Shown: piece after piece, positions 1 to 64,000 of the stretch
Layout: each line of letters opens with the position of its first letter
Position numbering within the stretch: the first letter of the stretch is position 1
NCBI GenBank assembly: GCA_020055645.1
Contig: CM034548.1
Coordinates: 16,988,001 to 17,052,000 of the forward strand
Origin: Tomocerus qinae
Lineage: Eukaryota > Arthropoda > Collembola > Entomobryomorpha > Tomoceridae
Direction: 5' to 3'
DNA length: 64,000 nt
The notes under the pieces: generated by a model
Told to the model about the DNA's origin: nothing
What the model saw: only the letters and a program-made list of their open reading frames with translations
Databases searched by the model: none
Made by a program: the position numbers and the translations under genes

Positions 1-3000
1 CTTTTTGTCAGAGCTGGTTGACAGGAAAATGCAAATGACACTAAAGATGGGGAATAAGAGAAAAGGGAAGAAGCGTCTACTAGCAATAGCAAGGCGAAGG
101 GAAGTGTTGGTCGGTGAGATTTGGTCGAAAGTTGGATTTCTACTGTGTTCTCTCTAGCCGGGTGTTTCACTAGACGGGAGCCGGGAATCCGGCGGACACG
201 CTAAAGAGGGTAGATTCACATTACTTGAAGGAACAGGGAAATGTCATGCGTCTTTTTAAGCTTAACTACAACAAGCATACATTCTGTCTACTACACACAC
301 AAACCGTGCTCTATCTCTACTCTTGTTGATTTAACAACATAAATTAGTGGCAATGGCAATACAAGTGTCTGTTGACGATGCTCTGAACATTGTGGATAAG
401 TAGCACTATCAAATGATAACATGTCTAATAATATCTCCTACATCCTAATACAACTCTTAGCCATATGAAATATAATTTACACAATATATTCCTCTATCAA
501 TAAACTAGTATCTTTAAATTAAATACAGGGATCATTTATTATCTACACTTTAAAAGATGTGTAAACATTGTGGTTGAAAATCTATTTTAAATTAAAAAAT
601 GTTAGCAGCTTTTGTGTAGTAAGTATGGATACATTTTCTATAATATACTACAAAAATTTGGAAAGCTAACAAAGTTTCTAGAGTTTTAAAGAATTTAAGG
701 AGTTACAATTTTAATAGTGTAGGAAGGAAACAGGAAATGTAGAGCTGTTTACACTGGAATTTAATAACATGCAATAGGTAGTTGGTTTATGACAGTTACG
801 TATAGTAATAGTAACTATGAGTTGGAATGTAACAGAATATACCTGTAAAATAGGACCTGACGCTGGTGTTTAATATTTTAGAACAATAATTACTCGAGTG
901 CACATTCAAAGGAAAAGTAAACATTAGAGGTGCTGAATGCGCGGTGAAATATAATGGTATGATAACGATGATGGTGGTAAATTGTCTCAACATATTGCAG
1001 AAAGTTACATAACTTGTATCATATCTACGTTTATGGAGAAATTCCTTAACTTTTGAAGTGTAGGAGTTGACGCTGAGAGAGTTCACAGGACTTTCTAGAT
1101 GTAAAAGCAATACACTCACGATATTACTAAAATTAGTAAGTGCACTGTTGAGAGTAAGATCTGTATACGAATGCACACGACTTTCATGAAGAACTGTAAT
1201 AAAATGTACTCTTGGTCATGTATTCATGCATTTGGATGTCTCCTCCGGGGCACATTCGAACACAACACAAAATCCGACAACATAACCAACTTTGAAGTTC
1301 ATTTCTGGCTTTTACTCCCAGACAGAAAGGAAATGCAATGGAAATGTACCGGAAGGATAAGGAATAATGTAGTACGCAGCAAGAAAGCATACTCTCCCAA
1401 CTCAATGCCACTAAGTTACACCAATGACACTGTCAACGTCAGAATTCCTTTCTTTTAGAGCATACTCACACATACATCTTAATACTACATAAAACAAAAT
1501 AATATTTAAATATATGGACAAGATGCACAATGCAGTAAATGTTACTTAGGCATTCAAATATCTGCACATAATACTCAGTAATATTAAATGTCTGATTCGG
1601 AAACTATTCAGAAGCGTCGTCGAAACTTAAAAACAAGTCCTTTTTAAAGCCTATAGACTTTTAAGCTAAAAATAGTATCTGATATAATTTTATGCTTTAG
1701 TTTAAAATAGTGATGTTAACATTTATGATTTTTTAGCTAGATTTCCATCACCTAAAAATTGGTACTGCATGAATATGATATTGATTTTAACGAAATAAGT
1801 TATATTTCACTCCCTTTTCGGAAAGCAGTGAGCTATAGTTGAAACATAAAAATAAATTCCTGGCTTAAATCCACATAGTGAATACCTACAATATTTATCC
1901 ACTTACATAAACACACAAGTAGAAATGTCACGCGATATTATAAATACATGCAAGACTTATTTTTGTGTGTAGTTAAATAGATAGGCCAATTAGAGAAGTT
2001 GAGTATGTCAGAACATGAAAATGATTATTTGAACTTGAACGAGAATAGAAAATGAAGTGCTTTATATTCTCCTAAAATTAGAAGTCAATTTAGGCTGTCA
2101 GTTTTGAGTAAGAACACAAGTACCTTCATGTTTTGGCATCAAATAAATATTAGGAGGAAGTAAACTCACTATGTCTGTATAGTTCTACCCCAACTCATAT
2201 TCAATATACACAGAGTAATGCAATTTTGAGCAGAACCAGTAATTAATGCTACAGTAGGGTGAAGCCAAACCAAAGTGTACTATAGTAAGACATTATAGAG
2301 ACTAGGTTTATTTTGAGGAAGTCAACACAAGTCAAGTTTAAACTATAAGTATAATATTATATATATTTACTACACTATTAGCAGATATGCTTATTAAATA
2401 CACTCACGATCAGGACTCACGTCAAGGAAAGAGAGAAACAAGGATACACAGTTAACGATTATTAGGTGCATGCATTTAGAGATGCATGAACTTGAAACTA
2501 GTAAAAGCATTGTCAGAATAAATATACTTTCTATCCGTGGGTAAGGCGAGTATCAGAAAAACGAGAGCAAAAGGCTAAACTGAAGAAGTCTAGAATAAGG
2601 CAAGGAAGGAACATTGAATTAGGTGGTATGTTTGTTTTAAAAGCCCCTTGGTGAAGTTCTGTTGTTTCCTTTTATTATCAAAAGTTTATAACGGTGCATT
2701 CCTATATTGTTCTTAGTATCCCTGTCACATTTCTGCCTTGTCTCAGGTCGTAAAGCATAAAATATATGCAGAACAAAAATCCACAAACAATGCTATCACT
2801 GTGACTCTTGGTTTGGCCAGGAGAAAATGTGCGTGTTTGTCAGACACAGATTCCCTAACTGGTTCTAAAAATGGAATTTTATTTCAGAAAGGAATTATCT
2901 GCTTGTTACATAAAAGTCGTTCTCTTTCACAACTCTTATCTCCTGGAAATGCACACTTTCGAATAGGAACGGAAATCCTAAAGAGAAACATCAATTCATT

Positions 3001-6000
3001 CAAATGGCAAGTGTAGTTAAGTTAATTTTCACGATAAGCTTAGGAAAAACTAAATACTCTTTCTTGTCTTCTAATTTGCCTAATCTAATTATGCACACAA
3101 AAGAAATCCTTCCCGTCCTTTTGGGGAAAAGTTCAATCTTTATGGAATGGAAAACAGCAATGGGCACATCCTGTGGGACTTTCAGACGCCGGCATTTAGC
3201 TTGGCTTCTTGCATCTTTTTAATCTTATTAGAATATATAATGAATGGGAAAGCGGAGAAAATAAACTCAGCGCCAACGAAAACTCTTTAGATGTACTTAA
3301 CTCACAACACGAATACTTGGAGAAAGTAAAGAAAAAATCTAATTGCAGATATTAAGACCCGTCCTGACCGTTTTATAGTATTTACACATTTTTATCTTCA
3401 GAAATATTATGCCACAAAACATATTTATCAGTTTATTGCACTTTATCTATGTAATTATAAAACATACTAGAATCCAAGAATGTCAATAACCAAATAATGT
3501 AAAACAATCTTCCATTTTATGTATAGCGATAGAAAATATTGCTTTGCACAATTTGTCTCCTTGTCTGCTAATTAAAAATCTTAATAATTATACCATATTT
3601 GGTATTCCTTATGAAAACAAAGTAATTTATGCAACCTATTCAGTACTAAACTAGCAGTTTTCTTTATGACGTAATAATAAAAGCAAATTGGCTGGCAATG
3701 AAACGTATTGTTGTTGTTCTTAGTGCAGAAATGTGTGGATGAATATTAAGCAAAAAGCATAACAACTTCCTGTCTTTCCCTTTCTGTATCTCTTGTAGAA
3801 ATAGCAATTGAAATCCCAGTTTTACGCCTTCCGGCCTTTACACACTTCAAACACTTTTAGGAAAGGGAAACTTTCTCATAGAAATAATGGGTCTGGTATG
3901 CAAGAAAACAAGAAAGTTGTTTCCATTTGCATTTGTTGAATTACTGTCATCAGGTAAAGACTGTTTCAACTTAAAGTTGCAAATCTTTCACTTAAGTTTC
4001 TAATGTAAACCTCGGACAATGTTTTCACATTTGAATTTCAATGCTTTAACTTGTTACTTGCATAACATAGAAAAGCCTAGAAGGAAAGGCAGTCAAACTT
4101 TTAAAGAATTAAAAGTCGACATATTTATGCAAGTGTACAGTGAAATGTCTTTTGAAGGAAGCAATTTGTTTTTCATGCATTAAATTACATCAAGCCAGGA
4201 CACACGGTGTCCATTAGTACAATTTACGCTAATAACTTACTATGCATCGTAGTAGTAATGTTTCGCTATCGCAATTATGTTTATGTGAATCATGGATTCA
4301 CATTATGTGATTAAATTAATTGAAATTTATTTCCCTTAGTTAAAGCATAAAATTTCAATATAAAGATAGAAGGAGAAAGTGCATAGATGGTTATAGATAC
4401 CATAGTTTGTATTTTTACATTTATAAAACAATGGTATGAATTCATTGTTTGGAGAATTCGGGTTATTACGGCAGTTGTTCCTGTAACATAAAGAAAACAT
4501 GGTCCAGAAAAGCCGCAGTGATTCTAGTGTATATTTTATGTGGAACATTATGTTATGCGATACGCAAATAATTCAAAGACGTAGAAGTAGAGAAACCAAA
4601 CAATAAGTTTCCTGATTTTAAGGAGAGAGGAAGAGAGTACTTGAAGTATTGCAAGAGGAGTAAATGAATAGAGAGAGGATCCATTAGAATAGGGAAGATA
4701 TAGAGAATAACGAGCGTAACAATGGGACTGGTAATGTAACAACAAAACTTCTCGCCAAGTTATTAAGGATGTAGACATTAGAGAAGGGACTCTTAGTGGA
4801 ATTGGATCTTCGGCTCTTCCGCGGATACTTTATGCGATCCACGTAGAAGTAGCATAAATATGAAATAGGAATCCTGTATCGCATTGCACCAACAACTTCA
4901 TCATCTCAGTCTCAATTCAGGGAAGAAATATTGCATAACATTACATTCAGATTGGGACAAGAGGGTCTGCGGTTTGCTTCGCCAAGCATTAAAGTGCATA
5001 TTTTGCAGTTTAATAACTTCTATTCACAGGGAAAGAGCCAACCATTAAATCCTAACCGACATTTTATGGTATTAGCGACAAAATACTTATTATTGTCATG
5101 TCCATATATGTGGTAATGCTACAACCAACGTTTTTATTTCTGTTGATAGCCCATCAAGTTCAAGTATAGAAATAAGTTCACATAATAGAAACATGTTTTT
5201 TTCTAAATGAAAATGCTAAACAATTTACGCAACATTACATCACAAGTAAAAGTTAAGGAGAATGCACCAGCTGCTTAGCATCATCCCCTCCTTGACAAAC
5301 ATTGGATGGTGGAGTGGCGAAAAAATAAATTTACTATTTCTATTTCCCGTCTTAGAAAAATTCCTCCCTATCCCAAGGAACATTAAAGGCGAAGGCGGAA
5401 AGAGAAAATGCAAGGCTAGTATAATTTTTCCTCCTTACAAGCTACCCATTCATTCATTATCCGGAATTGGACTTTCCTATACTTCCCCAACTGCTGTCTG
5501 CATCTCTATAACCAGTTGACTTCTCTACCGTGTTTATCTAGGTAAGTATATTTATATACATACTCTACTAACTAAACTACATTATTTAACTCTCAACTCA
5601 TCTCCTTCTAACGAAATCTACAGAAAAATAAGACAGAATGAAGAAATACCCTCGTCGGCGAAATATTCGGGCAGTCTATTTTACACAAACACAGTAAGTT
5701 AGATACAAAAGAAAATATATTATCTTCCCAAGACCTGTCTCTGAGAAATGAAAGATTTTTTCTTTCCCCCATCAATGCCTTTCTTCAACTTATATTTTAG
5801 TAAATACACAAAATCACTTCACTATGAAGGGGATAACGTGACCTGCCCTTAACTCGCCCTATTCAATCCCACCGCTAGATACATATATGATATCAATCCA
5901 TGCAGTTACAAATTGTTTGTCTAACTTTATTGACGCATCTTCATACTCTACCAAGTTAGATCACCTTCCTAGTATGACTAAGTAAAAAAACCCACAGTTG

Positions 6001-9000
6001 CCCATTTCAAGAAGAAGAAAGAAAATCTTTTCCTAACGGATGTAAATTCCAGTTGCTCAACTCTCCGAGTACACACACAAAATCAACCCCAACTCAACTT
6101 TAACATACAAGAAATGTAAATAACTTGCTACAGATTGTAACTCAATGCCATCTTTATTTGCTGATTCCAGACTATTGCATCTCTACAGATATTCCCCTAT
6201 TACTGTATTTTAATGTACACCAATCTCCTTCGCTGTCCCAGACTTACTCATTTCAATTAACAAGAATTATATTTATTTTTTTACTTCTTTTAAGACTCAC
6301 TCAACAAAACGTTAAACCCCTGTAAAATTTTCATAGATAAAAAATTTTGATTTGGTTTAGCAGCTTAATGTCGTCAGTCCTAATCTTAAATGAGTAATTA
6401 AAAGATGCCATTTTGAACGTTGATAATTATCATAATCATGGTAGTTATTTAACACATTCTCCTGCAAACTTGATGGTAAATATTTACAAACAGAAAGAAT
6501 CTCAAGTATAAGACACACTGAAGAAGGTATAAAACAAGATGAATATGTACTAAAATAATTAAATACATGCCAGTCCTCTCAAGGCTCTTCGAAAGAATCG
6601 TTCTTGTTTTAATGTCAATGTCAATAGTAAATATTTCCCCATTGTAAACTGAAAAATGAAGACACAACTCATTTCAGAAAGTCCACATGAGCCAATGCAT
6701 CAAGAAAGTCAAGATACCTAAGTAAATAGAACCGTTCTTACCCTGATTCAACTTCAGGTTCTCACTTATACTCAATCCATCCCATTACTAACTGAAAGAA
6801 ACATCGTCCGAATAAGTAAACAATGCAATGACAGACGAAAAATTATCTTCGTCTCCCTCCCCTCCCCACTGTTTTAAAAATCGACTCTTCTTTTCTTTAC
6901 TCCTAGTTAATCTGCTTTTATACTTCACCCAAGTCAATCCTATAAATAATCATGTTCTTCAAGGAATTTTCCTATGTATGTAGTATTTTGTTGATGATGT
7001 GTCAAAAATTGAAATTCAATAGGAATGCTGGTGGCCTAGTCTTGGAATAAATTCGATTACCTTCGCATAAATTCTACTTAGTAAAACTTTCTCCGACATT
7101 TCAAATGAAATGTTGGTGAATATTATTAGACTTGAAGAAATGGAATCACCCTGGCAACCTGTTTTTAAATCACTAGACATAGAAGAGCTGTCATCTTCCG
7201 TTTGTTTAACTATAGAAAAGAAGATTTACTTTGAAATGAAGTTTCTGGCCCTGATTTTAAAGCGGCAATGTATTTTAAGGAGGTATCCCTTTGTAAGTCA
7301 AAAAAGAAATGAAAATAAAAAAGTTTTGATGAAGGCAGAGAGTAAGAAATATCTTTAGCTAAACTTATGAGAAAACCGAAAAATGACGGATATTATACTG
7401 TCTGCAAGTCACGGGTATTGAAAGCTGTGGCTCAGATAGTCAAAATGGACAGAAAGATGCTATTATTAGCAAAAATTATCTTTTTCAATTATCATTGACC
7501 CTCCATTCGAAATAAGCTAGATTGTGTGGACTTTTTTCCATTGCTGTTACAGTCTTCCTGGGCTCGGGTATGGACGGACTCGTACTAATAAAACCTAGAA
7601 AGCATTTGATGCGGACCGTTCAGGAGGTTTGGATGAGGGAGTACGGGTTTTATCAACGCAATGAAGAACTTGGTGCATGAATGAGGAGATGAGGATTGAG
7701 GAGTAGTACTCTACTACTAGTAGTAGTGATGAACGCAGACGCAAGTCAAAGATTTGGATGAAAAGGAGAGTTGGGAGACTCGTAGAGGTGTACTTTGTAA
7801 CAGGATAGACTGCTAGGAACAAATCTTCCCTTCACTATTACGCGGCAAGACATCTAATGCATTGATGGAAGCTGTATCCTTTTATTTCGCAAACTTTACC
7901 CAGCTACCAGCCGCCTTCGTCTGCTTCAAGACGAAGAAGAGTCTTGCTATCAATACTGAACTGAAATAAACTGGAGTGGAAAGCATATCTCCTCAGGAAG
8001 AGAGGAAAGTGATTTTAAGTGATTGAAGGTATTTCAACCAAATTCATAAAGGCAAAGCAATCTCATATTGAAAATGGCATTGTATTGGTAATAGAATGAT
8101 ACTTAGTATTTGCTAAGGAAAACTAGTATTGTAAAACTACAATCTCATACTTTCAATCCTGGACATATATTCTTTAGATCTCACATTATACTTTCGTGTG
8201 AAATCCATTATCTATATTCTATAAAACGTCTTTCACACAAATTCTTGGCTGTCATAAATGTGCGCTGTAACGCTATTAAGTTTAAATCCTTGCAAACTTT
8301 TTATTTAGAAAGTTAATTACACAAATTCAAAAATTCGCAATAGTGTGCCATTTATTATAAAAAAAAACTAGTATTAGCGTCAAATGTCACACGAGATGAT
8401 TATAAGAGCGTATAAAAATAATAATTATCATAACTATAAATAATGACCACTTATTAATCATTAAGAAAGGAAAATACTTGCAATATTGATGGGTACCATG
8501 TGCATTGGTACAGTTCACATATTGATAATTGATAGCTCTGCTTTCGCATCAATTAATCTCGATGTGACAAGACAGGATTATAACCACACTCTGCATATTC
8601 TATGTAGAATCTGTAGTAGAATGCAGGACAATGGTCAAATTATTGGAAAATCTTGCTTCAATAGAAAGTAACATGACAACAGAAATGAATGGCGACAAAG
8701 CCAACACGATTCATGATTGTCAGCGCGTCAACTTTTATTAAATTTTAGAGTTTGGGCTACTCATTATACAATCCTCTGAAATGCACATTGCAATTAGCAA
8801 CTGCATACAAACAAAGCTTCTTGACTACATGCATGTTATTACAATGTCTATAATAATACATAAAACACAAATACCTACCGTTTACATTATGCAGGCAAAA
8901 TTAAAATAGTAGCGTACATAAAGAAACCAGCTCTTGCCGAAATAAATTTGAAGATTTACAATGCTAAATCGAGATGCCACGTGTAAACAAGCTTCAAATG

Positions 9001-12000
9001 CAAATTACGATGTAGCTTCTTTCATAAATCTGGAGATTAAGTAATGAGATAGAAATACTAATATGCTTATGATATACTATATACATAAATGATAAGATGA
9101 ATCCGTGTTTGTTTGTATGATATACATGGAAACGTAGGAAGGTATTTGTAAATGCTAGTTTGTATGACATGCCAAAGTAAATATGTATAGCGTATTTAGA
9201 GAATAGCCCTAGAGCAATCATTGATCTGATCATTTTGTAGAATGCACGCATGAATGTACTCCATACTATTCTCGCCAAGTTGGAGATTCAAAGTAATCAT
9301 AAATATGCAGCGAGGTGTCGGCTGCCATCCAATTAATTTAATCGTTTCCGAACAATGTGGCTGTGGGCTCTTTAAAACTGAGAACAGAATGAATAATCAT
9401 GTGTAAAGCATTTTATCAATAACAAGCAGTGGTCCTCATCCTCACATTCGCAGTCCTCGGGCACATCTGCATTCAATTTTACAAACGGACGTGACGATGT
9501 GAGACGAAGAGACATAAACTAAACTCCTACCGACTATTCAATATGCTTCTGTACAATTTTGAAATCTCTGCCAGGCAATACAAACCATTTTGTATATAGT
9601 AATCTATAAGTTTTGTCTACATGACAGTTATCTGATTCCTACCCTCTTATTAACGTCAAACCAAAGTTTTGGGTTAAAACTGTACAAAAAATCAATATAA
9701 TGTGTTACATAACAACATGACTTCCATTCATTATTCCATTTACCTATAATTTATCCTATTGGGGGAAGAGTGTGTATAATACTGCTACTTTTGATATGAT
9801 TAACATTATTTGTCCAATTGAATGTAATTTCAATAAAATTAAACATATATTCTCTGGCTTTAGAAGATGTTTTATTAAAAAGCTTGGGTGCATTTCCGAT
9901 AAGAGAAAAACTAATACAAAACCATGAGTCTGAAGCTGACTTATATGCAACTTATCTGTTTAAAATTTAAAATTTTATTTCGTTAAAGCCAAAAAATATT
10001 TTATTCCAGAACCATAAAAATGTCAAGATTATCATAGTAACTTGACATTAGCTACCTAATGGGTACCTAAAACATGTTAAATTTGAAGTATTCTAAGTTA
10101 AAAAATTTCGTCATTTACTTGGATCTTTCAAGGGGCAAAAATATTTGTTCATATTATACCTACAATTACGGATATTTAAATTTGTTTTCAAAGTTTAAAA
10201 GTTTTAATAATTTGATAGAATATAGTTGTAGTATTCCGACAAATAGTATTTTTCCTTATTTAAAATCTCCAGAACATGCAGTCATGTATTACAAAACAAA
10301 GTAATATAATTTCCTGATTGAATAAATATTTATTATGGATAACTTGGCTATGCACATAAACTGAATCTGTATGAACTGAAAGCATTATTGCATTATTTCT
10401 CTGGAGGATTTCTTGCCCAATTTCCCTTCTGTTCTCAATTCTAAATAATATTGGGAAGACTCGCGAGATAGTTGGATGAGGGCAAGACTTAAATTTATTT
10501 CACCATTCTTCGTCCCACATTCTCTTTGAGAACATTAACTATTGCACGTGTATTTGCCCGTAGACTTTAGGACTGGAATAAAACACGCACGCGAGTGGGT
10601 ATGTTGACTAAGCTTTACACAACCATCGAGTTGCTTTGTTACGTTTTATGTTGATTTGTAACTACATAAAGAATAAGAATAATCCCAGAGCATTTATAGA
10701 ACAAGTACCTATCGAGTATTGCAAATGATATTAAATATGTCATGTCTATATGGGTACCTGGTACTAACATGGGATGGTTAAATAACTAGCAAGCGTAAGT
10801 TTTCTGCTTAATCAAGTGACACTTCAGATCTCTACCGTGTTCAATACAAACACAATGCACAAGGCAACAGCTTGCACAATACAGTACCTACCTAGCAATA
10901 TTATAGCAATCCAGGGTTCTTTACTATCCCAATGTATAACAAATAGAGCACATAATGCAAGAGTAAGCACATGTAGTAGCCTCGTATAGAAATGAGTTTT
11001 AGAAGGGAAGGGGTGTGGAGCAGAGAAAAGTGGAAATGCTTTTGTCAATAATAAATTCGTGTCTTTTTACAATATTTCTGTTTCGGCTACTCGTCAAATA
11101 TTCGTTTCATAAAAGCAAGATTCATAATGTAGATTTCCTGCGGACTTATTGCAACATAAATCCAACTTTTTACTACCGTTTCCATTTCTCACATTCTTAT
11201 GTAGCGTAGAGTAGCTTCCTACTCACTCCTTGCATTTAATCTTCATTCATAGCATTTTCTTATCGCATTTTACATTTCGTCTCATTTGAAAGCTCCCCAT
11301 GCTCACTGTACATTTAGTAAATTTCAAGCGGGTCACGTTAGTAACAATCCAGCTCAAGTAAATGATTCTACTTTTATATAATTTTTTTATTACCCACTGT
11401 GCTTTTTAACTCAAGTCAAGGACATTTTTAAGCCTAATGAAAACTGACAGATCTTTTACAAACAACCAATTGAAGTTTAAATTGCTAGTGACTTCAAACT
11501 TTATAACCATACAAAGGTTTTTGACACGTTTATTATTACATTACTAAATAGAAAACTAAACAGAACTGGAAGTATTAATTGTTATGATATATAAAGTTGC
11601 ATTATAAAGAAATCTTTATCTAACGGAATCTAGATCTGTCGGCCTAGGCTAATTTACACCAAACATATCAGTAAAAACTGGTTTTGTGCTATGTTGAAAT
11701 AAAGTTTTGAATGAAACTTTTTAAAAGGTAAAATGTTTTGAATTCATCTAATCAGAGTTACAAATTTAAGCACCCTGTAGTTATTCACTACAGAAAAAAA
11801 AGAAACAGGACACAAACAACTGGAATCAAATATTTTCATGGCCCAGTCTCACTCTCTTACTTAGCTTTTCGCACAGAGCATTTTTTTCTGGCTGTCTCTA
11901 TACAAGTTACAAGCTGTCTTGAAAAAAAATGAGAAATCCTGGGATGTATAAGAAAAGTATCTTATTGTTAGTAAAGTAAACCCCGCTCCAGAAGGCCAAG

Positions 12001-12790
12001 CATCTTGTCGTGTATTCAATGCCACGAAATAAAACGCCGTCATCATAACATAACTTTGGATTGCGTAAACTCCAGAGTTGTTCACTTAAGTTGTAAGTAT
12101 TGTATGGATATTCCTCGTCGGAGAGCTGAAGTGATCCCACATCACACCACACAAATGGTATGACACAATACAATATACAATGCATCAAGTTAGACCATTT
12201 ACCCTCATCTCTTAGCTTATGAGCCAGCTCATGTTCTCCTTTTCAATGATTTACCAAAAGCATCTTCTATATAGGTTCTGACTCATATCATGCAAGGATT
12301 ATAGCCTCTTCTTATTTTGTAACACTTTCTAAGTGTATAATATTCGAAGTAGGTAACGGTACATAATATAATGGTATAGGTACATGGGATGGTGTAGAGT
12401 GACAGTATAACCACTTCAATAACCAAGTCTGGTCTGACAACGACTAAAGTGAAGTGGAACACTAAAACGATAAGTAAGCTTGTAAAAAAGGAAGAGCAAA
12501 GGGATCGTATGACAAGATGAAGGCAGGGAATCATCTCAAGTACTTCTATCATATTTGCCAAACTGGGATTTTCTCAAAAAGTTACGTATAGAAACTATTT
12601 TTAAAAGATTTAAATCATTTGCATCTAACTGAATGAATATCTTAGTAATTTTCATTTGTGTAAATAGAAATTACGTAGTAGATTTTTTTGTCTGCATTTG
12701 AGTTCTTGAAGGAAAAGTAAGGGAAAAGATAGTTGAGAGTTTTAAAAAGAAAAAAAATGAATAACAAGTTCAAACAAGGCATTCACTTAC
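1..12790. other. NAV intron 5 (partial), no supported gene
   Basis: This is AT-rich DNA between the donor of NAV exon 5 and the left edge. Several open frames of 60-126 codons occur on both strands (for example near 800-1180, 1171-1458, 2738-3016). They overlap each other, lack splice or promoter logic and have no recognisable domains. A GC-rich patch at about 170-225 and another at 7550-7830 stand out in composition only. I searched the minus strand for the next NAV exon and saw none. Confidence 0.6.
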
Positions 12791-13005
12791 CACAAGAGCT
12801 AAAAGAAGGATTCCCGATGTTAAGTGAAGATTTGCCCTTGTCCTGTGATGTCTTCTTGGTAGGGGTTGATGTTGAAGCATTATGATGAGCTTGTTGTGGG
12901 ACTGACAGAGAAGAGCCAGAAGAACCTGTCACAGATGACTGTGAGGCAGGGATAGGAATACTTGTAGCACCGCTTCCACTATGTTTCCCAAATGGTGATG
13001 GTAAT
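12791..13005 (-). CDS. sick: NAV exon 5, Ser/Thr-rich linker
   Basis: This 215-nt exon completes the Lys codon and encodes 71 further residues, starting LPSPFGKHSGSG and ending NIGNPSFSSC, with one base (G) left over (phase 1). The acceptor is TTTTTCTGTGACAG|A and the donor is CTTGTG|GTAAGT. Composition is dominated by Ser, Pro, Thr, Gln and Lys with no hydrophobic core. That matches the long low-complexity region between the CH domain and coiled coils in NAV proteins. No motif proves family membership of this exon alone. The evidence is strand, order, exact phase fit to exon 4, strong splice sites and a continuous open frame in AT-rich surroundings. The next NAV exon was not found in the remaining 12.8 kb. 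Confidence 0.87.
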
Positions 13006-16000
13006 CTGTCACAGAAAAATAAACTCAGCTCAGTCTCAAACTAAACATTCAACCCTGGAACAATAAGCCTTACTACGTATAACCAAACTGAAAATCATAA
13101 ACTGACTACACAACTCACAATCAATAAATTCTCCACAAGAGACTTTAACTTATAGAAAGGCACTTTAACCAATTGGTATTTTATCATCTTATACTCAAGT
13201 CCCCCTACCCCATCTCAACGAAATATGAGAATCCACATTACAACGTAGACATTGACATTAGTGAGGAAATAAGTGCAGAATACAAACTCATTTTTCATAA
13301 ATGATTCCTAGCATTAGCACTGTCTAAAACGATTACAATAATATTTAAAAACTTGATATTCGTCTCTTGAGTATTATTTCATTTTCAGATATCTAAACTG
13401 ACATATCTGATGATTGCATTAATTTACTCATCGACAATTTCCAATACAAAATACTCAAATACCAAGCTTTAGAATTTATATTGACTATGATAAAAATGCG
13501 CATTAATAGAGATTTATACTTGTGCAAACTAGTGATTTCCCTATACAGGTTTAAATAACCCTACAATAATCTTTGAAATTGCATTGCCGGTGGAGAATCA
13601 ATGTACTTTATAAAGTACATAACCAGTAATAATGATTAATGCATTATAATCCTGGATTTCTTGGTATATTAATCGCAGTTTAGTTTATTTGAGTGATGTT
13701 CAGCTCTAAGGCGATGCAGGTGTCTAGTCTAATCTCGGCCTACCTACCTTCAGGCTACAACCATGCCGCTAAATAGTTATTGAGTGTGAAGCATTCGCAT
13801 AACTTCACGAATGTGTTCGTGATATACTTGTACATCAAAGTTACAATGGAAGGATCAAAGTATCTATTTAATATTGCATAATAAACTTTGTAGAGATAAC
13901 TCTAGTTGGCATTAATTTTCCCTTGGTTAAACGTCAAATAATAATTTTCTTTTTTCGAGTAAAATATCAGTATTATTACAGTGTAGGTTAATTATACAAA
14001 AAACAATTGTATACAATAATTACGAATAAAAGAACCTGTATTAATAATTAATTCGGTATTGAAATAAATTTAGACTAAAATCCCAATTGTGATTTAAAAC
14101 GTAAAACAGCAAGAGCATATTATCTACATAATATGCCGTTTACTTAGTAAATGTGGGCTGATATCTGCAAGTGTATTAATGAGTGGAGTCACAAGTATTA
14201 ATCAATAAATATAATATCGTCGTATGGCTTACACAGAAACTACACGCCCACCAAATTCCACCAGGAATAGTCTTTAAAACACTTAAAGATAAGTTTATTA
14301 AGTTCACTAATACATTACACGTCTGTATAGAATCAGCATTTGTGAAAAAAGAGTTATCATGTAGATTTTCTTTCAAAATGGATTGACACTGAGATTGGAG
14401 ACACAAAAATTCCTTGTTTCACACTACAAGTATTTATTAGTTGACTGACATTTACATTGACGTTTGAGTCAGCGATCTTGTAGTAGAGAACTAAGAAGGG
14501 ATTATAGGGATGTGGACGTGAGACACAAAAGTGAGGGAGAGTTTCCCACAACGATTGCAAACCAATACAATAGTGAGTATTTTAATTTGTATTGGGATAA
14601 GAGAACGTGAGACAGAAAAATGCGAATGAAACTGAGTCAAACTGCGACGGAGAACTGACGAGGACAGACAGACAGCATCATAATGCTTTAGTAAATGCTG
14701 ATCTGATCTTCTGGTGGTTGTTACATTTGTGGTGGTGGTGATACGATGGGGCCTTCCCTCTCTTCCACACTGAATTTTACTGCCCATATTTATTTCTAGT
14801 GGCAGATCTCCCTTTGTACAATACACAACGAGCATTCAAAGCAATAAGGGGCCCTTCCTTTATGTAACTTAACACATAGAGATCCAAGCTTCATTTTTAT
14901 TTACTTTTTCCTTCCACATGCTCTAACACATTGCCTAGCCGTACGTCAACGTCAACAATTTCCCAACCTCTGGGGCACATAACATTTAGGTATTAATAAG
15001 TACTACTAGCTGAGGTACTAATAATTACGGCAATGCGTTCGCTGCACTACGATGCGTCAACCAAACACGTGGGAAATACCATTTATTTCCTAAACATTGG
15101 ATGTCAATTATTTTCATTGATGCATTATCCTCAGGGCACTGACAATAATACCAATGGGCTGGGGTTACTCATTTCAGACTGTTCTTATACCCGTAATAAA
15201 TTTGGATGATATTTATTCGCAGTACAGTTTACACAACTCTTAAAATTCTTGTGACCGTCCTGAAAAAAGGAAATAGTTAAATACCCTGTAACTGAAATGT
15301 CGAGGAAGATTTTATTGAACGTAATAGTACTTTAAATAGAATTTGTTACCTAAAACATAGGGGATCTCATTTCAAAAATTAATTATTCGCGTCTCCGGTT
15401 TCTTTTCAGAGTCCCTAGTTGTGAGTATTTTGTGGTGTACCAAAGAAGAAACTTCTTGAAGATCAAAGGAAAGACCGAGCGGATTAGTGGCAAACATTCC
15501 TGAGTAATTTTGCTGACTAACAGTTAGACAAGTTAGTACTACAGTGCAAACACATCAGTTACTTTCTATATATACCTTAGTAACATACATAGGTGTGTGG
15601 GATAGATAGATATTAAGTCTACCTTGGTAGTTGCTTAGAATGACAAACTGCGTGGCCTACACAAACCCCAAGTAGTAGTTACTTGTAAAGTAAAAGCTAA
15701 GAGAATGCTCACTACAGGATGAATCTTTTAGTCATTATTCTTTACGTATATAACTACAGTGATTGATTGATGAGCTCGGGAGGAGGGAAAGTAAACTTTT
15801 TGCGACTCATGAAAACTCCAGATGCCAACTTCTCTCTTTCAAATCAAAGGAATAAAAAACTTTTCAGGATGCAAAAACAATCGCAACGACGTAACCACCT
15901 TAAGAATAACGATAGTGTTTCAAATGCTAATTATCGCTTACAATTCTACAAATTGCTGATAGTTGTATTGTTAGTGAGAGATTTGTAATCACTTGGCTAT

Positions 16001-17597
16001 TCTATACCATTCCCTTAATGTAAATGAACATCTTCAAAGCTATGTCCATTCCATGCAAAAACATTTTTTACTTCTGTTTGTCTCACTTATGAATTTGTTT
16101 ACATATTCATATGTGCACATAATTAAATAACAAGACAAATAGCTTTTTTACATTTCAAATTTAGCATTGCACAACGTAGAGAACCAATCTATCCGTATTT
16201 ATTGCATCAGAGTTGTAGTTTTAACTTGAATCTGTATCATATTTAGTTCAGTCCATTACTAGTATTATGAAGTTGGGAATCATAATCCGTGTCACGAAAA
16301 GTGCAAAGGGTAGAAATTCAGTGTAGATATCTAACACGTAATTGATATCAGATACGATATACGTGATAGATTAAGAAGGCTGATCTGTTCAGAATAGAAT
16401 TACAGATTAAAGGTTGGACATGGGTAATTAGACACTAAACTTTTGATTTAGTTAGTAAGAAAAGGAGTGAGTCTCACTGTTCACCCTGCTCAATAATTTA
16501 GAATGTGAAGTGGAACTTGAAACGGCTGGAGCGTAGGTAAAGTACCAGCACTAAATAGAGAATCCAACAACTTATATAGTATCCCGGTGGCTGTTTCATA
16601 ATATATCATGACGGTGTTGATTTTGAAGCGTATCAACAGTGTTGGTTGTTGGTAATAGAAGTACAAACATGGTAAATGTGGGTAGCAAATCCTAACTATC
16701 TAGGAGAAGACTGAAACAAGAGAACGTAAGCCAACACTGGTGAAACTTATGCGAGAGATCACATAGACTTGTACAGTAACCATTGAAATGCGATGTCTAC
16801 TACAGCAGTGCTAAACTTTAGTCGACCTCTCAGTTACACTCGACACTCTCTTCCTTGGCATAGGACGCTTGACACGGACTGCTATGGCAAAGCTACGGGA
16901 TTTTGTCATTTAGATATCCAGTAGAGTCTAGCTTCGTCCTATTTGAATGGGCACATGGATTTAGAATCCTAACGCAACTGTTCTTCCATCATCCCTTCCT
17001 TATTTCATTACTACTACACAACTCTACGCATTTGGCTATAAAGTACCCTTTATATCACTTTAATAGTCTCCACCTATACCCATATAAAAAGAACCACTAC
17101 AAACCCAACTAAAACTATCCCCACTTTTTTGTCATTATGACTTGATGTACAAAATCAACCTTACCGTATTACCAGATCGCTAGTACTGAGGTATAAAAAG
17201 GGACTGTAAAGTGAGTGCACACTTAAACATAATCATATAATGTATATAGAGCAGAATTTATATATTATGTATTATACAGGACATAAATGCATCTAGTCCC
17301 TTTATAGCACGATATTCGATCTGTTGTTACTCCTCTTATGCACTATGTATGCACTCTTCCCCCTCTCACTGAATTTATAAATCCGAATTTAGTCAAGACT
17401 GGCAGTCGGAGTTCTATACCAAAAGCACGCGGTTTGTCTGTTCGGCGCCTTGTACTATATATGTACAGATAAGCATTTCTCTGACTTGACTCATCCGGTA
17501 ACATAATATACACTTTCATACTTATAATATATCGGGTGTAAATAGATAGGTCGGGCATTTCATGCAAAATTTTACTATATGCATTTACATGCACTTT

Positions 17598-17670
17598 GTT
17601 TACTTATACCTAAGTTTACTTATACCTGCACCTATATCAATAAAAATAACAATGCATAGGTATAAGTGAA
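17598..17670. repeat. Direct and inverted copies of TTTACTTATACCT
   Basis: GTTTACTTATACCTA occurs at 17598 and again at 17614. The reverse complement, AGGTATAAGTGAA, follows at 17658-17670. A stem with a loop of about 30-45 nt could form. Too short to classify; it may be a fragment of a foldback element. Confidence 0.6.
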
Positions 17671-20600
17671 ATAATATGCATCTGTGTATAAAGTCAGTTA
17701 ACATAGTAACTCAATATAACATTGCCTTCGACGATAAGCCAACAACCACCCACCACAGTATAGATATTGTTGAAAATGTAGCTCAGGCTGTAAACTAGGT
17801 AGGAAAACAGAGCATATGTAGTGTAGATGTAAATATCCGGTTAATTTCTATGCAAAGACTATCCCTTCTGGTTTTACACAGTTACTCGCATTCACTAAAC
17901 CGAAGGAGTTCCCGGTTATTGCAATAATGTGTATACAAAGTATAAAGTGTACTAGTTAAAGGAACTTGTCTGAGTCAGAGAAGAGGAGTCAGGAAAATAG
18001 TAGATAGATAATAGACACTACATAGTGTATGCGTAGTGCGAGGAAGGGACCTACCGCCGACGACCACTTTAGCAAGTAATGCGATTGTGATAGAGTCTCT
18101 CAATATTTATGGCATGGACGAAGGAAAGGAGTTGCGTTTCGTTGTGGGCAACTAAGAAATAAGATTGAAGATGAGCAGGGAGAGATAACACCCTGCCCTG
18201 CTCTGCCGAGCCTTCCTTTCTCAATTCAATTGAATTCATCACATTGCTAATGTTGTCTAGCTTGTGTGTAGCAGTCAGCCCCAGAAAATATATTATTCTT
18301 CTGCGACAGAATTATATCTCTATCAGAAAAAATACTATGGAACAATCTCAACCTTTTTCATTATTACAGAGCATTTATTGCTTCGTTCATTTCCTTTACA
18401 ATTCACTGTCTTCTCTTTTTGTCTTCCCGTTATCAACCAACCAATCTTCTAAGTTCCTCAATATCTCATTCTCATCGCCTAGTCCTATGGATTTCACTTC
18501 GCACAACAAGTATTATTGTTTCCATACACTGCACTGTCATGCTTATGCCAACCAACTACACACAATACGCAATGTATAGAATTAAATTATCATATTTTCT
18601 ACTATTATGTTATAAATTACTTTAAACCGATTATACAAACAGTCAAGCAACTATTACAATAGTAGGAGTTCGCAGCTACACAAAAAGAAGTAGTAAATGT
18701 GCATTCAAAGTTCAGAAGTTCAATTCAACTCTATAGAGCTTACTAATATTATATTGGAGATAGTAAAGCATATTATATCGATGATGTTACTAATGTTTGC
18801 TAAGCATTGTCAGGTAGATACTCTTGAGACAGCGATGAGACTTGTCTTTCTTATTATTTACTCTTTGTCTCGTTTCGTCGTAAATTTATATCTACACCCA
18901 CACACCAATTACATAGTCATGCTTGCTCTACGTGCAAGTAAATATTAACGTAAAGCTGTCAAAACTCCACGAACGATACAAAAAGAAAAGATCTTCAACA
19001 ATAATTACAAGGTGCTCTCTAATAAATATTTGCAGAGGAAGACATTTTCATTTATTTCCTCCTTCTTTTATTTTAAAAGCTTCTGTCTTTGTCATCTCAC
19101 ACTTTCCGGTTCCTATAATACTACTTATATTTCTTTGGCCACACCTGCAATCTAAAATTCTCATTTACCCCATTTGAAAGTATTCATTTTGATGTAAACG
19201 CTATTTTTTTAGAAATAGAATACAAATGAATTTGTAATTAATTATAGATAATTTTTTGTAACTTATTAAGGAATTCATCTATTTGTGCACCAAAATAGAA
19301 ATTGCCTGTATGCGTAAAAATGGCATAAATATATCTGTATTAAAATATATAATTGTGAATACGGACGCTTAGGCATCATTTTGTTGTGGATGTTGTATCA
19401 TAAATACGTGAATATCAACATTATCTCTATACCCTATGCACTTCAGCTATTTATAAAGACACCCAACGAAGCAGGAAAGCATAGGCCAAATCCTAAGCGA
19501 TTGTTAATTTTTTGTAAGTTTAAATGAACAAAGGAATATAAATAAATTGCACCTATCATCTTTGCCCATGACCTTATAGTTCTCATAATAAAGAATAATG
19601 CAGCCACACGGCCCAAGTATTAGACTTAACCCTTCGTTGCTTAATCTGAGTTAATCCTCCAACAGAACACTGCCCTTTTTAATATACGTAAATATTTAAG
19701 CTGATCGATTAACAAAAGAAACAAGGTGTGGCATACACTTATCTTTACTCCTCGCTTGTCCAATTGATAGCATGTTGTATTCTGATTGCAACTACCTATA
19801 TCATTTATTCATTTGATTCGCTTTAGCATACCTTCATTTTATTACTGTTAGTTTCGTCGTGTCCATGTCATCCATGGATATTTAAGACTCGTAAGTATTG
19901 CCTTTGTTATTACTTATACTCTCACAGATATGCGTTGATTGCATTTATTTGGCTGACTGATATTCATCTATTGATGTCATATGCAAATGGTGTGCCAAGC
20001 AATAATAATTATTTATAGTTTAATAAAGGTATCTATCAATTGGCTACAATAAATGGATAATGTACCGTAGTTTAATTTACTAAGCTATTAAGTATAACAT
20101 AATATCTGTGTAAACATTTTACGTTATTTCTTTTCACATATATAGGTATCTATTATTGCGATTTCTGTTATGTATATTTGCATTTTTATTAGTAATGTGT
20201 ACAATATCGACCTATATGTATTAGTATTACTATATATTGTAATAATTTATGATAATCTATTTCTTGCTACATACAAAAAAGGCTACACTGCCGTTCATTT
20301 TTCAATTCAAATTGAACAACTTTTTAAAATTAAGAGTGTTATTATTACAGATCAGTTAGAATGGAACTAGAACTTGGACGCTGTTGGTAAATATATTAGG
20401 TAGATATGTACTCACGTTGTCTACTTCTGGTGTTTTCTGGTTTGAGTTCACTAGACTATTCAAAGCTCCAAGAGTCCTCTACAGAAAATTGTTTGAAATC
20501 TTTGTAACTACGAATACCTATTCAATGCAGACTACGATCATTTGACGAAGAGGGCGCTGAGCTACTTCAAAAGTTTCGATAACCAAACCCTTACGTTGAG

Positions 20601-21223
20601 CTCTGAGCAACGTTTCTTCATTCTTCCCTTTTTCAGTATCTATAGCCGTGTATCCTTTAGAAGTTAGCTACAGTAAAAAGGAACGGTTTTTGCATTCTGT
20701 GTGGTTTATCCAGAGGAAATGGAAGTGATTTCTGTTTCATCATTTATACGTATACGTAGAACATTGGCTATTTTGCTTTACTGATCCATGGTCATGTTCG
20801 TGAATCGCTAACTACCTAATGTCTACCTTTGAGAAACAGTGAGAAACACTCTTGTGAAGCTGTTATGGTATTTCATTAAAATTATGAAAATGACAAGTAC
20901 TTGGACATTGCAAATATTATTCTTCGATATGAAATTTACAGATATAATAAATGCTCAACCCTTCTAGACTGTGAGACATTAACTGTGAGACAACTCAAAT
21001 CATTAGCTCTACATTATTTAAATTTGTTCATTCCTTCATCCTTGGTAATAAGTATATTCGCTTTGTATGGTCACTAATTTAAAGATTATAATAAGCATTT
21101 TATAATAAGTTTTGCTAGCGAAACATTTTTGAAAATTGCACGTATCCAGCTTATAGTGAGTAAAGGAAAATCCTGCTATTGCTGCTATGACTGAAATAAG
21201 TGAAATAAAGTATAAGAAATGTT

Positions 21224-21245
21224 ATGCAATGCAATGCAATGCAAA
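21224..21245. repeat. (TGCAA)n microsatellite
   Basis: Four tandem ATGCA/TGCAA pentamers in NAV intron 4. Confidence 0.92.
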
Positions 21246-22269
21246 ATACTTTGAATTAAATTGAACGACCAGAGAGTAGTAGTGGAACTAGTGGATATAG
21301 CATTCACTATGTACAGAGATAGATATAATACTCAATCTAAATAGTTTTCGGGTATGTACTGTACATACCCTGAGGACTATTAATTTGCAGCCCTCTCACA
21401 GGAGCATTTCAGCGGGCATGAAATTGATTAAAAATTAAAACACATATACATATAAGTAAATGCCTAGCTAATACGAGTATTGCATATTGATATGTAGGTT
21501 ATAACGTCTTGCTAAAAAATGCTGCTCTACTTGGACTCAAGTATAAACAAGAGAAGTAAGATCGTTTTGAGAGCATTAGGGGCTTACGAACTCATCAGTC
21601 AATGTCAGTGTATCAAAAGAACAGTAAGCCATCCTTTCCACACCTCATTGAATAATAAAAGAAAATAAATTGGTCGGATTACCTACACTTTGCATTACAC
21701 CTGGGCTGGGGTTTTTCGTCGAGAATGCTTTTTCTTTTGTTGCAAATCAATTTCACACGTAGTCAAACCAGCCAGCCACCACAACGTACGTAACACCATT
21801 ACACCACTCACGGATAAAGTAAATTACTATCATTCAACTGTAAAATACAATAATATACTCAAAGAATCTTTACACTACTGCCTAATACTACCCAAATCTC
21901 ACAACCTCCTGTGAGTATAGTATCGTCAAATAAAATATTCACGAGGAGTCTGATTCGTGTGGTTAGTCAGGTAAATGGGTAAATGTAACAAAATCACATT
22001 ACCAACGCTATAGGGTATCTGGCTACTCAAACACACCTTGTAATGACTAGTTATGGAAATTAAATACTTGTGCACTGAGCAGAAATAAATATTCACTGAA
22101 CAATTCCCTCTAATGCTTTTCACATCAAAAAATCAAACATCAAAAACTAATTCATTCATTCCATTATGAATTGCATCAGTTACTGTTATTACTGGTTCCT
22201 TTGCTTCGCTGGTTGTACAAAAGCGAAGAACACAGTACCCTATAATTGCAAATCTTGCTCAGTGTTCTA

Positions 22270-22530
22270 TTTTAACCGGCTTTTTCACATTTTAGCCAAA
22301 CAATAATCCATTATAGCCGGCTTTTTAACTTTTAGCCAGGTAATAGACAATTTTAGCCAGCTTTTTTAACTTTTAGCCAGGCAATAATCCATTTTAGTCG
22401 GTTTTTTTAGCTTTTAGCCCGGTAATAGGTTATTTTAGCTGACTTTTTTAACTTTTGGCCTGGCAATAGGCTATTTTAGCCAGCTTTTTTAACTTGTAAC
22501 TAGGCAATATGCCATTTTCCCCGGCTTAAA
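22270..22530. repeat. Minisatellite, ~41-bp period, six or more units
   Basis: Units start at 22270, 22311, 22351, 22392, 22433, 22474 and 22515. Each reads roughly TTTTAGCCAGCTTTTTTAAC then TTTTAGCCAGGCAATAATCC, so a ~20-bp half-unit is itself duplicated. Divergence between units is modest. A decayed trace continues to about 22610. The array lies in NAV intron 4 and has no coding potential. Confidence 0.9.
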
Positions 22531-23503
22531 TTGTTGATAACCTAAATTATTTTAGTCTTCATTATGTGTCCTGGTTTAAAATGATTTCAGACAGTCACTA
22601 GGCCATTTTAGCCATAGGTATTTGAAGGACTAGCCAGTTACTAGATGAACACTGATCTTACTTTCAGTGGTACATACGAAAAAGTGTATTACATAATAAT
22701 ACAAGTGGCGTAGCACCCCTTCCTAAAGTCTACCTGCGTCGACTGTTTTTTGTGAAGAATGAATTGGATGCGGATGATAATGATAAGATGCAATCTCCTC
22801 TTGAAATCATGTTTAATGTGTTAGTATCGAGGCGCTCAATTCTCCACGATTCACTATCACTATCTCAGTTTATGACTTTGCATTTAGCTTTAGATTTAGT
22901 TGCATTCACATTGGAATCTATCGTATAGCTACAGTTACGTCTTAATGTGAATATTCTGTGCTGCATTACAATTTACAAGTATTCCTTACAACAACCTAAG
23001 CATTAATTCTAAATTGCAGTGCGGGCTCATGGAAAAGACTAATTACCACGTAATGCACAATGCTAAATCAACTCAGAGTTGAAACTTGCTTTTAAATGTG
23101 TCGACTTGCCTGTAATTAGCATATGCTAAAGCGCATAATCAAACTTTTCGTTTCACCAGTGTTTGCTAATGTAATGTAGGTGCTTATTTCAGCTGAGAAG
23201 GACAGGAAAACATGCAGATCAGAATCAGAATATAATTCCACCAACAACGTCACTCCATCAGTGGATTATATAACATTACCTGCACTTTCATTCAGATTGG
23301 AATTAAAATTAATGAGCCATATAGCATTTAGACTGGCAACCTCTACTACCTATTTAGGTACTATTTACTTTCGTTAAATCCCTGTCTGTACAATGCAAAA
23401 TAATATTTAACTCTGCACTCTCTATATGGAAATGAGTTTCAGTTTGCTTATGGTCATTTATTTGAAATTAATGTTTACGAGAAGACGAGAGTGATTCACT
23501 TAC

Positions 23504-23784
23504 TTGGAAGACTCTTGTTGTAATGAGTGCTTGGCAGCAGGGCTTTTGATTCCAGTAGGCTGCATATTATTTCTGTCTACAGACGATGCTGCTCCCAAAG
23601 ATTGTTTCATCAGATTGTGTCTATCTCGATCTTGTTGCTTTTGCTGTTGTTTATATCGAGAGAGTTGGAAGAACAGACTTAGAATGGATTTCAAATGACC
23701 ATCGCGAATATCACGACCTGTGATTCCCTCCAGAGACACTCCAAGTCCAGTCAAAAACACCAAACAGTATTGGATATTGTCCAA
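23504..23784 (-). CDS. sick: NAV exon 4, end of CH domain and Gln-rich linker
   Basis: This 281-nt exon encodes 93 residues plus two bases. It begins LDNIQYCLVFL and continues through GHLKSILSLFFQLSRYKQQQ, which completes the CH domain (ends near protein residue 136). The rest is a Gln/Arg/Ser-rich, presumably disordered linker (QQQKQQDRDRHN ... AAKHSLQQESS). The acceptor is TTAATTGCAG|TTGGAC, and the TTG before it is intron, not a start. The donor is CCAA|GTAAGT, leaving phase 2; the split codon becomes AAA (Lys). The LFFQLSRYKQQQ tail is the most diagnostic NAV signature in the window; vertebrate NAVs read LFFSLSRYKQQQ. Exon boundaries in phases 0 and 2 agree with both neighbours. Sequence and splice sites look intact, with no sign of decay. 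Confidence 0.95.
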
Positions 23785-26700
23785 CTGCAATTAACATGTC
23801 ATAAATTTATTATTCCCCTTGTCAGAATAATTTTCTATTCTTACAATTAACACTTTATCACTACTCCACAAGACATTACTATTTTTTAGGATTTAATCTT
23901 ATTTTTCTGTATGCAACGAACAGGTCTCGAAATACCCAGCTGCGGCTTATGCCAATCATATAGCTTATATAATAACTTAATTTTAAAGCATTGATACTCT
24001 TTTAATAGTATATGCATAACCATGTATTTTAGAAATAAATGTATTCATTGTAAATTCAGAAAATAATGTGTTTACTTCCATTCAACTGACAGAATCACAA
24101 AATGAATCAAATTACAGCGATAAGATAGCATGTTAGTATTACCATAAATATTATACTAATTTGTATAAGTGCAATTGGATGAAGAGTTGTATATTTATTT
24201 AGTCTAAGTTGACAGAATTTTAGTATGATTCCTTTGTTCAGCATTAAATTAATCTTAAAGTAGTGAACCATAAATTATTGAATGATAAGAAATCATTTCT
24301 TTCAAATGGTACCGTTTTGTTATATTTTGTCAGTAAAGCAAATCTACGTATAGATACATTTGCTTGATTAAATATCTGCTGCATAATACATTGATATATT
24401 TATGCATGATAACCAGACCGAGTAACAGTAGTCTATATAGAATGGTACCAGACTTACCAATAGATAATGTTTTCATGTATTGTTTTGCAATTCTGCAGAC
24501 AATAATTGTTCTAGTTCAAGTGGCATCAGCAAAATTAAATGTCATTTGAGCTGGTCTAGTTACGAGAGTAGACCAAAATTAAATTTTGCAAAGTCAACTT
24601 AATTTACTTGTCTGGTTTGAATAGTGTTGTGAATTGTGGCGAAGGATTTACAATCCGCAATTAGTCTGGTAGGTCTGTAAGTCTGTTTTGCTTCGCTTGC
24701 TACATTGACTTGACATCTACTTCGTGTTCAGGTCACGCAACAATAACAATACCACATATCACATCACAACAATTTGTTGTGCCTATCTGTTCTTTGCATA
24801 GCATTTTATTTTCTTCCTTCTCCTCATCCACAGTCAGTTTACAATAATTCTGGCGTGTACTTTTATGATAATTAAAACCAAAGCAGAGAGAATATTCACA
24901 GCCTTATATCTTTATACTTACTATAGATAGACACAGTCTCTATAACTACTCACAGGAAGAAAAGAATTCTGTTTAGTTGCAGATTCACTGGGTGACAGAT
25001 TCAGTTCAGCTAGCAATTGTATAGGAATAGATAACATTTGACAGATGCACAGTAATTGTGACTGATTTAACCTGAACGTTCACTTTGTTATAGTCTTTTG
25101 CACTGAACTGCCCTGAACTTTTGCAAATACAATTACATACGCATGTCAGCACAAAAATATAATACAAGACAGATGCTTGATGTGTAGTTAGTAGTCAGAT
25201 ACAAGATACAATGGCAGATAAAATGTATTTTATCTGTAGATGTATTTAATATTTCTTTTAGCACACTAGAGAGATAAGTAGAGGCAATATCACTGCTGTT
25301 AGTGCTGTTACTTACTGGATGTTCAAATCGTAACTAAAATCTGCTTCAGATTACATAACGTGTCTTACCTGACTTTTATGCGAATCTACACAAGAGCCTT
25401 ATGAAAAACTACCTGTACAAATGTATGTAAATGCAGACAGACACACTGAATCCACTCAACGTCAATCACTATCCCACTTTTTTGGTGTACCTATACTACC
25501 TACATGTATACTTATTTACTTGTAAAGCAACCTATATTATTATTGTACTTTAATAATTCCATCAGCGACAGTCAGTACTTCTCTGTCTATGTCTGTACAT
25601 TAATATCCTTATGTACATAGGAATAAATAGGATATCTGCATCCATTGCCTGTTTTGCAATGCCTACCTAAGTTGCTGTTCCTGTTCTTTTCATTATTCTG
25701 CTTATATATGCCTGTAACTCCAGTCAATGTTATAATGTGCACATGCCACACTAGTCCAGTCAGTCACTCACTATAATAATCACATCTTAATAGCCACAAA
25801 GCTACTAAACTGGCCAAACGATGAAGTATTCTTTAAGAGGTTAGTATTTACTACTTATATGCATAGTAGTAGTCTAATCTACATGCGAAATACTTGCTAC
25901 CATTAATTATCTAACAAAATCTCAGAGTCATTGAGTACCTATCATTAAACACTCAGTTTAGTGTAAAAATCAGAAAAAAATGTTGTAGTATGTTCCACTA
26001 AAAAGTAGTAACTGTAATGTAAGCACTACTAGTAGCTCGATTATCAGTGTTTATATGCAAATATTTCTTCTTTGACTATGAGCCTCGACGTGGTAGGTAT
26101 GCAAAGGGTGCTAGATATGGAAATCATAAGTTAGTATTTAAACAATGCTAGCAGATATTATAAAAATTAGTACACTGCGAAATTAGTTGAAATACAGTCC
26201 ATTGTTCAAACTCATTCATATAAAATATATAGCGAAAGATATAATAATACAGAAGAATATTTATTGGTTTAAAATATAGCATTAAAGTCTATGATTATAA
26301 TTTCACTTTTTACAAGAACATAAATTGATTTATCTTAATCGTTGAGAGGAAAATAACGATGCGCGTAAGGCAGTTGCAAAAGTAACAAAACAACGAAAGT
26401 TAGAGGGGAAAATGAAATTTACAAGGTTAAAGGGGTGCAGTTGAGTGCACTTCACGCAATAAAAATGCATATATTAATGTGCATTTTATCCGAGATTACA
26501 GCCGACTTGTTAGTATTTGTTGAGTGTATAAGTATAGCATCCACTTGACTTAAAAAATGCACAAATGAAAAGTTTCCTATTTTCAGCCTTGTTAATTATT
26601 GCCTTATGAAGAATTAAATTAGTTGTATGCAACCGGAATTACTGTTCTATTCTTAGACATATTATACCCCGTATACAATCATGCAAGCGTATAAGTACAT

Positions 26701-27916
26701 TTATGTCAGATATTTCAGTCATATACAGATATCATTATGTGAATGCGAGTGCTTCTGACAGCTTACCTAGTCAGATAGTCTAAGTTGCCAAGAAAGAATA
26801 TTGAAATCCTCTGGAGTGTAAATAACTAGACAAACATAAGAAACCTCATCCTGTTTGTTTGCTTGTATGACAAGACACGGGATGAAGAAGTACCTGCACT
26901 CCATTTCTGATATTATGTTAGACTCGCCAGTCTGTTATTAAGCTTACGCTGGCAATTAACCACAATTACAACTTTCGGATAAATTATGGACGAGAAAAGT
27001 AACCAACTCAATGACTATATACTACACCTATTTTATGTATCCAATTCCAAATAGTGTAAGTCGTTTAATTATCATCATTTAAAACTTGATTATACCATTC
27101 CCTCTTCCTTTCTAAACACTTTTTCAGTCGAATACTCTCAAACACGATCATTTTTCACTCCGTGATTCCCTCTCAACTACAAATTACATAACATCAATAA
27201 CAAAATATACATTTTACAACCTTCAATATAGAATCCGTCATTTTTCTCAACCCATGCAAACGGTTCTACCTGAGATTGCACAATACATGCTGCTCCACAT
27301 TTGTTGCAAAAAAAACTATATAACTTTTAAATGGGATTTCAAAGGAAATAAACAAAAATTTCTAGTTTAATTAAATTTACGGAAAACAAAATTGGATTAC
27401 AAGGTACAGTTACAAATATCTGATAAAAGCAGATATACGTAGTTACTTCAATTACTAGAATCTACAATAATATACCTTTAAGGGTAGTTCTACTCTACTT
27501 TAAAAATTTGTAGTTTATAATACTAGCTTGGTACATGGTAAGTAGATAATGTTATCTTTTATAGGAAGGCTAGGCTTTTATTGGGGCTTTCAATATGATA
27601 TACCCTATTTTAAAATAATAACATTTGGCTGCAGTAGCGGATACGCCCCTGAAATTAATTCTCACAAACAATCAGTGAATGGAATTGGAATTAATACTTC
27701 TGCAAAGTCTCAAGTTACCCAAGCACGATTAGATATCTTTGCCGTTCCTTTTTACGGAATTGCAATTTATGTGACAGCAACAGTTTATTCTACAAAATTG
27801 AATTAAAAAACATTACACAACACTTACAACTTATTTGCACTATGACTCTACTTGGGAGTGAATAGAGCTACCAGTTTTCTGTTTATTGAAACATAAACAT
27901 TATGTACTTTTTGGCC

Positions 27917-28014
27917 AAATTGGACCAAAGTGGCCGGGCCGAATTGAACTGAATTGGATCGAATTAGACTGATTTGGATATAATTGGACCGAATTGGAGT
28001 GAATTGGACTGAGG
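27917..28014. repeat. Decamer array related to GAATTGGACT
   Basis: From about 27941 to 28010, seven consecutive 10-bp blocks align without gaps: GAATTGAACT, GAATTGGATC, GAATTAGACT, GATTTGGATA, TAATTGGACC, GAATTGGAGT, GAATTGGACT. Looser copies precede them (AATTGGACCAAAGTGGCC). A small relative occurs at about 56376-56410. Confidence 0.88.
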
Positions 28015-31000
28015 TCTCTCAAATCCCCAATGCTTATTTGCAATTCGAAATGAATGACGAATACAATCAAACATATATTGTTAATTTACATCATACTGTC
28101 TGAAATATGTTATGATTTGATTCTAAATCACTGTTAGAAGAGGAAAGTAAAAGAAATAGTAATTATAAAAACAGAAAAATGAAAGCCATTATTTCCTTGC
28201 ATGTTGTTTGCAAAATTGATTTACACCTCGTTATGGAATAGTACAAACCCGTTGGACTTAGAATGAAAACCGGCATCTTTATTGTAAATGGATAGTTTAT
28301 GTGTATAATTATGCAATGACAATGATAGCAGTATTTGAAGCATATTGTCCTTAGGCGTGGAAAATGAACTCTCCGTAAGTTTGACGTATCTAAGTCAAAT
28401 TGTTGGTTGTAGTAAGTTGAAGAAATGACTACGTTTGTTTTTCTCACAGTATTGAGTATGAAACTCTGGAGAAGTTCCTTTTCGAACACACACCTTACCG
28501 CACACATAGGTACTTATCATAATAATAACATATATTTGCAGACTACATTACAGGTCAATGCATTCGTACTCCATTAAAGTGAATTATCTAACTTAACCTT
28601 ACCTAATAATAACAATATCAGAAGGAAACTTGCCCACGCTTGTGCAACCATTTAATGCTAATGGACAGAAGCAAAATAAATATTTATAAACGTTGTCTAC
28701 TGGATTACTAAATACGTTACAGGTTTCCTCAAGTAAGCTTCCATATTGTAATGTATATAGCTGTAGGCGAACGCTAAGTAGGATGTAGTATATTACATAG
28801 TTAACCAAGCAAACACGCAATTTTATTATTCATCTTGTATTCTATTATAGCAATGAATATGCATAGAAAAATTGCACGTGTATATTATATTGTATGCACA
28901 TTAAGCTGAAAATCAATTGCAAGTTTCTGTTCAGTGCATAAAGATTGCAATCTCATCAAATCAAGGTTAAAACTATTAAACGAGTAATTAAAAGACAAGT
29001 GACATAAAACCACATTTGTCGTACCATAACTTCCTTGAAGATATCGCCTATTGGTACAATAATATAGGATTGTACCTATTATCTCTGCACAACTAATTTG
29101 CATAGCGAAAGTTTAGATAAATGTAAAATTTAGCAAGATAATTTTATGGAACTTAATAATTGCTTAAATATCAAGGAAGTAGAGTTAAAAAGGTAGAAAT
29201 TATTGTAAAAGGAAAGGAACCCACAAATTTTGAAAGATTTCCATTGAATAAAAATAAGAACAAAACTAAAGCATCGAATCAAAAATAAATAGTATGCAAT
29301 ACCATTGGAGAAGTGTGCATATTTAGAGCTAACTACTTAGTGGCAATTTACACGAGTATTTAGATAAATTTCCGCGAGGTAAATAATGTATGTGGTCTGA
29401 GATAGGATTTAAATTATTTGGCATAATGAGTAAATATTTGGATGGTTGAAATGAGATTTATTTCTTAAGTGTATCAATGTGTATGAGCTGGCGTATGGAG
29501 AGAACCACAACCTTGCAGTTTCGTTCAATGTCGTTTCGTCATTTATTTAGCAACCACGAAAAGCTCGTTATGAACGCTGCATTATATTAAAATTGCAATT
29601 TTTTATGTCGGTCTCGCGAGAGCATAGTTCGTTGAAGCCACATCATGATTTAATGATATGCTATTGCGGATGATGTTTCAACTTTTTGTATCTCTACTCT
29701 GCTCACTCTTCTATTATCAAGACACTGCACTGTATCGTCAGTGCAATATAGTTTTGCATTGAAATTCGATTCGGCTTCATTTTTTTCTGCTTACATAGTT
29801 GTATAATCATGGATAGGTATTTATATAGAGATACTAGGTTAGATTCAGAGTCTTTCTTTTATATATATGTCTTCTTATTTATTAAACTTTGTATCGATTT
29901 ATATAATATGCAGATTAGTTCTCTTGCTCTCGTTATTCACAATCTACATTGCTATTTAAATACCTATTCTATACTTATAATTTTGAACATTTTTGCATAT
30001 CAGAGCTAAATTATAGATTTGTTATAGTATTACTGTAGTCGTTGAAATTAAATCCGTTTGTTGTGCACCTGAATTGATCACTCGCAGCGATTTGTCTCAA
30101 TCCAATCAAAGTTAGCCAAGGCCGCAAAAGGAATTCCTCATAAATTATCTAACTTACCAACCTTGCTTACCACAGATTAAATGTACTCACTGAATCATTT
30201 CTTATCTACTCTGTACAATCTCACTGTATAATTTCGGAAACTATTTAACATGATGAGTTCTCAGATTACTTTGGACCAACAACGTCATTAAATCTTTGCT
30301 TTCTCTGAGAAAACACTCTAAGTTCATCAAATGGACAGTAAAAAATGTTAATTACTACAAAAACCAACTAGTGTCTACACTACACATTATTAAGTATTAG
30401 CGAACACCGAAAATGGACAAATAAAAATGTTGTACACATCCAGCCATTCTTGCAAACAATGCTAATGACTTTGCTGTGTAAATATAGCAAATTGGATAGT
30501 TTTCTTAATATTTGTACATGAATGTCGTGGCTAGGCTATTTAGTACTAGCTCCAAGTTAAATATCATCACAAAAAAATAATCTATTCACTTGGCAGTGAA
30601 TATTGTGGGTAGTTCGTAATAAAGCCAGACTGAATTGTGTCTTACCATTGTATTAATCCTTCCATAGTTATAGAATGAAAAAAATGACGGAAAATCCTGA
30701 GCGCCATACAATAACATTCACACAATTGTTATATGAATCCACTAATTGGAAATACCTAACCTACCAATGTGATTTCTTTTAATTCAAAATGGAACTGCAT
30801 ACAGCACAGGCAGAATATTGTTTGATAAAAACCGAAAGTAAGATTCTATTGCATCAAATGTTAAGAATGACCTTGTTTTCGGTTGAAAAAGCACAGCACA
30901 CGTACAGACATCACTTACTATCTATCTACATGTTATACCTTTAGATAAATGTACTTTATGATTGGATGGATATGATACCAATAGCGAGTACACACTATTT

Positions 31001-31964
31001 ATCAAGTACTATTAGGTACCGTGTCTTGAAACTACGTAATTAAGATGTAATCTGTGTTCTTCGTGTGCCGTGATTCATTTTTTGCACATTGCCAGACAGT
31101 TTAAATACTCCCTGTTGTGACTTTTTAAACGTTTATTACATGAATTGGCTAAAGGAGATAACATAATTTAATGGACTTTCTTACAACCGGAACTTTTCTG
31201 TCTACATTTAATATTTATACTCATAGTAGCTATTTATAATTATGCAATATGTTTATCACTGTATCCACAATCATTATTTTCTTTGTTTACTGTCAAAGCG
31301 CAAAGAAAATTTCCAACATAGTTTTATAACTCAGTAAGAAAAGAATTTTTATTACAGAAGTGGAATTCTATCATTTTTAACTCATAATGTGAAGCATTAG
31401 AAAAAAATTGATGAAAAGTCATCATGCATTGTGTCATTGTAGCATTCAGCAAAAGAATTCAGTAAAGAAAAGCAGCCAGTTGCTTATATAAGTATAATAA
31501 AACCTTGAACTTGATGCACTCAATCTAATTGAAACAAATGGATATCAATTTGTTAATTAATAAATTGAACTCCTACGTAGGTTTTTAATAGAAAACAACC
31601 AAAACTAATAGTCTGATTTACCACAGAATTATTTCGGTTACAAACTGAAAGTGAAAACATTTTCCAGATTTACTTTCAGTAAAACTGATGGGCGGTCTCG
31701 AATAACAAAATTATCAAGCCAGAGTATATATCTACTACTTATTATACTTATAAAGCACATTCCTATTCAAACGTAGAACTTGATTATATCCCGCTGAAGC
31801 ATTTTTCATTCTATTTGTATTAAATATTATGGATTTGACTGATTAAACATGGCTATAGGTAGAGTTAAAAATAAATATATTTTTATTTTTACCACATCAA
31901 AGGCAATAAATAAAGGACGGGGGTAGCTTGATCCGACTGTCACTACATTATCTGTTCAGAATAG

Positions 31965-31992
31965 ATTGAATTGAATTGAATTGAATTGAATG
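31965..31992. repeat. (TTGAA)n microsatellite
   Basis: Five perfect tandem copies of the pentamer TTGAA. The same word is over-used elsewhere in the window, for example around 46160 and 27940. Confidence 0.95.
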
Positions 31993-34900
31993 CATCTCAT
32001 TCTTTAGCAAAGTCTGCCTATTGTATTGCATTTTCGTTTGTGAGCCGTTTTCAATCCGATTTCTTTGTATTCAATTGGATATGCGTTCTGCAATAAACTG
32101 ATGTGCGTAACGGAGAGTCCGTGTCGGGGCCTACGCACTCCTCTCACAAAACACCCGCTCTCATTGTCAGTCTTCTGGCTTTTTGTAAATGCACCTACAA
32201 GCAATTTTGTCTCAAATAGACAAGACACAGGTAGTAACAATAACAATAGGCGTAAAAAACTATTTCTTTCCTACCTATATTATATCCTAGATATTTTAGT
32301 CTTGCTTCATCCAAGTCGCGTCGTCGTCGGCTTTTCTATTCCTATTAGGTAGAGCTGCCTTTTAACTTGCTTATAGCTATCTAAGACATAATATTATATA
32401 AACCAATGTTCATTGTACCTGCATTACATGACATAATATAATCTAAAATAAAAGACAGTCAAAGTGTTTGTAAAAGGTAAGAAGGTTCTTATATGAATGG
32501 AATGGTCGAAATATCTACTACTGTTGGACGGAGAATGATAATAAATTCACTAGTGTCAAGTGTATTTCAGTGCAAGATTTGACTCGACTCCCCATCGGGA
32601 TTCCAATTCTAACCTTTTAGAAATATTTTGCTTCATTTCCTTTTTCCTTTAGGTGCTCACTATTTCTAAGACGCAGCAGTTCCCACAGTCACTATAAACT
32701 CTCAATTTCATATGTGCAGACTAATAAATTACTTTGAAGCTAATGACATTTGTTTCACTTTCAGTCGATAAGCCCATACTCAACATATAGATAATGGTTT
32801 AATGTATAGTTTTTTCTAGCGGGGCTGGAATTTAGCTGCAGAATGTAATTTATTACGTGTTAAGCTACAGTGGCCTTCCTTATTATATTTATTTAATAAG
32901 ATAACGCATAGATTTCATTACTAAAGTCTAATATTTAACTTAACCTATTTTAAACAATCTTAGTCATCGATGCTATACTGTGTGTATTCACTATTTGCAA
33001 AGAAATATTACTTGTGCCTTAGGTATTAAGTATAAACAACCAAAATTGGCTGAAAAGTTATTTCACAGAGTCAAGAGGGTTAAAAGAATATTTTATTGCA
33101 CCAACTTTATATAGCCCATTGTCATTTGTAATGTAGGGAGTAAATGGCTATCCTGCAACATAAATTTTAATGCAAATATGAAATATTTGGAATTATATTG
33201 CACCCAGTGCCATTACGAAGACCCATTGTATGTTCACATATTTATGTAATATTTACAACAAAAATGACAGGTAGAGGGACGCCTAGAGTAGCGATGTACA
33301 AGCCTGCATTTACAAAATAAACTTTTGAACTTGGGAGACATTGCATGAAAAAGGTGGGAACTGTTCAGACAATCTACTATAGGCAAACAGCATAATGTAC
33401 ACAAACTAATATGTATATGAAACCGAATAAAAAAGGTTATCAGCAACTAACTCCTGAATGGTAAACGGTACTTTAGTCTCCTGAACCCAGACCTCGCAAC
33501 ACGTAATAAATTCTTATGCCATGGAATTCTTGAATTACTCCTTCTCCACGTGAGATCCGTCTTATCACTTTCTTACCTTTATAGGCATTATACTAATACT
33601 ATATGTAATATATGTATTTAAAAGGATCAGAATAGCATATTATAAATATTGCTAAATGTTATTGGTGATTAGTCCAGATTGACTTAATCTGTATGGGATA
33701 CTATAGTCTTGTCGGTTTCATTTAATCTGTCTGGCAGTATTAAGTGTACTTTAAATGGTCATATTTAACACGAGATAAAAACTACACAAAGCATTTACAA
33801 TTGTACAACTTTTTTGTAGAAAGAATTACGTTATAAGTTATTAGCAACTAGGTAAGCCCATCATAGTTTGTAGTGCATACATGAATAAATGAATGAAATT
33901 ACTGAAATACAAAACGCATCTCAAAGTGATCAGAAATCTCTCGAGTGAATCTCGATTCGGAACAACAAGAACGTGACTGGATCTTTACCTTTAATATAAT
34001 ATTATCACTTTGAAATTGTAATATTGAGGTAATTATTGTGAAGGAATAGCAGTTCAGTTGCCATTTCCTACTGCCTACTCCAATGTTTACTTATTCCCAT
34101 TTACATGGACACTACAGAGTTAACTGAATGTAATAATCGTAGACAGCTCAGTCCTGCTTCCAAACTGGATTTTCTCTGTTTTGCAGATACTAGTTAAGAT
34201 TTCACGACCACAACCGGCCTCCTATTTATTACGGGTATTATATTACCTTAGCAAGTAATAAATATTTATCATCATTGAATGGGCAATTTTGGCATTTTTG
34301 TGTACATAATGCTGCCATATTATGTGATTTCTGGTAAAACATGCTCTTAGATGAACTTACAGCTAGGCGCTACTCTCCTTCTTTAGACATACCTAAATCA
34401 TTCTACTTTACATGCAATTGCATATGAAAACATGAAAGCCTACATGCGTAGCTACTGATAATATATAATAAAGACATTGATATACATACCTTATCTTTAT
34501 ACCAAAAGTGTGCTTAACATTCACTCCAAACGGTATTCATGGTAAAAAATCCAAAAGGATAAGATGCATTCAATAATCAAAATTCTCCACAAACGTGATG
34601 TACGAAAGAATTTGCGTTGATTTTGTTTATCTGTTTAGAATTTTCTCATGAACTTATTGCCGTCATTGAGAAATAAATAGTCATTCATGGGTAGGATTTG
34701 CTTGCACCGAGAACAGGAACTGTGGTGTACCTCTCTATTGCATTGTAATGCTAGAACTGTATTTATAAAGAACTAACCTGTAATCTTTTAAGTAAATAAG
34801 TACCTCAAGTCAAAATAGCAAAGTGATTTTTCTTTAAGAATGCTGAAACGGACTACTTCTGTTTAACTGTACACAGTTTGCATTATAAATAAGTTAAGAA

Positions 34901-37900
34901 TATTTATTGTTAGTTATATCATGATTTACTGACATTGAATTTTAATGAAAGTAGGTTTACTATTAATCAGTACCCTATTTAAAACGAGTATTTTGTGTGA
35001 TATATTTTCATAGGGTGAATTTGTTAACATTAGGTCATGTAAGTTCATTATTAGCACACCTTTAGGGATTTCAATATTCCAGTCGGGTAGGAAATGGCTT
35101 TATCAAGTACATCAGGTGCGCGTTCACTTAACTACTTACTACTATCAACTATCCAACTGTTACCCCAGGTACCTCATCATCTCATCTATCATATTCTTAA
35201 TATGTTTAACAGGTTTCTTTTGTTTATGGACAAGTACGCAATACCGATTTACACATGCCAATGGATTTAAATACTGAGAATTATATTATTCAATTTTTAA
35301 GGTATTTTACTCCAAGATATATCCCTAAAGTATCATAATCACTTAGGTTGATAACAAAATGAAATGGTTCCGTGAGGAAAGTCCTGACGTTAAAATCCTA
35401 CTTGAACGACATGTAATTGTGGGATGGCTATGAAAATAGCAGAGGCAGGCATTAAAGCTAATCTAGACAAGAGTTTTTGGTAATCTCCAGAAAAAAGAAA
35501 TAGGAGAATGGGTAAATCGTTTAGCAAAAACAGTTAGCCTCTTCCTGATTGTCGTCCGTAGCTGAGCTTAACTGCCTTGGAGAAGGACCTAAATGTGCTA
35601 TTCTCATGACATAACAAGAATAGAAATATTTGGCACTCCTTCCATCCAGTTGTGAATCTTGGGAGAACGAGAGCTGACATTTACGTATGAACATTGACGC
35701 TAAAGAGCGTAGCGTCTCCAGTCTATTTGATTTAGCCTTAACCTCAGAGTGAGATCAGCCAGTTATGTCAGTGGCATAAGCATTAGCATCAATATCAGGA
35801 ATCCAGGCAGGCAAGACAGAGATTTTTAAGAAAAACGGCAAAGTTGATGATGTCAGCTTCTTCGAGTCTGGCTAAACGCAAAAACAAACATCACCTCGCC
35901 CTTTTGTCTTTGTCATACTTCTCAAGACACGACTCTCCCCAGCAAAACAAAGCAAACTGGCATGGCTTGGCAAATAACTAACCAAACTACCCAGCAGACA
36001 CAAATTCATCTGCATCTGCCTCCACACAAGTTTTTACACTTTGCACTGCCGCTACTCTGTTCTCTGCAGCTACAGCTGGTTGACATTTAATCTGCTAATC
36101 ATCACGTATATGTAGGTATCTAAGGTAGTTGTGCTACGGATTGATTACTTTGGATAATGCCTACATTCATCCTAGGGTTAACTGTACTACTAATCTTTCC
36201 TGTTGTTTTCCAACATCATTCTCACCACCAAACTCCACACATAAATAAATGCATGATCTTTGCACACAGAAAAGTTCACAATGAGTCGTAAATTGTTACG
36301 ACTCTGTTAAGATATCATTCCTATACGATAAGTATTCATTTCCCTTGCAAATAATCTCATTTGCTCTATAGATGAGTCAATACATGTGCATATGCTATAA
36401 CTGCCAAATTCTGCAGAATAAGCAGCGACTATTCATACAAAAATACATCAACATCTACACTAGAAGCAGATAACCAAAATATTATGATTACCAGTGAATA
36501 GAGATAATCAAGTAAGCGAAAATATTTTGCAGTTGAACTGGAACTTTTCTGATTATTTCTAGTAGTCCGTCTCTGTTTCTGTTCCCGGCCAACAGAAACT
36601 ACACGCATAAAAAATAATTATATTGACTTGAGTCTTGTCGTGTAATATGGACTATGCATACACTTGAGTCATCGATATAATGGTGTAAATTGAATTTAGT
36701 CAGGATGAATACAACGGCGCTACTAAGTATGCTATCACTTCTCCTTATCTCCAACTCTCTATTATCCATCTAATATTTACTGGCGGACTCCTTTACGTTC
36801 CGAGTTTAAGTCATACAACTACTATTGGCAGACATAAACGGTTTAACCATAAGATTCACATCTGCAGTCTTACAACACACCAAAATATATATCCAACACC
36901 AAATCCCTATAGGATGGCTATAAGGTTAATATAATATGCTTTATGAATGTATCCTTAAATCCGTGCAATTACTTACGACCGAGTACACTGAACCATGTAG
37001 TAATGTAAATGTCATAAACTCTTTGGGGAACCAGCCAAGTTTGATTACCCTAATTTCTAAAACTAAAATCGATTGAGCATGACAGATATGAATCACTCAT
37101 TCACTGAATAAATAAATACCTCTTTATCAACGATGAATGCATCGCTCTAAAATTACGCAAGTGGATCTAAAAGCTTTGTGTGTGCAATGATAGAAAATAT
37201 TGAAAATAAAAAGGTCTTCAAATTGGCAGGACAAAATATTGAAAACTGTGGGTTCGACAAAACTTTTTGTTTTAAAAAAAACTTTCTTATACCCGGAGAC
37301 GTAAGTATTAGAACCAACAATTAAGTAGCTATTGTATGTGGATGTTTTAACATTACATTATAACATTACGGACGGAAAATCTAAAGGTAAACCAAATCTT
37401 ATTAGTCCAGAAGCCAAAAAGTAGAAGAAAAGGCATAATACTGTTATTATGTGTACTCGGAGTAAGCTATAGTAGTTGTAAACAGAAGACCTAAGCAAAG
37501 AGCAGTATCTACAGATAAAGGAAAAGAGCCGACACGAGGCAAAAGGCTCTTGCTCTTTTCATTCATCCATCCGATTCACCATCTATCTATGCCAATAACA
37601 CGCTACTCCATATAATTCGATCGAATTCAATTCATTAAACAATTCCATTATGTGCATCGTATGAACAACAATGTAACTGCAAGTACATAGATAAGTATAC
37701 TAGCTATAGCTAATACGCAGTCAAAATAGGCAGATATTTTTAATCGAAATTGATAATTTTGACAGTGTTTTATTGCATGACTACTATGCTGGATTACATT
37801 CAAGGTCAATTTTATTCTTTGAAATTATTTGTTAACATTTATTTCTTTACTTTTTAAATTTTCCAGAAACTTTTTACAAAATTTAAATAGCTCAAATAAC

Positions 37901-40900
37901 CGACTGTCACAAAATTAATTTGCATCGCTTTTCCAAAATAATTTAATAGATATTTATGGGAGAATAAGTTGGAAAAGACTAAGACAACAAAGCTTTATAG
38001 TAAAACATTTTGTTTTTTGTTTCAGTACTAAGCTTAATCGAATAGAAATAGGACTAGTCGCAGAAATATTTAATTTTACTAAAATTACATGCTTAAATAT
38101 TTAATAGAAACGAATTTTATACCACTACTAATAGAAATAAATTCGCAGAATAATGCCAATATTGATTTATGGATTTTAAATGATCTAATAACCTTCTGAT
38201 TCTCAATTAAGTATAAGAAATCAAATGGCAGAATAAATCATAATGATAGATCACTTGGGATGAAATTAGGTTAGTACTGTTTGAACTACTTGGAATTCAG
38301 AAATATTGAAATTTTTCCATTTCCATAGCTGTCCACACAGTTAAATCCTAATGCATAAAATTGGTAATCGAGGGAAGGTGAGTTGAATCATGTTATTACA
38401 CAACTGAAGAATGCTTACACATGAGCTTTGTAGTCATTTACATAGAAAACAATGGACATAGGTAGGTGGTTACATTGTGAATGCATAATCAGATGCAAAG
38501 GTTACCTAGATGTTTTAGGGCCAAATGCTAATACATAGAAAATGAGGGAGGGTTGAGATAATGTGTTTGTCAATATTAGAAATACATAAAGCGAACAAGC
38601 AGAGAGAGCACGATCGTAATTGTAATTTATATGTTAGCCCAAACAAGTAAACAGGTAGAAAGTTTTCCGCATAAGTATATGCCATGTATTAGTTACATAA
38701 TAATATTCTTTGAAATTGAATTCAATATGTTAGGAAGGATTGAGAGCAACGCAACGTAGCCACTAGTATTTATGCAAATACATGTCCATGCTTAAACTCA
38801 AAGTGCATTTTAAATTGACGCATTCATTAAATGAGAACATAAAACACTCAGGAGTCAGGAACTAGGATAGGAGGCGACCAACTCATTATTCTAATTTAAT
38901 CCAGTACTGGTATTCACTAGTGCAAATTCGTGCAGATACGTTAATAAATATTGTCAGTTAAACACAATACAGATAAAATATATTACCATGCCTTCTTAAA
39001 ATAGAATACACCAAATCTCTTATTAAAACCAAATGTCTAGTCTAACTGACAGAATTGGCGACGGGAAATCTAATTTGTTTAATATGCCTACAAAGCCGGT
39101 AAAAAGTCAGACAGAGTAGCTGTAACACTGATAATATCTTATGCTTGTTAGACAAAGTAACGAGTTCAATTTGCATGTAAGGGAAATCAAATGAACTCTT
39201 TCTTGGCATTTTTAATTAACACACAAGGAAAAGTACACATGAATAAAATAAAAACGCAATGGAAAATTTTAAGACCGTTACTGGCATCGACTTGGGTAGT
39301 TGATTTTACCTTTGGCAATAAAATATAGCTCAGAGTGTAGAAAATGGGATATCATATTGGCATTTTAACCCAAACTCATAAATATTAAAGTTTTGTCATT
39401 TTCCTAACAACATTCTCAATATGGTTTTAATATTAATTCATTCGTTAATACTTCTGCCATATTTAAAAAACTATTGAGTTGACATTATTTAAATATTTCT
39501 GCAGTTCATGTTTGATATTATTTCGTGAGAAATTCCTGGAATGCTTTGTCATTTTCTTCTCCACATACTCATCATTATGCTAATCCAAAGCAAGAACATT
39601 TTTTATAATCGCAGACCAACATAGTAATAGTAATGTTTATTATTTATATAGCCATTGCTACGGCTATTCTACTACTGTTAGTAATAAACTCCTTAGTTTG
39701 GTAAAACAACCTAATAATGGTTCCATGTAATTTGACTATGATTATATTTGTAAATAGCACGACTTGGTAGATTTGATTCTTTTCATCTGCCATTCATTTA
39801 ATTGTAACGATATTTCAATAATTAGGATCAATTACCTTTAAGCGAGTAAAAGCCTATGTATGAAGAAATGCTAAAGCAAGAACTTATCCCGATAGCTAAA
39901 GGGGACTGTTGATGATGATTGATATGAATCTTGTCCATAATTCAGATGAATGGATGAGAGTGTGAGTGTTGACATTAGTTGGAGTTGTAATAAATTCAAT
40001 TAGGTTTAATTACCTAGTTTTTAGGTTGAGATTGAGGCCGAGCCGTAGAAGGAATAAATAGTATCTTTTATTCCTGGCAAGTACAACAACAATTAGTCTT
40101 TGTAAGTGGAGAGGAAGTAAAGTAGCGTAACGTAAGAGCACAACAATGTTATCTGCTCTCGACTTTGTTTGTTTTGTGTCTCCTCTAGCACTTCAATCAA
40201 GATGAAATGGAAAGGGAATCAAAGAAGATTGAATCTAGCTACATATATTTATAGGTACCTAAAACCCTGCTGGATCTTTCATTAATTCCCACATAGTCGT
40301 GATCACTTTGTGTATACTATTTCTATTGTAAATTCACTTTGTGTCAGAATTTCATAATGAAACCCACATTTATCTGTCTTGCCCACTTAGTAAATTGTTT
40401 GAAGTAGATATCCTTAGAAAACCAAAAACTGTATAGAATTAATTGTTTTCAAATTGTAACAAATTGCACAACTGTATCTATACAAAGTATTTTCAAAAGA
40501 ACATTTCACTAGCGAACTGGTTAATATTTCCCAATTGAAATCTGTATACATAATTTGAACAGATCTAATAATAGTAGAATTAGTTAGAACTTATAACAAT
40601 TTAATGTTTATCTTTAGAAAACTCAACAGTGTATTGAAATGGTGACAGGAGCTGAATGGATGAAGTGAACTGAGCAGACACCGGCACATTTCTGAGCTAA
40701 ACTTCCTAGTGTGTCTGCAAGTATCACAATGTTTGTAAACGTTCATTTAAGACTCCAGCTAAGAAGATAGGCAAAGACGTCTACAGTGAGTACATGACCC
40801 TTTGCTGTACACAATACACACCTTTGCTAACAAAGTATATCTTTCAACGGGGAACTGTGCACAGATTAGGCTTGAATGTTAATCTCACGACGATATTATT

Positions 40901-43900
40901 ATGTGTGCTTATGTAAGGTATGCTCCATTGTGCATTATTATCCTGCTGCATGGAGAATGAATGTCGTAGATACATACCTTTAGCTTTTAACTAATTGTAA
41001 TTGGAGAATGGAGCAAGGCTAGTTCAGATTCACGACTGCCAACGTTTTTACCTCCAACCAACAATGTGCAGTGCAGGATGAATTACTTAATAAGATACGA
41101 TAATGTAAGAAACAAGTGATTTGTAAACCGAAAGAAGTCTGACTGAAGATCTCTGATGACTAAATGGCTACACACTATTGCATTCGCAGTGACGGAGTAC
41201 AAACAAGTCAGTTCAGCTCAAACATTCTTGGAGGAGAGAAGGAAGGACAGATTTAAGACGGTAATATAGAACTACTAATGTACACATTAACTTTACTAAC
41301 TTGCTCTTTACTGATATTATAACTCTTTGGCTAACTTCACCAACACGCAACGGTGTGCACTAATATGCAGAATGAGGTTGTTAAATCCTCCACTTTTTAT
41401 GGTGAATGACTCTTCTATAGGTTTCTAAAGGGCGGTGTGTGTAAATTTATCCTCTATCTCTACTCCCTATTTGATCTTTCCACTTTTATCCTACTACTTC
41501 ACCAAACAACGAGCTGTTTGTTTTATTTAATGCCATCAACGGCCTGACAATGAGACATCAAGACAAATGTTTCCCTATACTAGGAAAAATTCAAACATCC
41601 ATTACTACCCTATATAAGTAATTTTCTATTCATGGATTTTAACATACTTTTTCCTGTAGGCATACACATTATGTAGTATATATACTTACAGGATACTCTT
41701 CAATATGATTACATTGAATTAGTAACGAAAACTTAGCTATATGGTAACTAACAATCTTATGACTGTGATTACAATGCAGACAGAAATTAGAATCCCGTCT
41801 AAATTTTAAATTCACATTATATTATCCGCAAATTTTAAACAATATCACGCAACAGATTGATTTATTAATCAGTTTTCAGTTAAATGAATTTCTTTGTTTT
41901 CATTACTACAACTCTCAGAGATTCCTAATTTTCAATTGAGGATAATATACATTTTTGGCTGAAAGGCAGTACATAATATCGTAAGCAGATGAACCTTCCT
42001 GCTTATACTTGCAGCGTGTCTGTATATTTGTTTTTCTTAGTCCCCCTGCTGTCTCTGCCTCGTGCCATTACGTTCCTGTACTCATTTCTTATTACAGTAA
42101 TGTCATTATAAGAATACCTATACTGAGGTATTTCAGTTATAATAGCTAAAATTTTAAATATAGTATACCGAAAGTTAACTTGGAACGTAGAACTACCTTC
42201 TCGTGCCTATACAAAAGTTGCATGCGTGCAATTATTGAAGAACTGCATGACAAGTAATTTTAAGACTGTCTGTACACACAGTCTGTACAATTCCAATCAA
42301 CATGGCTTCAAGCTTGAATAATTTGTGACGTTATAACAAATTATCATAAATTCACATCTTATTTCATATTTCAAATGAAAATGAAAAATGACTCGTTATT
42401 TATAAAATTGCTATACTTTAAAATTGTTCAATGAGATTCTGAAACATACATTTTTATACAAATAGTTCATAAGACACTTTGGTTTTTACAAAATGATGTT
42501 ATATCCATATTTATTGCTTCGAGCATTAGTTTAATATATTTTAATTTGTCGTAGAAAAGATAAGTATAGACAGAATGGAGATCTTGACCATTAGCTTAAA
42601 GTAAAAACAATTTATAAATATTAAAAAGGGCACAGGAGAATGTATACACAAAAACACGTACCTAAAGGAAGTCTGAAGTTAAACTACCCAGAGAGTCAGG
42701 TCGATTTGAGAAGTACGGAATAGCTTCCGAATGTTTTGAGCGTAAAGTTGGAAAGTGTAAAATCTGTTAAACTATTATTGATATAACATTAGGCCAGGGT
42801 CTGTTTTGTATGGCTGTTGACTGTTTTGTATTAAGCACTTCCCCGTCATTAGAATTAGAAGTAATAACGAGGATCAGAAGCGGCGACCTTTCAGGGCGAC
42901 ACTGAGTATCGCTTTACTTTGGTATATCTCAACTTGTAACTCATCACAAATGTCGCAGGGTAATAACGCTTAATTATCTTCTTTGGCATTGTCATGCAAA
43001 AGTGGTCTGGAGGAACTTATATTTGATTTTTAGGACACATTTGTTCTGCCATGGAAATGAATATTTCAACTGTCTGTTGGTTTGCAAAATGAAATTACAC
43101 TCGGCACAATATGTTTTTAATTTTGAGATAATCTCAAACTGGTAATATTAAACTGCGAAGTATTATTTATATTATTTTCTTGTGTGTACTTAGCAACGTA
43201 ATTTGAAATGACATTGATGTATGGGATAATAATATACTTAAGTACATCTCAATGGATTACTTAAGTTAGTGTATATAGCACGAGGTTTGGGTAAGCACTG
43301 GAAGTTAATACGTAGAGTATGGATTGTATTGTATGGCGATTTATACGAGTCAGTAAATAAAATGGAAGAAAAAGTGTTTTTAGCAGAGAAGTTTAGGAAG
43401 AGTAATAAAAAACGTTTGACAATTTTGTGTACGTTATGGCTTTGTAAGATAGTAAAGGAAGATTAGTGACAGCTTCTTCCGGCAAGTGAGATGGCAAGGA
43501 GCGATCCCGTTCAGAACGAAGTCAGAGTTAAGACTGAGTGAAGGAGAGTATATAGCAAGTTGTCGTGTACGAGTCAAGTAGAGTAAAACGTTTCAGTCGT
43601 TAAGGCTGGGTATGAAAGAGAAGATGAGACGGCGTTCTTATAAGAAGCTTGCAATTTCGCAAAAGCAAGGACATAGTAATTTGTGATTCCATAAAACCCA
43701 TGTGAAAGAACGTGTACGAAGGTAGTCGTTGTACAATGAATGAAAATAGACTGACTGTGGCGTCAAAAAGAACAATAAAAAACCAAATAAAAGAAGCGAG
43801 GTTTTGAGCCATGTATACCTTAGCTATAATAAATGCTCATAGCATAATACACAATAAACACATTCACATAAAGTAATAATACTTTGTACTACTACTAACA

Positions 43901-46900
43901 CAGAATGTTCCGATGTAGTAAAAAGAAACGTGCACAGAAGACATGCTCATACAGACACATTAAACTACAATACAGGACAGTTGAAGTAGTAATCCGAAAC
44001 TAAAGAACTTCTCAAGGTAGTTTTCTACTTTGCTGTACTATTTCTACATTTGTCTTTCTAATGCTACTACAGAGCTACATTCTATTATTTCCCGACAGTA
44101 TACCATAATATGAATATTGCACACAAAAAGTCGCTTATATTCGTGCAAGCAACATAATAATCGGGCACCTTGACTTTCTGGCTTGCTCTTCTCCTACCTA
44201 CCAAATACAGAGAACAATAATGGAAATAATAATATCATTGCGTGGTGCAACGACTGGACTGACTGACTAACAATCCTCGTCATCATCCTTAACATCGTCA
44301 CTCATCAGACCCTGCACCACCTAATCATATTCTATTATGGATAACAACATCTGAACCCAGAGTGTGAAATGCACATAATTGCATATAAAATTCTTTATAT
44401 GGATATAGAGAGATATACGTAGAAAACATTTCATTGTTTACTGTTTATTGCTCATCTTGGAGTTGAACGTAGCTTTTGACAGACACTAAACGGTTTTTAA
44501 AAGAAAGGCTTGACAACTTGAGACACAACACACGAGGATTTTATGAATGAATTAGTAGTGTAGGCGCCTAGGCTATCAACCGAGAGTGGATAGCTCACAA
44601 TTGTATAATACCTTTTCTATGTTTGTGGAGTCACACGGTATGGTACGTGATGTACCTATATGCATGAATAACAACTCATCCTGTGATTCGTGCTCGAAAT
44701 CGTTTACTCGTTGTGACTCATCTCATGTATGACGAAGACGATGACGACATAGAAATCAAAATACAATCACCTCATACATGAATTTGGGACGCAGTAGGAA
44801 TGCATTTACGAGACTTCTGTGCTCTGCTCTGATAGAAATCCTAGTATAATAACATAGAAAAGAAAGGTCGTGGATTTCTTATAGAAAGTGTTTTATTCAA
44901 TAGGATTGTATAGCATGTACAATAATGGCAAAGTGAGACGATGGAATTAGCATACACTTGTAGTAGTTTTCGCCGTAGTAGTAATACTTACACTTACAAT
45001 GTTACAATTAGTGAGAGTCAAAGTAGTAAAAGCTCTTATCTGGAAATGAATGAACCTATAAAAACAGAGTGCCTTCCTAGGTCGCATGATCAACGGGGAT
45101 TCCCCGAGAATTCGATTCTTCTGGAGCTGGAGTCATGGCATCGAACGACCTAACTATTTAACTAAACTCGTTGCCTGCCTCGCCGGTAGGTAGTATACTA
45201 GGAATGTCTAATAGACAATACAAATGTAACCAGAATTCCAGAATCTATCCCGAGTTACTTTTACTCTTGTTTGCCCTTTCAGTTTTAGCCAGCAATGCAC
45301 TTACTATGAAATGCTAATGTGAGTAGGCCCATAGTCCATCCACTGTTTTTCATGGCATTAATAACACTTTAAGTCACGAGTGCAAATGTTAGTACAGTGT
45401 GACCCTAGTAGTCAATTAAAAGGAGCATTCGATCGATAGATACTTGCATAGCCTTAGTAATCCCACGCAAATGCTTAAAAGGTTAATTAAATTTTATTAA
45501 CAGCAACTTCATTAACAGTAGTTTCAAATTAATCCTATCATTAAAGTCTTAAGACGTACAATTTCTATTTCAAGATCGCATTGTTTACTTAGGGAGCCCT
45601 CATAAAAGTTTATTGCCCAAATCCAGGTACACTATTCTCAACAAATTATGCTATAGCTAATGTTTATGTATAGTTCTTGAAGCCAAACACAGCAGAATTT
45701 AAAGCTAAACTTTTGAGACCATGTGTGGTAGGCATAACTAGACCATCAATAAAAATCCAACTTTTAGGTAACTTGTTACAATTGTCATATGAAGAAATTC
45801 GACGTAAGAAAACATTCTTACAGGATTTCTTATAAATGTCTCAACCAGAAAGAGAAGACAAGATGGGATATTGAAAGGAAGTCTAAACTTTCTTTAGCCA
45901 CGACCAAATCTATCTATTTATCTTACAAGACTTATGCTAACATGTATCTGGTGTAATGGTATCTTTACATACAAGGCTTTCTGCATAAAATAGAGCAATA
46001 TTATGATTAGATGTAGCAATGCATACCCTAAGGGAAGGCTTTTATTCCGCCTGATAAGATATGGAAGGAGATGGGATGCGAATGCGACTGGAAGCAATGA
46101 GATAGCTTGTCTTGGTTTGTCTTGCCATTGTGACACAGAAGAGTTGAATGCAACAGCAGCGTGCAGCTCAATTGAATCCAATTCAATTCTTTCAAATACA
46201 AGCAATGTACCTACGGAACTTGGTCTACCTAGTCGGAACAATTCTAGTACACAAAGAATAATTCAATTCGATTCCGTTCAAGTCAAACTAATCTCATCGC
46301 ATCTACAATTCAATAGATCCCATCTACATAGTATCAAAACATCCAATCCACCTTATCTATTATCTGGATCACTAAAAATACATCGAAAAGCATTTCCACA
46401 ATCGCATGCACATACACACAAGTTTCTACATGTCGTATAATCGGATTCAGTACTCGATTGAATTGACGTGCGTGTAAAATATGCATGCATTATCTATTAT
46501 CAAACCTCTTCTCTAGTTGCAAACTATAAATATAAAATATTATTTCTGCCATTGTGTATTTCAATCTTAAAAAAGCAATAATGCTCATATATCTCTACAC
46601 AATAAAAGTGTTCGGAAGCTTGGAAGATGGAGAAATTTATCTGCTATATGTATGGACAGTGCAACTGAAAAAGTGAGATTTCGTAATATATCCATTCCAA
46701 CATCTCTGCAACCTTCTTTTACTATTGTATGTGAAAATCTTAATATGACGAAATGAATATTTGTTATTTAATTGTTAAATTGTAGAAAATCTTCTCTATA
46801 AATTTTGTAGTTTAACTTCAGTATTTATCTATCTTTGTAATAAGACACATTTAAAAAGCATTTGCTAAATATCAAGAATAAATACTTGAATATGTGTTTA

Positions 46901-48921
46901 TTATCTTTACAATGCCCATTAGCGGGATAAATGTAACCATTCTGGAACCCAATATTCATACATTCCCTTAGTAATTCTTACCCTACTAAGTATTGCATAA
47001 TAACATTATATTTATAGGTATGTGCTTCTACTATGAATGTAGATAGCATTATGCATGTGAAATTAGAACTCCTTTAGATTTCAGGGAACGATTGTAGTGC
47101 ACCGGAAATTGATATGCAAATTAGAATTGTTGAATAATATTTTGCCTATCATTCACTTGTTAACTCTCAATGTCAATCTTGATTTACTGCCACGTCCAAG
47201 TTGTTTAGGTTGAAGGTTGAACTTACGCACACCATGCAGTAATGCAGTGACATTATTATGACATAAAATCTACCGTGCACGTTTCACCGAATGCAAATAA
47301 ATTATAGCATGCAATCAAAATCAATGTTACTCCTTACTGTTTTTAACATTATTACATTCCCTTGTACAAAAATATTGTTTAATATAGGTTACAACTTAGC
47401 GAAGATTGACGACACGACACGCCTGATTGCACATTTTCAAATTATCAATTGAATACAAAAGATTTCCATAAAAATATCGCCATATAATTTCTGCAAATAT
47501 TTCTGACATTAATAAAATTTTATTATTAAATGAAATGGAAGTTAATTATATTTGTCTCCATGGTTAAATGTAAATAATAATAGATTTAGTTAATGTAAGT
47601 AGTAATAATATTCTAGGAAAATTTGTGTTCCAATTAATTTTATTATCCAAATTTCCCAGTGGGAATTTTCTTTTATAGAGGATAATGTTGTTGGAATATT
47701 GTTAGTTTGCTTTTGTATTTACAAATTCTGGATCCGGCAAAAGAATTAAAGAAAAAGTTACCAAAGCCTGTGAGTTGAATTTTTTTAGCAATTAAAAGTA
47801 GAAAAACCCAGTTACTAAGCACTAGCACAAATCTTAATTTTGACACGTATAGTCATTCAAACATTACTCATAATTTTGACACGTTGGCTATCGCTCAAAT
47901 AATAAAACATGAGGTAAATAAATACGCAAACACAAGAGTTTCCCCATCACTCACGTCGTAAATTGTCATCTGACTTTTGCAAACTGGAAGCAAAAAGCAA
48001 ATGTGCAAGTAAACTAGAAAAGAGTACGGAGACACATGCCTAATATGTTTACCTCCGTTTATATTTAGTATACTAATAAGCAAAAATTGTGACTGCTATA
48101 TGCACAGACATGAAATTGGGTAGATATGCATAACAACAATATTTTCGTGAAAAATATCTATTGCCTTTTGAAGTTAATTGTAAAACTGTAGGGGGGCTAC
48201 TCAATCTACAGCCACGCAATTTAGCAAAGCCTGATCATTGGTTATGATGTTGCATTATTGCTCCGTTGTAGTAATATTGTGAGACTAGGGGTTTGTGTGC
48301 CTACTTATCGGTATTTGTATGTGACATACCGATGACCGAAAGCCTTGCTGAGTTAGTGCGTAGAATAATTTCTATGATTGCACGAAAATATCGTGTCAAA
48401 CACAGGATAATACATCATAAATTCTTAACATAACAAGCGTAGCTCGCTGATTTGTTTATGGGTTAACTTAAGACTACAGTACGAGCACTCAAAAAGGAAT
48501 AAAATGAAATTAGGGATCAAACATGCAACCGCAAAAGGAAATGACAAAGGAGCAAAGTCAACTCCACTTTCACTTCGTGTAAATAATTGTTTTACTACGG
48601 TACCTAAGGGTTAACAAGAAACTTCTGATATGAGCTAAGATATTCTCCTTCTAATCTACTCAAACATAAAAAACTGGACCACGTCAACTGATTCTAAACT
48701 ATAGCAATCAGTTTATGCATTCTGCATAAAACTTTACTACCCTAACTAAACACACATAAATAGAACAACCAATAACAAAATCCCTTTCACTCAGGCAGGG
48801 CAACTATTTCTCAACTTGAGTAAATTGAATGAAAAAATAGACTATATTTGTAAATAAAAATTACCTATGCATATATAGTATATACTGCGCAAATTTTAAA
48901 TAACGGATACCAGAATAAAAG

Positions 48922-48949
48922 TTTATTTTCCAACTATAATCTATTTATT
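48922..48949 (-). terminator. Candidate poly(A) signals of the nested Ig gene
   Basis: Two AATAAA hexamers on the minus strand, at 48949-48944 and 48927-48922, follow the stop codon by about 170 and 190 nt. The sequence is AT-rich throughout, so chance hits are likely. They are reported because they fall at a sensible distance for a short 3' UTR. Confidence 0.4.
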
Positions 48950-49117
48950 ATAATAGAATAAATTTTTGATTTTCTGAGTCATGTTAATGTTAATGCATAA
49001 ATATAAAAAATTATATAATATTTTTAAATCATATAGTTTCGCTGGTTTTGATTTATATAAAACACAATCCGTAAATTATGTAATTTATAATTGTGCATTT
49101 TAATTCAACAAATTTGA

Positions 49118-49273
49118 TTACAAATCGTCTGTCGCGTCCGAAATCACAAACAATCGACTGGCTCGTCCCAGAAAATTAGCTGCGATGCAAGTATAATTGC
49201 CATTGAAAAAGTTTTTGCTGGATAAAACGGTTTCCGTTGCTGTATTCTTTATCTCGTATTGATCATCGACCAA
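49118..49273 (-). CDS. Nested Ig gene, exon 3 (C-terminal half of the Ig domain and stop)
   Basis: This exon follows an 81-bp intron whose acceptor (AATAAATAG|TTGG) has a poor pyrimidine tract. It adds 51 residues from LVDDQYEIKN to SDATDDL and then TAA. It contains the second cysteine in GNYTCIAANFLG, a typical Ig F/G-strand passage. The usual Asp of the D-x-G-x-Y-x-C motif is Phe here. Other AG sites in the short intron would bring an in-frame stop. Confidence 0.85.
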   Translation of the reverse strand: MVDDQYEIKNTATETVLSSKNFFNGNYTCIAANFLGRASRLFVISDATDDL

Positions 49274-50018
49274 CTATTTATTTATGTGAATCAAAATCAA
49301 TTAGATTTTCTGTAATTCCAGATATGTTTATGGAAAAATGTTCTATTCTTTTACCTTCCCGTCTAATAACCATATAAAACTTGGTGTAGGTGACCCTTCA
49401 ATAATCTCACACTTAAGACTTGTAACATGTGCAACTATATTCACTGGTTCAGATTCGCCAGAAAGCTTCGGCGACCTTGGTACGGATATTTCTAAACAGC
49501 AGAAAATTATTTATTTGATGCCAGAAAATATTTTGTAATATTTGGTTAGGGATTGCATTTTGGCAAATACTTTTTTGGCAAAATAAATTCCTCTTTTGCA
49601 ACATTGCAAATTGACAAATGGCAACTGATATTGTCATTTTCCAATTTACTAGTATTATTATCTAATACACTACGAAATTGTAAAAAATACGGAATTGGGG
49701 GTAGAGATTTAAAAATTTTGGACTGAAAAGTACCAAAGTATGCAAAAAAGATTAAAAGACGAAAAAATGAAGAAATTAAATCTCGCACGTGCTATTTAGA
49801 GTTTCCCGAGTGTATTTACGTTGAATAAATAAGCGTCTTATACGGCTGATGCCAAAATGGACCAAAAAAAACTGTCGCCAAAAATGATTGCCAATTTGGG
49901 AGCAAATCTTAGGTAGATAAGAAAAGGTTTGGGTGTTGAACTCACCACCGCTATCATCTTCTCCTGATGAATCGGCAAAAGCCAATTGGAGTAAAATGCA
50001 CAAGAAAAATAGCCTCAT
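49118..50018 (-). CDS. Nested gene: small secreted single-Ig-domain protein, complete (3 exons, 121 aa)
   Basis: Exons 50018-49946, 49491-49355 and 49273-49118 (TAA at 49120-49118) join in phases 1 and 0. The protein has a signal peptide (MRLFFLCILLQLAFA, likely cut before Asp16), an acidic DSSGEDDSG linker and one I-set-like immunoglobulin fold at about residues 28-112. It shows the disulphide pair Cys52 and Cys99 (47 apart), core Trp65 in FIWLLDGK, GSPTPSF before the Trp, and GNYTCIAAN in the F strand. It ends LFVISDATDDL with no membrane segment or GPI-type hydrophobic tail, so it is predicted to be secreted. Asn96 is a possible N-glycosylation site. It lies inside NAV intron 3, in the same orientation, with its own TATA/initiator and poly(A) signals. 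Single-Ig secreted proteins in invertebrates act in cell recognition, hormone binding or immunity; which applies here is unknown. I do not recognise an orthologue. Confidence 0.87.
49355..49491 (-). CDS. Nested Ig gene, exon 2 (N-terminal half of the Ig domain)
   Basis: The acceptor is TTTTCTGCTGTTTAG|AA and the donor is GGGAAG|GTAAAA. The exon completes a Glu codon and adds 45 residues from ISVPRSPKLSG to FIWLLDGK. It holds the first disulphide cysteine (SLKCEI), the Gly-x-Pro-x-Pro turn and the core Trp of an I-set Ig fold. Entry in phase 1 is the classical phase for Ig-domain exons. Confidence 0.88.
49946..50018 (-). CDS. Nested Ig gene, exon 1 (signal peptide)
   Basis: The exon carries 24 codons plus one base: ATG, a 15-residue signal peptide with a Leu/Phe-rich core and an AFA cleavage motif, then an acidic DSSGEDDSG stretch. 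The donor is AGCGGTG|GTGAGT. The ATG follows AAACAAA, a favourable insect start context, about 38 nt after the predicted start of transcription. Without splicing the frame stays open for 80 codons, but that read-through has no recognisable domain. Confidence 0.87.
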
Positions 50019-50055
50019 TTTGTTTAGTTTTGGTAGTAAACGTATCCAATAAAAC

Positions 50056-50088
50056 TGCCACGTAATTTTTACCGTTCGCTCTTATATA
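50056..50088 (-). promoter_or_regulatory. TATA box and initiator of the nested Ig gene
   Basis: TATATAAG lies at 50088-50081 on the minus strand. An initiator-like GCAGTTT follows, with its A at 50056, exactly 32 nt downstream of the first T of the TATA. The predicted 5' UTR is then about 38 nt before the ATG at 50018. Spacing and motifs match a focused arthropod TATA/Inr core promoter, showing that the Ig gene has its own promoter rather than being a NAV exon. Confidence 0.75.
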
Positions 50089-50801
50089 TCAAATCGCCTA
50101 ACCTGAGCGTGACTAAAGATAATCATTTTTTAAACATACTTAAACCATGCTCAAGAATTAATATTTTTGAGACTGTAAGACAACATACAATGCGTAGTGA
50201 AATACTGATGTCTTATTAATGACGTCAAATCAGATCCGGGATCGGAAACAATCTAAGAAGGTATAACATGATAACAAGTTCCTTCATTTGACTAGATACA
50301 TACAGATAACAGACCTTCAGTCAAAGACCAATCCAACCGTTTGCATATCTATTCATTTTAAATGCTAGAATTAATTGCGTTAAGGAGAATGACTCACTCA
50401 TTGACTATGATTTGAAGGGAAGCGATTGCTCCATTTGGTAAAGGTTGGTAAATAATAATTCTCATTTTAACCCTGGGCTATTATAAGTTATGCACCTCGG
50501 TAATTATGAAAATCTAAACACAGATGAGATCATTTCTGATTCATGAAGTATAATGTCAATAAATGCATTGCTACTCACCTTCAGTTACAACTTCTTTATA
50601 ATGAAGTCTACAATAGCTATTTCGAAAAGAATGGAGTACTTTTTAAAAGAATTGGAAGTTTTAAAGCAAACTTATAAATACAATTCTAGTAGATAGTTAA
50701 TATTCTATAAATGCATACTTATCTATTTAGCTATAAATTTTGCTTCAATTATTAAATTGCAGTGATGCAATTGTGAAAAAAACAAAAAATCAATGACTTA
50801 C

Positions 50802-50854
50802 CATTTGTGATGCATTTTTTGGTTTTCGGATCACATCAGATACTTTTTGATTTG
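50802..50854 (-). CDS. sick: NAV exon 3, 53-nt CH-domain microexon
   Basis: The exon supplies the codon-completing CA (Thr) and then 17 residues, NQKVSDVIRKPKNASQM. It sits between a pyrimidine-rich acceptor (TTTTTTTTCTAG|CA) and a consensus donor (ATG|GTAAGT). Phase 1 in and phase 0 out match its neighbours exactly. Vertebrate NAV proteins have a closely similar segment at this place, with the PKN and SQM triplets shared, so both frame and homology support it. It is followed by a 27-kb intron that contains a separate secreted Ig-domain gene on the same strand. The second copy of the tandem-repeat element lies about 160 bp upstream in transcript terms, at 51012-51597. Confidence 0.93.
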
Positions 50855-51011
50855 CTAGAAAAAAAATAATTGTCACAATTAATTCCGAAGCATTGCAGCA
50901 ATTTCTTATAATGATGCAAAACAATGAATTTAACATTTTCGGATAACGCGATCTCAACGCCACTACGACTACTAACTTCCCATTTATCTGTAGGTACATT
51001 AATATTATAGA

Positions 51012-51597
51012 TTACGCTTTAATCCAGCGCTAGCCTCACTCTGTTTCACTGTCACGATAACTATCATATCTTAGCAATCTATGTATTTGATGATAAAGCA
51101 ATTTAATAATGGAATTATTAAATGATCGGTGATTAAGTAGATCAAACCTCGGAATTTAATTTATTTTAACAAGTACTATATACGTTATATAGAGTCTTGG
51201 AGTTCAATTATCAATTATAAAAATACCAACTTGATTTATTGACCTGCATTAATAAATACATATTATTTTAATGCATTCGTATTAATAATTTACACGGATT
51301 CGGGCATGTAAAAATAAGCTTTATAACAGCACTAGCCTCACTCTGTCTCACTCTCACAATAACTCTTTATCATATCTTAGCAATCTATTTAATTGATGAG
51401 GACAATTTAATAATGAAATTATTAAATTATAAACGGTGATTAAGTATATCAAAACTTGGTATTTAATTTAGAAAATTGAGCATGCATGCATAGTTGATAA
51501 GTATTTCGGATGAAAATCGGAGAGCTATCTACACAGACCAGAATACCGAATAGCAGCAGCATTGATTATTATACAATGATCAAAAATATGAATCAAT
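51012..51597. repeat. Dispersed element copy A with ~302-bp tandem monomers
   Basis: About one and a half monomers are present. TAGCCTCACTCTG recurs at 51031 and 51333, each followed by near-identical text (ACAATAACT.., ATATCTTAGCAATCTAT, GACAATTTAATAATG, CGGTGATTAAGTA). A unique right arm follows (AAAATTGAGCATGCATGC ... ATGAATCAAT), shared with copy B at 53431-54186. No coding capacity or clear terminal inverted repeat is visible. The layout, a short tandem array plus a fixed tail, resembles non-autonomous Helitron-like or satellite-carrying elements. It sits in NAV intron 2. Confidence 0.85.
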
Positions 51598-53201
51598 ACA
51601 ATGTAAATACTACGTCCAAATAATTAAAAGTAAACAATGTAGAGTGTGAACTAGAATAACTACCTAAGAAATAGCAGATTGTTAATAGTCTATATAAAAA
51701 TTATTTAAGGAATGACCCTGTTTTCTGAAATTTGTGTTACTTTTTATTCTTACTAATAGTATCATTACTGTTGGAAAGAAATTACATTTACTTGATAAAG
51801 AAATAATTTGGGACTAAGGTCTGGTAAGGTTAGTGCTTAGACAGGACAACTAACCCGAAAGCTGCTAATTACGATGAGTATCTAATTGCATAGAAAGTTT
51901 CTGACTGCTCTTTAATTGAATTACTGAATGACTAAATTCGAATTTCCATCTACGGTATACTTTCGTCGGCACTTTTTCCTAATCTTAATAGGCAATAGCC
52001 ATTGTGAAAAGCAAAAGTTTCTATATTATGAATCTCACTGGGCGCTTTCATTTCCCTACACCGTACAAAGGAACCGCATAACTTTCAGTGTCGAGTTAAG
52101 TAGGTAATCTGTCTTGGCTGACAAATGAAAAAACGACAGAAAGCATTAAGATCGGCAGAGTGATGGATCCAAGGAGAGTGAGTTCTTTCTTATTATTATC
52201 CACTTAATGCCAACTATACATCTCCATCCAAATGCCAGAATTATCTAACCGTTTTCAATTCAATTATTATGTTGTATGTACGATATAAGAAAGTTCAAAT
52301 AGTTCACACTCCTATCCACAAGCTCTATATCAACAAACAGAGTCGGAATTTTAATATAAAACTTTTAAAGTAGGGTAGCGTTTCAAGCAATCCAATGTAA
52401 GTCCAATCCTTGAAAAGTAACCACGATCAATAATTAGATTTTTAATTTCTATTTTTATTTATTAATAATACTAACACCCTTCAACTTGCAAGCAAAGTGA
52501 CAATTCCTTGCTGTTTATTTAGCTTATCGTCGTAACTAAAAATTGAAAACAATATTTTGAACAAGTTTTTCCAACATCTAAAAAGATCTGTGAAAGAATG
52601 GCATTGATTATTAATACTACACGTACTGATGCTAGAATAACTACTTACTGCGGATACACTTACTCTAGAACTCATAATTAGATTCAAGATACTCTGGTCT
52701 GAATTAGTTTTTTTGCAACTGCTGTGTTCCCTAGAATGAACCATTAAAATAGCTTTAATGATTTATTTCCTGCAAGTCTGGTGATGATATACATTATATT
52801 ATTCAAGAGGGCATTAGAAGAAACAATAATTGCCTAGTCTTTTTACATCAATTCTATTGTGATAAGTGCTTATTGTCATATCGTATAAGAAGTAGTTTCC
52901 AACATTCAAACTACCAACAAGGAATGAGACATCTCACTTCTGAATGACATTGGAGCTAATACTCGTCATTGTAAAGGAATGAAGAATCATTCAAATTCCA
53001 GATAAGATCTCCACTTGACAACTAAGCTTTGTTCTCCAAGCTGTTTCTCTTCTACTTAAGTACTACACGTATACGCCAAAAGTACTTAACTTACATCTGC
53101 ATTTATGTACATTATGATTATTGTAAACATAGGTGTTTGGGAGTTTTATTACTTCTAGGAAGATTTTATGAATAGCTAAATAAATGGTGGATTTTACTTA
53201 C

Positions 53202-53319
53202 TCACTGCCTCGATAACGTCTGCTAAAATGACGCCATCCGTCACATCCACCTGCAGGTCTTGTATATGCCGTTTGCATCTTGCTTTCTCCAAGTAATGGT
53301 TGGCCCAGTCCGTGTAAAT
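53202..53319 (-). CDS. sick: NAV exon 2, first half of the CH domain
   Basis: This 118-nt exon encodes 39 residues plus one base (protein residues about 35-73). It begins IYTDWANHYLEKARC and ends GVILADVIEAV. It covers the first CH helices, including the Trp of DWANHYL and the DVTDGVILADVI core that every NAV CH domain carries. The acceptor is TTTTTTTGACAG|ATTTAC and the donor is GTGA|GTAAGT, a perfect consensus, leaving phase 1. The residue split across the next junction becomes Thr (A|CA). The exon is too short and too interrupted to appear as a long open frame. CH domains of this type act in cytoskeletal binding, and here the domain stands alone at the N-terminus, as in other NAV proteins. 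A copy of a tandem-repeat element lies about 110 bp away on its 5' side (53431-54186). Confidence 0.93.
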
Positions 53320-53430
53320 CTGTCAAAAAAATTGATGTCATCATAAATATAATGCTACCATTCGACTTAAGATCACATTCATCAATGGTAATTATTGTAT
53401 CGCATGAAAATCCACGAAATAACTATTTTG

Positions 53431-54186
53431 TAGATATTTTTATAGATATATACTTTATATAGAGTCCTGGAGTCTCATTATCAGTAATAAAACTACCCAC
53501 TTAATTTAGTGACCTACAGTAAATACATATTTATATTAATGCATTCGTATTAATAATTTACACGGAGTCGAGCATGTAAAAATAAAAATAAGCTTTATAC
53601 CAACGCTAGCCTCACTCTGTCTCCCTCTCACAATAACTCTTTATCATATCTTAGCAATCTATTTATTAAATGAAGACAATTTAATAATGAAATTACTATA
53701 TTATAAACGGTGATTAAGTAGATCAAAACGTGGTATTTAATTTAGAGATATTTTTATGGATATATACGTAGTATAGAGTACTGGAGCCCACTTATCAATA
53801 ATAAAAATGCCCATTTGATTTAGAGACCTACATTATATACATATTTATTTTAATGCATTCGTATTAATAACTTACACGGAGTCGAGCATGTAAAAATAAA
53901 AATAAGCTTTATAACAGCGGTAGCCTCACTCTGTCTCACTCTCACAATAACTCTTTATCATATCTTAGCAATCTATTTATTTTATGAGGACAATTTAATA
54001 ATGAAATTACTAAATTATAAACGGTGATTAAGTAGATCAAAACTTGGTATTTAATTTATAAAATTGAGCATGCATAGCTGATAAGTATTTCGGATGCAAT
54101 GAGAATCAGGGAGCTAGCTAAACAGACAAGAATACCGGATAGCAACAGCAGTGATTATTATACACTGATGTAAAATATGAATCAAT
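53431..54186. repeat. Dispersed element copy B with two 314-bp tandem monomers
   Basis: Two full monomers are offset by 314 bp: GCATTCGTATTAATAA at 53541 and 53855, and TAGCCTCACT at 53607 and 53921. Each begins near GATATTTTTAT(A/G)GATATATAC. The right arm (AAAATTGAGCATGCATAGC ... ATGAATCAAT) matches copy A and similarity stops there, marking a probable element end at about 54186. It lies in NAV intron 1, just upstream of exon 2. No ORF of note. Confidence 0.87.
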
Positions 54187-55124
54187 TTGATAAGCAGCTT
54201 ATTTGTAGCTTTAGCCTTGCTTGTATTGTGCTCGATTGTAGTACAATTTACTAATTTACTTTCCTTCCATGTGTAACGATTTTGCGAACAAAACATATCT
54301 GAGTGATATCCGCCTACGACAATTAACTGCGTGAGGTACCTGGCACCCACACGTATTTACATAGTATTGGTTCAGTAATAATAGGAGATAGGGTTAGTTA
54401 CTGTATACAAAACAAGAGTGTTCTCTGTAGTCAACATTTATTTTCTATATCATTTACAAGAATACATAGTTTGTCGGTGTTGGTGTTTGGCTGCTGATAA
54501 TTTTCCCTAGGAATAAACAAAGAGCTGTGATAAACTTTATTGCTCTTCTCGTTTGCTGTACACCCACAAAAGACGAAAACGCTACTCAAGTCAACTGGGA
54601 AGGAACAAATGTCTTTAGTTTTGAGTAAGCCTAAGCTGAATGAGTGTCACCAACACAATGAAACTGTCAAATCTCCTTCGCCAAGTGTCGGCTTTTGTTT
54701 TGCACACACTACACACACAATGTAATTGTGTTTTGCCTTTGTGCCTCTCTCTGTGGCGAGCTGATCTCTTCTGTTCAGGAAGTTTCAGCCTCTACTTTGT
54801 TTCCAATTAGAATAATCTACACTCGGTTGGAAATGTCTCTTGAACGTACAATAATAATTTATTGACTCCTTTCAGAAACTTCACATAATAATTATAATCA
54901 CTGTAATAACTGGACTATGTTCGTAATAAAATACAGCATATAAACCTATGTGATTTCGTATGTAAAAGTATCACGCAAATTTTTTGTATTGCAGACAAAT
55001 ATTGTAAACATAATATGGTAATTCTTGCTACTAGGAAAATTCAGATTTTTTACAACCTATTTTTAAGCATAATAAATTAAAATATAGTTTATTGCTTGTA
55101 AACCCAACAGAAGCGTATTTTAAC

Positions 55125-55226
55125 CTGTATAATAGCTTGATGAGAATCTGGAGGGGGACGACAAATACTGTATAGCTCATCGCTGGAGTCATTAGAATAT
55201 TTAGATCGAATGCAAGCCATGGCCAT
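55125..55226 (-). CDS. sick: NAV coding exon 1, start codon and N-terminus
   Basis: The exon encodes 34 residues beginning MAMACIRSKYSNDSS and ending SHQAIIQ. The first ATG is at 55226-55224, and a second in-frame ATG two codons later has a good GCCATGG context, so either may initiate. The exon ends CAG|GTTAAA at 55125. This donor is weak because it lacks the usual A at +3 and G at +5. The call rests on exact frame (phase 0 to phase 0 of the next exon) and on Q directly preceding IYTDWAN, as in vertebrate NAV proteins. The peptide is Ser/Asp-rich with a PPP motif and is probably disordered. An AG just before the ATG (TTTTTTGTTTAAAG|A) could be an acceptor, so the 5' UTR may begin in a more distal exon. 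Another frame of the same stretch is also open, but it lacks this junction logic. Confidence 0.75.
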
Positions 55227-56375
55227 TCTTTAAACAAAAAACAATGAAACAAAACAGATCTGATGCACAATTAGGTTTCATTCATTGCAGAACTCTCTGG
55301 ATAGCCTCTCTATGGCTGTATGGTAACTTTATAAATAAAGCCGGGTACACTCTCTGAATGAGATAAGACTTTTTGATTGCCTCCAACAAATTAACTCATT
55401 GGAATTGTCACCACATAATCACACACAATTACACTGCAATATTTCAGCACAAGTTTGAAACGGATAAGCTGTGGATCACTGAATATCTAGTTGGGTACTG
55501 AACTTACTTGGCATTATGTATGCCTGTGAAATATAATTGTATCTATGTATGTGTAAATATCAGTAGACATGGAGTCTGAGATTGTATCTGAACAAGGAAC
55601 AGTAGCAGCACGTGCTATGTCAACGAGAACTAAACCTAAACAAGAGATAGCTGCATCAAGTTGTATACATTAGGATATACTTGTAGTTACAAGTCAGAAG
55701 ACCGTATGTCAAAAGTAGGGAAGAAAGAAGAAGACTGTTTGGAGACAGGATCATGGAAAGAGTAAACTGAGGTACACATTATACATTCGGCCGTTCAGTC
55801 CTAAAGCCTGTCTGTCTCAAATGCATAGAAATACGAGGATTATATTGGCTGCTATTCTATATGACAGTGTCTTAAGTTAAATACATTTGAAACAGGGCAG
55901 AAAACTGCTTCTCCGAAGTCGGAGTTATCAGGGTTGACGAAATCACCACCCGCCTTCCTTCCTACCTACGCTACGCTCCAATGTACATAACTGCATATGT
56001 AATAGACAAGTACTCATGCAATGTAAATGAACCTACGAGAATGCAGGAGGGTCGCTTTATTTCTTGACTACTAGTATGCAGTACCAGAAAACTAATAATC
56101 CACATGCTAATTATAAAAATCTCGCCGTTTAGATTTCTTATCTTTACTAAACTACTGATAGTAAGTATCATTACAATACCTTCTACCTTAAGGCATTAAG
56201 ATTATTGTGAACAACTAATTTTGTTGCTGGTTAATTTATGTTGTTCATTAAAGGCAGTCCGTTTTATTTAGCTATATCACATATCTGAATTAATTATCTT
56301 TGAGGGAATGCTCTGAGCTTGTAAGCCTTTCTGACACATTTTCCGCATTTTTATTTAAATTCATACCATATTTGA

Positions 56376-56410
56376 AATTGGTATGGATGGAATTGGAATT
56401 GGACTGAATT
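56376..56410. repeat. Short GGAATT-type array
   Basis: GGTATGGATGGAATTGGAAT followed by TGGACTGAATTAG forms a short imperfect repeat. It uses the same GAATTGGACT word as the decamer array near 27,950, suggesting a genome-wide simple-repeat family. Confidence 0.7.
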
Positions 56411-59242
56411 AGATGTAATTTTAGAGAAATAATCAAATTAAAGCTATTGAATGGTATTTAGCTATAACTATGACATCATTTTTTCATTGGCTTATTACTA
56501 GTATTTGGCAAATTTTTGAGCACTTCCAGTTGGGATTAATTGTAAGTTTTCGTATACCAACTGCCTTGAAGTCAATTTTAGTTGTTTTTATTATAAGCAC
56601 GACATTCAGTAGTATTTCAACTTATTCTTTAACTCCCTAAGCCAAAAGAATGTCAATATCAAGCATAACAGAATGTTTCGGTAATCTGTAGTAGAATATC
56701 TACTTGTAATTGGCGTCTTTTAAACATTTGGTATGGCTTTTGAAATTTTTTGTCTAATACAATGTCTTCTTAAGTAGTGGGCATTTCACTTTTTAATAAC
56801 GATACATCCTAGAAGTTTCTACGCAATACATCTTGCAGTCTGCAAAAAGTAGGAGATGATAATGGAGTATGTACGCATATGCAAATTGGTTTGAAGAGTT
56901 AGTTGGTTTTGGCACAGGATCCCAGACAAATAGGTACTAGATAACTGTTTTTTAAAAGTATTGTATGTATATGTAGAGATATAAGGTTTCAGTTTGACGT
57001 AGAATATCATTATGCGTCCATGAAACAGAACAGTCAACTCGCGATCAACGAAAATAATTTTTACTTTCTGCTCAAGTGGAAAAAATCAACATTTACAAAC
57101 GTGAAGAATCTGGGTATCTATAGCTGAAGTAATGAACTCATAGTTTTCTCAATTACCTGCATGCAGCATTAGCATTTTCAGTTGCATCAGACGCACATGT
57201 GTTTTGATTTTACGAACACCGCAAACTTATTGCTATAAAGTATCTACAGAAAGTTGTTTTAAGAGAAGTGAAATGCTTCCACACTTCTTTATTCGAACAG
57301 CTTTGGAATCACATCCTGCAGATCTACGATTTCAAGTAGATACTTGTAGGCTCTGCTAATGCTCTTTCCCCATTTGTAAGTACAGCTCTGCATACAGACC
57401 AGACTGATACTAATACGAACATACGTGGGAGATTTTCTTAGACGCTATTATTATGTGTTTACTTTTAGTATTAGTACACAGTGGAGAGAAACGAGAAAGA
57501 TTTCTGAGCTAAAGATAGAATTGGAAGCGATGCCATGATTGCCAAGATATAAACACGGGAAGTTCAATGTAATGTGTAGTCAACTGAGTGCATGCCGCCT
57601 GCACAGAGTCTAGCACAAATCTGTCTAAACGTGAAACTGCATAATTTCTTATTTACAGGGTTTCATCAACTTTTCATTTTCAAAAACAGCTTTATACCTC
57701 AAACTTTAAATCTCTTATACCTTTTATAGCAATTTCATAAACAAATTGACAAAAAAAGTTTAATTTTTCCCAAATATTTTACTCCCCCTATGTATGTTTA
57801 CTCTCGCTTAAAATAATATGTATTCACCAACGAAATGAAGTGTAGAAAGATTTTAAACCTATTTTCTCTTTCTTGCTAAAATTAAGTTTTAAATGCAATT
57901 TTCTTTTTAATTTTATCACAAAATTTAAACTAGTAAATCCTTTTCGTTCAAACCTTTTACCTTTAAATGTTGCAAAATTATAAAAATCTTGTTTCTGCTT
58001 CTTGGCAGTATCAAAAGAGTTGTTCGTCAAAGAAGAATGTCTATTTGTTCTTTTGAGTACATGATAAGAGATGGTATGAGAAAAATAATAAAATGGAATC
58101 AACTAGAGATAGGATGAGGCAGTTATATAGAAATAACGTCACAAAAGAAGATAGGAGGGGAAGAAATGGGGCGTAAATGCTCTCAGAATGAGCTACCAAG
58201 TCTCGGCTCATAGATTCAATTGAGAAAAAGAACCAAAACGATTGTAGTGCTTATTTGGAAGATTATCCAAATATATTATCTGCACTCCCACATAGAATCT
58301 CATATGTTGATATGGAGGAAGAGGAACTTCGACTCAGAACGGAGGTATTTCTATAGTTAAATACGCAGAGTGGGTAACTTGCATTTAATGTGTATATCTA
58401 CCAGGATATGGTCTATCTATAAGAAATCTCTATATAGTGTGTATAAGGACTCGAGTAGTTTCTGGGCAGCTAGCTGCTCTAAGCTAATGGGCTGAAATAA
58501 AGTCGTGATAACCGCTTGTGCAACTATTTCAATAACCCGAACCTAATACATGAAGGTACTTCACTGCAAACGTACTAAGGTCATTTAACGCTATTTGGTT
58601 AGTAGTACATTCATACATCCTTATCTATTCTATAGAAGACTGCCGAAGTTAATTATGACTCCTTCAGTTCCATTACCAATAATCATACAGTACATTCGAC
58701 TACTACTACGATAGCTCCGCTGTAATTCAGAAATACAGGATGCACTCTACACACTGCTTACTCACGGATACACTTAACGTGCCATCAAATCTCCCAAGAT
58801 ATAATTGGAAAGTAATTGGATATGCTGGACTGGACGTGGAACTTAATTTTATTTGATTAAACTTTCAGGACTTGGAATTCAGAGTATCTATACAGACTTG
58901 TATCAGATTTAAGAATAGCAATTGTGATTTTGTTTACAATATTTATTTTCAATTCCATTCTGTAATTTTGGATATTCTCATGATTTCCATACGTAACATA
59001 AATACTTAGTGAATGAATACTTACTTATAGGGCTTTTGAATAATGTTTTAAGTATTTTTATGAGTCAATACCTATGCAAATTTTGTAAATATGATCTAGC
59101 AAGTAATAAGCTTCTGTCGGCACCCATTCTACAGTGCATTGGATAGCAAAGCAATGGGCAGAACTTAAGCCACACAGCACCCCTCAATTTTAAGTTATGT
59201 ATATGTGCCTTTGTCACATTATTTTCCACTCCATAAACTTAC

Positions 59243-59405
59243 CATTTTCAAATTTTATTTCGCCGTAGCATTTGGGAAACGCTATCTGTGACATTTGCTG
59301 CCTGTTCGCCTTGTTTGCAATATCAACTCCCTCCCAAAGGACATCCTTGTGTTCATGGGGAATGAAATTTATAATGAACTGAGACCATTGTGGACTGCCA
59401 TGCAT
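59243..59405 (-). other. Unidentified candidate exon
   Basis: An open minus-strand frame contains NFIPHEHKDVLWEGVDIANK, then QQMSQIAFPKCYGEIKFEN. It ends at a consensus donor (AAAATG|GTAAGT, phase 1). It could begin at an ATG at 59405 or at the acceptor TGGTCTCAG|TTC, giving an exon of 59378-59243 in phase 0. Amino-acid balance (charged, aromatic, few Ile/Asn runs) is more protein-like than most chance frames here. I do not recognise the family. It lies about 4 kb upstream of NAV exon 1, but its phase does not fit NAV exon 2, so it is not a simple alternative NAV start. It could be an exon of another gene, a degraded transposon gene or a chance frame. Confidence 0.35.
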
Positions 59406-60055
59406 GCATATATTTCTTTGTCAGCTTTGATAAATCTTCATAATTGTTCAACTGTCCTGTGAGCTTGGAAATCTCTATTGCCTCTATGCATGGCTGCATG
59501 GGAGGACATTTAAATGGGAAAATATCTACTGCTAATTTTGTAATTTATGCAATTGTGCGAGATTGATACATTTTATATGAGTATGAAGCTAATCATTGCA
59601 TTTTTACTTTAAGGCTGCCTAAACGGTTCCTATCTTATTTGAAGTACCTATGCAAATCTCTTGCATACATTTCCAGGGCATAATGTGTTTCGAACTTGGA
59701 AAATTAAAGCAACTAGATTCAAATAAAACAATTTCGGACTTTAAAAATAGAAAATTCTTCGACAAAAATGTTTTACATATTATTTTGATTGTGAGACATC
59801 AAAGAATTTGTCACCGTTGATTTTGGGAAAAGTATTAGTATTAAAAAGTGCATCAACTTGCTGTCCCTACTTCTTTTTTCTTGTCCTTGGTATGTTTCAA
59901 AATTCTTTCAAAATGTCCCCAAAGGGAAAATTAGAACTTTCAGAAAAATAATGAGTCATTTGATATCATTTAATAACTTGTCACAATTATACAAAATTTC
60001 ATGACACCATGCTTGTAAAGTGTCAATATTTCTAAATGTTTTATGATAGCAAGGC

Positions 60056-60286
60056 TGTATTGAGGGGGTGGGCTTTGGGGGCTAAAGCCCCCCCCGAAAT
60101 CCAAGAAAAAAGGAAAATTTTTTTCAAAATACCAAAAAATTTCGCGCTTCGCGCGATTTTATGTGATTTTTAGGCTATTTTTGACTCATTTTAGACAAAA
60201 TAAGCCAAAAATTTTCGCGCTTCGCGCGATTATGCCTAATAGATATTGTCCTATGATATCATAGCCCCCACCGAAATCGATTTCTA
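60056..60286. mobile_element. Transposon-like fragment with CGCGCTTCGCGCG palindromes
   Basis: The segment starts GGGGGTGGGCTTTGGGGGCT and runs into AAAGCCCCCCCCGAAAT. TTCGCGCTTCGCGCGA then recurs at 60141-60156 and 60214-60229, 73 bp apart, each preceded by an A-rich CCAAAAA(A/T)TT context. It ends near ATAGCCCCCACCGAAATCGA, where CCCCC(A/C)CCGAAATC repeats the opening motif. GC-rich palindromes like this stand out in AT-rich DNA and resemble the non-coding ends of widespread invertebrate DNA transposons. No transposase frame is present, so class is unassigned. Confidence 0.55.
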
Positions 60287-60699
60287 AATACAGTACTGTA
60301 TGATAGTAACTTTATTTTTAATTGCAATCTAATGTCAACTGGCCGTAAATTTAGGCAGCATTTAGAAAATCTTAAATCATGTAGAACCAGATGTCAGTAA
60401 ATCACAATGTGCAATAAAAGTAATTTAAAGTAATAATTTGCAATATAATTTGGCACAAGTTTATTAAATGAGTTGAACGATCTCGCTAAATAAATGTCCT
60501 TAATCAGAAAAAGGCAATTGAAAATGATCTGTAAAAATTATGATGAAGTACAATTCTTTCATTCATCTACATAATGTATAGAGCTCTTACTATCATTGGA
60601 CTTTACAAAAAAACGTGCATCAACCCTTATGTGCATTACATTTTCTACGGCTCTCCATGATCTGTCTCAAGTCCCCAATGAAAGAATACATATATTTAC

Positions 60700-60966
60700 C
60701 TCACACATACCGGTAGAGTAATTCATGCCCGTAGTTTCAAGAGTATTTTGGTGTTCAGATATACCACACAGCAATTTATACTGCATAGAACGAGGGTAAA
60801 TATTTTCACATAACAGCAGTGCAATGTGGTTTGTTAATAATATGAGTCTGCTTGTAAAGTCACAGTCCACGACTACAGTGTACATCCAGCTCAGATGGAT
60901 GCCATATGTGGGGAAAGGGAAATTAAAACAACGGAAGTGTGTATGGCACTGTACACCGTAAACATA
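60700..60966 (-). other. Weak candidate exon upstream of 59243-59405
   Basis: An 89-codon open stretch runs from an acceptor (CTTTGGCTTTGCAG|TATG) to a donor (TGTGAG|GTAAAT), phase 0 at both ends. That is compatible in phase with the candidate exon at 59378. The peptide is Cys- and aromatic-rich with no recognisable domain, and its composition could be chance. Reported mainly because of the phase match with its neighbour. Confidence 0.18.
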
Positions 60967-63900
60967 CTGCAAAGCCAAAGGACATTTCGGTTCGTCGGTT
61001 CAGAACTGTAGCATTGAATGTATTTCAAATGTAGAATTGTAAGGCAATTTAAATAAGCATTGCTTACTTTCTGTAGGGATTAAACGCTAAAATAAAAAGT
61101 TTTACATTACTATGTACTATGTACATTCTTTACTGATCTACAGACTTATATTTTCGTCATTGAATGCAAAATACTGAGAGTAATTGTCACATTATCGTAG
61201 TTTCTTTAGTACATTGGCATGCAATGTGGTAAGAGTGCCACATTTAATACAATCATTATACCCACTAACTATTTGGCTGAAAATTGCAACAGCAAGTTAG
61301 ATAAAGCAATTTCCAGACCACACCATTTACGAGTCACTTTTAGTTTCTACTATGCTGCATTCAAACCGCAAGTGTATATGTAGCTTCAACTATTCTAAAT
61401 TCGAGACTTAGAATCTTATTTTGGTACAGGCCTGACTGTATGTAAATGGCTTGCTAAAATGTTTTTCCTAAAGACTGCAATTTATCCGTACCAATTTTTT
61501 AAATCACATAGCATAGAAACCCAGATAAATTATAATAAAATCCAATGAAGCTTTTAAGAAAAAATGCAGAGCTCTAAAAACTAAATTACAGACAACAGGA
61601 AAATGTCGCCCCGTGCTGTGCAACTCTTGTTCATTCAAATAAGTGCATAGGTATGTGACTGAAAGTAAAAATGAAAGCAATGTCTGATATTATTCATAAT
61701 ATTTACATCAAGGTCGTCTAATTATAAGTTTTGGATCTGCCTATTGTCACATGCCGGCATGTCCTTAATTACCATGTTTTTTAGCTTGGAATTGTAATTA
61801 CACTTATCCGTGGTGGTATCATAGGTATGTTTGTAGAAAAGTGGAAATACCGTTTGCACTTTTTAATTGGGTTATGCTATTAATTAAAATTAGATGTGCT
61901 GGGCAGGGAGCATGTAAGTATAGAGTCCAATAGGAATTTGACATGTGGGCAAACCTAGTAAAGCCCATTTTTGACACGACAGCACAATACAAAGCACTCG
62001 AAATTATTTGTTGAAGAGATGATAAATGCACTCAATTGCATTTTATCTTTCAGTCTATTTCCTTAGTGGAGAGCGAGTTGAATTTGAAATAAGGGAGGGT
62101 TGGGAGATGGAATCATTTCAGTTTGCTTTGCCGTATTTTAATGAAATAATCGTCTATTTGTATATACAGTGTAGTGAGTTGTAGTGTATAGAGACTCTAT
62201 AATATGAACATGCTGACATTCATATACAATTACATATTCCTACGCATAGAAATGTTTTCCTTACTTCAGAGTCAGAGAAGGCATAATATTTATTTTAACC
62301 AAAATAGAGTAAGAGTCATGAATGTGCAAGTCGAGCTTTTATACAATATCTATAGTAATACACGAAGAACAATTCAGTTAACAAAGGTTACGAACGAGTC
62401 CATGAACTCCTGAGAGGTAGAAGCACAATATAGTATTTATGTGGCTATAATGTTATGTGGATCAAAAAAGTTGAGCGACATTTTCACTAATTGATTCTAA
62501 GCACGCTAACTAATAACTGGCTGCACGCATATCATATTGTATTCTAAAATTCATCACGTACCAAGTGCCAGGGCATTAACAGGAACGCACATGTGGGTTG
62601 TCATATTGTGGCCACAGGCCAAAATCAAATTATCCATTGCACAAGCCAAACCACTTTATTTCTTCTCACCAGAGTTCTGTATTGCTCCTGTCAACTCAAT
62701 GTCATGAGACATCAATACTTATCATTACTACATTAAATTAACGTAACGGTAGATTTAAGAACAACCTCAGTGACTGTTTATATTAATTACCTCTTCCTTA
62801 AGTTATATATACCAATTAATAGCCATTTTCCTGAAGTGTGCACTATAAGGACCAACAATTGATTCATGAGATTACATACAATAAGTAGTAATAGAGCATG
62901 CAAGTAGGAAGAAGATTTTAACTGATATAATACTAATTACAACTTGAATTGAATTTTACTTCATAGATTAAAGGTAATCGTCTTTGCAATGCAATAGCAT
63001 TGTCTAAAATTCTATTACCGCAGAACTCTATCCTATAGTGATATGTATAACATCCATACTTCATATAATACATAATTCAATGTTGAGGCTTCCTGTAATG
63101 ATTCCTATAACATCTGTTATCTTCTTCATTCAGGTAGTTAAGTAGTTAGATCCGCCAGCTCATCCTTAACACCAAATGGAAGTAGTAATCAATAATCAAT
63201 CGTTTTAACGGTTTCTATGATATGAATCTTTCAATTCTCCGAAGAATGATGATAATGCAAAATTAGAGCCCGTACTAGATCTAACTAAGCTATTGCAAAT
63301 CAGTACTCCATGGCGTATCTTATGTAGTAGTTAAAAAATGTAGCCTCGACAATAAATCTTGTAGTTACACTTCCTCATACTTATTTCAATCTATATAAAT
63401 AATGACAGTGTTTACAATTTTGAACAAGTCTTTTAACCAGTTTTACAGATACCAAAAAATTTGATTAGTGATAGGCATATCAAATTTTTAATCTCAACTG
63501 TAATAAATGTTGGATTTTCTGTAGTTGGCAGAAATTCTCATATCAATAATTCCATTTGATCTGCCTACAGCGAGTTTAGAGATTACTTTTTCATTTTATC
63601 TCATAGTTACATTGAAGTGGAAGCTAGGATTGTTGGTTGGAAAGAAACTACTAAAATTCTGATAAGAACAGCTTATCGTATTTTAGGAGGCAGAGTGGAG
63701 TGGCTGAAGGAAAGCTTGAATGACAGAGTGAAGAATCCCAAAACAATTTTTCATTTCATGTCTCATGTTAATCCTTTCCATACTTCGTGGGTCTGTTGAG
63801 TAAGGGTTGTTTATTTTTCATTTCTTGAAATCGCCACCAGCACGAGATTTACTATGTCAGTATGTTAAATATGATATGTACAGCAACACATTGCTAAAGA

Positions 63901-64000
63901 TATACATAATTTACATGTCTAATAATACTTATAATGTAACTTCTGTATTTTGAACTGTTAACTATATTCATCCGCTAAATATATCAGCAAAAATGTTCAT

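Follow-up and report, generated by a model that had tools for sequence, protein, structure and literature searches.

A probable small gene for a predicted secreted single-Ig protein nested, in host orientation, in a neuron navigator intron of Tomocerus qinae

The 64,000-nt stretch analysed here (the window) probably holds a self-contained three-exon protein-coding gene, with its own putative promoter and a predicted secreted single-Ig product, inside the intron that interrupts the CH domain of neuron navigator (NAV, here not a sodium channel), in the same direction as the host. Its exons can be spliced, its frame is intact and opens with a signal-peptide-like segment, it encodes a single domain of I-set type, and it is nested on the strand of NAV (Table 1). 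Judged from its sequence, the gene is most likely transcribed independently, and its product would serve as an Ig ligand or modulator in soluble form. Nesting in introns and small secreted proteins of the Ig type are each well known, and the gene looks real; it provides a clean case of a small intron-containing gene that a listing of open reading frames overlooks, and the gene whose intron holds it, in host direction, encodes a cytoskeletal protein of neurons.

Table 1 Coordinates (window positions) of the nested Ig gene, its flanking motifs and the surrounding NAV exons and intron
Feature	Position	Strand	Details
Ig gene, coding exon 1, 73 nt	49946..50018	-	Start codon, predicted signal peptide, acidic linker; phase 1 end at GTGAGT
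Ig gene, coding exon 2, 137 nt	49355..49491	-	First half of Ig domain with Cys52 and Trp65; phase 0 end at GTAAAA
Ig gene, coding exon 3, 156 nt including stop	49118..49273	-	Second half of Ig domain, N96-Y-T sequon, Cys99; C-terminus DATDDL
Core-promoter-like TATATAAG, 22-nt spacer, GCAGTT (TATA + Inr-like)	50053..50088	-	Upstream of the ATG of the Ig gene
Poly(A) signals AATAAA (two), 169 and 191 nt downstream of the stop codon	48922..48949	-	Beyond the 3' end of the Ig reading frame
NAV exon, first part of CH domain (IYTDWANHY...IEAV)	53202..53319	-	Phase 1 end
NAV exon, middle of CH domain (TNQKVSDVIRKPKNASQM)	50802..50854	-	Phase 0 end
NAV intron, 27,017 bp	23785..50801	-	GTAAGT...TTGCAG; contains the Ig gene
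NAV exon, end of CH domain and next stretch	23504..23784	-	3' end by inspection at donor GTAAGT (23502 in one analysis)

Spliced in order on the minus strand, the three coding exons of the Ig gene form a single open frame of 121 amino acids. The two introns measure 454 and 81 bp, and the exon lengths place them in phases 1 and 0, the first separating the signal peptide from the Ig domain; a phase-1 intron at this position is usual in the Ig superfamily. The donors (GTGAGT and GTAAAA) and acceptors (GTTTAG and AAATAG) are canonical, although the pyrimidine tract of the second acceptor (CACATAAATAAATAG) is poor, which counts against the gene model. Retention of intron 2 brings an in-frame stop three residues on, and retention of intron 1 leads into unrelated sequence (60 residues of read-through inspected), so the whole Ig domain arises from the spliced form only. 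On the upstream side, the ATG lies 35 nt past the last T of GCAGTT, in the context CAAAATG. The pattern TATAWAAR with a spaced KCAGTY has one match in the window, at the Ig gene, and at least one match in 29 of 100 shuffles; its evidential value therefore lies in its position and not in its rarity. TATA-like octamers alone are not above chance in the window (44 observed, 47.8 expected). The TATA/Inr promoter would start transcription near position 50056, and the transcript would end past the AATAAA signals, near 48.9 kb.

The product contains C7, C52, W65 and C99 and a single sequon, N96-Y-T. The Cys-Trp-Cys core and the YxC motif (GNYTC), a membership feature of the I-set/Ig_3 type, are both present. 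The N-terminus (MRLFFLCILLQLAFA) is signal-peptide-like, and inspection places a small-residue cleavage site following AFA; the mean hydropathy of its h-region is 2.7, and the maximum over any later 19 residues is 0.95, i.e., no further hydrophobic stretch follows. Hydropathy and inspection, both applied to the sequence alone, concur on a predicted signal peptide, one Ig domain and no apparent membrane anchor. Once processed, a mature protein of ~106 aa would be secreted and, in the manner of other single-Ig proteins that are secreted, would act outside the cell by binding a partner on the cell surface or in the matrix. In Pfam, the 121-aa protein exceeds the curated cut-offs of Ig_3 (E 2.6e-8, 34.7 bits, cut-off 30) and I-set (E 4.7e-6, 27.0 bits, cut-off 23.7) and stays below those of Ig_2 (21.7 bits, cut-off 27) and ig (15.5 bits, cut-off 21.8), and the reversed protein, used as a control, matches no family. 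NCBIfam, whose models describe prokaryotic proteins, returned no family for the protein, as expected. A PDB search gives 91 distinct sequences with E-values of 0.01 or lower, with chains of Robo, titin and neurofascin leading the best 60 of them; whole-chain E-values sum over several Ig domains, and the best single-domain value among four alignments compared is 4.1e-5, for an Ig domain of Robo1. These matches place the protein in the Ig superfamily and not within any single matched family. An earlier sequence-only reading of this DNA had described three exons with exact phases and a 121-aa protein with a signal peptide and one Ig domain (Cys52, Trp65, Cys99), and had credited the gene with its own promoter: coordinates, splice sites and translation were all reproduced, inspection and hydropathy agree with the signal peptide, the profile search that this reading had proposed recovers the Ig domain as given above, and core-promoter-like TATA and Inr-like motifs do precede the start.

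The identity of the host follows from the exons around the gene. The three NAV exons of Table 1 have matching phases and splice without a gap into a whole CH domain, which scores 59.2 bits against Pfam CH (cut-off 26) and whose residues 1-107 match the NAV2 structure 2yrn at E 9.9e-39, the next molecule following at 6.6e-9. The host thus possesses the N-terminal NAV-type CH domain that is a membership feature of neuron navigators. Since these same-strand CH exons match NAV2, the Ig gene (49118-50018) sits in a NAV intron, which bears out the same-strand nesting asserted in the earlier reading; its TATA element and ATG lie 713 and 783 bp, respectively, from the 5' end of this intron. NAV polymerases would traverse the Ig gene, which would be spliced away with the intron. 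Downstream of 23.5 kb, window positions 12783-13040, the sole piece searched there, match no Pfam family. Around the NAV exon that encodes the first part of the CH domain, we also observe units of a ~300-bp repeat, two at window positions 51013-51472 and two at 53424-54000; they are ~80-95% alike in matched pieces (families D1-D7; region searched to 54000) and probably belong to a dispersed element. Elsewhere in the NAV intron, the plus strand at 45994-46440 carries a stop-free frame of 148 aa, the longest listed in the window, and the plus frames around it match no Pfam family at E 0.01.

The exons of the Ig gene were picked by eye from 64 kb, and single exons give weak Pfam matches (Ig_3 positions 2-40 of 78 for exon 2 by itself, E 0.0019; V-set_CD47 as the one family for exon 3 by itself, E 0.053; neither reaches the cut-off), so that an Ig-like peptide put together by chance from intron sequence deserves consideration. 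We regard it as very unlikely, since the joint Pfam match of the spliced protein reaches the E-value given above, the promoter-like and poly(A) motifs flank the exons in register, and both a scan without splicing and a search for a split Ig core lead to the same place. When all six frames of 37300-50801 were scanned without splicing, with stops written as X, Ig_3, at the Ig gene, was the one Pfam family to reach E 0.01 (E 6.5e-4; 20.6 bits, under the cut-off of 30), and two of the three minus frames, scanned over the remaining part of the NAV intron, contained no Pfam family. An Ig core split by a short intron occurs in the window at the Ig gene only (minus strand; three alternative acceptors, one donor); the plus strand lacks it, as do all 60 first-order Markov resamplings of one strand, a control that leans towards the candidate because the pattern was drawn up after the protein had been seen. 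Scanning the window for tRNA genes and for Rfam families (gathering threshold) gave no match, and a search of virus contigs, which is uninformative for insects, gave six pattern matches and no confirmed relative. A more serious competitor treats the Ig exons as alternative terminal exons of NAV, a truncated NAV being produced through the Ig acceptors or by intronic polyadenylation at the Ig poly(A) signals. It draws on the shared strand, on the position of the poly(A) signals ~1.9 kb into the NAV intron, and on the mouse H13/Mcts2 locus, where both genes are reported to be sense and the activity of the nested gene to promote intronic polyadenylation of the host (PMC13309782). The reading frame speaks on both sides. 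The middle CH exon of NAV ends in phase 0 and Ig exon 2 requires phase 1; joining the two shifts the frame and soon meets a stop, which disfavours a NAV-Ig fusion by way of exon 2. The join to Ig exon 3 keeps the frame, yet delivers half an Ig domain. Judged by phase, a NAV-Ig fusion is unlikely. By eye, a weak acceptor-like CAG is seen in frame at 50057-50055, devoid of a pyrimidine tract, at which NAV may be joined. Because the terminal-exon explanation also leaves the intact predicted signal peptide and the whole Ig domain without a reason, we consider it unlikely.

Whether the gene is instead a relic or a known gene under another name was judged from the rest of the genome (334 Mb in 115 contigs, the window belonging to contig C3). 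A protein search listed 17 matches: the three exons of the gene itself, one match at E 5.5e-5 and 13 at E >0.03. The best match outside the gene among those listed, on contig C2, shares 36% identity over residues 31-115; its own PDB matches are mixed, and by its appearance we take it to be an Ig exon of lachesin/IgLON type. None of the matches listed qualifies as a close parent or sister of the gene. Elsewhere in the genome, L009 (C2:45454994-45458236) is a row of several similar Ig exons (PRINPF.FGEEPLQSGEHA...) that look like the variable exon array of Dscam1, and L010 and L012 (C3:26751733-26756712) are Ig matches within an open frame of 2932 aa, probably a giant muscle protein, e.g., projectin or twitchin. 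The shortness of the gene might suggest a recent pseudogene or an inactive duplicate of another Ig gene, but its frame, splice sites and promoter-like and poly(A) motifs are all intact, and the 17 listed matches include no close parent, the next best being only 36% identical; this origin is quite unlikely. Its predicted plan of a signal peptide and one Ig domain in <200 aa is also that of OIG-4, CG14141 and CG7607, known from worm muscle and fly astrocytes (PMC5177635, PMC4390571 and PMC12881522), of which it could be the local orthologue. The fly proteins CG14141 and CG7607 are described as small astrocyte-enriched Ig proteins, and a C. elegans orthologue is attributed to CG14141, with Rapti et al. 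2011 given as the source (PMC5177635, PMC4390571); the same work is the source cited for OIG-4 in a review (PMC9083331). CG14141 has 162 aa and is termed almost certainly secreted, and the two related fly genes are reported in adjacent intervals (PMC5177635). For the comparison, a provisional insect OIG-4-like fragment served as the query. Among the 12 matches listed for it in the genome, four fall in two genes, one on contig C5 (66% and 63% identity; L014/L017, C5:5936928-5937292) and one on contig C4 (73% and 64%; L015/L016, C4:22805218-22805598), and the other 8 have E-values of 3e-4 or weaker; the nested Ig gene is absent from these 12. Given the high identities of the C5 and C4 genes, the provisional fragment is probably family-like. 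Its alignment with the nested protein covers 27 residues, 8 of them identical, short of family similarity. Nor is the internal intron of the Ig domain shared: it is in phase 2 inside the Trp codon in the C5 gene, in phase 0 and 14 residues downstream of the Trp in the C4 gene, and in phase 0 and 5 residues downstream of it in the nested gene, a weak criterion since the C5 and C4 genes differ mutually. With the short alignment, the better genes on C5 and C4 and the differing introns, all relative to a provisional query, we reject orthology to OIG-4/CG14141, which we hold to be very unlikely. On the remark of the sequence-only reading that it knew of no named orthologue, the results point neither way; OIG-4/CG14141, the single named family of small single-Ig insect proteins compared, corresponds here to other genes.

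We thus favour an independently transcribed, self-contained Ig gene, and its placement raises the question of what it would mean for NAV. The sequence-only reading had conjectured that its expression may be tied to NAV transcription and that the gene may be lineage-specific. By the H13/Mcts2 precedent, an effect of the Ig gene on NAV is possible, the precedent itself being no evidence for one. A cis-regulated pair can be imagined in which, with the Ig promoter and poly(A) signals active, NAV transcripts stop within the intron that follows the middle CH exon; a secreted, lineage-specific Ig ligand and full-length NAV would be made in alternative cells; we think such an arrangement improbable. 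Were it true, an extracellular cue and a cytoskeletal guidance protein would be linked at one locus, and co-regulation of NAV and the Ig gene would raise the importance of the finding. If the self-contained gene is expressed, it adds to this genome a secreted Ig protein distinct from both OIG-4-like genes, and it offers a natural case for how a host intron tolerates a promoter and a poly(A) site in its own direction.

Several known systems resemble this arrangement in part. As is predicted for the nested protein, C. elegans OIG-4 and Drosophila CG14141/CG7607 are small and have a signal peptide and one Ig domain (PMC5177635), whereas the nested protein is scarcely similar to them beyond the general Ig pattern and has a different internal intron. 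Robo, the contactins and the adhesion proteins of IgLON/lachesin type share I-set domains with it, Robo, titin, neurofascin and contactin being among its top PDB matches; they are multi-domain, whereas the nested protein shows a single domain and no apparent anchor. Among the papers listed in literature searches covering nested genes, small proteins with a single Ig domain, OIG-4, CG7607, CG14141 and sickie or neuron navigator, none describes, in its title or abstract beginning, an Ig gene in a NAV intron. Nesting as such is familiar from Drosophila, where one paper reports that ~6% of genes are nested and that they often run against the direction of the host (PMC3786989), and another, which discusses interference, gives ~10% of genes in nested structures (PMC13343718). 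Drosophila 2mit is likewise a complete gene within a host intron, that of timeless2, to which it is antiparallel, whereas the Ig gene runs in the direction of NAV (PMC3786989). In the mouse H13/Mcts2 locus, nested gene and host are transcribed in the same direction, as the Ig gene is in NAV; that locus differs in being an imprinted mammalian one with a methylation-controlled nested promoter (PMC13309782).
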